Shown here: one piece after another, positions 1-64,000 of the stretch
Numbering within the stretch: the first letter of the stretch is position 1
Layout of the letters: each line of letters starts with the position of its first letter
Origin: Tricholoma matsutake
Lineage: Eukaryota > Basidiomycota > Agaricomycetes > Agaricales > Tricholomataceae
Reading direction: 5' to 3'
Length of the DNA: 64,000 bases
Assembly: GCA_026075535.2 (NCBI GenBank)
Contig: AP026538.1
Span: 15,136,337-15,200,336 of the forward strand
The notes under the pieces: model-generated
Told to the model about the DNA's origin: nothing
Seen by the model: only the letters and a program-made list of their open reading frames with translations
Database searches by the model: none
Program-made: the position numbers and the translations under genes

Positions 1-3000
1 ACATTCTTCGAAATCTGTGAAAACGAACTGGGAGATCCTGCAGAACTGTCATCAGAAGGAAGGACCAGTTAGGCAAGTCACTTTATTACAGCAAGCACTT
101 GCTATCCAGTGCATGCCAAATACACCTCTCCCTGAAATGGCTGAATGGATTCGCACACTTATTGAGCATGTGTTTGCTATGGGAGATATTACCTCTGACC
201 TCTTATGCTGTATTGCACTTTTGAATTCCCTCAGTTCACATTTTTCTCATGTGCATTCCATTATTTCCTGCAACATTGCTGTGTCTACACCATCTGCACC
301 ATACACATCCAAGAATATTCATTTTTTTTTTAGAAAATGAACAGTCTCTCCAGGACAATGACTGATGTACTGATACATCCCCTTCCCTTGCTCTAGCTGC
401 GACCTCCAAACTGGCCAGGGCTCCTGGGACCACAATCTGCAGCAACTGTAAATGCCCCTGGCACACTAAAGAGTATTGTATCTCAAAAGGCATCAGTATG
501 GAAGGAAGTACAATTGAGGAATCAAAAGCTGTGAGGAAACAGGCATATGAAAAATGGATGTCCAATGCTGGAGCTCCCAAGTCTACCACAAAGGTCCCCA
601 TTACCATGAAGGACAACACCGGTTGTGCATTCACTGTCATGATTGATTCTGCTGCTTGGAACAATTCCAGGGGAATTTGCTGGCCTGGCTAGCAACCCCC
701 TTCCTCATGCAACTATTGAGGAGGTTGAGTACAAAGGTTGGTTTGCGATCAAGGAGGAGTTCTGTACCTCAGTTAATTGGACCGATAATTCTGTTCCAGT
801 AACCGTGGACACTTTTACAGTTGCCCCCTCAACCAAGCCCAATGCACTCCCATCTCCATCCATGATCACCCATTTAATGTTGACACTGGAGCCACCATCC
901 ATATTTCTCCCGATCAATCAGATTTCATCACACTTCATGCTATTATCCCACAATCAGTTCGAGGCATTGGGGGTTTTTCTATCTCCACAATTGGCATGGG
1001 AGATATCAAACTCTGCATTGCCCGAGGTGCATCAATCATTTTACATAATGCACTCTATGTTCCAAATGTGGCAGTGCGCTTGATCTCAGTTAGCTCGCTT
1101 ACCAAGGATTCAAATGCTGTAGCACATTTTGATGAATCGTCATGCTGGATCACAAATAAGTCCACTGGTGCCCACATAGCCCAAGGCGTCCTGTCACCCA
1201 ACAAGAAACTTTCTTCTCTCTTACTACACTCTGCCTCTGCCAAACATGTCTTTGCTGTCCACTCAGCCCCTAACATTATCACCTGGCATCATCATCTAGG
1301 GCACGTGAACTATCAAGCTTTCAAGACATGGCACAAAAAGGGACAATTGCTGGTATGCCTGCACAATCCTCCTTTAAACCTCCTAAATGTGAATCTTGCA
1401 TCCTTGGAAAACAGACCCACTCGCCTGTTCCTAAGAAGCACATAGAGGGGGAAGGACATAGGGCTACACAAAAATTGGAAAAAGTTTGGGTAGATCTTTC
1501 GGGACTGCATGATGTAAAGTCACATTCCAGGAATTCATACATCATGAACATCATGGATGATTGTACCTCACACCCATGGTCCATACCACTTAAGCATAAG
1601 GATGACACATTTCCTGAACTCAAGGCATGGGAGCTAGCATGAGAAAAGGAGACTGGCCTGCAAGTGGGAACATACATCACAGACAATGGAGAACTCAGGT
1701 CACACGAAGTTGAAGCCTGGCTAAAGGTGAGGGGAACTGATCATAAATTCACTGCACCTTATACTTCAGTTCACATTGGTCATGTTGAATGTATGCACAG
1801 GATGCTAATGGGGAAGGCGTGCACCATGCACATTTATGCCAACTTACCATCTTATCTTTGGGACGAACTTTACTTAATGGCTTCTCTCCTGCATGCCAAG
1901 ACTACAACAAGTTCACTAAAAGGCTCTACCCCTTGGGAGAAATGGCACAGATGACAACCTGATTACACTTACATGAGGGAGATTGGTTGTAAAGCATATG
2001 TTTTCATCCAGAATAGAAACAACCCAAAAATCTACAAACATTCAATCGAATGTGTACTCATCGGCTATGAGCTCAAATCATAAGTGTATTGTTGTTACAA
2101 TCGGAAAACTGGCAATGTATATAGCTCATACCATGTCAGGTTTGTTGAAAGCCATAATGGCCATGTACCATTGCCTGCACTGCACAATGCACTGGGTCAA
2201 ACAGAAGAGACTCCTCCATCAACTTTCACCCCTGTTGACATCCATGATGATGACATCACCATACCCAATACAGGACCTGTTGATGACTTACCCATAGATG
2301 AGCCTGTTGCGACAGACACTCCTGAGCCAGGAGCCTCAGAACCACGCAGATCCACCAGAGTGCCAATTCCTACTGATAAACATCCAAACGGAGGCCCAGC
2401 CACTACCAGACTAGGTTGAGCTATCCATGATTCACAAGAATCCACAGAGCATATAAAGGAGCAATGTATGGAATGGAAGCAAATCTTGGAAGGGCTCCAT
2501 GACATCATCACACCTACACCTGTTGATCATGATTGAGCTGATCAGCAATTGATCGAAGACCCTACACTTGGTGATCAGGCACATCAATCCCACACATTGA
2601 TCTCAGAGATGTCTGATATAGATCCCGGATCACTACAATTCAAAGATGACCCACATACCTGGGAGGAAGCCCAGAACTCGGCAGATTCTGAGTGCTGGGA
2701 GGAAGGCTACTGGGAGGAACTCAAGTCCCTAAAAGACATGCAAGTCTACAAATTAGTTCCGAGAGCCAACGTACCACAGGGGTGCCACATACATAAGGGT
2801 CACCCAGTCTTCCACATCAAATGAAATGAGGATGGCACTCCAGTGCATTGGAAGGTATGCCTTGTTTTCAAAGGGTTCAAACAGATTTATGGCAAAGATT
2901 ACACAAAAACTACCTCACCTACTGCATGCATGGAATCTTGGCAGATTCTCCTGCACATTGCCGCCTCGCTTGGCTGGGACACGCAACAAATTGATGTCAA

Positions 3001-4228
3001 AACTGCGTTTCTCTATGGACTCTTACCGGCTGATGAGATTCAGTATATGGAACAACTGACTGGTTTTGTAGAAGTTGGGAAAGAAGGTTGGGTATGGGAG
3101 TTACAGCAAGGACTTTACAGTATGAAACAGAGTGGATGCATCTGGAATCAAACACTGGATGCACAGATGATTTCTTGGGGTTTTACAAGACTCTCATGCA
3201 AATTGTGCATCTACTATTGTAAGGCTAACACTGGAACTATTGTAGTGGTGGTCCATATCGATGACTACCTGTCCATTGCTAGTCAGAAAGAGGAGAATGA
3301 ATGGTTCAAAGACCAAATGTGAAAAGTCTAGACAATTTCAGATCTGGTAACAGCACGGTTCATTGTTGGTATTGCAATCACTTGGGACAGGATACATTGA
3401 ACTGTCACTCTATAACAAATGGCATTAATTGACAAAATTGTGTCCCAGTTTGGTCAATCCGATGCACACCCCCTATCTGCACCAATGGAACTGGGACAGA
3501 AACTTCACCGCATTGACCGCACTGCACTCCCTGTCGATGAACAAGCCAAATTATCAAACTTACCCTATTGTTCCTTGGTTGGGTGCCTATTATATGTACG
3601 TGGCCATCTCAATGCATCCAGATATCTCATTCACTGTCCAACAACTTTCACAATTTTTGGACTCTTATTCCTTTGAACCTTGGCACGCTGCTCTACATCT
3701 TGTTTGCTACCTTAAAGGAACATGGGACCTTAAACTCTACCTGGGTGGAGACAACCCTATCTCATCATTGGCTTATACAGATTTCAACTGGGCTAGTTGC
3801 CTCGATACTAGGTGCAGTGTTGGTGGCTACATATGTTCACTTGGGTCTGGAGCTGTTTCATGGACTGCTCGCAAACAAAAAACAGTTGCATCATCATCAC
3901 ATGAAGCTGAGTACATTGCAGCTTTTGAGACTGCAAAAGAGTGCATTTTTGGATTCATACATTGCTTACCACTATTGGTCATTCACCCAACATGCTGACC
4001 CCAATGTTATGCGACAACACCAGCTCAATTAGCCTGTCAGAAGATCCTCTCCTCCACTCCAGAGTTAAACATGTTGACATTAAATTCCACTTCCTTTGTG
4101 AATGCATTCAATCTAAGGAACTCGCTGTATCCTATGTCAATACCAAGGACAATATCGCTGACATTTTCACCAAGGCTCTCGACGCCAAACAATTTGTGCG
4201 CTTATGTGACTTCTTGGGTCTCCAATAA
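1..4228 (+). pseudogene. Degenerate Ty1/copia gag-pol polyprotein
   Basis: Reading several broken frames in order gives a complete copia domain order. A UBN2-type gag lies at 17-340 and a zinc knuckle (CSNCKCPWHTKEYC) near 440-485. A protease/pre-integrase stretch ending in TWHHHLGH lies near 1000-1320. The integrase core is at about 1385-1955 (CESCILGK zinc half-site, ITDNGE catalytic segment). Reverse transcriptase spans about 2720-3320, with HIDDYLS in place of the usual YVDD box. Copia RNase H lies at 3760-4228 (EAEYIA; SEDPLLHSRVKHVDIKFHF). Many stops and frame changes separate the parts, so it cannot make a full polyprotein. The 5' end lies outside the window. Copia identity is secure from the domain order (integrase before RT). 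Confidence 0.9.
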
Positions 4229-4625
4229 CATGTGCCAATTCCATGCGAGGAGGAGTATTCATGGTGAGGAGGAGTGTTGAGATCTACACCATGAATGCAC
4301 CCTTTGATGTGGCATGCTAATTATAGCACACAAAATGATGCGTATTTCCCCTTGTCCATATTCCTTTCTAATAGTCCCTTTATCATATTTTCTATTGTCA
4401 TACTCATGGTATATATATTAAACTAGATAGACATAGACACCTCAGTCCATTATACACAGACTGAGGTGAGTAGATTCACTAGTGCTCACTTTGATCAGAT
4501 CACTTACTGTACTATTTATAGCAGTTCTGTGTATTATCTAGGTATGAATATATAGTCCGTTATACACAGACTGAGCTTATTCATGTATTATCTAGGCTGG
4601 ATTTCTATATAAGATGCTGGTTACA
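4229..4625 (+). repeat. 3' LTR region of the degenerate copia element
   Basis: A purine tract (gaggaggag) is followed by TGTTGAGATC at 4275, the expected polypurine-tract/LTR junction downstream of copia RNase H. The stretch holds two near-identical segments around TCCATTATACACAGACTGAG (about 4443 and 4553). The outer LTR end is not clear because no second LTR is present; it must lie before the helicase remnant that starts near 4630. Confidence 0.6.
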
Positions 4626-4629
4626 TAAT

Positions 4630-5480
4630 TACATTCTGAACATCTGAACTGTGAGCTTTCACTATAATTCTGAATCCAATCTTGTATTGATACATAAGGA
4701 TTTGTTCCAGCAGATAAGATACAAGATTGAATAGAATGTCAATGAGTTTGAGCCTGAGACAAGGTATGTCCTTGAGAACAAGCAAGTTGTGAGGACACAG
4801 TTTGAGTGGGTGTCATAAACATAAGTAGTAACAGTTTAACTACTGATGTTTGTATGCCCCCCTGCAAGCCAGCAATTCTCAAGTCATCCAGCTCATGTCT
4901 AAATCTGTCCCTCACATTCTCTAATGAAGTAAGACCCTCAGAAGGGTTCTGAAATCCATTGCATATATTCTCAAGTATATCATTATTTATAGAACCAAAA
5001 TTATCAGTTCAACACCATGGATTAGTTTTCCATACTGCATAAAGGATAGAGAATACAGAATCATATACACAACTGTTATTGCTCCATATTATACCTAGAG
5101 GAACTGAAATCTGATAAATCTCATTACCTTCTGCATTATGCAAATTTTCATTGTTTCTTGGTCTTTTATATACTGGCAGATCTTTAACCAAAATCTTTTC
5201 ATTGACAGTTACATCACTAATTTTCCTTTTCAAACTAACCATGGTGCTATTTGCAGAAGATCTTATAAAGGATTCTGTATTTGTAGTAGCATCAAGTGCC
5301 TTTTTCTTCTGTTTTTCTATAATTCTCCATCTGACATCTATTATTTCAGGTTCTGATAAAAGATCTCTTGAGTTCCATCTGATAGCTTTGTGTACAGCAT
5401 GTGGTACATAATGTGATACTTTCCATATTCTAAAATATGTAATTAGCATGTTCCATTGTTCACCAGTAACAGTTTTATGC
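4630..5480 (-). pseudogene. Pif1-like helicase gene, C-terminal part (Cys-box domain)
   Basis: This is the downstream continuation of the helicase remnant at 29700-30845, separated from it by element A. The minus frame carries VKYWHKTVTGEQWN directly at the insertion point, a basic middle region, then GIIWSNNSCVYDSVFSILY. The NNSCxYDS box resembles the catalytic Cys box of ubiquitin-specific protease-like domains. Past an in-frame stop near 5009 the frame still encodes a Cys/His-bearing segment (SQLACSQGHTLSQ, FRCSECNYV) down to about 4630, as expected of a zinc-bearing C-terminus. Assigning protease activity is inference. The lesions and the insertion make it a pseudogene. Confidence 0.7.
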
Positions 5481-5700
5481 CAGTACTTTACACTCCCCCC
5501 CCGCCAGTCCGAGCGGAGTCCGCTCGGACACACTCGGACACTCGGACTGTCCGAGTTGTCCAAGTAAAGTCCGAGGACTGCACTTGGACTTTGCTTGGAC
5601 AACATCAATTGTGCATTTATTTACACCTTCTAAAGTACTGTCCAAGTAAAGTCCGAGTTCCAGTCTTAGAGAAAGTCTTATAAGTCTCACAAAATGTGTG

Positions 5701-5786
5701 CACAGCAGGAATTGAACCAACAGCCTTCTGGACTAGCAATCACATGACAACAAAACATGCACACTCTACCTCTTAAGCCAAGTAGT
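5701..5786 (-). promoter_or_regulatory. tRNA-like sequence, outward facing (A left)
   Basis: On the minus strand a box-A-like TGGCTTAAGAGGTAGAG (complement of about 5764-5780) is followed about 50 nt later by a perfect box B, GGTTCAATTCC (complement of 5708-5718). The flanks do not make a clean cloverleaf, so a functional tRNA is unlikely. An internal Pol III promoter pointing to the left end of element A is the better reading. Confidence 0.6.
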
Positions 5787-6085
5787 CATTTAAAGTTACA
5801 TACATTATATCTATTTATTACTGAAATTTAATTTTTTATATATCATGATTAGATTATTAAATTGACCCCCTCGCATCTGTGCAAGGGGTAATTAATATGG
5901 GTAATTAATATGTATAATACTAAGCCCTCCCCTCACAAGCTCGAGGGGAGGAGGCCATAACTATCAATTATAAAAATAAATTAAAAACACCCACCATGAG
6001 CAGTTGCTCGTGGCAGCATTCATCTCTCCCCGGGTTGTCCCCTGGCCATCTTGCTCTCCTGTCCCCATTCTTCTCCCCCCCGAAC
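5787..6085. repeat. C-rich/G-rich hairpins of element A
   Basis: Two short imperfect palindromes lie here, near 5866-5890 (cccctcgc...gcaagggg) and 5926-5955 (cctcccctc...gaggggagg). The same type occurs at the same relative place in B and C. The remainder is AT-rich with no gene. Confidence 0.55.
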
Positions 6086-6288
6086 CACCCCATGAGCAGA
6101 TGCTTGTAGGCATGGGGTGGGTGTCATTGTGGGTGTCCCCACTCTCGTCATTGTCTCCCTTCCCTCTTGTCTCCTTCCTCCTCGTCTCTTCCCCCTCACC
6201 TTCCACCCTGCGAGTAGGGGCTCGCAGCAGTGGTGGTGGTGGTGGTGATGGTGGTGGTGTCATTGTTGTCGCCAGTAGTAGTTTGTAC

Positions 6289-6378
6289 CTATAAAAAGTT
6301 AGTTAGGATCGAAAAATGAAATGAGAAAAGAAAAAAAAACTTACCTAGGACCCAAGAGACATTGATGTCTCTTGGGTC
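6289..6378 (-). other. Hairpin abutting a 56-nt intron-like sequence (A left)
   Basis: A perfect 14-bp stem with a 2-nt loop (GACCCAAGAGACAT and its complement, 6349-6378) is followed on the minus strand by CTAG|GTAAGT, a run of nine T, a double CTAAC branch motif and a TATAG acceptor. The intron-like part is 6289-6344. Six related modules occur in the window (18430-18530, 18580-18682, 25066-25153, 28842-28922, 29190-29289, 34542-34641). Splicing is inferred from sequence only. Confidence 0.6.
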
Positions 6379-6536
6379 TCCCCTAATCATGGTCGTTCCC
6401 TGCCATTGTCGTCATTCCACCCACCATCCACCCCACAAGCAGTTGCTCATGAGGCTGGAGGCAGGTGGTGTGTCCTGCATGGTGGGCGTGAGTAGCCATT
6501 CTTGTTGTTTCAAAGTTGCACCCATTCCCACCCCGC

Positions 6537-7242
6537 TGTTAAGAACAGATCCTAGAAGACATGTCGGAATCCAATTGGACACTGCAGGTGATAATAGTGG
6601 GAGTTTGTTGGGTCATTGCGGATTCTGCAGAAGGGGACACAGAAAGGACTTGGCTTCAGCTTGTAAGAAGCTGCGCCCTTCACCTCATCTCGTGTCCTAA
6701 TTTCAAGTCGAAGGTTTGGAGGTAGGAGCAGGAAAGTGTGGGTAAATGTGGGGAGGAGTATGGAGGGACTTAGGTTAAGTTCAGGTGAGGTAGAACTTCA
6801 GAGGGAGACTAGAGGTCGAGTTGAATGGAGTTCAGACTCTTAGAGAACTGAGGTTGGAGTAGAAGGAGGTTTAGATTGGCAGGATAAAGTTGAGTCTATG
6901 TCGATATACAAACTGAGGAATACAAGGCAAAACTAACTAAGCTTAAATACTGTAGTCTGGAATAAATGCGGAACAGGAACAAAGACTGTGGCAGTGTCTC
7001 GACTACGTAGATAAATTACCTAGCGGGAGCTGCACAGGAATCCGTAGTCAAATTTGCAATAGAGACGGCAGCCTTGGCAAGGCAGCCGTGGGTGCTGTAC
7101 AAGGCGGCCTGGTGCACAGCAGTGTGGGCAGTGCAAGGCAGCTGGGAACAAAATTGGGAGGCGTAGACAAATGTCGGGTTCGATGTGTGGGAAAGGGTCA
7201 GATGGATGCGGGTTCCGATTGGGCGAGGAATGGTTCTTGACA
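6537..7242 (-). repeat. Gypsy-1 3' LTR (706 bp)
   Basis: Starts TGTTAAGAACAGATCC and ends GTTCTTGACA on the plus strand; read on the minus strand it is TGTCAAGAACC...TTAACA. The CCCGC TSD precedes it. The adjoining CTAAGGGGGAAATAC (minus strand) is the polypurine tract. Relatives lie at 14764-15022, 17128-17824, 28317-28769 and 38965-39542. Confidence 0.9.
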
Positions 7243-7377
7243 GTATTTCCCCCTTAGTGCTGAGCCTACGAGGCACGTGAGGGTTTGAGTCCAAATGAGG
7301 AAGTTGGTTGAATTTCTGAATGCGGCAATTGGTTGAAAATTTTTCATGTTGTTTCCTACTCCCATCACCTATCAGAA

Positions 7378-8365
7378 ATGTCCCCCCCAGCAGTCTCCAC
7401 ACAGATCAAAATGGCCGCAATGAAGGCCCAACACGAACAGAGGGAGCAGGCACTGAGGGAGCAGATGGAAAAGGAGATGAAGGAGCTGGAGGAAGTGGCG
7501 AGGGAGGAGGAACACCGGGTGCAGGAGGCACAAAAGGCAGCAGAGGAGGCTGCAAAGGCAGAGGAGGCATGCCAGGCAGAGGCGCAGAAAAAGGAGGCAT
7601 CAGCCGCAAGACAAGCAGAGAAGAATTGGGTGGCTGCAGCCATGGGTTTGGAGGATGAGGCCGAGGGGAGCAAGTCCCCAAAGAAAAAGAAAGTCGCCAA
7701 GTCAAAGGCACGAGTGGGGTTGGAGGAGTCAGAGGGTCCAGTGCAGGTGCAGGCCACATTGCCCTGCAAAAGGTGCATACTTGTTTCCCTTCTCAGTCTT
7801 CTTTTACTGATAAATGGCCTAGATGCAAATATCAGAAGATTGCTTGTTTCAAGATGGGTGTGAGGGGATGTGTGTGTGACAACTGCACATGCATCAAACA
7901 TAAGTGCGAGGAGGTAGTGTGGGAGCCCCTGCAGCAAAACCGGCGGGAATGACGGGGGCGACGGGGATTAGTGGGGACAACCCAGAGGTAATGCAACAGA
8001 TGATGAAGTTGATAAGAAAGGGATTCACTGAGGTGGCCACTGCAGTGTGGGAGTTGATGGGGGAGATCCAGGACACTTTGGACCCAGAGTGGGTGGAGGA
8101 TGAAAGCGCCGGGGAGGAGAGTGATGAGGGCAACGAAGAAGTGGAGTGGGCAGTGCGAGAGTCCCAGTGGGAAAGACATGGGATCCGCAAGTCTGGAGAT
8201 GACTGGGCGGCCTTCCAGAGATATCTGGAGAAAAGGCAGGCAGATGATGGGGAGGAGAGTGAGAGTGGAGATGAGGAGGGTGGAGAGAAGGACGAGGGCA
8301 GAGAAGAGGGCGAAGTTGGGGGAGAGGGTGATGAAGACGGTGAGGGGGAAGCGGAGGTAGTGTAG
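7378..8365 (+). CDS. Antisense accessory ORF of gypsy-1 (coiled coil, Cys-rich, acidic tail)
   Basis: The ORF lies between the end of pol and the 3' LTR, on the opposite strand to gag-pol. The chosen ATG at 7378 aligns with the ATG of a related antisense ORF at 38845. The product has a long charged helix rich in Glu/Ala/Lys (about residues 10-95, probable coiled coil), a basic patch SPKKKKVAKSKAR, then LPCKR. A likely 50-nt intron (7773-7822, acceptor CCTAG) would join this to a Cys cluster (CKYQKIAC, CVCDNCTCIKHKC). After one frame change near 7905 an acidic tail runs to the stop at 8365. A nuclear DNA- or chromatin-binding role is plausible but unproven. Confidence 0.55.
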
Positions 8366-8399
8366 GGATCCGGTCGGATCCAAAGAAAAATTCTTTTTT

Positions 8400-10040
8400 C
8401 AATAAAGTTTGTTTCTGAGTTCAGACTGAGTGAGTAAGTAACGTGAATAGACTTTAAGCAGGTAATGGTCCGAGTTTCTGTGGGTAGTGGGTGTGAAAAT
8501 CCGCAAGGAGTTCTTGGGTGTGGTCAAGTTCCATAACAGGTAGCCAGGAGGTCTCCTCATTGGTTCCCTGGTAACCTTTCCATCGGATGAGGTAGAGAAT
8601 CTTGCAGCGACATCAGTTGTCGACCTTGGAGTCGAGAACTTCAGCGATCTCATATTCGAGCTCGTCCTCAATGGTGATTGTAGGAGGTGGAGGTTGTGCT
8701 CAATTTGGAATTGTGTTTGGGAAGTGTTTTTCTAGTTGAGAGACATGGAAAACAGGGTGGATAGCCCACATGTGGTCTGGAAGCCATAGGGTGACTGAGT
8801 GAGTACCTGGGTGGGCGATGATTTCCAAAGGACCATGGTTCTTTTCAGAAAGTTTCTTGGAGGGATGAGTGGTGCAGATATTTTCTGCAGTGATGTAGGC
8901 AGAGTCACCAATGTTGAAGTCGGGTGTGGGTGCTCAATGTTTATCTGCAGGGCCTTGATAATGCTCTTGAGCGGCTGCAAGCTGTTTCTGAAGCTCCTGA
9001 TGGAGGTCATCTAAGTTGACGACAAACTCATGGGTGCACTGTGAGGCTAAGTCACATTCTGGAAAGATGGAAATGTTCGGGTGATAGCCTTTGTTGGCAA
9101 AGAAAGGGGATACACCTGTAGAGGTGGAGGGAGCATTGTTGTAGGCAAATTCACCCAAGGGTAAGAGGTGAGACCAGTCATCCTGCTGATAATTGCAGAA
9201 GATCCGGAGGTACTGCTCCAAGGTCTGATTAAGTCATTCTGTCTGACCATCACCTTGCGGGTGATAACCAGAAGTGAAGTGGATCTGCATGTCGAGCACT
9301 TTTCTGAGGGAGCAGAAGAAATGGGAGCCGAGCTCAGATCCCCAGTTGCAAGTGATGTGCGACGGGACGCCATGCTTGGAGAAGACGTGGAGGACAAACA
9401 GGTTCACTAGTTCTTGGGCTGTGATTTCATTGACAGTTGGGATGAATATGCCTTGTTTGGTGAGATGGTCAATGATGACCAGGATAGCGGTGTGACCATC
9501 GGAGTTGGGTAGTTGCTCAATGAAATCCATGGAGATGGAGTTCCAAGGTTGTTCCGGAACTGGAAGTTGCTTTAGAAACCCATAGGGCTTGTGTTGAGGC
9601 GATTTGGATCACTTGCAAGTGGTACAGGATTTGCAGAATTCCTGCACAGAGGTGTGGAGGTTTGGCCAGACATATTCCTGGCAGACAAGCTGCTGGGTTT
9701 TGTTTTGTCTGAAGTGGCCAGAGAGGATATGATCATGTTTGTATTGAAGGACCTTGAGGCGGAGATCTGCGACATCCGGAACATAAATCTGGTTGAAGTG
9801 GCAGAGAAGACCTGCCTCGTCTATGGTCCAGTTGGGGTCGACAGGTGTCGGAAGATGTGCGGATGATAGAGGGTCAAGGGGTAAGGAGGTGCAGATGTCG
9901 TGGTGAAGTTTCTCAACATCCATGATTACTGCTTGTCAAAGAATAGGTGTTGCAAGGTAGGTGGCATGAAGGGAAGAGGTTAGTTGTTCCTGTGTGAATA
10001 CAGGTCAGAAATTGGTTGGGTTTATGGAGGCGAAGTCGCT
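8400..10040 (-). pseudogene. Gypsy-1 integrase and chromodomain
   Basis: The minus frame holds an HHCC-like zinc segment (HDHILSGHFRQNKT... CKSCTTCK), the integrase core (SISMDFIEQLP; ITCNWGSELGSHF; HPQGDGQTE), the GPY-like end (KLSEKNHGPLEIIA; HPVFHVSQLEK) and a chromodomain (EYEIAEVLDSK; LIRWKGYQGTNEETSW). Several in-frame stops occur, notably just after QTE where an Arg codon is expected (CGA to TGA). It continues from the RNase H segment beyond the solo LTR at 10046-10471 and ends near 8400-8460. Confidence 0.85.
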
Positions 10041-10045
10041 ATTTC

Positions 10046-10471
10046 TGTAAGGGGACTAAGGGGGTGCCCTGTGTGTTTTTCCTATTTTTTATGTTCGTCC
10101 CATATTTTTCCCCACCTCATTTCCTTCTATTCTTCATTTTCTATGATTTTTCCGGATTTTATTACTAATTTTCCCTTGCTATCATGTTTGTATATGTTGA
10201 CACTTTTATATTTAGAGGCGGAGTACCCCTTCCGACACATACCCCTTGGTATGATGTCATTCGGCGGCCTTGATCTGCCTATCTCCGCCTTTTTCTATTT
10301 TTAGGTTATATTTGATTTTTGTTGTCTTCACATATACTGGGCATCAGCAAGGGGATCCTTAGAGTTTTCTCTTCGGATTTCCCTTTGCTAGGTGCGCCCC
10401 CAATGCCTGTATTATGTAGTATAATTTTAACTTCGGATTTCCCTTTGCTAGAGGCTTAGGTTGCCCTTATA
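10046..10471 (+). repeat. Solo LTR of the gypsy-3 family (426 bp)
   Basis: The sequence from TGTAAGGGGACTAAGG to TTGCCCTTATA nearly matches the LTRs at 51810 and 57369, including both copies of the CTTCGGATTTCCCTTTGCTA repeat. The TSD ATTTC flanks it (10041-10045, 10472-10476). Removing it with one TSD copy restores the gypsy-1 reading frame (RKGGN joined to SDFASINPTNF). It arose by LTR-LTR recombination after insertion. Confidence 0.92.
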
Positions 10472-10476
10472 ATTTC

Positions 10477-10748
10477 CCCCTTTGCGGTAGACGTTCCAAT
10501 GTATTGTGAGCGCATCTGGCTTGGCCCCTAGTTTTCCGGGGCGGAAGCAGATGACAAGATTGAATTGGGAAAGGTATTCAGACCAATGGGCCTGGCGGCA
10601 GGTGAGCAACTTAGTAGTGCTGAAGTACTCAAGATTTTTGTGGTCAGTGACCACATCAACCGGGTTTGCGGAACCTTCAAAATACTGCCACCAGTGTTTA
10701 AAGGCTTCGAAAATGGCCAAGAGTTCCTTGTCATGGGTGTTGTAATTT
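10477..10748 (-). pseudogene. Gypsy-1 RNase H segment
   Basis: Minus frame: [55 protein letters not shown]. These are the standard Ty3/gypsy RNase H (RNase_H-like_RT) hallmarks. The segment is separated from RT by E2 and from integrase by a solo LTR. About a dozen codons expected between EIHPV (11571) and LNYNTHDKE are missing, so E2 insertion or later decay deleted host sequence. Confidence 0.85.
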
Positions 10749-11570
10749 AGTCCAGTCCGGTTTTTGACTTCCAAATGGGGCAACCGGCAACCGCAACCGG
10801 TCTAGGACCAACCCAGATATTGGAGGACCGCAACTGGACCCTTTAGAACCGGTCCTAATCGGTCCATGGACCGAAAAAAGACTGGTTCGGACTGGTCTTT
10901 TGTCATAAAATTTATTGTGCCAAATATCCCATATGTATCTCAACAAATATGACCAGTACCTCATACGTATTATATTCATGGATAGAGATTGTAATGCTCC
11001 GTAGACCGATTCAACATTTAAGCAATTCCATCAAGATTTGACTGAGATATGGCCAAAACTGAAAGGACATGCATTCAAGTTGCGGTTTGTAGTTTGTAAT
11101 TTGTAGTTTGTAGTTGCACTCATTTGGGCTGCTATATGAATAAAATCCCATGGTACAGATGATTAGGTGTGTTGCTGTTACTTTTATGATGTCATATAGC
11201 TGTACAAAAAGAATTATGGCTCAGGTAATAAGCAATGCAATCAAAGTTGTTCTGATACAACAAAATACTTGTACAAAAATGTTTTTGGTCATATCTCAAC
11301 CAATTCTTGACCGTTTTTGATGGTCCAGGGACCGAAAATGAAGTAAATATGTGTGGGAGTAAGGTCCAACATACGTTGTGACAAAAGACCGGTCGCAACC
11401 GGTTTAAACCGGTTTTTCATCGGTCCTACTATATTTTTCAAAACAAAAGACCAGCAACTGGACTGAAAAAGACCGGTCCATAAATAGACCACTGGTCCGG
11501 TCCTAATTGGTCCAGTTCAGTTCAGTTTCGGTCTTTTTTTCGGTCCTACAGACTGGACCTTTAAACACTA
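10749..11570. mobile_element. TIR element E2 (hAT-like ends, left end damaged)
   Basis: The right end, GGACCTTTAAACACTA, equals the right end of E1 (25672-25687). The left end reads TAGTCCAGTCCGG, as if the TAGTGTTTAAAGG terminus were internally deleted. Subterminal GGTCCGGTCC and GCAACCGG motifs are dense at both ends. The middle is AT-rich, with GTAGTTTGTA repeats near 11090, and matches E4 in reverse orientation. No coding capacity is seen. Confidence 0.75.
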
Positions 11571-13301
11571 GACCGGATGGATTTCTCCATCTGCAGTGTA
11601 AACAGAAAGGATAGCCACTAGGGCATAGTCAGAAGCGTCAGTTTTGAGTACCATCTGTGAGTCGGGTACCCATTGAGTTAAGATGGGGGCATGAGTGAAT
11701 TCTTGTTTGAGCTTTTCAAAAGCGTCGCAGCGCTTCTTGTTGAAGTCCCAGGGCACGGATTTCTGCATCAAGCAGGTGAGTGGGATGACAATGTCTGAAT
11801 AGCTGTTAATGAAGTGGCGGTAAAAGTTGCAAAAGCCCAAGAAGGATTGTATATCCTTAACTTTCCTAGGCTCAGGCGAGTTGAGCACAGTTTTGACTTT
11901 ATCCTTGGACATCCGCAGTCCATCCGGTGACAAGATGAAACCCAGATATTCAACGGTGTCTTTGTGGAACTCACATTTCTGTGGAGAGGTGTAAAGTCCA
12001 TTTTTCCAGAGACAGCGGAGGACTTCTTTGACGTGAGCCCCATGCTGGGACTTGTCATCAGAGTAGATTAGGATGTCGTCGAGGTACACAATGACACAAA
12101 CATCCAGCATGTCACTGAAGATGTTGTTCATAAACCGCTGGAAGGCTGTGGGTGCATTAGTGAGTCCAAAGGGAACCACCAACCACTCGAAGGAGCCGTA
12201 GTGGGTGCGGAAAGTAGTTTTCCACTCATCACCATCAGCGATGCAGACTAGGTGATAAGTGTGCCGCAAGTCTATCTTGGTGAACAAGCAGGCTTTTTGG
12301 GGGGAGTTGAGGAGGTTGGAAATGAGAGGAAGTGGGTAGCAGTCTTTCTTTGTAAGATGGTTGAGTCCTCGGTAGTCGACACAAAGTCGGAGACTACCAT
12401 CCTTCTTCTTGACAAAGAGAATTGGAGCGCCATGTGGAGACTTGGATGGGCGGATGAAACCTGAGAGGACATTTTTGTCAATGAAGACTCATAAGGCTTC
12501 TAATTCAGAGGGAGAGAGGGAATACATGCGACCCAGAGGAGGGGGAGCATTGTCCTCCGTCTCTATCTTGAGGTCGTAAGGGTGATGTGGAGGAAGAGTG
12601 TCCGCCTTAGTCTTATTAAAGACATCAGCAAATTCATGATATTCGGTGGGGATGTCGGATAAATCCGGCGGGGGTGAAGATTGAGCAGAGTGGGCAGATA
12701 ACCCTTCTGGAGCGAAGGTCATCTGGAAAGCTACTGCCCCAGGAAGTTTGCTAGCACATGCATAAGCGGCAGCATTGATGAAAGAGATGTCAGGAGGTGT
12801 AAACTTAGGAGGAATGGGGGGTTTGGAAAGTGCAGAGGATTCAAGGATTTCTACTGGAAGGTTCAGGGACAAAGGTGACATCAGGGGTGCTGGACCTCTA
12901 TGATCTGCAGAGCAGAAAGCAAGTTGGCTTGAAGACCAGTCAATCAATGGATTGTATTGCTTCAGCCAGCTATGACTGAGTATGGTGGAACAGGAAGAGT
13001 TGAGTGAGGTTACATAGAATGACAAATTGAACACTTCACCGGCAGGGAAGGTGACCAGAATTTTGATGACCTGAGTTATGGTGGAGTTGCAAGATCCATC
13101 AAAGAGTCGTAAACCAATCAGGTTAATGGATTCCATGCTGAGTTGGTTATCCAACACAAAAGAGGAGTCAAGGAAGCAGTGAGAGGAGCCAGAGTCGATA
13201 AGGGTTCGGAAAGGGGTGGAAGAGTCAGGAAAGGTTAAAAGAAAGGTTAGGGAGTCAGGGTCAGAAAGAGCAGATGCGTTGAGATGAACATAGGCAGCCA
13301 A
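11571..13301 (-). pseudogene. Gypsy-1 protease and reverse transcriptase
   Basis: The first frame (13301-12489) has an aspartic protease motif (LIDSGSSHCFLD) and the protease-RT linker (EYHEFADVFNK...YSLSPSELEAL). After an in-frame TGA the same reading continues with [45 protein letters not shown] and the catalytic box [12 protein letters not shown], then the connection to RNase H ([22 protein letters not shown]). It ends at E2. The single stop near 12488 follows LEAL. Confidence 0.9.
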
Positions 13302-13357
13302 ATTGGTAAGGTCAACACAACCCCCAGCCCCAATGGCTGTTTCCTGAGGGTTGCGGA

Positions 13358-14541
13358 CTATTTTTCCGAGTCCATAGTGTCGGGAACGACAACGGATGCA
13401 TGGGCTTTTGTGGCTTTGGATTTCGGACAGTTTCCTGCTACGTGCCCTTCCTCACCACAGTAGAGACAAAGTCGTTCTCTCATGCGATGTTCTTGTTCCT
13501 CCCCAGTAAGCTTGCCGTTCTTCCCCAACTTATTGGAGATGGACAACTTGGGCTTGTCCCAGGGAGTGTTCTTTGTTGCAGAAGACTGCTGGTTGGAGGT
13601 GTTACTGCAGGCAGAGTTTGAAGAGGCTTTGTTTGTCGACGGGGAAGGACTTTTGGAAGAGTCCTTCTGGCTAGAGTTAGTGATGTTACTGGAATTCTTT
13701 GTTTCAAAATGGGATTCATCTTCTTGCATCCAGTAGATGTCGTCGCTGTCCTGTGCTTTCAAGTGCAGTTCTGCAAGAGTATTGGGTTTACCACCCCAGA
13801 GAACTTCTATGTGAAGCTGGAGCGGAAGACTGCATAAATAGCATTCATGAAGGGCTGCTTTGTTCCAGTTGACCCTAGAAGCTAATTCCCAGAAGTCAAC
13901 ATTATATTTTGTGATATGACCACCTTTCTTTATTGTCAAGTCAGAGAGAGCTTTTTCCGCATCTCCGACTGGGTTGTGCGGGCCAAAGTTACTTTCCAGC
14001 TCGGCAAGGAAAGCTTTGTAGTCCCACATCCAGTGTGTGGAATCTGTCGGGTCATTAAGACCAGGCTCAAACCAACTGAGAGCTGATCCTTTAAGATAAG
14101 AGAGGATAAATATGATCTTTTTCTCATCAGAGGAAAATATGTGCGGACAGTTTCAGAAATGAAGATTGCAGGAGACTAGGAAGTCTCTAAGTTTCTTCAG
14201 ATTGGTGCCATCAAAAGTGTCGGGGTCGCAAACTTTGATTTTCTCAGTCTTGGGTGCATTATTTTGACGAAAGGTGTGGATACTCTCCGAGAGGTTGTAA
14301 AGGACATCTATGAACCTATCCCCTGGGTCAGGGTTTTCCCCCACAGGAGGTTGATCCTCTGGATCATTAGGATTGGGGTCACCCCCATGGCCATCGGGTC
14401 TGCTGGGGGGTCCATCCTCTAGACCAGGATCTTCCAACCTGAAGGGTTCAGGCTGGTTGATGCCCCCTACATACTCAAGTGGAGTTCTTGATCAAAAACC
14501 TTCTGGGTTGGCAGAAGGGTGTGGGGCACGGGTGGACATGA
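13358..14541 (-). pseudogene. Gypsy-1 gag with zinc knuckle
   Basis: Capsid-like segments (FILSYLKGSALSWFEP; FLAELESNFGPHNP; LTIKKGGHITKYNVDFWELA) are followed by a Ser/Lys-rich linker and a CCHC knuckle CLYCGEEGHVAGNC. This is the usual Ty3/gypsy retrotrans_gag layout, about 350 residues. The probable start near 14541 (MSTRAPHPSANPEGF) is followed at once by a stop, and another stop separates NLHF from NCPHIF near 14155. Gag packages the element RNA in cytoplasmic particles in active elements; this copy is broken. Confidence 0.85.
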
Positions 14542-14637
14542 GATTGGCAGTGATTGAAGTGGCACCAGAGAAAAAAGCCAAAGTGACAAAAGCAAGCTAT
14601 GCCATGAGTGTGTTGAAACTCACTCTCATCACCAAGA

Positions 14638-14763
14638 TGGAGACACTGGAGGTGTCTCCTATAGCGATGGTCGAGGCTGCCACTGGGATTGCCTCTCCAT
14701 GATTACAACATGCAGGTGACTACTGACTACCTGATCACGTGACTGCCCAAACCCACTACTCCA
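14638..14763 (-). repeat. Leader segment, copy 1 of an inverted duplication
   Basis: These about 126 bp are repeated in reverse orientation at 28191-28316 with only a few changes. Both copies abut a cut gypsy-1 LTR piece. In the minus-strand element this segment is the untranslated leader just upstream of gag. Confidence 0.8.
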
Positions 14764-15022
14764 CTACCTCACCTGAACTTAACCTAAGTCCCTCCATACT
14801 CCTCCCCATGTTTACCCACACTTTCCCACTCCTACCTCCAAACCTTTGACTTGAAATTAGGACACCAGATGAGGTGAAGGGCGCAGCCTCTTACAAGCTG
14901 AAGCCAAGTCCTTTCCATTTCCCCTTCTGCAGAATGCGCAACGACCCGACAAACTCTTGCTATTATCACCCGCAGTGTCCAATCGGATTCTGACATGTCT
15001 TCTAGGATCAGTTCTTAACAGT
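14764..15022 (+). repeat. Reversed half of the gypsy-1 5' LTR
   Basis: The sequence runs ...GATCAGTTCTTAACA and is the reverse complement of 6537-6795. With 28317-28769 it makes one whole LTR (259 + 453 = 712 bp, against 706 bp for the intact copy). The cut lies at a TAG/CTA shared by both junctions. Confidence 0.85.
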
Positions 15023-15445
15023 ATATATGAACTCACACTTCACTCGTCCCATCCCCCTCTATGACCCCTACCGAGACCCGCCAGTGCACAACAAGAAATT
15101 CCCAATGTGCCAGTACTATTCCTGGGATCTCTGCAATCCAGCGATCCATCCTTTCCAACCCTCAACCCGCCACTACTTTTGGAGTGTCTTCCAGACCCTC
15201 AAACATATTCTGACAAATCAGCTCAGGACTCTCTGACTGTCATTCTCGCGCGCCATGTCACAATGTGTAGCTACGTGTTCTGCTTGCCTCGGAGCCTCTT
15301 AGTCTTTGAATCTCTCATCTCAGCTCCCAGCTACAGTCCCAGCCTCAGTTATAGTCACTAGCCCCAGCACAACAAGCTCCCCAGCTTTCTAGCCAGCAAC
15401 AGTCAATCAGCAAAACAGGTTTACAGCAAATATATAGCTCTACCA
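15023..15445. other. Gypsy-1 5' internal leader, no gene seen
   Basis: The sequence after the LTR terminus at 15022 is pyrimidine-rich and only short unremarkable ORFs are present. No clear primer-binding site (TGG-type tRNA complement) was recognised directly after the LTR. Confidence 0.4.
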
Positions 15446-15735
15446 ATGCCAGGCCCATGGCAAGGCAAACGAAGTCATAAGAAAAAATGGCACGAGAACA
15501 CACTTAGCGTGAATATCACAGCCATAAACACCATAATGGCAGCATCGAGCACAGCAGCACACAACATGAAAATGGCCACGTCAGAACCATTGCCACCCAA
15601 CGATGCTACTACCACAGCTTCACCAGCAAGCAAGATGACATCAAACACAGCTTTATGCATGGCTCCACTATCTACCACAGCAGCCGAAGCTACAATCGAC
15701 ACTATCAATGCTAGCAGTGCAACACGCACCGACAG
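15446..15735 (+). pseudogene. DTQT-repeat ORF, 5' part
   Basis: Starts MPGPWQGKRSHKKKWHEN and runs as a Thr/Ala/Ser-rich chain to ...SSATRTD, where gypsy-2 is inserted. The frame continues across gypsy-2 at 26183 (GATSSTNNK). I infer that it belongs to the inverted 5' section of gypsy-1, where it would precede gag in the same orientation before inversion. Function unknown. Confidence 0.55.
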
Positions 15736-16128
15736 TGTTAGGAAACCACCTAATAAAATTTCATTTTATTTTATTATGTCGAATTATGCTACATGACGCC
15801 AAATGACGCTACACTTTGATAGCATGAGAATTTTATTTTGTATGCATCAAAATGTACACGCATGTACGAGTGCATTGGTAACAACAATGTACAATATGTG
15901 TAACATAGTATATAAACCCCAAATATATGCCTAGGGGACCCCAGTTGTGTTCTCTTAGGTATTCCACCTACGTTTTCGGTGTGAAAGGCCTATCTCAACA
16001 AACTCACCTATTAATAACCCCTCGCATCAAAACCATCAATTTCCCCATCATGAGCACAGATCCCGCCCCCTTCTTGTAGAGAGAACCCGCACGGTCTTAG
16101 CTAGCAGATAGTGGGTGTTGCCCTAACA
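15736..16128 (+). repeat. Gypsy-2 5' LTR (393 bp)
   Basis: Matches 25782-26182 closely. It lacks 8 bp (near 15751) present in the 3' copy and shows scattered transitions, mostly CG to TG or CA, as in GTACACGCATG against GTACGTGCATG. Confidence 0.9.
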
Positions 16129-16617
16129 GAAGAACACAACTTCCCATATCAGTGCGCCTTCTCTTACTTGCACATACGTCATTGTTTCACTGTGCCACAT
16201 CTGATTACTCATCCTTTTGGCACGAGCCAGAAGTACTTGTATATATGTAATCCACCTTTTCTTTCATAAGCTGACGCCAGGCCTCGCCTTACATTGCAAC
16301 CACCAGTGATCGAGAGGCAGCGCTCATCATTAGGACAGCTGCAACCAGACAACCGATTGGATCTGGTTTAGTTATGATTTACATTACTCTATTCGGATGA
16401 CTATTTTAGTTACAAGCTGAATTCAGTGTTATCTCCGAGATCAGGCACTGTTGGAAAGGTTATTGATCTGAAGTGTCAAAATAGGCGCCTGACGAACGAC
16501 AAATGATTGACGAACGATTGACAAACCATATCACGTGACCTGTAAACGTTTGGAGAGGTTTCGAAGAACAAGTCTTGAAATTGTTGAAGAAGTGACTCAT
16601 CACAGATTTCACAATTA

Positions 16618-16781
16618 TGTCTGAACCTTCAACTTCTAATCCCGGTCCTAATCCTGTTCCCATACCAGCACTAGAGGTGAAAATTGATGCGCTCACAGCG
16701 CAAATGTTGCAATTAGTGTCAGTATTGGCAGCATCACAGCCCAGACAAGCAGAAGTACAGCCAGAGACAATAGGAGAAAGA
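16618..16781 (+). pseudogene. Gypsy-2 gag, N-terminal part
   Basis: ATG at 16618 opens MSEPSTSNPGPNPVP, a Pro-rich start followed by a short helix (IDALTAQMLQLVSVLA). Element B cuts the frame after ETIGER. The frame resumes exactly at 19265 (DDEMEEMVE) when B and one TSD copy are removed. Confidence 0.8.
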
Positions 16782-17011
16782 CAGTACTTTACAGTCCCCT
16801 ACCTGTCCTAGTGGACTCCGACCGGACTGACCAGAGTCCACTGGAGTCCAAGTGGAGTCCGAGTGGAGTCCAATTGAACTACACTAAGTCATGTAGAGTT
16901 CAATCCCCCATTGGAGTCCGAGTGCAACCAAATGATAAGTCAATTGGATATGAGCTCAAAGGACTTTGGACTTGGTGAATTTCATAAAGTACCCACAAAA
17001 TAAATTTGTGT

Positions 17012-17096
17012 ACTGCAGGAATTGAACTCAAGACCTCACCATAAGGAATCACATGACAAACCAAACAAGTGTGCTCAACCACTTGAGCCACAGGAG
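17012..17096 (-). promoter_or_regulatory. tRNA-like sequence, outward facing (B left)
   Basis: Minus strand: box A within TGGCTCAAGTGGTTGAGCAC (complement of 17071-17090), then box B GAGTTCAATTCC (complement of 17018-17029) about 45 nt downstream. It resembles the left tRNA-like sequence of element C. It points to the left TIR. Confidence 0.7.
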
Positions 17097-17127
17097 ATTC
17101 ATTGGGGATCAATATAAGGTTTATTTA

Positions 17128-17824
17128 TGTCACGATCCATTCCTCGCCTGCTCGGAACCCGCAACCTTCCGATCTTTTCTGCTGTTCCTAACTCAACTCC
17201 TATTGCCTTCATTCCGGCCCCCTTGCACTGCCCACACTGCTGTGCACCAGGCTGCCGTGTACAGCAACCATGGCTGCCTTCCAAGGCTGCCATCTAGTTT
17301 TGCAAATTTGACTACGGATTCCTGTGTGGCCTCCGCTAGGCAATTTAGCTATGCAGTTGAGACACTGCCGCAGTTTCTGTTTCCGTTCCGCTCTTGTTCC
17401 GGACTCTAGTATTTAAGCTTAGTTAGTTTCGCTTTGTATTCCTCAGTTTGTATATCGACATAGACTCGACTTTACCCTGTCAATCTAAAACCTCCTTCTA
17501 CTCCAACTCCTGACCTCTAAGAGTCTGAACTCCATTTGACTCAACCTCTAGTTCCCCTCTGAAGTTCTAGTCTCATCTGAACTTAACCTAAGTCCCTCCA
17601 TACTCCTTCCTGCATTTACCCGCACTCTCCTGCCCCTATCTCTAAAACCTCTACCTGAAATTAGGACACCAGACGAGGTGAAGGGTGCAGCTTCTTACAA
17701 GCTGAAGCCAAGTCCTTTTTGTTACCCATCCGCATAATCCGCTACGACCCGACAATCTTCTGCTCTCAAAGACCCGCCGGGTCCGACTGGATTCCGACAA
17801 GCCCTTTTGGATCAGTTCTTAACA
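17128..17824 (+). repeat. Solo LTR of the gypsy-1 family inside B
   Basis: Runs from TGTCACGATCCATTCC to TCAGTTCTTAACA, 697 bp, with 5-bp TSD ATTTA on both sides (17123-17127, 17825-17829). Orientation is opposite to the LTR at 6537-7242. It shows the gypsy-1 family was still active after B had inserted into gypsy-2. Confidence 0.9.
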
Positions 17825-17886
17825 ATTTATGACTCAACTTTTCATATTCTTCGAGGAGGCATTTTTCAAACAATGAAGATCAAAAA

Positions 17887-18050
17887 TTTTTAATTAACCA
17901 CATCCCTCGTGTAGGACACGAGGGAGTGGGTATAATATAATAATAAACAAAAAAAAACCCCTCTCGCAAGATGCGAGGGGGGGGGGCAGAGATAAATCAA
18001 AAATAATAAAGACCCCTCCCCACACAAAATGCAGGGGAGGGGGGGTTGGG
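17887..18050. repeat. C-rich/G-rich hairpins of B
   Basis: Three successive imperfect palindromes: near 17901 (catccctcgtg...cacgaggga), 17956 (acccctctcgca...tgcgagggg) and 18012 (cccctcccc...ggggaggggg). They are A-tract spaced and match the equivalent blocks in A (5866-5955) and C (33962-34075). Confidence 0.6.
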
Positions 18051-18128
18051 GGATGTGGTCTGGGGTGGGTGTCATCGCCCACCCCTCCTCGCATGCATCC
18101 ATCGCTGTAGCAAGCCGCACCCATCATC

Positions 18129-18382
18129 CACCCTACGAGCAGTTGCTTGTAGGCATGGGGATGGGTGCTGTGGTCATCTTATCCCTGGTGTGCCCACCAT
18201 CTACCCGACGAGCAGCTGCTTGTCAGCATGGGCTCTCACCACCCATCCACCCTGCAAGCAGAGGCTCGCAGGCATGGGGTGGGTGTGTTGTCAGCTTTGG
18301 GGGGTGCTGGTAGGCATCATCGTCGACTGCACACACTCACGATCCACCCTACAAGCAGTGGCTCGCAGGCGTGGGGTGGGTG
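18129..18382. repeat. GCGAGCAG-type hairpin array of B
   Basis: Four copies of a palindrome of consensus CCACCCTRCRAGCAG-NN-GCTYGYAGGC-TGGGGTGGG start at about 18129, 18199, 18247 and 18346. The spacer sequences differ while the stems are kept. Further copies lie in A, C and E1. Confidence 0.65.
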
Positions 18383-18429
18383 TGTTGGCTCGTTTGCGAG
18401 TGGTGTTGTCATTACTAGTAGAGTATAAC

Positions 18430-18530
18430 CTAGAAAACTAAAAAAACGAGTTAGTTAGTTTATAAAAACAAAAACCAAGCAAAAAAAACTTACATAAGGC
18501 CCAAACAATGCAGATCATGTCATTTGGGCC
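18430..18530 (-). other. Hairpin/intron module 1 of B
   Basis: A GGCCCAAA-stem hairpin (18498-18530) is followed on the minus strand by GTAAGT, eight T, ACTAACTAAC and a CTAG acceptor (intron-like 18430-18493, 64 nt). It is tandemly duplicated with module 2 at a period of about 150 bp. Confidence 0.6.
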
Positions 18531-18579
18531 CGTGTTGGCTCGTTTGCGAGTGGTGGCATCGTTGCCAGTAGATTATAAC

Positions 18580-18682
18580 CTAGAAAGCTAAAAAAACAGG
18601 TTGGTTAGTTTATAAAAACAAAAAGCAAATGAAAAAAAACTTATGTAGGGCCCAAACGATGCGATCTGCATCATTTGGGCCC
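18580..18682 (-). other. Hairpin/intron module 2 of B (donor altered)
   Basis: The hairpin GGGCCCAAACGATGC with one stem mismatch (18648-18682) abuts ATAAGT instead of GTAAGT, so the donor is lost or was never functional here. The T run, TTAGTT-type branch region and CTAG acceptor remain. Confidence 0.5.
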
Positions 18683-18921
18683 GCATTCCATCCATTGGGC
18701 TTGTTTGTGGGAGGTGGTGATGGCGGATTGGGCATGGGAGCAGTGGCAGTGGGTGTCCATGCAGTGGTGGTGGTAGAGAGAGGAGGGAGGGAGGTGGCCG
18801 TCGATGATGGTGGTGGTGGTGGTGGTGAGTGATGAGCTGGCACATTTGATGATGCGGCTATATGCTTTGTCATACACAGCCGCACACAGTACCTAGCACA
18901 AGTAGATGATACCTTAAACAA

Positions 18922-19003
18922 GGTACTGTGGTGTAATGGTTATATTGTGTGTTATGATTACATAAGCAACCGACAGGGATCTGGGTTCGATTCCTTTTCT
19001 TAC
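18922..19003 (+). promoter_or_regulatory. tRNA-like sequence, outward facing (B right)
   Basis: Box A in TGTGGTGTAATGGTTATATTG (about 18927-18947) resembles the D-arm of tRNA-Gly or tRNA-Glu; box B GGTTCGATTCC (18984-18994) is canonical. The spacing is about 45 nt. It points to the right TIR, mirror-image to the left copy. Confidence 0.75.
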
Positions 19004-19264
19004 ACAATTTTTGAGCGGAATCCAACTGGACTCCAACTGGACTCCAACCAGACTCCAACTAGACTCCAACCGGACTCAACTGGACCAGTCTGAATGGAAT
19101 CTGGTGTTTGAGTGGATTCCACTCGGAGTCCAGTCGGACTGGACTGGGACTGGACTGGCAACTTTGCAGGCCCAGTGGACTGCAGTCAGACTCTGGTCAG
19201 ACTCTGGTCAGTCCAGTCGGAGTCCAATGGGAAAGGTGGGGGAGTGTAAAGACCTCGAGAAAGA

Positions 19265-20150
19265 GATGATGAGATGGAGGAGATGGTGGAGTAGATATCA
19301 CGGGAGGATGAGATAGCAGAGAAATCCAGAAATGGAAAAGTGTGCTTACCTAAGTATGCACCCCCACAAATCTTTGACGGTACCATGGAGAATACAAAAT
19401 CCTTCATCAGCTCTATAGTATTGTACATCCATGGGAGGAAGCCAGAGTTTTGTACAGCTGAGTCTAAAATTATGTTTGCTCTCTCATACATTCAGGGGGG
19501 GAAAGCACAGTTCTGGAGAAACGAGGCTATTAATCAAATTGCCATGGGAAATAAACCATTTGCAACCTTCAAGGAATTTCTGGAGAGATTGGAGGCACAG
19601 TTTGGAGACCCTAATCCAAAGGCGACAGCCAATGCTAAATTAAAGACCATGCGCCAAGGTTCCCTAACGGCGGATGAATTTATTTTGCAGTTCAAAGCAG
19701 AAGCTTCGCAAATGGACATGGGAGAAGCCACATTGGTAGAGTTTTTGAAAGCAGGATTAAATCCCTCCTTATTCAAGTCTATCTACCGACTACCTTCTAT
19801 GCCAGAGAAATTGGACGAGTGGTATAATTGGGCAATGTGCCTTGACCGGCAATATCAGCAGGAACAGGCGGAGTCAAAGTTGATGTATGGAAGTAGTAAA
19901 TTTGGAAAGTCATCAGGAGGAAAGTCCGAGAAAGGAAAGGCGCCTCAGGCACAAGCTCCAAGGGCACAACCACTGGCCATGGCAGTGACACCTATAGTTA
20001 CAGAGTCAGCAGCACCAGCAGAGGCAATGGAGGTTGATCAAGCAGGGAGATGAGCTCCACTTAAATGTTTTAACTGTGGGCAGTTAGGACACATTTCTAG
20101 GAATTGTAGGCAGAAAAAAAGATTAGGGAAGCTACAATCGAGGAAGTGAA
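19265..20150 (+). pseudogene. Gypsy-2 gag, C-terminal part
   Basis: After a stop near 19307 the frame carries YAPPQIFDGTMENTKSFISS, GGKAQFWRNEAINQI, FLERLEAQFGDPNPKATAN and ADEFILQFKAEASQ, a Ty3/gypsy capsid, then a Lys/Gly/Ala linker. A TGA at 20051-20053 precedes the zinc knuckle CFNCGQLGHISRNC. Its N-terminus lies at 16618-16781 across element B. Confidence 0.85.
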
Positions 20151-20192
20151 GCTGGAGGAAGGCAAGCAGAAGAATTTTGTGGAAGAGTCCCA

Positions 20193-20471
20193 GTGAAGGT
20201 TTCCCCATTGGTGACCCAGAATCATTACAATGTATTAGTATCCAAGGAAACCCAGAGTAAATCAGAAAAGGAAATTGAGGAGGAGTACAACTGTTGCGAA
20301 TCACGTGACAAAGAAAATTGTCACATGTCATTTCTGAAAACCCCTAAATTCTTTATTCGCTCTGCACAGATAGAACCCAAAATCACCTTGACTGTGGGAT
20401 TGAAGACAGTGGACATGCATGCAGCTATTGATGTGGAAGTGTTGCTTGATAGTGGTGCTACAGGATTATTA
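20193..20471 (+). pseudogene. Gypsy-2 protease, first part
   Basis: Acidic linker (SEKEIEEEYNCCESRDKEN), then FFIRSAQIEPKITLTVGLKT and the catalytic motif LLDSGATGL near 20445. The frame breaks at the insertion starting around 20472 and resumes as FINRSLITGNGINTRKL after 20803. Confidence 0.8.
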
Positions 20472-20802
20472 CCTTGCTTGCAAGGTCTCTCCACCCAACA
20501 ATAAGCTGTGTTGTGCATTTCACAACATGTACAAAGCCTGGTCCTTCCACCGGTGTATTGACACATGCCAATGACATTCAAAAAACACAGTGAATCCACC
20601 TCCTCCTACTGTGGTGCCTGACATTTGGTGGTTGGGGAACAGTTGTACAAATGTCAATTTGTCCATTTGCCAGGTAACATCACACTACGAGATGTATTCA
20701 GAAGCACTAGCTACAGCTACAAAAACGTCATCGGACCACTCACGTGCCAGTTCAGACACCGAATAAGCAAGGTTTCCGCCGTTGCTTGCGACAGCACCTA
20801 GT
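20472..20802. mobile_element. Small insertion in gypsy-2 protease (about 330 bp, type unknown)
   Basis: The protease reading GATGL-FINR is split by about 330 bp with no similarity to gypsy. It begins near CCTTGCTTGCAAGG and ends near GTTGCTTGCGACAGCACC. TTATTA lies on both sides, but the target is itself a T/A repeat, so the TSD is ambiguous. No clear terminal repeats or ORF; the class is not identified. Confidence 0.5.
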
Positions 20803-23800
20803 TTATTAATCGATCCTTAATTACTGGAAATGGTATTAACACACGCAAGCTGGTGCAACCTATAATGGTGTACAATATTGACGGAACAGTCAATCATGGA
20901 GGAACTATCAAGGAGGAGGTGACTATGGTACTAAAGTATCAGGAGCATCAGGAGCGAGCTGTATTCGAAGTGTGATCTTGGGAAAACCAATCTAATAATA
21001 GGATGTCCGTGGTTACGGAAGCATAATCCTGAAATTGATTGGAAAACTGGGAAAGTACAAATGACTCATTGTCCTAAGGAATGTAATGTGTATGGGAGGA
21101 AGATGAAGAAGGAAAAAAGGAAAAAGAAAGAGAAAGAACATCCGAGAAAGTATTCTGTTACGATGGAGGAAGTGGAGGATGAGGAAATGCCAAATGGGGA
21201 AGTTCCGATCATGATCAAGAAAGAAGAGCAGAAGCAAACCTTTAGAGCAATTCATGGAGGACAGTCATGGGACAAGAATATTGTGAAGGTGGAGAAGCCA
21301 GTGGAGGAATGGGTGCCAAAAGTGTATCACGAATATCTGTCAGTGTTTCAGAAGAAGGAGTCTGAGTGAATGCTGGTGCGGAAGCCATGGGATCATGCGA
21401 TTGAGATGAAGCCAGGGTTTGTGCCGAAGAAGTCAAAGGTATATCCATTATCTCCAATGGAACAAGAAGAAGTTGATGTGTTCCTGAAGGAGCAATTGCG
21501 CAAAGGATATATATGACTTTCGAAATCACCACAGACATCACCAATATTCTTCGTGCCAAAGAAAGACCAAAGGAAGAGGATGTGTACAGATTATAGGTAT
21601 CTGAATGAGTGGACAACAATGTACAAATAAAGAAAGGAGATGAGTGGAAGGCTGCATTTGCCATGCGTCGAGGATCCTTCGAGCCGCTTGTCATGTTTTT
21701 TGGGATGACTAATAGTCCCCCGACCTTTCAAAATATGATGAACAACATTTTCAAGGACATAATAGACAAAGGCATGGTAATAATATTTATTGACGACATT
21801 CTGATATTCACAGAGGATGAAGAGAATCATGAGGCGATAGTGCAGGAGGTGCTACAGAGGTTGGCAGAGAATGATCTATTTTTGAAACCAGAGAAGTGTG
21901 TGTTTGGGGCAAGCGAGATTGAGTTCCTAGGATTATTGATAGCCCCTGACGGAATCAAAATGGATCCGATCAAGGTACAGGCGATCACAGATTGGCCTGC
22001 ACCCACCTGTGTCAAGGAGGTTCAAGCCTTCTTGGGACTCGCAAATTATTATTGTCGCTTTGTGCACAATTTTTCTAAAATTGCCACACCCTTACATAAC
22101 CTTATGCGAAAGGGAGTAGTATGGAGGTGGGGAGAGCGGCAGCAGACAGTGTTTGAGGAGTTGAAGAGGAAGTTTGTGGAGGGACCAATATTAGCCCCAG
22201 TAGATTTCACACACCCTTTGCGAGTGGAATCCAATGCATCCGATTTTGCTACTGGAGCAGTATTATCAATGCTGTGCAAAGATGACAAATGGCATCCTTG
22301 TGCATACTTGTCAAAAGGGTTGAATGATGTGGAGAGGAATTATGATGTGCATGACAAAGAGATGTTGGGGATAATATGAGCATTGGAGGCGTGGAGGCAT
22401 TATTTGGAGGGATGTATGCATCAGATTGCAATCTGGATGGATTATCAAAATCTGCAATACTTCATGTCTGCTAAAAAGCTTAATTGCCGGCAAGCATGTT
22501 GGGCACTATTCCTATTGCGTTTCAATTTTCACTTCTTCCACAAAGCAGGAAGCTTAATGAGGAAAGCAGATGCATTATCCAGACATATCGATCATAAAAG
22601 GGGGGTGGAGGAGGACAATAAAAATGTTACCTTGCTCAAACCCGAATACTTTTGCATTTGTGCTATGTGTCAAGGGCATCTATTAATAGATAGCTTGGAA
22701 ACAGAAATGTTGTCTAAAATTAGACAATGTTCAGAAATGGACAATGAAGTAGTGGAAGCCGTGAAAGCTCTGAAGGGAGAGAAGAAAGGTAATATCAAAG
22801 GAGATGAATGGGCTGAGGAACAAGGGTTGGTGTTGTTTTGAGGAAAAGTGTATGTACCGAAGGATCAGGATTTGCGAAGGGAGATCGTCCAGTTACATCA
22901 TAATACGCTGACTGCTGGACACCCAGGAAGATGGAAGATGTTTGAATTAGTAATGAGAAATTATTGGTGGCCCAGAATTTCGAAGTATGTGTTGGGGTAT
23001 GTGGATGGATGTAATACATGCATGAGGGGAAAGAAATTTCCAGAGAAACCTCCATGAAAATTAATGCTGAACCCTATACCTAAAGCGCCATGGCGAGATA
23101 TATCTGTGGATTTTATTACCGGATTACCCGAGGCTCAAGGGCATGATGCAATATTTGTAGTATGCGACCACTTTACAAAGGAGGTCCATATTATTCCTAC
23201 TACTACAGAAACCTCATCATTGGGCTTGGCACGCCTCTATCTAAATCAGGTATAGCGGTTACATGGGTTACCCGATACTGTTATCTCCGATCCTGGACCA
23301 CAATTTGCTTCCATGTTTATGCGAGAACTAAACAACATATTGGGAATTCAAACTAAATTATCTACAGCATATCACCTGCAGACTGATGGGCAGACAGAGA
23401 GAATGAATCAGGAGTTGGAGCAGTACCTACATATGTTTGTCAACTACTGACAAACTGACTGGCCCGAATGGTTGGCAATTGCCAAATTTTCCCACAATAA
23501 CAAATTCCATTCGGCTACTCGTATGTCACCCTTTTTCGTGAATTATGGATATCATCCTCGCATGGGAGTAGAACCCAGAAGGGAAGTCAAAGTACAGTCG
23601 GTAGAAGACTTTGTATCTAAGATGCAAAAGGTACAAGAGGAAGCAGAGGCAGCATTGAAGAAAGCACGTGATGACATGATGCAACACGCGGATCGTACTC
23701 GAGCACGCGCTCCAGAGTACAAAGTTGGTGACTTGGTATGGCTAAGTACCAAGGACCTGAATATTCCATGACCTTCGAAGAAACTTACAGAGAAACAAGT

Positions 23801-24176
23801 TGGCCTATATGCGATCTCTAAAGTAATCTTGCCTAATGTGGTAGTGCTAAAATTACCCTGATCATTCAAGATTGATCCCGAGATTAATGTATCCCGCCTA
23901 TGCCCTTACTGCCCGCTTACTATCCCTGGCCAACAAACTACTCCGCAACCTCCAATAATAGTAGAAGGTGCTCCACAATACATAGTTGAAGAAATTCTAG
24001 ACTCACGTCTTTGACGGAACAAATTGGAGTTCTTAATAAAGTGGAAAAACTATACCGACGAAAATAATTTGTGGGAACCCGAAGAGAATTGTAAGCAAGC
24101 ACGTAATGCAATCACCCAATTCTTTAAACGTAATCCAAATGCTCCGTGTTGCATTGCGAGAATGGTGTATGAGGGG
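20803..24176 (+). pseudogene. Gypsy-2 pol: protease end, RT, RNase H, integrase, chromodomain
   Basis: RT includes KAAFAMRRGSFEPLVMFFGM, NSPPTFQNMMNNIF and FIDDILIFT (catalytic DD; normally YLDD). RNase H: VESNASDFATGAVLS, HDKEMLGII, DYQNLQYFM. Integrase: HHNTLTAGHPGRWK with CNTCMRGK zinc pair, [22 protein letters not shown] in a shifted frame, [17 protein letters not shown] and chromodomain follow (IVEEILDSRL; FLIKWKNYTDENNLWEPEEN). Stops occur at many sites. E1 enters after RMVYEG; the gene end, MKFWPYQNF, lies beyond it at 25690-25770. Confidence 0.88.
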
Positions 24177-25687
24177 TAGTGTTTTAAGGTCCGGTTCAGT
24201 CCAGTTTTTCGACCCCAAGATGGGCAACCAGTTGCAACTGGTGCCCAACTTAGGGCAACTGCAACCGAACCGACTAGGACCGGTCCTAGTCAGTTCGGTT
24301 GCCCTCGAAAAACTGGTTGCCACCGGTTTTTCCAGCAATTTTCAATACATATTTTAATTTTACTATATATTAAATACAACTAATTACAACACACCCTGCG
24401 AGCAGGTGCTTGCAGCGGTGGGGTGTTGCTAATAGAAAGAAAGAAAAAAAAAGAGCGAACAACACCTGTAAGGTGCATCTATCACAACGAAAGAAAGAAA
24501 AGAAAAAGAAAAAAGAACCCACAGACTCACGTTTGCAGTGAGAGCGGGGCGTCGTACGTTGTCCCGGGTATTCGTTATGGTCAGCCCCATTGTTCGTTGT
24601 CCCTGCATTGTCATTTGTCATCCTCATGTTGTCATCCATCATCCCCATGTTGTTGTCCCCATGCTGGCGTTCGTCGTCTCCTCCCTGTTGCCACGCTCCT
24701 GTTTGTGCTGTCATTGTTGTCTTCTCCCTGTCATCCTCCCTGTTCATGTTCTTGTTTGTTGTCCCCCCATGGTTGTCAGCACCTCCATCTACCCCTGCAA
24801 GCAGTGGCTTGCAGGCGGGCCGGTGGTGCTGTGATGTGGCAGCACGGTGGCATGGTGGTGCTGTGATGTGGCGGCGTGGTGGTGCTGTGACATGGCAGCG
24901 CGGCGGCATGTTGGTGCCACATTGTTGTGTCATTGTCATCGTCCAGAAACGGGACCCGTTGCCACCCTGCGAGCAGAGGCTCGCAGCGGTGACATAGGGC
25001 ATGGGTATGGTGAGGGCCCAGGTGCGTTGCGTCATGTCTAGGCGACGTCGTTTGCAAAAGAGACACTACAAAAAGAATTATTAGTAATTGAAATAAGATT
25101 AAACAAAAAAATCATACCCGACAGCCCAAACGATGCTGGTCGTTGTTTGGGCCATCTGCTTTGCATTCGTTTGTTGGCGGTGGTTTTGGGGCAGGTGGTG
25201 TGCATGTGTTGATGGTGGTGGGGGACGGATGGGATGGGAGTTGTGGGAGTTGTTTGTTGTCGTGGGAGTCATCTGGCAATGGTGCCACTTTTCTTTTTTT
25301 CAGGAGCACATGACCACATGGTCTGTGCACAGCCACAGGGTATATAAGTACCCACCAAATAACTACCCCGACTTGTCCCACTGCATGTAATTGTAGTTTA
25401 ATGTAGTGTAACCGTATGATAAATAGTTATGATTAGTACTTATGTTAGTTATAATTTCTTACTTCTAAGCAGGTATATAGTACATTGTATATACTGCGAG
25501 AAAACCGGTTGCAACCGATTGCAACCGGTTTTGTAACGGTTTTTAAATATTTTCAAAACAAGGCAACTGGCAACCGGACTCAGCTCAAAAGTAAGCAACC
25601 GCAACCGAAAAATGGACCGGACCGTGTGTCGGTTCAGTTCGGTCTTCAGTCTTTTCCCGGTCCTATGGACCGGACCTTTAAACACTA
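24177..25687. mobile_element. TIR element E1 (hAT-like ends) carrying the hairpin module
   Basis: Ends TAGTGTTTTAAGGTCC and GGACCTTTAAACACTA are inverted repeats. The 8-bp TSD ATGAGGGG lies at 24169-24176 and 25688-25695; removing E1 restores the gypsy-2 pol end (VYEGMKFW). GGTCC and CAACCGG motifs repeat at both ends. The middle has GCGAGCAG hairpins at about 24391, 24783 and 24965 and one GCCCAAACGATG hairpin/intron module. No transposase ORF. Confidence 0.9.
25066..25153 (-). other. Hairpin/intron module of E1
   Basis: The GCCCAAACGATG hairpin (25124-25153) is followed 6 nt later on the minus strand by GTATGA, seven T, TTACTAAT and a TTTGTAG acceptor (intron-like 25066-25117, 52 nt). It is the same module as in A, B and C although the element ends differ. 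Confidence 0.6.
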
Positions 25688-25781
25688 ATGAGGGGATGAA
25701 ATTCTGGCCTTACCAAAATTTCACAGAGGGGACAAACGTAATATTTTCTCACCTGGAAGTCGAGGCATAAAAGGGGGGTAA

Positions 25782-26182
25782 TGTTAGGAAACCACCCCAT
25801 TACCTAATAAAATTTCATTTTATTTTATTATGTTGAATTATGCTACATGATGCCAAATGACGCTACACTTTGATAGCATGAGAATTTTATTTCGCACACA
25901 TCAAAATGTACGTGCATGTATGAGTGCGTCGGTAACAACAATGTACAATATGTGTAACATAGTATATAAACCCTAAATATATGCCTAGGGGACCCCAGTT
26001 GTGTTCTCTTAGGTATTCCACCTACGTTTTCGGTGTGAAAGGCCTATCTCAACAAACTCACCTATTAATAACCCCTCGCATCAAAACCATCAATTTCCCC
26101 ATCACGAGCGTGGATCCCGCCCCCTTCTTGTAGAGAGAACCTGCACAGTCTTAGCTAGCAGATAGTGGGTGTCACCCTAACA
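25782..26182 (+). repeat. Gypsy-2 3' LTR (401 bp)
   Basis: Starts TGTTAGGAAACCACC directly after the AAAAGGGGGGTAA polypurine tract and ends GTCACCCTAACA. Pairs with 15736-16128. Confidence 0.9.
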
Positions 26183-28055
26183 GACGGAGCCACATCGTCA
26201 ACAAACAACAAAACCTTGCAATCACTACCATTCACCTACAGCCATGAAGAAGTACAGCAGCTTCTAGAAGATGCACAGCTCGAAGGTTGGCAAAGAGGAT
26301 TTGAAGAAGGATATGGAAAAGGGAAAAAAACAGGCCGAGAAGAAGGAAAATAGGGCGGTTATGCAGAAGGATACAGGGAAGGAAGTAAGAAGTGGGTAGA
26401 AGGCTACGAGGAAGGTCACAGTGCTGGATGGAAGATGGGAAAGGAGAAGGAAGAGGAGGCACAAAAGAAAGGTCAACGAGAAGGCTATGAACAAGGAACA
26501 CAGGATGGGAAGGACGAGGAACAACAGAAGTGGTTAGCGGAAGGACATGGACCTGGGCTATGTGCATTGGCACAACGATGCAACCAAGAGGCCAAAATGA
26601 ACAATGACAACAGCGAGTCAAAGGAGAGCACATGGAAGCACAGGTATGGGCACTGCATATTGGTAGAGGAAGGACATCTGAGGCTCATAACGGAGGTCAC
26701 GAAGGCTATCGTGTCAGAGGAGGCCAAACCAACCACCTGGAGCAACACTAGCACCCAGACCGAGGGCAGTACCACCATCGATGCTGACACCCAGACCAAT
26801 GCCACCACCACAGTCAATATTGACACCCAGACAACACCCACCACCACTACCACTGTTGATGCACACACCCAGACCGACATTGCCACCACCATTATCATCA
26901 ACACCCAGGCATTCCCTCACACTTGCGAGGCAGCAGTACAGGCCTACAACGACCACCAGGATCAGCTCCTAGCCCCAGAACTGAGCTCGGAAGGAGTCGA
27001 GCCCCCCCTACTGTCACAGATCAAGACGCCGCCAGCTCGTATGGAATCCAGAACCCAGACTGAGGATACTACCGCACCCACTGTAGATGTCAATACCCAG
27101 ATGGACACCATTGCCATCGCCATTGCCCTCACTGTCAACGTTGACACTCAGACAACCCCCACCAGTTCCACTGTCGCTGACGCCAGTGCTCAGACAACCT
27201 ATGAACAAGCCACCAACATCACGCAGACTGATCCATTGAATGTTGAATGTCCCCATCAGGCAAGGAAATAGCATGAGAGGAAGGATATAAGAGAGGGAAG
27301 AAAGAAGGGTTCGAAGCAGGAGTGGATGCAGGTCTTGACATGGGTGAGGAATGCAGAAGGAATAAGGAAAGGATAGAGTGGAACAAGTACCATGGGCCTG
27401 ATATCTGTGTATGGACGCAGGTAGAGAAGACCAATGAGGCAATGCAGACGGAACCCCCCTTGCTGATGGAGTTGAACACACAGACTGCCACACAGATGAA
27501 GCCCCTCAACGACGAATGTCCTTGTTTGACGGACCCGACTCCCCCAGTTACTGCAAGAGTTCCAGAGCTCTCGCTCTGCCCTTCTACATGATGAAACACC
27601 TGAACCCCCACTAACAGATCCTGTTGTTACCCAAGTACCTGCAACATTGACAACAATACCGCCCTGCACATCTTGACTGGGCAGAGGATGCTGAGTCAAT
27701 ACCCATCATCTATAAGCCACCATGAGATCTTTTGGCACTGCGCCCAAGTATTCCCTGCCCCTTTGCAACATTGCAACGACGTGCTCACCAATGCGCCATT
27801 GTCCATCAGAACTACCCATCACGTGCTCGTACCATCGATTGGAGTGCTGTTTATTCAAGACCCAATGTTGTTACATGCCAACATCCTTCTGGTATCACAC
27901 CTGGAAAGCCCATTGTCATGATTCCATCAGGTACCCAGCCTCAAACACCGGTTTCTCAGAATGTGGCAGTACCACAACTTGACTGGGATGGAGATCCTCG
28001 ACTAGTGGACTTAGGTCGTGCTCTTCGTGCATTGGGATGGGCACCTATGTGTTGA
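26183..28055 (+). pseudogene. DTQT-repeat ORF, 3' part
   Basis: Continues the 15446 frame. The first block is a GYxxG-type repeat (FEEGYGKGKKTGREEGK, GYAEGYREGSKK, GYEEGHSAGWKMG, GYEQGTQDGK) with one stop near 26353. The second block has about ten DTQT/TQT units (IDADTQTNATT, NIDTQTTPTT, DAHTQTDIATT, VNTQMDTIA, VDTQTTPTSS). After frame changes a conserved-looking end follows (IDWSAVYSRPNV, LDWDGDPRLVDLGRALRALGW) to a stop near 28055. I do not know its function. The unit spacing suggests an extended, low-complexity protein. Confidence 0.55.
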
Positions 28056-28190
28056 GTCTCTTTTTGTTATAATTCTTTTGTTTTTGGCATTGCATTGCTA
28101 CATTATTTTTATACCTATTGTTTTGTTTTCTTTGTTTGTTTGTTTTCTTTCTGAGGCGACGGGGACGTCACCACTTGGGAGATGGGCAGA
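28056..28190. other. AT-rich spacer, no gene seen
   Basis: T-rich segment (TTTTGTTTTCTTTGTTTG) followed by GAGGCGACGGGGACGTCACC. It leads into the duplicated leader; no feature is supported. Confidence 0.4.
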
Positions 28191-28316
28191 TGGAGTAGTG
28201 GGTTTGGGCAGTCACGTGATCAGGTAGTCAGTAATCACCTGCATGTTGTAGTCATGGACAGGCAATCCCAGTGGCAGCCTCGACCATTGCTATAGGAGAC
28301 ACCTCCAGCATCTCCA
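28191..28316 (+). repeat. Leader segment, copy 2 of the inverted duplication
   Basis: Reverse complement of 14638-14763 with few changes. It abuts the forward half of the split LTR with TAG at the junction. Confidence 0.8.
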
Positions 28317-28769
28317 GTAGAACTTCAGATGGAGACTAGAGGTTGAGTTGAATGGAGTTCAGACTCTTAGAGAACTGAGGTTGGAGTAGAAGGAGGTTTA
28401 GATTGGCAGGATAAAGTTGAGTCTATGTTGATATATGAACTGAGGAATACAAGGCAAAACTAACTAAGCTTAAATACTGTAGTCTGGAATAAATGCAGAA
28501 CAGAAATGAAGACTGTGGCAGTGTCTTGACTGCATAGATAAATTACCTAGCGGGAGCCGCACAGGAATCTGTAGTCGAATTTGCAATAGAGACGGCAGCC
28601 TTGGGAAGGCAGCCGTGGGTGCTGTACAAGGCAGCCTGGTGCACAGCAGTGTGGGCAGTGCAAGGCAGCTGGGAACAAAATTGGGAGGCATAGACAAATG
28701 TCAGGTTCGACGTGCGGGAAAGGGTTGGATGGATGCTGGTTCCGATTGGGTGAGGAACAGTTCTTGACA
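28317..28769 (-). repeat. Forward half of the gypsy-1 5' LTR
   Basis: Matches 6795-7242 from GAACTTCAGAGGGAGACTAG to CAGTTCTTGACA and is followed by the TSD CCCGC. Its missing part is at 14764-15022. Confidence 0.85.
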
Positions 28770-28841
28770 CCCGCGAGCAGCTGCTCACAGCAGTGGTTCT
28801 GAGTGCTCGTCATTGTTATCGTCAGCAGTACTAGATAATAC

Positions 28842-28922
28842 CTAAAAAAGTTTGTTAGTAACAAAAACAAGAAAAAAAACCTACCAATGGCCCAAGAGAC
28901 ATCAAATGACATCTCTTGGGTC
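28842..28922 (-). other. Hairpin/intron module A right 1
   Basis: Imperfect GGCCCAAGAGACATC stem (28889-28922), then minus-strand GTAGGT, eight T, a perfect TACTAAC branch motif and TTTTTTAG (intron-like 28842-28884, 43 nt). Confidence 0.6.
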
Positions 28923-29189
28923 TTTTCTTTGTTTGCTTTGCCTTCCTTTCATTGTTTCCCACTCGTCCCCTCGTCATTCCATCTCCCTGTCCCAGTCATC
29001 TCCAGTCACCTCGTTGCATTGTTGTTCTGTTTGGCCAAGTCGGCATCGCCGTTGTCTTGCCATTTTGCAGTTGTACCCATTCCCACTCTGCAAGCAGTTG
29101 CTTGCAGCGGTGGTTCTGGGTCCTAGGGTGGTGGCTGTGTCAGCCATTGTGGTTTTGAGGCTGCAGTGTCGTTATAACATAGATAAAAC

Positions 29190-29289
29190 CTATCATTAAG
29201 GAAATTTCAGTTAGTTAAACAAAACAACAAAAATCATGTAAAAAAACACTTACAAGTGAGCCCCAACAACAATGCAGTTGTTTGGGCTC
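29190..29289 (-). other. Hairpin/intron module A right 2
   Basis: GAGCCCCAACAAC stem with one mismatch (29258-29289), then minus-strand GTAAGT, seven T, TTAACTAAC and a GATAG acceptor (intron-like 29190-29253, 64 nt). Confidence 0.55.
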
Positions 29290-29423
29290 ATTCCCGTTCT
29301 TGGTTATTGGGGTAGGAGGTAAGGAGGAGGCGGCGCCGTTGCCAGCATTGTTGATGATGCGGCTGTGTTGATTTGTCATCACAGCCGGGGTGGTACATAG
29401 AGAGATATAACTACTTACCTGTA

Positions 29424-29508
29424 ATGATGCTTTAGTCTAACTGTTATATTGCTGACTTAATTGTACTTTATCATGTGACTATGAGGGTTCAATCCCTGTG
29501 GTAGCCAC
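29424..29508 (+). promoter_or_regulatory. tRNA-like sequence, outward facing (A right)
   Basis: Box A-like TTTAGTCTAACTG (29431-29443) and a perfect palindromic-type box B GGGTTCAATCCC (29485-29496), about 42 nt apart. Points to the right TIR of A. Confidence 0.65.
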
Positions 29509-29699
29509 AGATTTTTCAGTCAATTATATAAGCAACTCAGACGCTTGGACAGTCTGAGGACTCAGCTCGGACTCAGCTTGGACTGGACATTTAGTTTGGC
29601 AGGACTTTCAGCCAAAGAAGTCCAAGCAAAGTCTGAGCAAAGTCCAAGTGTCCAAGAGGAGTCTGCTCAGATTGGGGGGGGGGGAGTGTAAAGACCTCA

Positions 29700-30845
29700 T
29701 TTTATGCAGTTTACCATTGTATAATAGATCAGTAATTTCATCAAGTACTAATTCTATAAACTCTTGTCTTAATGCACCAGAAGCACCCCCTGTAATTTTC
29801 TGAGGATGAAATGGCTGTGTTATTAATGTGCCAGCTGCAGTTGCACCTCTTGATAATGCAGTATAGTAAGATTGATGAGAATGATTTTCATTGAGATTTA
29901 CTAGACAGTAAGGTCTTGGGATGAATAATCAGTCATAGCAAAATTTGGAAGTGCTTCAACCTGGGTTCTAGAAATATTATACTTAGAATCATCAGGCAAT
30001 GAACAGCAAATTGGTGATGTGGTTTTATACAATGGTACAACATTTTTTTTTTTTTTTTCTGGAAGACCATCAAACTGAATACTAGATGGAGGATTAGTTA
30101 ATTTAACAAAAAGTGTTTCTAGTATTTGTTGACCATGTGAACCAGTAGATGAAAACCAGTCATATACAGTAGCTTCCTGTCCTTTTGTGATGCAAAGTTC
30201 TGTTGCACCATTAAAGCAAATCATAACAGGCAAACCTTTACACAAGGACAATCTACCAGGTATGTGCCTGTCTGTTGTACTGTGTGGATGATTCCACAGC
30301 ACCTGTTGCAAGTTATCAGGTAACTTATCATATTTGTGTACTTGAATTCCCTTGGACTTGGTTTTTCTAGGGGACACTTTTGTTATATGGTCATCTGAGT
30401 AAAAGTGTGTTAACTTCTGTACTGTTTCAGCAGCAAAACATTCAGAGCCTAGTCTGTAAATTTCATCCTTGTGAACATTCAGTGCAGTAATTATGGATAC
30501 ATTTCTGAATTCAAGATCACATATTGATTTATGTCCAGGAATATTAGAGATTGCAGAAATGAAATGTCAGCAGGTGTACAAGCCTTGTATCTCATATTTT
30601 CTAGTGCTGTACGAAACTTGGCATCTTCAGGTGTCTGGCTATTTTGTCTCAGATTTTTCCAAAGGATGACTACTGTAGTTACCTGATGCCATAGAGCTTT
30701 GCTCACAGCTTCTTCTTGAGATCTTTGCTTTGAAGCAATAGCACCAATTGTATGACTATACAAAGAGGAGTTTTTACCCCCAACTACAGGTGGCAATTGT
30801 GCAAAGTCACCAGCAAATACAATACTTAATCCTCCAAATGGTAGG
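29700..30845 (-). pseudogene. Pif1-like (Helitron-type) helicase, middle part
   Basis: Read on the minus strand: LPFGGLSIVFAGDFAQLPPVVGG (Walker B and motif III region of Pif1/RecD helicases; about 30845-30780), a variable block with CTPADISFLQSL, PGRLSLCKGLPVMICFNGATELCITKGQEATV, and motif VI YTALSRGATAAGTLI near 29850. It ends NGKLHKM at the element A boundary and continues at 5480. Frames are broken between 30377 and 30491, and an A run at 30040 encodes KKKKK. The N-terminal Walker A part is missing: an AT-rich insert starts at 30846. Confidence 0.82.
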
Positions 30846-31085
30846 GCTGCACACCATCCATATTATGGTCACAGCTGTACAACGCACGGTATGTTGATGG
30901 ATACAGTTGACCATATACCATCCATATATTTAATTTCCATAATCTCTGATAGTACAGTACAGGTACTAATATGGCCATATTATGGCTGATGGAAATATAA
31001 TTATGTACAAAATTGAATATAATGGTCCTGCAGTACTATAGCCAATGATGCAGTGCAGCTGTGGACTGAGTGCATGCAAGATGAA
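30846..31085. other. AT-rich insert with internal inverted repeats, unclassified
   Basis: About 240 bp between the helicase and the hAT fragment. CCATCCATATTATGG, GACCATATACCATCCATAT and GGCCATATTATGGCTGATGG are partly self-complementary. CTGCACACC at the left and GCAGTGCAGCTGTGG at the right may be degenerate ends. No TSD could be assigned. Confidence 0.4.
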
Positions 31086-31640
31086 GCTTCTTTTTAACTG
31101 GCATTAGTACTTTGATTGTTTCAGGCCGAAGACTTGCCTGTTGCAATGAGATTGTGTCATGACCTCCCAAAAAAACCCACTCAACAGCCACAGCAGATCC
31201 TAAGAAGCGACATTAGCCACAAAACCTTTGGGAGTAACACAGTATGGCACCAGGTATGCAAAGAATGTCACAAGCAAGCCAAAACAAGTTGGAGAATTGA
31301 GCATGATGGCCCATCCACCAATGGATTGGATTGCAAGTGTTGAAATCCTCTTGAGGAAGCTTGAAGAACTCATCAAGTTCACTGGTGGCTGCCTTTGCCT
31401 TCTGCTGAAAGTGTGACATAAAGTTTTTCTGAGGTGAGTAAGGGGCCAAAGCATTTACTGATGGACCACTTGGGATCCATTGTTTGCGATGGTGTGGAGT
31501 GTTTTTCAGTGTAGTGGGTCTCATAGTAGTCATACAGATTTGTCTTTGATGATTCAAGATATTTGGCAAGTGAGTTATCACCTGCATAATCAACCTTCAT
31601 TCCTTCATAAAAAATGTGAGGATCAAGCACTATAACAATG
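31086..31640 (-). pseudogene. hAT-family transposase, C-terminal fragment
   Basis: Minus strand: DPHIFYEGMKVDYAGDNSLA, ATSELDEFFKLPQEDFNTC, PIHWWMGHHAQFSNLFWLA, then CIPG. A 51-nt intron (31200-31250, GTGCCA...CTTAG) joins this to SAVAVEWVFLGGHDTISL and ASLRPETIKVLMPVKKKLHL. This is the hAT C-terminal dimerisation region (WW motif, GSxVAVERxFS-like). One frame change occurs near 31590. The upstream catalytic part is missing, cut by the LTR at 31698. hAT transposases make 8-bp TSDs, the size seen for the small TIR elements here. Confidence 0.82.
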
Positions 31641-31697
31641 TCAGTAGAACCACATTACAACAAGATGAATGACATACATGCTGCCCAAGTATAGAAC

Positions 31698-32123
31698 TAT
31701 AAGGGCAACCTCAGCCTCTAGCAAAGGGAAATCTGAAGTTAAAATTGTACTACATATTACAGGAATTGGAGGTGCACCTAGCAAAGGGAAATCTGAAGAG
31801 AAAACTCTGAGGACCCCTTTGCCAATGCCCAGTATATGTGAAGACTGCAAAAATCAAATAATAATCAAAAATAGAAAAGGTGGAGATAGGCAGATCAAGG
31901 CCACCAAATGATATCATACCAAGGGGTAGATGTTGGAAGGGGTGCTCCACCTCTAAATATAAATCTGTCAACATGCACAAATGTAATAGAAAGGGAAATC
32001 AGTAATAAAATAAGGAAAAATCATAGAAAATGAAGAATAGGAGGAAATGAAGTGAGGAAAAATATAGGACAAACGTAAAAAAAAATAGGCAAAACACACA
32101 GGGCACCCCCTAGTTTCCTTACA
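31698..32123 (-). repeat. LTR of a decayed gypsy-3-family element
   Basis: Plus strand TATAAGGGCAACC...TTTCCTTACA, reverse of the LTR at 57369-57792, 426 bp with both internal repeats. It shows many TG/CA differences from the young copies. Confidence 0.9.
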
Positions 32124-33270
32124 TCACCCCCTCTCTAAGATGCATTGCCCTGATGCATTTGAAATCACATATGACCAAAGTCAGTGACTTGAATGCAACA
32201 TGGTGCAGCAGTGTGCCATCGGTGGAATTCCTTGACTAAACAAGGGTATTCATTCTTTGATCCATGAGTTCTCCTCATACCCATAACCCTTCCGGTGCAC
32301 CAAATACTGGAGTTTTCCTTGATGCAACTGGCTGTCCAAGATCAACTTGACTCCACACTGGGGTTCTCCCTCGAATCTTGATCACTTTAGGCAGCAGTGG
32401 TGGATGTGAATGGCATCCCGGGAATGGATCTGGGGGAGCTGGAAGGAGTTTGACAACATGGAAGACTGGGTGGAGTCTGGACATGGAGGCTGGGAGGCAT
32501 AGACAATAGGCATGCATTCCAACACACTTGACAATGGGGAAAGGTCCCAGGAAGCAATGAGTGAGTTTCTTGGATGGATGTGTAGTCGAGATGTCACTGG
32601 AGTCAAGATAAACTCAATCACCAACCTTGTACTGAGGGGTTGGAGAATGGCATTGGTTGTAAAAGCACACCTTGTCATCCTTCACCTTTGCTAAGGCTGC
32701 CTTTGCCTCCTCCAAGCTATCCCGCATGCGTTCTGTGAACTCATTCACCGTCTTGATGTGTGAGGGAGTTTGGCAAGGTTCAAATCCCATGCATGGATGC
32801 TGTCCGGTGTCTAAGAGGAAAGGGGTCTGTTGAGTGGAAGCATGGACATGTTTGTTGTATCCAAACTTGGCCAAGGGGAGAAGATTGTCCCAATTGTCCT
32901 GGTGCTCATTGACAAAGATGTGGATGTACTGCTTCAGTTCCTGGTTGACTTGCTCAGTCTGGCCGTCAGTTTGTGGGTGATAGGCAGTCGAAGCAAGGAG
33001 TTTGATCCCCAGAAGTCAGTACAGCTTGCAAGTGAACTCTGCCACAAACTGAGGGCCACAGTCAGAGAGGAAAGCACCAGGAAATCCATGTAATTTCCAC
33101 ACATGGTGGAGATAGAGTTGGGCAGCACCCAGGGTGCTGACAGTGGTATGAGTGGGAATGAAGTGAGCACATTTTTCTACTGAATCAACTGTGCCCATCA
33201 CCACATCAAACCCATTTGACTCTGGCAACTCCACCACAAAGTCAACACTGGCAACATCCCAATGACTTTC
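32124..33270 (-). pseudogene. Decayed gypsy-3-family integrase/chromodomain fragment
   Basis: Closely related to gypsy-3 pol from ESRWDV onward: SVDFVVELPESNGFD, FLSDCGPQFVAEF, DGQTEQVNQELKQY, STQQTPFLLDTGQHP, MSRLHPVFHVVKLLP, then the start of the chromodomain in a shifted frame. Differences from gypsy-3 are mainly Arg to Cys, His, Gln or stop, that is CG to TG or CA. It is cut on the right by E4. Confidence 0.88.
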
Positions 33271-33517
33271 AACTGAACCGAAGTCCGGTTTGTCAGGTGG
33301 CTATTTATAGGAATGGTCTTTTGCAGTCCAGTTGCCAGTCTTTTGCTTCAAAGAATATCATCAAACGAATGAAAACTGGTTTATATGTCATGTAAGCTAT
33401 TTCCCCCGATTTCCACACATAATGCCTTCAATTTTGCTCCATGGATCATCAAAAACAGTTGAGAACTGAGAGAGATATCAGTAATTTACACTCCCCCACC
33501 TATTCCAATTGGACTCT

Positions 33518-33655
33518 CTGGAATCCAGTTATTCTGACTGGATTCCACTGGAGTCCAGTTATTCTGACTGGATTCCACTGGAGTCCAGTTATTCTGACTG
33601 GATTCCACTGGAGTCCAGTTATTCTGACTGGATTCCACTGGAGTCCAGTCATTCT
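33518..33655. repeat. 30-bp subterminal tandem repeat of C
   Basis: Unit TTCTGACTGGATTCCACTGG plus 10 nt (AGTCCAGTTA), about 4.5 copies at an exact 30-bp period. Inverted partial copies of the TGGAnTCCA core recur near the right end (35008-35210). Confidence 0.85.
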
Positions 33656-33789
33656 GACCGGATTCCAGTTATTCCAGACTCCAAGTTATGCATGTTTAGT
33701 TTAATTAACTTACAGTATACAACAGTAGAAAGTCAAGTCAAGTCAAACTTTGAGTCCTGAAGTTCCTCAGTTGCCTACAAAATTAATTG

Positions 33790-33866
33790 GTGCAGAGCAA
33801 GGATTGAACTCAAGGCCTCATGTGATAAACCAAACACCATGCTCAACCAGTTGAGCCACAGGAGAA
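33790..33866 (-). promoter_or_regulatory. tRNA-like sequence, outward facing (C left)
   Basis: Minus strand box A in TGGCTCAACTGGTTGAGCAT (complement of 33839-33858) and box B GAGTTCAATCC (complement of 33801-33811), ending CTCTGCACCA, which looks like a retained tRNA 3' end with CCA. The best tRNA-like copy in the window. Confidence 0.75.
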
Positions 33867-33961
33867 TTATTAACTAGCTATTATAAAGTTTATTTCTGAC
33901 ACACAAACTCACAACTCCATTTTTTCAAAGTAGATAATTAAGATCAAATTTTTTAAAATTT

Positions 33962-34245
33962 AAGCCCATCCCTCCCCCACAGACAAAATGGGGGAGGGGG
34001 AGGTGTAATAATATTAAATAATTAAAACTACAAAAAAAACCTCCCCATGCGAAATGCGGGGGAGGGGGAGGGGATGCGACCCTGCTGTGCTAGGTGAGTT
34101 GTCTGTCATTCCACCCATGATCCACCCCATGAGCAGTTGCTCGTGAGGCTGGGGGCAGGTGGTGTGTCGTCGTCTCCTATCCGGGCACCTAGGCATCATT
34201 CCACCCATGTTCTGCCCCATGAGCAGTTGCTCATGAGGCTGGGGG
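33962..34245. repeat. Hairpin arrays of C
   Basis: CCCTCCCCC/GGGGGAGGG palindromes at about 33966-34002 and 34040-34072, then ATGAGCAG-NN-GCTCATGAGG palindromes at about 34121 and 34204. Same order as in A and B. Confidence 0.6.
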
Positions 34246-34541
34246 TGGGTGGCTTGTCGTTGTTTCTCGCCATCATCCCTGTTTGGATTTCTGTCTTTTT
34301 TTGGGGGGGGGGGGAGGGGAGGGGTTTGGGCACATCAGTGCGATGTGGCGGATGTACGGGGGTTGGTGGGTGCTTACTAGGCAGGTATCCCCCTTCTGGG
34401 GTCTCCTGGCATCCCTCTGCACCCACCTAGCCCGTGTCAACAGCCTCACATCCCATTTGAAAGGTGAGGAGGGGATTGGGTGGCTGTGGGCATGTGTTGA
34501 GCATTTTTCGTTGCAGCAGGTCATCCCCAGTAGTATATAGC

Positions 34542-34641
34542 CTATATAGCAATAAATTACAATTAGTTGATTTATAAAAAGAAAAAGAAAAAAGAAAAAA
34601 ACTTATCTATGGCCCAAACAACAATTGCCATCGTTTGGGCC
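34542..34641 (-). other. Hairpin/intron module of C (donor altered)
   Basis: GGCCCAAACAAC/ATCGTTTGGGCC hairpin (34611-34641) followed on the minus strand by ATAG|ATAAGT, T-rich sequence, CAACTAAT and a TATATAG acceptor. The donor GT is AT here, as in B module 2. Confidence 0.5.
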
Positions 34642-34901
34642 TGCATTCCATCCAGTCGGCTCATTTGAAGGTGGTGGTGATGGTGGCAGTGGGCATGGGA
34701 ATGGTGGTGGCAGGTGCACACACAGTGGTGGTGGTAGAGTGGAGAGGAGGAGGAGGCAGCATTGATGACGGTGGTGGTGGTTGTGAGCTGGCAGTCACAT
34801 GTCACATGTAATGCAATATGCATGTTTGCATATTCCGTTAATGGCTGTAACCATGCACCTTGGTTGGGTAATAAAGGTATTAGATGTATGTAGACAAATA
34901 A

Positions 34902-34980
34902 TTACTTGGTAGCTCAGTGGTTAAGCATGCTGTTATGTGTGCAGACCCAAGGTTGAGTGTTCAATTCTTGTTGCACATCA
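34902..34980 (+). promoter_or_regulatory. tRNA-like sequence, outward facing (C right)
   Basis: TAGCTCAGTGGTTAAGCATG (34910-34929) is a strong D-arm/box A match; box B GTGTTCAATTC (34957-34967) is slightly off consensus. Points to the right TIR. Confidence 0.7.
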
Positions 34981-35754
34981 AAATGTTATTTGGAAAAGCA
35001 CATGCATTCCAGTTATTCTGGTTATGCTAGTTGCTGTGCATCTGGTTGATCTGACTGTTCCAGGTAAAAATGAGTCCAGGTAGATTCCAGGGATTCCAGA
35101 GGTAAAATTGACCCTCCAGTCCGATCAGAATTATGAATTGTGAGAAAAATATATGTAAATCGAATTCCCTGGAATTCCAGAAATTCCGATTGGAATGGGC
35201 ATTCTGACCAGAATAGGTGGAGGAATGTAATGTACTCAGAGATATGACCAAATACATTTTGCATGAGTATTTTGTTGTGATTAAAATAACTTTGATTGTA
35301 CTGCTTATACCTTGTGTTACAAAATTGTTGGGTACAATTGGACACCATCCAAGACATAAAAATAACACACATAAACATCTGTACCATGTATCTTTGATTA
35401 ATTTAACACCCCTCACAAGCTGCAACTACATACTACAACTACAACTACAACCTACAAACTACAACATGTAATACAATATACTTTTGTTTTGGTCATATCT
35501 CAGTCAAATCTTGATGAAATCTCTTAAACTTTAGACCAGTTGCCGGAGAATTATGATATCCAACTGCTGGTGTAACCGTTAAATGGTCCGGGTAATAGTT
35601 GCTGAGAAACATATGGGATATATTGGTACAACAAATTTTACAAGAAAAAGTCGGTTTGGACTGGTTTTTACTGGTCCATGGACCAATATGGACCGGTCCT
35701 ATGTGGTCCAGTTGCAGTCCATCAATATCTGGGTGTTGAAATTAACCCTGAGAT

Positions 35755-35878
35755 ACATGCTGCATACATGAGGCAATACATGCTGAATACATGAGGCAAT
35801 ACATGCTGAATACATGAGGCAATACATGCTGAATACATGAGGCAATACATGCTGAATACATGAGGCAATACATGCAAC
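35755..35878. repeat. 23-bp minisatellite
   Basis: Five near-perfect copies of ATACATGAGGCAATACATGC plus TGA, flanked by partial copies (ATACATGCTGCATACATG). Immediately outside E4. Confidence 0.9.
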
Positions 35879-37265
35879 ATACACATGTTACTGTGCTTAC
35901 TGTGCATACATGTGGTAAACACATTCCCAAGTCATGTGACATCCTTATTATTATGTATATAAGGAGAACCTGTACCATAGTAGGAATATTGTGATAGGTT
36001 GTCTCCTCGGCTCAAAGGCCGATACATCATTCTAAACACATTCTAATCACATCGGCTAACTCCTACAAGGTCCCAGATGCAGTGCGACCCAGTCTATCGA
36101 TCGCGACATCATATCGACCGCATCGAAACATCACCAGCAACATCAATCGTACCAAGAGACCACATTGCACAACCTTAGGACTATGTCAAAAGCCCCTAAG
36201 ACCCCTTCTAAATGACCATCAAACATCCCCAATCATCTTCGAACAAACCACGACTGCGATCGAACATCATTGACCATCATCGAGCATCATCAATTGATAT
36301 CGACCATCATCGAGCATCATCAATTGATATCGAGAGACTACGAGTGACATCGGGGGCCGCATTTGTTATCTATATGGTGGAATACCATGTGCCAGGAAGG
36401 ATTCCAACTCGTGCCCATAGTAGGTCAGCCTCGTTCCCAGTCCCTATCGCACACAGAACCCACTGGATGAATTATTGGGAGACTTAGCATGATTTATACA
36501 CAAAGGACAGTCCCCTTTTAGTTCTATACTCTTTATTACTATTTCATCATATGATATATATCTTTCTTGTTCGGAATTCCAGTCTCCTTTTTGGCCTTGT
36601 GCCTTAACTCATATCTTTTGCCTCATGTTCTACACATGTTTCTCATTCCATTTTAGGAAGTTTCTTTAAAACATATAAAACTCTGTAGTATCTACTTGGA
36701 AATAGAGGAAATTGTCTTCACCTATTGTCTCATATACAGTTCTAAGCATCCGATCAATCTTCTAAAAACAATCTAAGTCTCTATGAGTTTTCTCAATCGA
36801 TGAGAAACCTCTGCAATCATCATCGTCCTCGATCTTCCTACAATCCTCTGATCATTATCACTAGCAACCATTTCAACATGTCCTAGCCATCAGCTATAGC
36901 CTTCGTATACTTTCTACCTATCGAAAGGTCCTCAGAATTCACACTTCGACCATTGATGATAGAACTCATTCACCGTCGATCTCCTCGATTGTCCTCGATA
37001 TCAATCAATACTCAATCAGACCATGCCAAACACCTTCGTCTCCCATAGTGCTACCTTCACGACTAGTACCAACTAGTTATCTACCCATAGGTTGGACCAC
37101 GAACATTCAGAACATCTCGCTCCCTTCCTCTGACTCGTCACAAATATTGTCGATTGCCTCATCAGCTGTTTTGGTGGTTTTCCTGGGTTGAGTATCATCA
37201 ACAGTGTTCTTACCTCTGCTAACCCTAGCTGTAAGTCTTACTAAACCCCAGGTAGGTTGTAAAGA
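35879..37265. other. Unassigned repeat-type DNA, no gene seen
   Basis: A possible promoter-like stretch (ATGTATATAAGGAGAACC, about 35955) and a 31-bp tandem pair (36268-36331, ACCATCATCGAGCATCATCA core) are present. CATC/ATCG-rich low-complexity sequence follows. An LTR or leader origin is possible but no terminal repeats or coding homology was found. Confidence 0.4.
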
Positions 37266-37269
37266 ACTT

Positions 37270-38500
37270 GCTGTCTCTTCTGCTGTGCAGTGTATATAGT
37301 CTGCTCCAACACTGGGTCAGTGTCTTGTACTACCTGCAAACGCTCCAAATCTCCCCGACACAAACCCTATGGATTTCTGAAGCAACTTCCAGTCCCGGAA
37401 AGGCCTTGGAACTCAATTTCCATGGACTTCATCGAACAGTTACCAGACTCCAATGGTCACACTGCCATCCTAGTCATTGTAGACTGACTCTCCAAGCAGG
37501 GTATCTTTATCCCCACAGTAAACAAAATCACGGCACAAGAACTTGCTAATCTCTTCGTCATGCACGTCTTCTCCAAACATGGTGTTCCATCCCACATCAC
37601 CTGCGACCGGAGTTCTGAGTTCATTTCCCATTTCTTCCGCTCTCTCGGGCAAGCCCTGGACATGAAAATCCATTTCACTTCAGGTTACCATCCAGAAGGC
37701 AACGGACAAACTGAACGCCTCAACCAGACCCTCAAACAGTACTTGCGGATCTTCTGCAACTACCAACAGGACAACTGGTCCCAGCTTTTACCCTTAGGGG
37801 AATTTGCATACAACAATGCTCCCTCAGCTTCCACCAGAGTTTCACCCTTCTTCGCCAACAAGGGTTACCACCCAAACATCACGGTTTTCCCGGAGCATGA
37901 ACTAGCCTCACAACGCGCACGCCATTTTGTGGTTGACCTTGATGATCTCCACCAGGAACTCCAGAAGCAACTCTCAGAAGCACAGAAGCACTATCAAGGT
38001 CCTGCAGACAAATGGTGGGCACCCGCTCCTGACTTCAAAATCGGTGATTACACTTTCATCAAAGGCGAGCACCTACACACTACAAGACCCTCCAAGAAGC
38101 TCTCAGAAAAGTTCTATGGCCCTTTCGAGATCATTGCCTGTCTGGGTACTCACTTGGTTACCCTTCGACTTCCGGATCACCTCTGGAGTGTCCACCCAGT
38201 ATTCCATCTCTCCCAACTAGAAGAAGACACTCCCAACACAATTCCTAATCATATTCAACCTCCACCTCCTCCAGTCATTATAGATAACGAACTGGAGTAC
38301 GAGATTGCGGAAATCCTCGATTCAAAGATTGACAACCGCCGTTGATGCAAGTTACTCTATTTCGTATGGTGGGAAGGTTACCAAGGAACCAATGAAGAAA
38401 CCTCCTGGCTTCCAGCTATGGAACTTGATCATGCCCAAGAACTTGTTATGGACTTTCACACTCGTTACCCAGGAAAACCCGGACCTCTTCCCACTTAACA
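37270..38500 (+). pseudogene. Gypsy-1-family integrase and chromodomain fragment
   Basis: Plus-strand relative of 8400-9700: CTTCKRSKSPRHKPYGFLKQ, SISMDFIEQLPDSNGH, ITCDRSSEFISHF, NGQTERLNQTLKQY, LHTTRPSKKLSEKFYGPFE, WSVHPVFHLSQLEED and EYEIAEILDSKIDN. One stop follows LVIVD and another lies within the chromodomain after DNRR. Fewer lesions than gypsy-1. The upstream parts are absent. Confidence 0.88.
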
Positions 38501-38578
38501 CCCTTCATTTCAAAACAAGATCCTCAAAAATTATTATTAGAAAATTTAAAAGAAAACTCCAGATTCCCTGCCCATTTC

Positions 38579-38845
38579 CTACTCCTCCCCTACTCCCTCA
38601 CCCCCTGCTTCATCAGCAAGTCCCAGCAGCCTCCAACTCCTCCTCCTCTTCACCCTCTTCTTCTTCTTCTGTTCCTCCTCTGCAGCCTTTTTCTCAGCCT
38701 CCACCCTAGCCGCCTCCACTTTTGCAGCCTCCTCAGCAACCCTGTGCTCCTCAGCCTCCCTCGCCTCTTCCTCAAGCTGGAGCTCCTCCATCAACTTCTC
38801 TTGCTGGGCCCTGAGGGCCGCAATCTTCTCAGCATGCGAGGACAT
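38579..38845 (-). pseudogene. Antisense accessory ORF, second copy (truncated)
   Basis: Starts MSSHAEKIAALRAQQEKLM on the strand opposite to the flanking integrase, at the same place (between pol and 3' LTR) as the ORF at 7378. Glu/Ala-rich coiled coil (EEAREAEEHRVAEEAAK), then KKKKRVKRRR. It ends before the Cys-rich part, so the copy is truncated or diverged. Confidence 0.6.
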
Positions 38846-38964
38846 GTTAGAGGTGGTGGTGATTGAAGAAAAAGCCTGGGAACCCATCAACATCAAAATC
38901 AACATACCCGATTTGGATTCGAACCTTCATGTGCCTCGTAGGCTTGGCACTAAGGGGGAAATAC

Positions 38965-39542
38965 TGTCAAGACCAATTCTTCCGACCGGACTTCTGATCA
39001 TTTTCCGCCCCCTTCCCAGCCACCTTACATCACAGCCCACCTCCTATCAGCAGCACTGCCTAGAAACAAAATTCCCTCATTTCCAATTAGGTGAAACAGT
39101 TTCAGGAATTGCCTTGGAAGCCAGTTTTTATATTAACCACAGCCTCGGAAACTCCAACCTGAGTATTTAAGCTAGCTACTTTCATTTTGTATTGCCAGTT
39201 TGTAAATCAACCAAGTCTCCCACTTAATCCTATCCTCTTTAAACTCCAATTACATTCTTAAGTCATTCTCGAACTCTTACTCATCCTCTCCAGAAATTCT
39301 CCAGACCTCTGATCATCTTCCTTACCCTCGCCTTGAAATTAGGACACTTGACGAGGAGAAGGGTGCAACTCTTATAAGTTGAAGCCAAGTCCTTTCTGCT
39401 CCCCCACTTGGTGCGACACATCAAGTAAACCCTGCCCCAGAATTCCATAGGATTCCCTGTCTTACTCCATCCAACCACTACAACTTCTATTGTCCAGGTA
39501 CGACTGGTCCAATGACTTCCCCTTCGAGTTCAGTACTTAACA
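38965..39542 (+). repeat. Gypsy-1-family 3' LTR (578 bp, diverged)
   Basis: TGTCAAGACCAATTCTTCC to TCAGTACTTAACA, preceded by CTAAGGGGGAAATAC (polypurine tract). Shorter than the 706-bp gypsy-1 LTR and clearly diverged. No 5' partner is in the window. Confidence 0.85.
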
Positions 39543-39639
39543 CCATGACAACCTGTGACACTGTGCCATGGGTCATGGTAATCAGCGGGTCAGCAATTTC
39601 CAATACCATACCTGTACCTGCACACCCCGTGACCTGAAC

Positions 39640-41495
39640 ACTGCAATTTTCACTGTACCCATGTTATTCCCTAGGGACATCATACTGAGTTGCTGCATTT
39701 TGGAAGGAGAGGTTGGAATTTCCATTAGGTTTGGCTCCAGAGGCAATGGGAGCAGCGAGAGATAGCTCCATATGCTCTGCTAAAGTGAGATCCATGAGGT
39801 CATCAATTAGTTCAGGAACAGGAGGTTCAGAGGGGGGTTGAGGCATGGTGAATAGTATAGATTCATGCTGGGGAAAGCTTTGACGTGATTTGGCAGTTGA
39901 CAATAAGTTGCATGACATGCATTTTAAGCTCTCAAGTCTTGCAACACGTTCACAGAGCATAGACAGGGACAAGAAAAAATGTCATCAGGGCTGAAAACAT
40001 GTTAACCAGTATGTATTAATGTCAGTCAGAATTGTTGCGCTTAGTAAAAACATAGGAATTTTTGTGGCATTGGGAGTTTGCAAACTATGCCCAGAGGGAC
40101 CCAATTAGCCTTCAATGGATGCACATTAGGGAGAGCTTCATACCTTTTCCCCCAGATCTATTCCTCACAACACCCTTCTCCTGGAATTTATTCAAGTTTT
40201 ACATAGCACATTTTCATGTAATAAATGGTGAACGTGGATTTGCGGCCCCTAAAAAAATCAGAAAAATCAGACAGTGGCATAGAGCAAAAGGGATAGCAGT
40301 GCCCTTTGATGTATTAAAATAAAGTAGAGCCAACTCATGCTCATTTGCTTTCTGGGCTCGTGTTCATCCTGCCTGATAGAAATCAACTTTCTGAGGGTCT
40401 ATATTGCAAACACAATGAGTGGAATGACTTGATGATAATAGAGAGTTCACCAGTGCCCAGCATCAGAAAATTGAACCAAAATAGAAAGCAGACAACAGAG
40501 AACTGGCTCTCAGCTGAAGTAGGGATCTCAGGCACAACAGCAAAACCAGATCAAATTCACACTGTTTATCCATCAAACAGGCACAGCTCCCAAATAAGGA
40601 GAACTGAATGATCAGAATTTGGTACGGACCTTGCCATATACATAGTGCATAGATCTACAACAGTGAAATCACTGGAAACCTTGCCTGTTAAGAGAAGGAG
40701 GACACTGTCCAAGTACCTGGTCTGTCCGACTTCCTGACCAGGCACAGTACCTTGTAAAAGATTGTATGACCATCACAATACTGTGACCATTTTCAGGAGA
40801 CAGTCACCCAGTTGGGCTGAGTGTGTCCAGAAAACTGCCCTTGCTGCTCCTTCATAAGAAGGGAAAATAAGGCCCATTCATTTGGAGTATGTATTGGAAG
40901 GATTTCAAACCATGTTTGTTTAAGTGCTGCAAGATGAAGGTGTTGTGTCTTCTTCTGAACTGCAAAGTCTTGATTGAAGCCATCCATTCCAAGGGTTTGC
41001 TTTGTCAAAGGTGCAAGGGGTAGGATTCAAAAGGTCTCAGATAATTGTTTGAAATCATAACTGTTTACCCATCCTTGTAAGAAGGCATCACTTGTGATGT
41101 CAGCCAGCCTTGCAACTTGGTTACATGTCCAGATGTCAAGGAACCATTGTAAGATGTTCCTGTTCAGTTGTAGGTTCCCACCTAAGCAGTAGGAGTTTCA
41201 TAAGCATGGATACACTCTTTATAAACCATTGAATACATACCCTTAGATTGTGGTGGAGACAATAGTCACACAACAAATTCATGCCAAACTGAGGTGATGC
41301 ATTGTAGGAGCCAAAACACTTTGCAATGTTCTGATGGATCCCACCTTCCACATTGTTAGTCCCTTGAATACAGTGATAGAGTTTCAGATCATTCTTATCC
41401 TTCCCCTCAATCATGTAAAGATCAATTCCTGGGGGACAGAGTAGTAGCCAAGGCAAACATTTTTGAGGATGCTCTGTGCCTTCTCCCATGATGCA
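39640..41495 (-). pseudogene. Unrecognised multi-exon repeat-type gene, C-terminal part
   Basis: Minus-strand pieces: CIMGEGTEHPQKCLPW, PPGIDLYMIEGKDKNDLKLY, HCIQGTNNVEGGIHQNIAKCFGSYNASPQ, then TKQTLGMDGFNQDF and, near 39972-39664, SMLCERVARLESLKCMSCN. The GTNNVEGGIHQ segment seems familiar from agaricomycete multi-copy proteins of transposon type, but I cannot name the family. Broken by stops. It joins 43122-44063 across element F. The region 40062-40620 holds no supported coding sequence. Confidence 0.5.
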
Positions 41496-43121
41496 TAGTG
41501 ATGTTATGGCCCGGCTTGGCCCAAAAGCCGCCACTCACAGCTTGGCTTTGGCCTGGCCCGGCTCAGGCCATGGCTTTTGGCACATAAAGTCGATTTTGAT
41601 AGCGTAGGGGCTGGGGGTGTAGGACGCGACTACTGTACAATGAGTTTGGCGAGTTTTTTTTCGAGGCACCATTGATTTAATCTGCTATATCAAATTTACT
41701 CGTAAAATCACTATATCAAAAGAACACGGGTGCGTATTCCTCTCGTCTCATCAGATCTTAAATATGTATGAAAATGGGTTAGGATTGATCCAAAATTCAG
41801 CCTGAACCATGCACAACTCACCATATCTAGCTTTCTCATAAAATCACTATATTGAGAGAACACGGCAGCACGTTCTTCTCGTCTCGTCGGGTCTGAAATC
41901 TGTGAGGAAAACTTGTTAGGATCAATCCCAAGTTTAGCCTGAACGATGCACAACCTAGTAGCACTACCTATCCTGCTATATTTATCTTTCTCGTAAAATT
42001 GCTCTATTGAGAGAACGCGGTGTCGTGTTCCTCTCATCTCATCGGATCTGAAATCTGCTAGAAAAACTGATTAAGATCAATCCAAAGTTCAGCCTGAACA
42101 ATACCCAACTCACCTAGTAGCATTAGCTATCCTGCTATATCTAATTTGCTCATAAAATCACCATATCCAGAGAATGTGGCAACACGTTCCTCTCGTCTCA
42201 TCAGATGTAAAATCAGTAATTAGAATATGTTAGGATAGATCCAATGTTCAGCCTGAACAATGCAAGACTCACCTAGTAGCCTTAGCTATTATTCTGCTAT
42301 ATCTAATTTACTCGTAAAATCACTATACAAAAAAAAACGCGGCTGTGCATTCCTCTTGTCTCGTCAGATCCCAGAAAGTTAGTACACGTACAGCGTGTTG
42401 ATGTCCTGGGAAGCGATGCACATCAAACTTGTGTTGACCATAAGATTATCGTTGAGTTGGGGCCATGTCGGTGAACAGAAATGTGAAACACACCCTGTGA
42501 TGTGAAAAAACACTTCACCTCCTCCACACTTCCATCACCCTGGAACAAGGATACCCAGTCACTACTAATTCCGTGTTCATGTAAATGTTGATCAAGATGG
42601 TGTTGTCGTTGTTAGGACGACAAGTAGTAAACCAAAAAATCTAGATGCGCTTCGAGGTAACAAGCTTATGATCAGTATGATAGTCATGAAAATGACGAGT
42701 GAGATACTTCAAACTTTGTGCAGCAGACTTGGCCAGATGGTAGAAGAAGCAGTGGAGGTTTTGTTGTGATATCGCATATGGTTGTTCAAGTTACACGTTT
42801 GATCAATGCTCAGCTATTTCCGGAACTTGCAACCGGACTGTGTCGGCATGTCACAAGCTACATGTAATGAACAGAGTACATTTCAAGAAAGTCGAGTTGA
42901 TACAAACTCTACAAAGACATGATTTACAAGAAGTTTCAATCAAAATTTAGTACGACTAAAGCCGCGGCCTGAGCCGGTGGCTTTGGCTTTCATGGCTTTC
43001 AGCTACTCTGAGCTGGGCCAAAGCCGTTGCTGGGCCATCACCAATGGCCTGGCCTGGCCCAGCCCAAACAGGCTCGGCTTGGCCCAGCTCATGGGTTTGG
43101 GCCGGGCCGGGCACATCACTA
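41496..43121. mobile_element. TIR element F (hAT-like ends) with internal tandem repeats
   Basis: Left end TAGTGATGTTATGGCCCGG; right end GGCCGGGCCGGGCACATCACTA. GGCCCGGCC and GGCCCAGC motifs and their complements crowd both ends (41510-41575, 42960-43110), allowing a long fold-back. No matching 8-mer flanks were found. The middle is mainly a tandem repeat. No transposase ORF. Confidence 0.75.
41680..42370. repeat. About 157-bp tandem repeat inside F
   Basis: Five diverged units marked by CTCGTAAAATCACTATATC-like blocks near 41699, 41835, 41991, 42149 and 42312, each with AACACGG...CGTCTCATCAGATC and GTTCAGCCTGAAC. Unit length varies from about 136 to 163 bp. Confidence 0.8.
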
Positions 43122-44063
43122 CTTGTCTGCATCCAGAAGATCCTCCTCACAGCCAAGAAGGGCATCCAGGGTGTCATCGCAGTCAACTAGACTTTGGGGT
43201 GGTCTAACACTGGGCTCGAAAGCTGGGCCTACAGGGTGTGACGGCAAAAGAATCAGCACGGGTGGGAATGTCATGACATTGCCCCAGGTTTCAGCATTCG
43301 GCTACTAGCAGTTGGCGTGATGGGGGTTGACGAGTCACAGCCCACAGCCAACGGTTGCGGCTGCAGGCTCTGCTATAGCTAGAATTGAATATTAAAATCA
43401 TCGAAAATCAATTTGCGCACCTCATCTTTTACTCGTCACCTCTTGAAAGCTGCCCTCTCGATTCTCGCATGCTCCAAGACCCAAAGTCTGTTCTCCTACA
43501 GTTTCTGAGACATTGGAAGGCGACGGACGAGGCTGAATTTCATTCGACAAGTCGTGATCAGATCTCCGTGATATCACTATAATGCGAAGACAATGTAAGC
43601 AAATCAAGAAAGATGAGTGGAAGTACTAACCATGGGGGACTGGAGGAATAGGGTTGCTTGGTCCTGCTTCATCTCGTTCGGTGGTGGCAAACCTCGAGCT
43701 TTTAAACCTAGCGGCTGCTTCATCTGCACCAAGTTCAGAATACACTCAGTTCGGAGTCAGTGGATGGAAATTGAAGATACTTCATTTGGAAGATTTTCGT
43801 GCAGCTGCCACAGCTACAGCATCCTCCTTGCGTGGGCAGCCTACTTTGCGTCCATGGGATCCTGCATCAGGTTTGTTCTTGGAGCCGCGTGGACGTCCAA
43901 CAGGGTGCCGGATTTCATCATGCCAGCATTTGCTATTCACATGTAACGAGGGTTTGCGCGAGTTAACCTGAGAGGGCCTAAGTGAAATGGTGTATACAAC
44001 AAACCTAACTTTCTCGACCTCGCCATCACACTTACACCCATGCTCAGCCTGTGCCGTGAACAA
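43122..44063 (-). pseudogene. Unrecognised repeat-type gene, N-terminal part with AT-hook motifs
   Basis: Minus strand from 44063: a Cys/His-poor start, then PVGRPRGSKNKPDAGSHGRK and VGCPRKEDAVAVAAARKSSK, two AT-hook-like cores (GRPRG; GxPRK), suggesting DNA binding. Downstream AARFKSSRFATTERDEAGPSNP and then LVDCDDTLDALLGCEEDLLDADK reach the edge of F, in several frames that imply introns or frameshifts. Role unknown; probably a transposon-borne gene. Confidence 0.45.
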
Positions 44064-45576
44064 CGGGCAATTTCACTAGAACCTGGCAGGATGATATATA
44101 ACTAACTGTACTTACCATCTATAGCGTGGTACATGCACGACTGTCATTACAGTACAGATTGATATATCAAAACAACTGTAATTGCATGCTCAGGTAGACA
44201 CCCCATACGACAACCAGCAGCCTGTTAGTCATTGTCCCGCCATTTTTCTGCCCGCTGTTAGAGTAATTATAACTTTTCATCTCACATTCAGATCGATCAT
44301 CTGTTTTCGAACCATGCTTCATTGTGGATTGATGCAGGATTGATGGGACTTCTACTTCTCATATTATATTCCCCCTGATCATCAATTTGACAGGTCCACA
44401 ATGTTTCCGATTGGCTTCGCTTCGTGACATGTTCTATCCATATGTTTGATCTGTCAGATACTATGTATGTTTTGCTACTTCCAAGAAATAGTATAATTTT
44501 TAATCTACAGGCTGTGGCGAAGGCTTGTCGGCGGCCACTGGCAGATACCTTCATTCTACGTGGTCTCGTTTCATGATCCTATTTTCACCTGTCAAAACAT
44601 ATTTTTATTTTTTCAATAGATCACGGCAGGGGCTCCCGTCGAGCGTTCACACTGCTCAGCGCTACCTAGAGCTTGCCGAGTTACTTACTGTTCTCACCCT
44701 GTGACCCCATTGCCCCATTGCCCGTCATCGGTTCACCCCGCTGCCCCATCCTATTTTTTCATTGCTTAATCACCCCTACACCAGCCCATCTGCATATTGC
44801 TCCACCAGTTTCGTGGGGTTGATCTGTGATGATAGCAAAAGGAAGACTGGCAGGGAAGTGAAATGCGGGGACTGCGAGGATACAATCTGAAAGAGTTCAA
44901 AATTAAAACACACAGGGTAATGAATATGTACGTACATCGCAGTACACTGGATCTAACCTGCATCCATCGTGTCCAGTATATCCTTCTTACTCTTTTGCGT
45001 TCGTCTTGATTAGCTCATGTTGGGAGTTAGCGCTAGCATTGTCGTTGCAGGTATGGCGCAGTCTTGGTGAAGGCTGAAGGGCTATAATATCAGTAAAATA
45101 TAAAATACTAAATATACAAGCTATAAATTACTTACCTCCATGGTTTTGACAGAGTGGTGAGACCGACAACTTACAATGACGATGGGATTGATGTTGAAAA
45201 AGTGTACTGCCACCTATTCCCATGCCTCAGTAACAGAATCAACAAAAATGGGAGCCTTACCATACTTTAACACAGGTATCTGAGGGTCTAAAAACCATCG
45301 GGATACAGTATTTCATTGTATTATATCATATTGGTGGTTAGATTTTGTTGGGAGGTTGAGAATTTGAGTAAAAGTCAGACAAAGTCGCGAAAACAGTTAG
45401 GAGGCAGTTGAAGTTGTGTAGGATTACTTACCTACATTGTACTCCCTACACACACCATACCTCAGCATAGTTTTTTTCCCCGAGGCTTACCGATTACGTG
45501 CCTTTCCTGCCAGGCCACAAGGTTTGAACTCAGGCCCATGAAACATTTAGTACAGCTTGTCTATGAAACTTGAAGT
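44064..45576. other. No gene seen
   Basis: Mixed AT-rich sequence with only short ORFs that lack recognisable motifs. A box-B-like GAGTTCAAACC lies on the minus strand near 45525, without a convincing box A. Confidence 0.4.
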
Positions 45577-48500
45577 AGGGCTCAAGCAATACGACCCTTT
45601 AGAAAACACATCACGTGATAGTTCTCATCACATGGTAGATCTAATCAAGATCAAATCTGTCCTTTCTGAGTGTATGATCTATTATTGGAATGCATAGTCG
45701 TTGGCCCACTGTCCGTCCAGTGGCCCACAACTAGATACTGAGGTAGATAGAAATGTATCTATTTCACCCCCCGTATTATGCCAGACTCTGTCAAGTGCCA
45801 ACGGTGCAATTTCCGTGGTGCACAAAGTGATTTCCCTCAAAAAGCCAACCTTGGCTATCTCAAGACCTGTGCAGCATGCACCCAGAAGAGAAACAAAGCT
45901 GCTGAGACTCAATGGTTGGAAAAAGCAACTTCTGGTACCAAGCGGCGGGCTCTTGGAAAGGATAAATCCAGCGAAGGGTTGCCGACCATCATGTGGAGCA
46001 TGTTCACCCAGCTTCTTCGAGAAAACAAAGACTCCCGCTTTGAGATTATGCGATTGTCATGATGGGAGACAATACACCTGCTGTGCCCAGCAGCTCTGAG
46101 GACCATGCCCATGCCTTTGCCCTGATGTTAGCAAAAGAGGTGTGGAATATGACAGGATTCCGCTTCAAGTGAGCATTTATATTTGACGGGACATTCCATC
46201 ACGGCTTATTATAATAAAGCTATAAGTTGAAGAAACAAAGTGAAAAGACAGCAGAAGTCACAACCTATACATTTTACTGTGCACAGTTAGCAGGGGAGCA
46301 AACAAAGCAGAAGCTCACCGAAACGGGAAAATGTCGTGTGTGTATGACCATGGATCGATACAAATGTGGCGGCTGGCTTATTTTGACTATCAATGAAAAT
46401 GAGTTGGCGAGTGTAGGAATTCATCTTACGCACCATTGGCAGCACCCCCCATACACTGATATCTCGATATCAGAAGACATCGTCAAGGAAATTGAGCAGT
46501 TGAAGGACTTGACAGTGGCAAAGGTAAGCTAGTTGACCATTTGAAATTTTAAATCAAATACCTTACAACCGAGTTAGATTTGGACCACACTCATCAAAAA
46601 ATTTCCTCAGACAAACCTGATGCAGAAACAAGTGTATGCATACTGGGCGCAGCTTCATGAGGGCACCTGGAGATTACATAATGACCAGGTCCAATCGGCA
46701 CTCCTTGTATTACAACATGTGGACGACCTTGATATTGAGATCATTTTGGTGCCAGAAGAGGATGGAATTTCATCACTAGCCTTCAATTTCAAATCTATAT
46801 TAGGAGATTATGGGGAGGAAGTAATTGAAATTGGGATGGATTCCACATGTAAGAAATCATTAGTACTACTGCTGGATGACCTGAAATGCTCACTGAGACA
46901 CCTGGACAGGGAAAACAAATGCACTCGGTTATAAGTTATATGGTGTTATTGGAGAAGCAAATGGCCAGGTGCTGCCATTGGCATTTGCATTCACCTGTTC
47001 CACTGATGGCACAGCCGCACCCGGCGCCAAAGATCGTATGCTGCAAAAAGTTCTTCAGCACATGGATGACTATTGCCCAAACATTGCAGCCATACATCTC
47101 AACAAGGATCAGACAGAGCTGAGTGCTTTTTGCACTGCGTTTCCCCATGCCAGAGGCCAACTTTGCTACTGGCATGCAATCAGATACCTGGAGCAACAGT
47201 TGGCTGAGGATAAGCCGCCTGCAAAATATGATCCACGGATTGCAAACAAATCTTTTACCTTCATTGACCCGACTTGGGCCCCAGGTGTCATGTCAGGTTG
47301 GCTGGAAGACGGCATCCACAACGATGATGTGGAATGCAAAAGGCCAGATGATGAGATTGTACAGCCTGCAACAGTATGTAAATCATATATACTGTTACCA
47401 TCATTAATTACTCATGAGCCATGTCCAGCCACCATCGACTTGTCGACCGCCAGTCCTTGTGTTGATAACTGCAGGGGATACACATATTCCAGTCTGGCTG
47501 GCACCTCTGAAAATAAACAAGGCTGACCTGCCAATTTTTTGTCCACTGGAACATCAGCCGACAATTGTTGATAAGTTTCACATCCACCTACATCTTCATC
47601 CACAAATTCCTGCCGATGATGAGAGCAAAACGCATTGGACATCAGAGGAAATTTACCATCAGGCCATCAAAGAGTTGTACGAGTTCTGCTTTCAGAATGA
47701 CTTATCACAGGCCTGGGCATATTTATGGAATCAGTGGTACAACCCAAAGCAATGGCCTTTGTGGGTGAGGTCCGCTGATTCCGCAATCTATGTCCTGAAG
47801 ACGACGATGATCATTGAGAGCTTCTGGCATAATCTGAAACATAGGAACTTGCAGGAATTTAATCGACCTCAACTTGACCTCATTACCCATATTATGCTCG
47901 ATGACGTTCTGCCTCGCATTCAAAGGACACTGGACTATGTTATGGATTTATGGCGGATCGGAAGGCCTAAGCAGCTGGCTTCTTGGCAGGTGGACTTTCA
48001 TGCAGATTGGATCAACATGAGCAACTGTGATGAACACCATCTGACTGAGAAGCAGCTCAAGTGGTTGAAAGCACCCAAAAACACCAAAGGTCGTGCTGAA
48101 CGCCTTGCCCAGTTGGAAGTGGAAGAGCATCGACCAAGTGGCAAGTACCTCATGGAGATCAATCGGTGGACGTGCAGCTGCCCCGCTTATCTTATCAGTT
48201 GGTTCCTGCTGTGCAAACATCTTGTCCATGAAGCCAACCGACTTGTGGACAATGCACCTCTTGACAATCTATCATTCTTTTTCAAGCCTCTTCAACAGCG
48301 CTATCCCCCCTACTACATGATCCAAGGCATCCATGAGGATTGAATTCCCAATGGTCCCAATGGTGATGACTCGGATGATGCTGACTCAGCCAACATTTGC
48401 ATACTGGGTCGTGATATTCGGATGGGGCAAGTGAATGAAGGCACATCGGATCGAGCATCCCCAGGCCAACTACCACTGACAGAAATGAATAGGCATCAGA

Positions 48501-49105
48501 GTCAGCGAGAATCAGATATGGAACAGAGGGAAGTGGTGACAGATGAGCATAGCATGACAAATGTTGAAGGGGCCCCCATTGAAGAGGACACAGGAGAAGA
48601 AAGAAATTACTTTGAGGGGGACGAGAGTGAGGAAGAAGGTGATCACGTATGTGGCATTTCAATTCTGAGGGATGGAAGTCCCACTCAAAATCCATGCGTG
48701 CAAACTTTATTCTTATTCTAGGTTTACTATACTGCGGAGGAGAGCAAAACCCTCAAGCGTTGTTTCTCAGACATGATGGAACTCATCGACAGAAAAGGAG
48801 GAGTCCACCACAAGATGGCCGGCATCCTCAACAAGGTCTTCAATGGTGTTAAGAAGGTTGGAGGTGACATTGGGGAACACAAGCGGCGGCACATGAGCCA
48901 GCACACTTGGAAGGATTCCAATTCTAATACCATGTACATGAACTAAATTAGAAATTTGATACAAATTCTGCCACGCCCAATTCTCATTGTTCGACATGCG
49001 CATTTGGGATTGGGCACATCGATCGTAAGATCTGTAAAAGATCTGTAAAATGTCACATGGTGTGTTTTCTAAAGGGTCGTATTGCAGGTATTTTGAAGTA
49101 GCCCT
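45577..49105 (+). mobile_element. MULE (Mutator-like) DNA transposon with TIRs
   Basis: Inverted ends: AGGGCTCAAGCAATACGACC (45577) and AGGGCTACTTCAAAATACCT then GCAATACGACC (complement from 49105). The shared core GCAATACGACCCTTTAGAAA is followed by ACACATCACGTGA (left) and ACACACCATGTGA (right). Similarity may extend farther out (CTTGAA on both sides), so exact tips and TSD are unclear. It contains one spliced transposase gene. Confidence 0.8.
45778..48946 (+). pseudogene. MULE transposase with SWIM zinc finger, spliced, lightly damaged
   Basis: N-terminal CQRC...CAAC zinc-like segment (45778-46062), TFYCAQLAGEQ..CGGWL FAR1/MULE-type DNA-binding region (46227-46523), and the DDE core: IGMDSTCKK, AFPHARGQLCYWHAIRYLE and TTMIIESFWHNLKHRNL (the CxxH and E). 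A SWIM finger follows (WTCSCPAYLISWFLLCKHL). Introns 46524-46610, 47374-47428 and 48647-48721 have GT-AG ends and keep frame. Stops lie near 46062, 46175, 46212 and 48343, with a frame change near 46910. The last exon ends at TAA 48944-48946. It would cut and paste the element in the nucleus. Confidence 0.85.
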
Positions 49106-50159
49106 CGGAGATTTCAAGTGACTTTCATGGAACATGTCACTTTCTTAAATCTAAACAGATTGAAAATGAATTGTCGAGTCAAGTTAGTCCCACCATGATC
49201 ATCCTCGATCATTCGATCATCCCTGTGAAATTTTGACGATGATGAGGAACACGAAGAATAAATGCCGAAAAATGATATTTTATTTTTATGGAAATTATGG
49301 AATATCAGAATTTGAAAACAGGCAAACGACGTGTCGACTAAAAATATCACAGAACCACGAGTCAGCAACAAAATTATGCATGTCTATTTTTAAGTGAACC
49401 AGAGATAGTATTTTTGGCAGAAGGTGCGCCGCGCCGGCGGAGAAGGAATGGTCGAACATTGTCGCTTAGTATTATCTGCCAGCGAACATGCATTTCGCTA
49501 TTTGCAAAAGGAACTTAATCACAGCTCATATTTGCTAGGCATTCAAATGCTATCGTAGCCACCAGTAAGTCCTATGTTTTATGTTTTTACGGAAATATCA
49601 TGAGTAGCATGTTTTCATGAATTAGAACTGTCATACTTCGAAGGCTTGCCTACATATGCAAATCTATTAATAGCTTGAGCCTGCCCAGGCCTGCCCATGC
49701 CTAACCACATGATCACATTCCAGGAACAGCGATGGATTGATTGACAGGAGGAATCAGCAAAGAACCTGGATCATGACAAAAAAGGATTGATTGTAGCGGG
49801 AGGTGCGAGGGAGCGCAAGGATCAGGCTAGCAGGAATGCGCCCAATGTGCAAGGGGCTGTCGTACCAGATCAGAACATCACGTGCATTCATTATATATCA
49901 AGCGGATCTGTAATTACAGTCCTGCATGTACCACACTATGATCTGTAACTACAGTACATTGATATATGACAAGGACGGTATTGCCTGGCAATTTCATAAA
50001 ATTTCACTACCCTTAAAAATCCCCTTCATTTCTATGATAGCCATCTATTTTTCTCATTATACTATGAGCTTTCTCACAATCTTTTTGTCTTTTTGTCTTT
50101 TATGTCTTGTGTAAGGCAGCAATTGGTAAGAACTTTCTGAAAAGGGTAGCCTACTCATC
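49106..50159. other. No gene seen
   Basis: Repeat-type AT-rich sequence outside the MULE. The only noticeable motif is a GATCATCCTCGATCATTCGATCATC palindromic patch near 49196. Short ORFs lack motifs. Confidence 0.4.
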
Positions 50160-50654
50160 ACTTTTTTGGCTTTTCACCCTCGTACGAACTTGTATGAGGG
50201 CCCATGAGAGATTTGTAGGTTTGTTGATGGGGTACCCTCTCTCTGCCAAGTTCTTCACGAGGTACTGCGTGAGATCACGCCCTACGAGGTTGATGCACCG
50301 GATAGCATGCGAGAGGGAGTACCCTTCGTAAATGGGGGCTGTAAGTGTGACACCATCCCCAGAATCCAACATGATACCAGTGGTTCGACCAGAAGCATAC
50401 AGGGAAAGCACAGCCTGGAGGGCGACGTAAAATGCAGGTGTGTTGAAGGTCTTGAATATGATCTGAGTCATCTTCTTGCTGTTGACTTTCAGATTGAGAA
50501 GGGGCCTCAGTGAGGTGAATAGGGTGTTCTTCGGGAGCAATGCATAGCTCATTGTAGAAGGTGTGGTGGCAGATCTTCTCCATGTTGTCCCAGTTGGTGA
50601 CTATGCCATGTTTAATGGGGTTTTGGATGCCACGCTTGGATTGGGCTTCATCGC
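50160..50654 (-). pseudogene. Actin pseudogene fragment, intronless
   Basis: Read on the minus strand in two frames: [49 protein letters not shown], then [57 protein letters not shown] and [19 protein letters not shown]. This covers roughly residues 55-190 of conventional actin without interruption, where fungal actin genes usually have introns, so a retro-copied origin is likely. One frameshift (near 50505), a deletion after KRGI and a non-actin C-terminal tail confirm decay. Confidence 0.9.
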
Positions 50655-50943
50655 CATTTCGGGAGTGTTGAGATTGGAAGAGTTATATGAGACTATGGTA
50701 TGTACTACCCTACAAAGGAGTCTTGGATTCATCCCTACCATTACACCTTGATGATGCGATAGACCTGGAGAAGAGAAGATTAGTGAAGGTAATGAGCTAT
50801 TATAATGTAAGATGTAAGACTTCTTACAGGAAAATGGCACGAAGGGCATTATCGCCTCTACAACTATCAGCACTGAAGTCAAGAGCACAAGATGTGCTTT
50901 AAATTTACCGGCAACTGTAGGATATAATCAGGCTTGAGAAAAG
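50655..50943. other. No gene seen
   Basis: Short ORFs only. Lies between the actin remnant and the copia-2 LTR. Confidence 0.4.
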
Positions 50944-51297
50944 TGTTGAGAAGAAATAGTGTCAGGTACAGCCTGCCTTGCACATGCCGGAACTGTTATC
51001 AATTGTAGAAGGCAGGGACCAGTTGGGGACTAGAGTAGAATAACGAGGACTACTACAAGTAAGTAAGAGAATAAATAAAATAGAGAAAGGGGATGTACAC
51101 CTCAGTGAATGAACAAACACTGAGGTGATGGGCTATGACTACAAAGTATATAATGTCTCATATATATGATTTGAAATAGTATGAGATGTGGTTACCATAG
51201 TATGTAGTGCTATAAATAATATGTAACACAATAATAAATGTTACCGTAACAGCTGACAGTGCCACCAGCAGGTGCGTGGATGCCTCAATATATTAAC
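50944..51297 (-). repeat. Copia-2 3' LTR (outer end uncertain)
   Basis: The inner border TTAACA (complement TGTTAATATATTGAGG) lies next to a purine-rich tract (complement of CACCCCCTCGAGG), as expected for PPT/LTR. The outer border is placed at TGTTGAGAAG only because it gives TG...CA ends and a common length; no partner LTR is present. Confidence 0.5.
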
Positions 51298-51308
51298 ACA
51301 CCCCCTCG

Positions 51309-51804
51309 AGGTGAACACTGGACTAGATGACCCCGAGAAGAGTACGGAATTTCTCATACTTGACATGACCAAGTGATTTGGTAAAGATGTCAGTGATCAT
51401 ATCATCCATGGGACAATATTGCATCATGATGTGACCTGAGGTAATAGTTTGGTGGATAAAGTGGAAGTGAACGTCAATGTGTTTGGTGCATCCATGGAAG
51501 GTAGCATCCTTGGAAAGTCGGATTGCACCTTGGTTGTCACAGAAAAGTGTTGTAGGTAAGGCAAAACTAAAAATAGAAGATAATTCGGTAAGTAATTTAT
51601 GAATCCATGAAATGTCCTTCGATGCGTGAGTTAATGCAACATATTCGGCCTCAGTGCTTGAGAGGGTAATGATGGGTTGCTTTTTGCTGCCCCAATTTAC
51701 AACACCAGCTCCAATGAAGTAAGCAAACCCGGAGATAGAATGACGATGCATGTGGGAAGCCCAATCCACATCAGAATATCCTGTAATATCAGAATCATTA
51801 CCTC
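51309..51804 (-). pseudogene. Copia-2 RNase H, C-terminal part of pol
   Basis: Minus frame: DVDWASHMHRHSISGFAYFI, PIITLSSTEAEYVALTHASK, LFCDNQGAIRLSKDATFHG, TKHIDVHFHFIHQTI and DMITDIFTKSLGH, the canonical copia RNase H. Intact over about 150 codons. Gypsy-3 separates it from the upstream RT (57798 onward); one CCAGG copy lies at the joint. Confidence 0.92.
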
Positions 51805-51809
51805 CCAGG

Positions 51810-52173
51810 TGTAAGGGGACTAAGGGGGTGCCCTGTGTGTTTTTCCTATTTTTTATGTTCGTCCCATATTTTTCCCCACCTCATTTCCTTCTATTCTTCA
51901 TTTTCTATGATTTTTCCGGATTTTATTACTAATTTTCCCTTGCTATCATGTTTGTATATGTTGACACTTTTATATTTAGAGGCGGAGTACCCCTTCTGAC
52001 ACATACCCCTTGGTATGATGTCATTCGGCGGCCTTGATCCGCCTATCTCCGCCTTTTCTATTTTTAGGTTATATTTGATTTTGTCGTCTTCACATATACT
52101 GGGCATCAGCAAGGGGATCCTTAGAGTTTTCTCTTCGGATTTCCCTTTGCTAGAGGCTTAGGTTGCCCTTATA
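51810..52173 (+). repeat. Gypsy-3 5' LTR (364 bp, 60-bp deletion)
   Basis: Identical in layout to the 3' LTR except that one CTTCGGATTTCCCTTTGCTA copy and the intervening sequence are missing, a deletion between short direct repeats. Otherwise very few differences. Confidence 0.95.
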
Positions 52174-52339
52174 GTAGAAAACTCTCCCCTAAGGCCCGAA
52201 AATCGCGAACGCGCTGCCCAAAATAGGCAGGTACGGACTGGACGACGCTTCCCAAAGCTCCACAGAGTCCCTACACACCGTTCCAGATACTCTCGCCTTT
52301 ATTGCGCCGCCATTTTCGCCAAACGCACTCCCTAGCGAC

Positions 52340-53458
52340 ATGGACGCATCAGAACGCTTCGATGCGCTTGAAAGCGACGTTTCCAGAATGCGCGCGCAAA
52401 TCGACTTGCTTAAATCTACGATTGAAAACTTCGTTAGGACCCTCCAGGCTAACCCTACAACTAATAGTTCCCCCTTCACGACTCCAAGCGCACCCAACAA
52501 CGATGTTTTGCCAAACGCGTCCACTAAGGAACGTGCCCAGATCAAACCATCCCCCCCCGCCAAATTTAATGGTGCACGTGCGCAGGGACGTGCATTCCTT
52601 AATTCCTGTGAGTTATACATTAGTCTCCAGTCGCATCAATTCGTCGATGAGGCTGCAAAAATTTATTGGGCCTTCACATACATGAAATCTGAACGCGCCT
52701 ATCTCTATGTGGACCGTATCCTACGTCAAACTAAAGAACTCGGTTCTCTACCTTTCTCCACTTGGGGTGACTTTCGAGCTGAGTTCGTACGCCACTTCTG
52801 CCCCCTCAATGAACGCCACCGAGCAGTGACACGACTTGAGTCATCCACTTACCACCAGGGACGTCGATCCGTGGACGACTATATCGATGAGTTCAAGGAT
52901 TTGGTGGACATGGCAGGGTATGGGAGTGGGTTACCAGTGGTGGTGAAGTTCCGACGGGGGCTCAACCGAGAAATTCAGGACCAGATTGCACAGATGTTGG
53001 AAGGGCGCCCAGCGGACGATGATATCCTTGCTTGGTATGAAGCTGCTTCACTCTGTGACGAGAACCGACTCACAAATGCGGCGTTTAATGCTGCATTCCG
53101 TGCTCCAACTACCACTCATACACCCTACACCTTCAATCGAAGCCTCCCCCGCCCTAACCCCATTCCTGCTCGTCAAACTCCCACACCAGCCGTCAATATC
53201 CCAGTACCAATGGATGTTGATGCAGCCCGCAGCCGTGCATGTAAGTTGGATCTCTGCTACCGTTGTGGGGAACCTGGACACAGGGCTGGAGCGTGTCCCC
53301 ATCGTCAGGATATCCGCATGCTCACCCCCGAGGGACGAGACGAACTCCTGCAAGATCTGTTGGCACTTGTAGATGTTGAGGAAGCGAAGGATCAAGTTGC
53401 AGAGGAGGTTAAGCTGGAAGTTGTAGAGGAGCAGGATTTTCCTATTCGCAGCGAGTGA
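52340..53458 (+). CDS. Gypsy-3 gag
   Basis: An intact 372-residue frame from ATG 52340. An N-terminal coiled-coil-like helix (DALESDVSRMRAQIDLLKST) precedes the capsid region (AKIYWAFTYMKSERAYLY; WGDFRAEFVRHFCPLNERHR; RSVDDYIDEFKDLVDMAGY) and the zinc knuckle CYRCGEPGHRAGAC. It ends at TGA 53456-53458. The pol frame overlaps in the -1 phase, open from 53413. Gag forms the particle and packages RNA. Confidence 0.93.
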   Translation: MDASERFDALESDVSRMRAQIDLLKSTIENFVRTLQANPTTNSSPFTTPSAPNNDVLPNASTKERAQIKPSPPAKFNGARAQGRAFLNSCELYISLQSHQFVDEAAKIYWAFTYMKSERAYLYVDRILRQTKELGSLPFSTWGDFRAEFVRHFCPLNERHRAVTRLESSTYHQGRRSVDDYIDEFKDLVDMAGYGSGLPVVVKFRRGLNREIQDQIAQMLEGRPADDDILAWYEAASLCDENRLTNAAFNAAFRAPTTTHTPYTFNRSLPRPNPIPARQTPTPAVNIPVPMDVDAARSRACKLDLCYRCGEPGHRAGACPHRQDIRMLTPEGRDELLQDLLALVDVEEAKDQVAEEVKLEVVEEQDFPIRSE

Positions 53459-56400
53459 ATCGTACGCCCTCACTGCCTGTCCATAACCGCTTTGAAGTCT
53501 TGTCAGTTGAATCCCTGGAGAATGAATCCATTTCTGTGACTGCTCCCCTCTCTGACCCTTCGAAGTTGGCTAAAGATGTACCTGCTCTCCCCATCTCTCC
53601 TTCTACTCCACGTCCCAAAATTAAATCATGGGAGCGTAAACTACCACGCAAGTATATTGTGGCATCCACTCCCTCTGCACATTCCTTAAACCTAGCCATC
53701 GAACTGCAGACGACCGACACTGGACAGATACTCGGTGTTTCTGCGCTCCTGGACTCTGGTGCGACTGGTCTCTTCATCGATTCCCATCTGGTACAACAAC
53801 ATTGTCTAAATACTCGCTCACTCTCACGTCCGATACCTGTATATAACATGGATGGATCCCCAAATGAAGCTGGTGCCATCCGAGAGGTTGCAGACCTGGT
53901 TCTCCGTTACAAAGATCATAGTGAGCATGCCCTTTTTGCTGTCACTCAATTAGGAAAGCAAAAGGCGATTTTGGGATATCCATGGCTTCGAGACCATAAC
54001 CCAGAGGTCGACTGGCGCACCGGGGAGGTTACCATGAGCCGATGTCCATCCCGCTGTCGGACGTGTTTCACAGAAGCCAGGCAAGAACGTCGTGGACAGA
54101 AGGCGGCAATACGACGAACTCAGAAGTGTCATGCTGGACCCCTGCCTATACCTGAAGTGGAATTGGAAGGGGTTCCTGATCTAATGCCGGACTCGGATGA
54201 TGATGATGAGGACCCAGAGGAAGTGGAGGAGGGTGATCGGATCTTCTACACTGCGATTCGCTCATCGCATGAGGTGTGTGCCACATCGAACATATCCCAA
54301 CGCCTCGCCGAGGCCTTCCACAAAAACAACGCTGCTAAATCCTCTACTAACTCCTTACTCCCTCATCTCCATGAGTTTGAAGATGTGTTCTCCAAGGAGT
54401 CATTCGACTCTCTTCCTGCGCGTAAGCCATGGGATCACGCGATCGAACTCACCCCCGGCGCAACACCTTCATCCTGCAAGGTCTATCCTCTCTCTCCGGA
54501 GGAACAACGGCAACTTGACCAGTTCATCGACGAGCACCTGGCCTCTGGACGTATTCGACCATCGAAGTCACCCATGGCCTCTCCCTTTTTCTTTGTCAAG
54601 AAGAAGGATGGCTCACTTCGACCGGTTCAAGACTACAGAAGACTCAACAACATCACGGTCAAAAATCGCTACCCACTACCCCTCATCTCCGAACTCGTAA
54701 ACCAGCTCCATGGAGCCCGATACTTCACCAAGCTCGATGTCCGTTGGGGCTATAATAATGTGAGGATAAAGGAGGGAGATGAGTGGAAGGCAGCCTTTCG
54801 TACCAACCGTGGTCTTTTTGAACCGCTTGTCATGTTCTTTGGCCTTACTAATAGCCCTGCCACCTTTCAGACCATGATGAATGACATCTTCCATGACCTC
54901 ATCCTCGAAGGCGTTGTCTGCATCTATCTCGACGACATCCTCATCTTCACTCGCACGGTTGAAGAGCACCGTCGCATCACGCGCCTCGTCCTAGAATGGC
55001 TTCAATGGTACAAACTCTACCTTCGTCAGGACAAATGCGAGTTCGAAAGGACCAAGATCGAGTACCTCGGCCTGATTATCTCGGAGGGTCAAGTGGAGAT
55101 GGATCCTATCAAGGTAAATGGGGTCACAGCTTGGCCTATGCCCACGAACAAGAAGGAGGTGCAGTCCTTCCTGGGCTTCATCAATTTTTATCGGCGTTTT
55201 ATCAAGGATTTCTCACATCATGCATGACCGCTGTTCGACTTGACAGGAAAGGAGGCATGGAGGTGGGATAATGCACAACAGGAGGCGTTCGAAAAGCTTA
55301 AGGAGATGGTCACTTCCGCTCCGATCCTTACCTTTGCTGACGATTCGCGTCCTTTTCGTGTAGAAGCCGACAGTTCTGACTTTGCGACGGGCGCTGTGTT
55401 GTCTCAGCAGTCTCCGGAGGACCAGAAGTGGCATCCTGTTGCGTTCTACTCCAAAAGCCTTAGTGCTGTAGAGAGAAACTACAAGATCCATGACAAGGAG
55501 ATGTTGGCGATAATGCGTGCGCTTGAGGAGTGGCGACACTTCCTCGAGGGTGCCCAACACAAGGTGGAAATTTGGACGGATCACAAGAACCTCGAGTACT
55601 TCATGACGGCCAAGAAATTGAACCGTCGTCAAGCTCGTTGGTCCCTGTATCTATCTAGATTCGACTTCTCCTTGCACCACCGTCCGGGTCGCAGCATGGG
55701 GAAGACCGATGCCCTATCCCGATGTGCAGACCATGGGGATGGCAGCGGTGACAACCAAAACATTGTGCTGTTGCAGCCAGACCTGTTCACCATTCGGGCA
55801 CTGGAAGGCATTGTACCCCAGGGCGAGGAGCGGGACATTCTACGTGACATTCGTCGCGCAAACCGTAGCGGTTTACATGAGGATGTTGTCGCCCGAGCTG
55901 TTAAAGAACTGAGGAAGGGATCGACCCTTTCCTTACGTGCGGCAGAGTGGGCTGAAAAGGAGGACTTGTTGTATTTCAGGGATCGCATCTATGTTCCCAA
56001 TGACCCAGACCTTCGCTGGCGCATCATATCCCAACACCATGACTCACAGATTGCTGGCCACCCCGGACGCTGGAAGACCTTGGAGCTCACCTCACGGAAC
56101 TATTGGTGGCCACAAATGTCACGGCTCATTGGTCAGTATTGTCGCACTTGTGACCTTTGCTTATGCACCAAGGTCCCTCGTCGCAAGCCTATTGGTGAGC
56201 TACACCCTCTTCCTGTTCCAGAGAGTCGTTGGGATGTCGTCAGCGTCGACTTTGTGGTGGAATTGCCAGAGTCAAACGGGTTTGATGCGGTGATGTGCAC
56301 AGTTGACTCAGTGGGAAAACGTGCTCACTTCATTCCCACTCACACCACTGTCAGTGCCCTAGGTGCCGCTCGACTCTACCTCCACCACGTGTGGAAGTTA

Positions 56401-57357
56401 CATGGACTTCCTGGTGCCTTCCTCTCGGATCGTGGCCCTCAGTTCATGGCAGAGTTCACTCGTGAGCTGTACCGACTCCTGGGGATCAAACTCCTCGCTT
56501 CAACTGCTTATCACCCACAAACTGATGGCCAGACGGAGCGAGTCAACCAGGAACTGGAGCAGTACATCCGCCTCTTTGTCAATGAACGCCAGGACGATTG
56601 GGATGATCTCCTTCCTTTGGCCGAGTTCGGATACAACAACCATGTCCATGCTTCCACTCAACAGACCCCTTTCCTCTTAGACACTGGACGACATCCACGC
56701 ATGGGATTTGAACCTCGCCAAACTCCCTCACACATCGAGACAGTGAATGAGTTCACAGAACGCATGAGGGATAGCTTGGAGGAGGCAAGGGCAGCCTTAG
56801 CAAAGGCGAAGGACGACATGGCGCAATTTTACAACCAGCGCCACTCCCCAACCCCTCAGTACAAGGTTGGTGATCGAGTTTATCTTGACTCCAGTGACAT
56901 CTCCACTACACGTCCATCCAAGAAACTCGCTCATCGCTTCTTGGGACCTTTGCCCATTGTCAAGTGCGTTGGAACACATGCCTATCGTCTACACCTCCCA
57001 GCCTCCATGTCCAGACTCCATCCCGTCTTCCATGTCGTCAAATTGCTTCCAGCTCCCCCAGATCCGTTCCCGGGACGCCATTCACACCCACCACCACCAC
57101 CTACAGTGATCGAGGGAGAACCCCAATATGAAGTCGAGTCAATCTTGGACAGCTGTTTGCGTCGAGGAAAACTCCAGTATTTGGTACATTGGAAGGGTTA
57201 TGGGTATGAGGAGAACTCATGGGTCGAAGAGTCTGACGTAAATGCCCCTCGGTTAATCAAGGAATTCCACCGACGGCACACTGCTGCACCGCGTCGCATT
57301 CAAGTCACGGACTTTGGTCGTATACAATTTCGAATGCATCGGGGCGATGCATCTTAG
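53413..57357 (+). CDS. Gypsy-3 pol (protease, RT, RNase H, integrase, chromodomain), one stop
   Basis: No ATG opens it; the frame is -1 to gag, so frameshifting or reinitiation is expected. Protease LLDSGATGLFID (near 53750). [49 protein letters not shown] (catalytic DD, about 54930). RNase H: FRVEADSSDFATGAVLS, HDKEMLAIMRALEEW. Integrase: HHDSQIAGHPGRWK with CDLCLCTK; VVSVDFVVELPES; FLSDRGPQF; DGQTERVNQELEQY. GPY: FLGPLPIVKCVGTHAYRL. Chromodomain: YEVESILDSCLRRGKLQYLV, HWKGYGYEENSWVEES. The only lesion is TGA at 55225-55227, after SHHA, where CGA is likely ancestral. Confidence 0.93.
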
Positions 57358-57368
57358 AGAGGGGGTGA

Positions 57369-57792
57369 TGTAAGGGGACTAAGGGGGTGCCCTGTGTGTT
57401 TTTCCTATTTTTTATGTTCATCCCATATTTTTCCCCACCTCATTTCCTTCTATTCTTCATTTTCTATGATTTTTCCGGATTTTATTACTAATTTTCCCTT
57501 GCTATCATGTTTGTATATGTTGACACTTTTATATTTAGAGGCGGAGTACCCCTTCCGACACATACCCCTTGGTATGATGTCATTCGGTGGCCTTGATCCG
57601 CCTATCTCCGCCTTTTCTATTTTTAGGTTATATTTGATTTTGTCGTCTTCACATATACTGGGCATCAGCAAGGGGATCCTTAGAGTTTTCTCTTCGGATT
57701 TCCCTTTGCTAGGTGCGCACCCAATGCCTGTATTATGTAGTATAATTTTAACTTCGGATTTCCCTTTGCTAGAGGCTTAGGTTGCCCTTATA
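57369..57792 (+). repeat. Gypsy-3 3' LTR (424 bp)
   Basis: TGTAAGGGG...TTGCCCTTATA, preceded by AGAGAGGGGGTGA (polypurine tract). Contains both copies of the 20-bp repeat absent from the 5' LTR. Matches the solo LTR at 10046-10471 closely. Confidence 0.95.
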
Positions 57793-57797
57793 CCAGG

Positions 57798-60252
57798 ACA
57801 AGCTTGAGGCCCTTAGTTCCGGAGAGATAGCGGAATACGCGAGTTACAGCGATGAGGTGTGTCATTCTAGGTGCGTCAAGATATTGGGATAGAGAAGACA
57901 CAGCAAATGCAATGTCTGGGCGCGTCATAATGGTGGCGTACATTAGGGAACCGATCATTTCTCTATATTTGGTCTTTTCAGTAGGCATGAGAAGCGTCAG
58001 TGATATGGCAGGAGAGTCAAAACTGAGATCAATTCTGGGCTCCATAGGAGTGATGGTAGTTCGGGCATTCTGAAGACCGAATCATGAGACAATTTGTTCT
58101 ACATATGCCTGTTGACTCAATGAAATGGTTTTGTCTTCGAGGTTGCATGTGATGCTAACACCAAGGAGCCAATTGATGGGTCCCAGGTCCAAGATCTCGA
58201 AACGTGTGGTAAGCTGCTTTTGGATCAGATTATTGGCGCTCTCGGTGGAATCCACAATGACAGTAAAATTGTCAGTAGCAGCGGCAATGATAATGAATTT
58301 GTCACCATGATATAAATAGAACACGGCTTTGTCTGCAGCAGATACTGAGTACCTGAGATCAAGGAAGAAACTTTTTACCTTGGCATACCAGTCGTGAGCT
58401 CCCTGCTTTGATCCATATACTGCAACGAGCCATTTTACAGACCACATTTGGCTTGCCTTTGAGCTCTGGAGGTGATTGGTGGAAGTTTTTGTACTTTGGA
58501 GGAAGTTCCGAGTAAAGTTCTACACCGTCTTGCAAACGAGAATTAAGGTATGCATTTTTGACATCACATTGATGGACGGCGGTGTTTTTCTGGGCTGCAA
58601 ATGAGAGGAGTATCTGAAGAGTGGATGCCCAAACTGTGGGAGTGAAAGTTTCAATGTAATTGACCCTGAATTGTTACCTGAAGCCCTTGACGATGAGTTG
58701 AGCCTTGTAATACCAGCTGCATCACCCTTACAGCAGAATACATAATGGGACAGAATGACATTTGCATCAGGCAGCGGAACGACGGGTATCCATGCATTGA
58801 CTTTCTCCATTTGGGAAAGTTCCGCATCAACCACATCAGACCACTCTGAGCACTCATTGCTATTTAATGCCTCAGTCAGCGTTGGTTCATCTTCACTCAC
58901 TACCATTGCCATCTCCATTACCTTGCTAAACCAGTCCTCTTCACAGATATCAAGTTCCACTCCCCCTGGTTCAAGGTTTCTGTCATCACCACGAACGAGG
59001 GCAGCGTCTATTGCATCTGAGAAGTTCGCAGTGCTATGTGAGCTGGGAACTCAGTTGTGCTTTCCACGGCCATATTGGGCTTCATTGACCAGGGGAAGAC
59101 CTGTAAGGGAGTTTCATTGAGGTTTTCTTTGGTGTGGAGATGGTATAGATGTGTTGGGTGGAGTTTGTGAGTTGTTACTAATGTTTTGCATTGCTGGCAA
59201 AGTTTTGGCTGCATTATCAGAATTATTGACATTCGCAGGTGCTGGATCATTATCGATGGGTTTGGGGGGTGTGCCAGGTTTGTCGGGAGCATCAGGGGAT
59301 TCGTCAGAGGATTTTTGAGACTGGGAAGTGTCAGAATTGTTGAGTACATCTTCCACCCCCTCAATCGACGCTTCATCAGGCTGGAGCGCCTGATCCTTGT
59401 CAAAATACATATCCGGTTCGATGCTGACCTTACATTTATTTGGCCAATAGATTCAGAAACCCTTGGATTTGTCATCATAACCCATGAAATGGGCTTGCTC
59501 AGCCTCGGCTCAAGCTTTCCTGCATCAAGTCGTCCTGCATCAAGTCGCTTTATCCAAACTGTTGTGCCCCATTCACATAGCTGCAACAAATCTGACTTCT
59601 CCCCCATTCCAATTTCGTGAGGAGTTTTCGATGTGGCTAGTCCCTGTGTCGGTACGTGGTTTCGCAACCAGACATTGTGACGGACTGCTTTGCACCATAA
59701 GTATCTGGGTAGGCCAGCTGCAATCATCATCGCGTGAGCACTGTTCATATGAGTTCGGTTTGCTTGTTCGACTATGCCATTAGAAGCTGGGGAATCATGG
59801 ACAGTGAGATGTTGAACAGTACCAGCATTCTGAAGGTGCTCGTTGAACTCCTTGCTGGTTAGTTCACCTGTGCAATCACATCCGAATATTTTGATGCATG
59901 CGCCACGCTGGACCAATGCCCATGCTTCGTACTTTTTGTAGACACTGTACACTTCAGATTTCGCCCTTAGGAAGGGAACTTTCTCCTCCCGTCTAGACAG
60001 GTCCTTGAATAGGAAATAATGTCTGTTTCCTCTGAGCAATGTGACTTTGGCTGGCCCCCACAAATCTGCAATGACCTTTTCCCCGTACTTGGTGTAGACT
60101 GTCTCGCTTTTCTTGGGAAACTGTTTTCGATCTGCTTTGGCTTTTATGCAGGTCTCGCAGAATTCAGGTTTCAAGTCTAAGTCAACTTCAATACCTGTGA
60201 CCATCCCCTCTTTCACCATTTTAAGCAAGGTGTCATGGTTGATATGGCCCAT
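57798..60252 (-). pseudogene. Copia-2 pol: integrase and RT
   Basis: From 60252 down: MGHINHDTLLKMVKEG, CETCIKAKADRKQFPKKSE, VIADLWGPAKV, CDCTGELTSKEFNEHL, NGIVEQANRTHMNSAHAM (integrase core). A linker with frame changes (59008-59410) follows, then RT (EWSDVVDAELSQMEKVNAWI; VAVYGSKQGAHDWYAKVKSF; AAATDNFTVIV near the active site; FEILDLGPINWLLGVSI) and PTEKTKYREMIGSLMYATIM, RPDIAFAVSSLSQYL. It continues at 51804 beyond gypsy-3. Gag is missing; E3 lies upstream at 60264. Confidence 0.9.
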
Positions 60253-60263
60253 TTTATGATGAA

Positions 60264-60480
60264 TAGTGTTTGAAAGTCCAGTCTATTGGACCGAAAAAAG
60301 ACCGTGGACCGAACTGAACCGGACTGATGGCAACCGGACCATCGGTTGTGGTTGCCCTGACATTTTCATAAGTCTGGTTCACGGTTCATCAATGGTAGAA
60401 TATCTCAATGGACTGCCCAAAGACCAACTGCAACCGGTTGTGGACCAGACTTCAGGGGCATCAAGCTTGCAAGGTCTGAA
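60264..60480. mobile_element. E-family TIR element remnant (E3)
   Basis: Starts TAGTGTTTGAAAGTCC, one E-family end, followed by dense GGACCG/CAACCGG motifs. No matching right end or TSD (left 8-mer ATGATGAA) is found downstream, so the right part is lost. It truncates copia-2 upstream of the integrase. Confidence 0.7.
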
Positions 60481-60770
60481 TATATGATACACACTATGTA
60501 TATTAGGTTGCGGTCAGTTTTTGATGGGCTGATCCATTAATTACAATTCACAATGTAGGCCTTTGCATGCACACAGTGACCCAACCCACCTCTTACACAT
60601 TTGCAATGTGGAATTCTAAGCTTGTCATCTGGTGTTATCTCTCTGTTTAACCCACCCTGATGTCACTTCACCGGCAACATTCACTGAGATAGGCTCATCT
60701 AGTCATGCCTGTACAAGATCAGCCTTTTCAAATACCATTTTGACAGAGATAAGCATAGATCTCGGTAAAT
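60481..60770. other. No gene seen
   Basis: Sequence between the E3 remnant and the tandem repeat; no motif recognised. Confidence 0.4.
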
Positions 60771-61490
60771 TCTCAGTCATTTTTCATGATCCTATACTCG
60801 TTCTGACACTAGACTAATGTCGCTTAAAGGTCCCGAACAGACGAGAGGCTAGCGTTTAGCCGTTCTTTTGCGATGTCCATATCTTGTTGTGATTGGGGAA
60901 TGGGATGGGGACCATCTATCTAGGTGGTTCTCAATCGTTTTGCATGATCCTATACTTGGTCTGACACTGTTACAATGGCATTTAAAGGTCCCGAAGAGAC
61001 AAGTGGCTAGCGCTCACCCGCTCTTCCGCTATGTTCATATCTTGTTGTAATGTGGGAATGGGATGGGGACCATCTATCTAGGTGAGTTCTCAATCGTTTT
61101 ACATGATCCTATACTTGATCTGACACTATTACTATGGCGTTTGAAGGTCCTGAAGAGACGAGAGGCTAGCGTTCAGACGTTCTTTTGCAATGTACATATC
61201 TTGTTGTAATGTGGGAATGGGATGGGGACCATCTATCTAGGTGGTTCTCAATCATTTTACATGATCCTATACTTGATCTGACACTATTACGATGGCGTTT
61301 GAAGGTCCCGAAGAGACGAGAGGCTAGCGTTCAGCCATTCTTCTGCAATGTACATATCTTGTTGTAATGGGGGAATGGGATGGGGACCAGCTATCTAGGT
61401 GAGTTGTCAATTGTTTTACATGATCTTATACTTGGTCTGACACTATTCACATAGTGTTTGAATGTTCCAAAGAGAAGAGAGGCCCACAAC
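60771..61490. repeat. 158-bp tandem repeat
   Basis: About 4.5 units. The marker ATCTTGTTGT recurs at 60881, 61039, 61198 and 61356 (spacing 158-159). Units share GGGATGGGGACCATCTATCT, ATGATCCTATACTTG and GAAGAGACGAGAGGCTAGCG and differ by point changes only. Confidence 0.93.
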
Positions 61491-61513
61491 CTTTATTTCA
61501 CTACGTATATACT

Positions 61514-61794
61514 TGTTCACAGGCCCCTTGTAATGGGTGCGAGAAAACTGAGTGATAAGAACTAGAATGAGCTCGAAGAAGATCAAAACTGGTGTTGGTT
61601 CAACCAAGAGTAATACAAGTTGGGAAGGCCCAATCAGTATGAGACTGGTAACTGCCGAGACTTTCGAGAGAATACAAATGATGAGTAACTAGAAAGGCCG
61701 TGATTGTGTATTAGTAAAGTGACCGTGAATAAATAGAAAGGCCGTAAACTATGTAGAGAGACGAGTCCATGTGGGGGTGACCATAACCCTCACA
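61514..61794 (-). repeat. Gypsy-4 3' LTR (about 281 bp)
   Basis: Minus strand TGTGAGGGTTATGG...CCTGTGAACA, directly after AAAAAGGGGGATGA, the polypurine tract. The second LTR lies outside the window, so the outer end is inferred from the TG...CA rule. Confidence 0.7.
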
Positions 61795-61806
61795 TCATCC
61801 CCCTTT

Positions 61807-64000
61807 TTAGGCGGATGAGGAGGTTTTGCGAGTGCGTTTGATGTGGACTGGATCAAGACGTGAACGCAGATGGGCGACACGACCAGAACGTGTGGTGGTT
61901 TGCATAGGAGGCACGTACTCAGATCTCAAACTCTGACGTACGGCGGGAGGAAAGGCAGGGCGCGGGGCAGCGAGAGGGACGGCCGGACATGGAGCGCGGG
62001 TGGCGGCGGGTGGGACGGAAGGAGGGACCTGGTCAGAATGGGCAGAAAAAGTAGGATTAATGGCAGGCGGTACGGAAGAAAAATTGGAGAAATTTTTATT
62101 AATATCAAAGACATGTGGACGAGGGGCACGTGGGTGACGACGATGGAAGTGTTCGATGGTTTCGTTGAAAGTAGTAGGAATGTCGGAAAGGGGAATCCAA
62201 GAGTTCTCGGACTCGAGAAGGGATTTCCATCGAATTAGATATTCATAACGGTGGCCGATTTTGCGGCAGTCGAGAAGGGACTTGATATGAAAGGCGGGAT
62301 CATCTGCACGGTTGAACGGTTGAGGAGACGAGTGAGCATGGAATTCGGAGGGGTCGGAATATGGTTCGAGGAGGGAAACGTTGAAGACGGGATGTAGGCG
62401 AGAGAGATGAGGTGGAAGTTGTAGGAGGTAGGAGTTGGAGTGGACTTTGTGAATGACAGGATAAGGACCAAGGCGGCGATGGTCAAGCTTGAAGGAGGGT
62501 CTGGTTGTCTTTATATTGCGACGAATCAGCCAAACAAGTTGATCGGGTTTGAATTCGGGAGGTGGTGAAGCATTCTTGTCATGATACTTCACCTGTTGCT
62601 CTTGAGCATGAAGGAGTTCGGCACAAAGTTCGGCATGGATGATATCTAGACGAGACACGAGATCCGCAGCTGCAAGAACAGATGAGCGCTCAGTGATTCT
62701 GGGTTCAAAGGTGGGGTGGAAGGCGTAGTTGGCGAAGAAAGGGGAGTGTTCGGTAGAGGAATTGTCGAGGTTGTTGAAGGCGAATTTGCCAAGGGGCAGG
62801 TAATCTACCCAATCATCCTGTTGGTAAGAGCAATATGCACGTAAGTAGGTCTCGATGGTCTGATTGGTGCGCTCTGTCAGACTGTCAGTCTGAGGATGAT
62901 ACGCAGTGGCCATTCGAGCATCAATTTTGAGAAGAGAAATGAGTTCGGACCAAAATTTTAATACAAAAACGGAACCACGGTCAGAAATAATTGAATCGGG
63001 GAGACCGTGATAACAAAAAATGCGGTCGAGAAAGAGCCACGCTAATTGAGGCGCGTCTATAGTCTCGTTGCACGGAATAAAATGTGCATACCGCGTGAAG
63101 CGGTCACAAACAACCCAGATAGAATCATAACCATGAGAAACAGGTAACTTAACAATGAAATCCATGGAAATGGACTTCCAAGGATGCTCTGGGATGTCGA
63201 GAGGTTTGAGGAGACCGTAAGGCTTGTGGCGAGGGAGTTTGATATGAGGACAAGTGTCGCAGGCTTCAACATAACACTGGACAAATGTTTGCATGCCAGG
63301 CCAAGAGTAGTCGCGCGAGATGAACCCTAAAGTTCGAGTTCGTCCCGGATGGCCTGAGATACAAGAATCATGATGAGAAAAAAGAATGTCAGTACGTAAC
63401 AGTTTAGGAACAAAAAGTTTTCCATTGTGGAAGACAAGACCACTTTCAGCGGTGAAGTTGGAATTTCCACGAACAAGTGCCTCCCGCCACTCGGTATCCT
63501 CCCGAAACGCAGTCTTGAAGTGCTCGAGAAGAACCGAGTTGTCGATGGCAAAGGTGGTGATTGCACTAGCATGGAAGTGTGAGTTGGAAGGATTAGGTAA
63601 GGAATCTATGGAAGGGAGGAGTTTTTCAGTGTGGGAGGGAGTGAGAATGAGTCGACGTTGACCCAAAAGAACTTCATCCCCCTTTTTAGGGAAGAAGTCG
63701 GGCTGGCGAGAAGGGCCGTCAGCCATGTTCTCAATACCGGGACCCCAGATCAGCTTGAAGTCAAACTCGGAGAGAAACATCGCCCAACGCGCCTGACGGC
63801 GGTTGAGGATTTGAGAGGACATAAAGTAAACGAGATTATGATGATCTGAAATTACCGAAATGGGCCAGTGTGAGCCCATTAACCATGCATGCATGTCCCG
63901 AAAAGATTCAACAATGGCTAGGAGTTCTTTGTTGTGGATTTCATAATTGATTTCAGCAGGTGTGAACTTGCGGGAGTAGAACGCGACTGGATGAAGGTCG
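61807..64000 (-). CDS. Gypsy-4 pol, 3' part: RNase H, integrase, chromodomain (open, cut by window)
   Basis: An uninterrupted minus frame over the whole stretch. RNase H: ISDHHNLVYFMSSQILNRRQ, ARWAMFLSEFDF. Integrase: HHDSCISGHPGRTRTLGFIS, CDTCPHIK, SMDFIVKLPVSHGYDSIWVV, ISDRGSVFVLKFW, TAYHPQTDSLTERTNQTIE. GPY: FKLDHRRLGPYPVI; LSRLHPVFNVSLLE. Chromodomain: FHIKSLLDCRKIGHRYEYLI, RWKSLLESENSWIPLSDI. A Pro/Ala/Arg-rich tail ends KRTRKTSSSA. No stop was seen, so this may be a young or active element. It differs clearly from gypsy-1, -2 and -3. Confidence 0.93.
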   Translation of the reverse strand, partial: DLHPVAFYSRKFTPAEINYEIHNKELLAIVESFRDMHAWLMGSHWPISVISDHHNLVYFMSSQILNRRQARWAMFLSEFDFKLIWGPGIENMADGPSRQPDFFPKKGDEVLLGQRRLILTPSHTEKLLPSIDSLPNPSNSHFHASAITTFAIDNSVLLEHFKTAFREDTEWREALVRGNSNFTAESGLVFHNGKLFVPKLLRTDILFSHHDSCISGHPGRTRTLGFISRDYSWPGMQTFVQCYVEACDTCPHIKLPRHKPYGLLKPLDIPEHPWKSISMDFIVKLPVSHGYDSIWVVCDRFTRYAHFIPCNETIDAPQLAWLFLDRIFCYHGLPDSIISDRGSVFVLKFWSELISLLKIDARMATAYHPQTDSLTERTNQTIETYLRAYCSYQQDDWVDYLPLGKFAFNNLDNSSTEHSPFFANYAFHPTFEPRITERSSVLAAADLVSRLDIIHAELCAELLHAQEQQVKYHDKNASPPPEFKPDQLVWLIRRNIKTTRPSFKLDHRRLGPYPVIHKVHSNSYLLQLPPHLSRLHPVFNVSLLEPYSDPSEFHAHSSPQPFNRADDPAFHIKSLLDCRKIGHRYEYLIRWKSLLESENSWIPLSDIPTTFNETIEHFHRRHPRAPRPHVFDINKNFSNFSSVPPAINPTFSAHSDQVPPSVPPAATRAPCPAVPLAAPRPAFPPAVRQSLRSEYVPPMQTTTRSGRVAHLRSRLDPVHIKRTRKTSSSA

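Follow-up and report, generated by a model that had tools for sequence, protein, structure and literature searches.

Divergent tRNA-like Pol III promoter modules in the arms of terminal inverted repeat elements of Tricholoma matsutake

Pol III promoters in mobile DNA and the closest described systems

Among mobile DNA, Pol III promoters have been described in elements that depend on an RNA template, i.e., SINEs and the retrotransposons Cassandra and Helenus. SINEs combine a tRNA head at one end with a retroposon tail and are flanked by duplications of variable length. The LTRs of TRIMp3 retrotransposons (Cassandra, Helenus and Ajax) end in TG...CA. By design, the TRIMp3 group is closest to the three elements (A, B and C) that we describe here from a 64,000-nt stretch of T. 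matsutake DNA (referred to as the window). TRIMp3 elements (PMC10886601) are likewise short and non-autonomous and carry a Pol III promoter from a small-RNA gene in each terminal part, with a kept A box (TRGCY..YGG) and B box (GGTTC). The same paper describes them as LTR elements with direct repeats, in which the promoter makes the RNA template, and gives 5-bp duplications for one Helenus family (PMC10886601), whereas A, B and C have inverted ends, 8-bp duplications and opposed promoters of differing sequence, and no RNA intermediate is expected for them. The LTR direct repeats and 5-bp duplications by which Helenus and Cassandra are recognised were not found in A, B or C, which by class are DNA elements with terminal inverted repeats (TIRs). 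A Helenus-like element is present elsewhere in the T. matsutake genome and contrasts with A, B and C.

Other described systems share single features with these elements. The modules have an A/B-box head of tRNA origin in common with tRNA-derived SINEs, but there is no terminal head; instead, two opposed modules lie inside an element with TIRs and 8-bp duplications, so that A, B and C do not qualify as SINEs. MER6, a mariner MITE joined to a piece of a V-SINE, is a TIR element with SINE material; it differs in that the single SINE piece has lost the head module and hence has no promoter (PMC6887750). Dada transposons are likewise DNA transposons tied to small-RNA genes, but they target tRNA and snRNA genes and make 6-7 bp duplications (PMC3706591), while A, B and C hold the module inside and their insertion sites vary. 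Non-autonomous hAT and Zisupton-like (KDZ) elements share TIRs and 8-bp duplications with A, B and C, and both domain types occur in the genome; 8-bp duplications are made by Zisupton and usually by hAT elements (PMC12730594). In the titles and abstract openings searched, outside Repbase and most subscription journals, tRNA modules were not described in hAT or Zisupton elements, and no DNA transposon was described as carrying Pol III units in both of its arms.

Elements A, B and C and their copies in the genome

Element C occupies positions 33479..35237 of the window (1759 bp; elements and duplications are given without strand). Its ends, CAGTAATTTACACTCC...GGAATGTAATGTACTC, are common to many copies, and it is flanked by an 8-bp target-site duplication (TSD), AGAGATAT, at 33471..33478 and 35238..35245. 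Element B (16782..19256), a TIR element with the ends CAGTACTTTACAGTCC...GGAGTGTAAAGACCTC, is flanked by the TSD GAGAAAGA at 16774-16781 and 19257-19264 and, judged by eye, sits inside a Gypsy-like gag frame. Element A (5481..29698) has the termini CAGTACTTTACACTCC...GGAGTGTAAAGACCTC and a near-TSD, i.e., GTTTTATG at 5472-5479 and ATTTTATG at 29699-29706, which match at 7 of 8 positions with one extra base on the left. Its 24.2 kb include nested insertions, i.e., element B and retroelement-like frames (the latter recognised by eye); as A-type modules elsewhere are about 1.5 kb apart, most of this length is probably inserted DNA. A frame with a PIF1-helicase match lies to the right of A.

The inverted repeats extend over 52 nt (88%) in B (repeat I1) and 26 nt (85%) in C (repeat I15), and left and right TIRs within an element aligned with z-scores of 13.8 (A), 13.8 (B) and 7.9 (C). 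The C family was represented by 41 loci, i.e., 40 fetched loci and the window copy; the copies examined throughout are top-scoring, often near-identical and therefore dependent (loci L010 and L011, for example, share flanks). Both ends were recognised in 27 C loci, among which an exact 8-bp TSD was present in 19 and a TSD with at most one mismatch in 21. Comparison of the flanks showed that C insertion sites vary and led us to reject a TA target duplication in favour of one of 8 bp. The longest ATG frame of C (121 aa) starts outside the element, and a scan of one frame per strand of C (two of six frames) found no Pfam match. With TIRs, a fixed-length TSD and no transposase of its own seen, C has the characteristics of a non-autonomous, MITE-like TIR DNA transposon. 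Taken together, the three elements represent TIR DNA families that have diverged from one another and share 8-bp target duplications.

The genome searched for further copies comprised 13 contigs with 161,040,721 bases. A 22-base C end motif had 171 exact matches and a 19-base A/B-type right end had 941 (reversed controls, 0 for both); the latter number indicates an abundant group. The A/B right module pattern, i.e., box B followed by T5, had 398 exact matches genome-wide, again with 0 for the reversed control. Along contig C1 up to 12.29 Mb, 29 of 41 modules had an exact right terminus on the same strand within 700 nt downstream, while a terminus on the opposite strand occurred within 700 nt of none of the 41; under random placement, such module-terminus couplings numbered 0.11 on average and never more than 2.

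Box motifs, stop signals and resemblance to tRNAs

Both strands of the window were scanned with an A box (TRGYNNARN(N)GG) and a B box (GGTTCRANYCC) representing the generic eukaryotic consensus, which was chosen independently of these sequences. Only four pairs in the window stayed within a total of one mismatch, i.e., those of the left and right arms of A and B, whereas 20 dinucleotide shuffles yielded 0.3 such pairs on average and never more than 1. In the left arm of A, box A (5769..5780, minus strand) and box B (GGTTCAATTCC, 5708..5718, minus strand) both match without mismatch; in the right arm, box A (29433..29444, plus strand) has one mismatch and box B (GGTTCAATCCC, 29486..29496, plus strand) has none and is present at all 10 loci examined (L083-L092). 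The left arm of B carries box A at 17079..17090 (0 mismatches) and box B at 17018..17028 (1 mismatch), both on the minus strand, and its right arm carries box A at 18929..18939 (0 mismatches) and box B, GGTTCGATTCC, at 18984..18994, both on the plus strand.

Both arms of C were reached at two mismatches, where the window has 23 matches, many of them overlapping (shuffle mean 3.95, maximum 10). At three and four mismatches the window (63 and 179 matches) was not clearly above the shuffles (means 40.1 and 195.2). The C arms of the window alone are thus weak evidence for the boxes, and the case is carried by the C copies. Among the 41 C-family loci, 40 have a right arm and 34 a left arm in which an outward box A was recognised. 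The exact generic A box occurs in 33 of these 34 left arms, and 39 of the 41 loci have it in the right arm. In the left arm, the 12 nt of box A (TGGCTCAACTGG, 33847..33858, minus strand) are identical in 31/34 arms, and box B (AGTTCAATCCT, 33800..33810, minus strand), which has two mismatches to the generic box, is present in 34/34. In the right arm, the 16-nt region of box A (TAGCTCAGTGG, 34910..34920, plus strand) is identical in 36 of the 40 arms with a box A, and box B (TGTTCAATTCT, 34958..34968, plus strand; two mismatches) is present in 40 of 41. The preliminary description had placed a box pair with a spacing of 40-50 nt in all six arms, directed toward the nearest end; presence and direction held in 6/6 arms; the spacing measured here is 48-62 nt from start to start. 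The C-family arms, the shuffles and the genome-wide patterns with their reversed control show that the boxes recur in further copies beyond background level, and they support the earlier proposal that these TIR elements recurrently include, as an integral part, two divergent promoter sequences of the tRNA type for Pol III.

Box B is followed by a T-run, the Pol III stop signal, at a near-fixed spacing of about 12-17 nt; this applies to the majority of copies in each of the six arm types, so that A box, B box and T-run stand in the order of a type-2 Pol III unit. In the window, a putative terminator (T4) is located at 33779..33782 on the minus strand in the left arm of C, 17 nt after box B; other T4 runs are located at 16997-17000 (B left) and 5691-5694 (A left), a T5 run at 29512-29516 (A right), and in the right arm of B a T4 run (18995-18998) directly follows box B, with a T5 run (19008-19012) 13 nt after the box. 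We counted TTTT within 40 nt of box B, with distances taken from the end of the searched motif. In the C family, TTTT was present in 34/34 left arms (at 16 nt) and in 32/40 right arms (at 12-14 nt); it was absent from the other 8 right arms, including the window copy, where the T-run is broken. For A and B, the counts rest on top-scoring, near-identical copies that are not independent: 10/10 for A right (at 13 nt; loci L083-L092, with L085 being the window's own copy), 4/5 for A left (14 nt), 7/7 for B right (0-13 nt) and 5/5 for B left (17 nt). The background frequency of TTTT per 40 nt is approx. 0.14 for the elements and 0.16 for the whole window. As about 180-300 nt remain between T-run and terminus, an outward transcript would end before the TIR, which argues against the earlier suggestion that the elements transcribe their own termini. 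The left T-runs of the window copies are T4 only and may be weak stops, and readthrough of T4 is possible.

For comparison with tRNAs, we used 25 tRNA loci of the T. matsutake genome, 18 of which are tRNA-Ile according to ARAGORN. Within this set, both C modules matched tRNA-Ile(UAU) best; the right module aligned with it through the D arm, anticodon region and T arm (z of 13.4-14.2 for the best three) and the left module aligned with tRNA-Ile at z of 9.5-10.7. The left module of A had its best match with tRNA-Ser (z = 7.8), and the B modules reached z-scores of 6.2-8.4 (left) and 5.6 (right). The right module of A reached only 3.7-4.1 and is weak as a tRNA relic. The left and right modules of an element had been described as resembling different tRNAs; this applies to A and B (left against right, z of 2.7 and 2.4) but does not fit C well, whose two modules are alike (z = 8.4). 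The GCACCA in which the left copy of C had been said to end is not a conserved CCA end (7 of 34 left arms).

ARAGORN found 0 tRNA genes in the window, and with E-values of up to 10 the Rfam tRNA model matched neither the window nor locus L012, so that neither the cloverleaf nor the covariance-model match of a tRNA gene was found. The RNAs of the six modules fold no better than shuffled sequences (z of -1.03 to 0.69) and thus gave no sign of selection at the RNA level. Resemblance to tRNAs without the tRNA fold suggests that it is the promoter that is kept and not the RNA, and the modules look like tRNA relics of this kind. Matches to miRNA families at 33498-33672 in the Rfam scan were rejected, as they were far below the cut-offs and represent tandem GGATTCC/GGAGTCC palindromes. 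Other tRNA-bearing repeats do exist in the T. matsutake genome. One of them, a dispersed tRNA-Ile repeat, had two weak, one-sided matches to the end motif (L058 and L061) and was considered as a source of A, B and C, as the C modules resemble its tRNA; it was rejected because the repeat is LTR-like and no A/B/C-type pair of ends was found nearby.

To compare the families with each other, each was represented by its single copy in the window, and the pieces of these copies were locally aligned and scored against 300 mononucleotide shuffles, which flatter the z-scores. On the left side, z-scores for the pairs AB, BC and AC were 17.2, 19.6 and 7.1 for the module and 12.0, 10.7 and 10.1 for the TIR, as compared to 1.5, 5.3 and 0.2 for the 100-nt inner flank and 1.8, 2.6 and 1.9 for the 100-nt outer flank. 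The left module and the left TIR thus stand out from the module flanks. On the right side, the corresponding z-scores were 8.5, 3.9 and 3.2 for the TIR, 4.6, 2.5 and 1.6 for the module, 12.9, 1.9 and -1.0 for the inner flank and 2.8, 1.8 and -1.3 for the outer flank; A and B are more alike in the inner flank than in the module, and the right module of C showed no demonstrable homology to those of A and B in these comparisons (z of 1.6-2.5). Independent recruitment or strong divergence of the right modules is possible. As the right side differs in this way, it is the left arms that carry the argument from conservation. Among 38 right arms of the C family, conservation is even along the arm and the boxes are no better kept than the rest, as would be expected after a recent burst; this speaks neither for nor against selection.

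Possible roles of the paired modules

Overall, these data indicate that the units are very probably integral to the elements and derived from tRNAs, and we lean towards the view that selection maintains them in the role of Pol III promoters. In our proposed explanation, each arm holds a tRNA-derived type-2 Pol III unit (A box, B box and T-run), directed outward and located about 180-300 nt inside the terminus. TFIIIC and TFIIIB would bind both arms and Pol III would be recruited, yielding short RNAs of approx. 90-110 nt that stop before the TIR. As no fold of the RNA is conserved, the benefit would be expected to come from the DNA to which the factors bind, i.e., the binding of factors at the DNA level would be what is kept. 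The bound factors would keep both ends open (nucleosome-poor and less silenced) and thereby within reach of a transposase supplied in trans. We assign a probability of roughly 0.3 to this open-ends mechanism in particular.

Several other explanations have to be weighed against it. tRNA genes act as boundary or insulator sites bound by TFIIIC in yeasts, and the modules might likewise be boundary elements that shield the element from neighbouring chromatin and do not aid transposition directly. One outward site near each end, with boxes but no conserved RNA fold, is in line with such a role, and insulator action is listed for SINEs in PMC10886601. An insulator role and the pairing of ends through TFIIIC are close alternatives to open ends, from which sequence cannot separate them; taken by itself, we consider the insulator role unlikely. 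It is also conceivable that Pol III transcripts directed outward continue past the termini and give rise to hairpins or to small RNAs derived from the ends. Palindromic GGANTCC-type repeats abound between module and terminus, so that a readthrough RNA could fold, and the right arms of C that lack the T-run would permit it, but each of the six arm types has, in the majority of its copies, a T-run ahead of the palindromes, which makes this explanation quite improbable.

The modules might also have no function at all, if an ancestral element took up two tRNA-derived pieces (from tRNA genes, SINEs or fragments of Helenus-type LTRs) that were then merely copied along with it. Chimeric TIR elements such as MER6 are known (PMC6887750), the T. 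matsutake genome holds other tRNA-bearing repeats, the boxes of the C family are no more conserved than their flanks, and the right modules are no more alike between families than the sequences around them. Passive copying fits less well with outward modules in all three families, with T-runs in most copies of every arm type, and with left modules and left TIRs that are more alike between families than the module flanks. A SINE donor is not obvious either, because the published T. matsutake annotation has 13 SINE pieces (757 bp) only (PMC10211490). We regard passive copying as rather unlikely. Box-like matches arising by chance in repeat-rich DNA would account for the window counts at three and four mismatches; given that only the A and B arms match with at most one mismatch, and given the recurrence in copies and the genome-wide pattern counts with a reversed control of 0, chance is extremely improbable.

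The open-ends mechanism calls for a transposase acting in trans. The 8-bp duplication of C agrees with a hAT source, although this feature is not specific to hAT. At least 151 matches to the hAT dimerisation domain and at least 165 KDZ matches were found in the genome. Among the hAT matches listed, inspection by eye linked none to A, B or C termini; one listed match, at C7:586389, is found 9 kb inward of a C left end but on the other strand. Among the KDZ matches listed, those at C1:3003942 and C1:14551135 adjoin a C left end and agree with it in direction and strand; with about one such neighbour expected by chance, they were not counted as evidence. A 10.1-kb locus at approx. C1:3001387-3011487 has C-type ends and modules, flanks that agree at 7 of 8 positions (ATTGGTCC and GTTGGTCC) and a same-strand KDZ match inside, which is possibly a nested insertion; by the rough estimate, about one such neighbour is expected by chance. 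A 10.3-kb copy at C3:3753163-3763556 was rejected as an autonomous element, as Copia-like frames were recognised inside it by eye. Because this comparable copy held such frames, nesting must be excluded before the KDZ match at the 10.1-kb locus can be taken as a lead.

Tentatively, we suggest that a cut-and-paste lineage may have evolved Pol III units in both arms that terminate by themselves and are under selection; the right modules would have been recruited or replaced independently, and TFIIIC at both ends would serve access or pairing. Such a Pol III-assisted class II lineage would be the DNA-transposon counterpart of the TRIMp3 elements. The finding would also bear on repeat annotation. 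In the published T. matsutake repeat table, 2,342 copies of "small RNA" repeats add up to 1.94 Mb (PMC10211490), i.e., approx. 830 bp each from these figures, which is much longer than a tRNA. Elements of the A/B/C type could be part of this class, so that the "small RNA" category might include TIR elements of the kind described here. More generally, paired outward promoters of tRNA origin with stop signals are a design that is usual in another class of mobile DNA. As a DNA element needs no RNA template, two kept, outward and terminated units would need another reason, which may be chromatin access, insulation or the pairing of ends.

Subterminal repeats and promoter motifs in the A, B and C elements

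The subterminal region on the left of element C (window 33519-33670) contains palindromic GGATTCCA/TGGAGTCC repeats in tandem, and GGACTCC repeats similar to these are present in the related terminal inverted repeat elements A and B. The subterminal palindromic repeats of all three elements are possible (putative) transposase binding sites.

Among the 41 loci of the C family, a box B was found in the right-arm tRNA-derived module of 40; its core was GTTCAA in 34 loci, GTTTGA in 4 and GTTCGA in 2. These core variants match the pattern that would be expected from CpG decay at a methylated site. In the left arms of A, B and C, inspection by eye also revealed a TATA-like stretch (TTATAT or TATAAT) approx. 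27-30 nt 5' of box A. Fission yeast uses an upstream Pol III element, and the stretch could be a candidate element of this kind.

A separate dispersed tRNA-Ile repeat

Separate from A, B and C, the matsutake genome carries a dispersed repeat (approx. 225 bp) in which an intact tRNA-Ile(UAU) gene and a T-run are located close to the 3' end (e.g., G000:C1:6836960-6837033 and G000:C1:7782788-7783157). The set comprised 21 loci (L054-L056, L058 and L062-L078), a subset of which overlap. In the 11 loci inspected, the repeat starts with TGTTGG or TGTTAG at the 5' end and finishes with AACA or near-AACA at the 3' end, and several of these loci are flanked by duplicated 5-mers (TGGAA in L066, AGAAC in L067, GAATC in L069 and CTTGG in L074). 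In L067 and L069, two copies of the repeat flank approx. 70 bp. Overall, the repeat looks like a Helenus-type TRIM, present for the most part as solo LTRs.

Nested insertions and a KDZ-containing locus

By eye, B (window 16782-19256) lies inside a Gypsy-like gag frame, itself within A (window 5481-29698). A frame with a PIF1-helicase match adjoins A, which is perhaps located within that same gene. Elsewhere, open frames viewed by eye indicate that a Copia-like retrotransposon interrupts a C-family copy (G000:C3:3752932-3763556; L079 and L080).

On contig C1, C-type ends (L130 and L131) and both modules bound 10.1 kb (G000:C1, approx. 3001387-3011487), with a KDZ transposase domain in the interior. 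This locus may represent an autonomous partner or, alternatively, a nested insertion.
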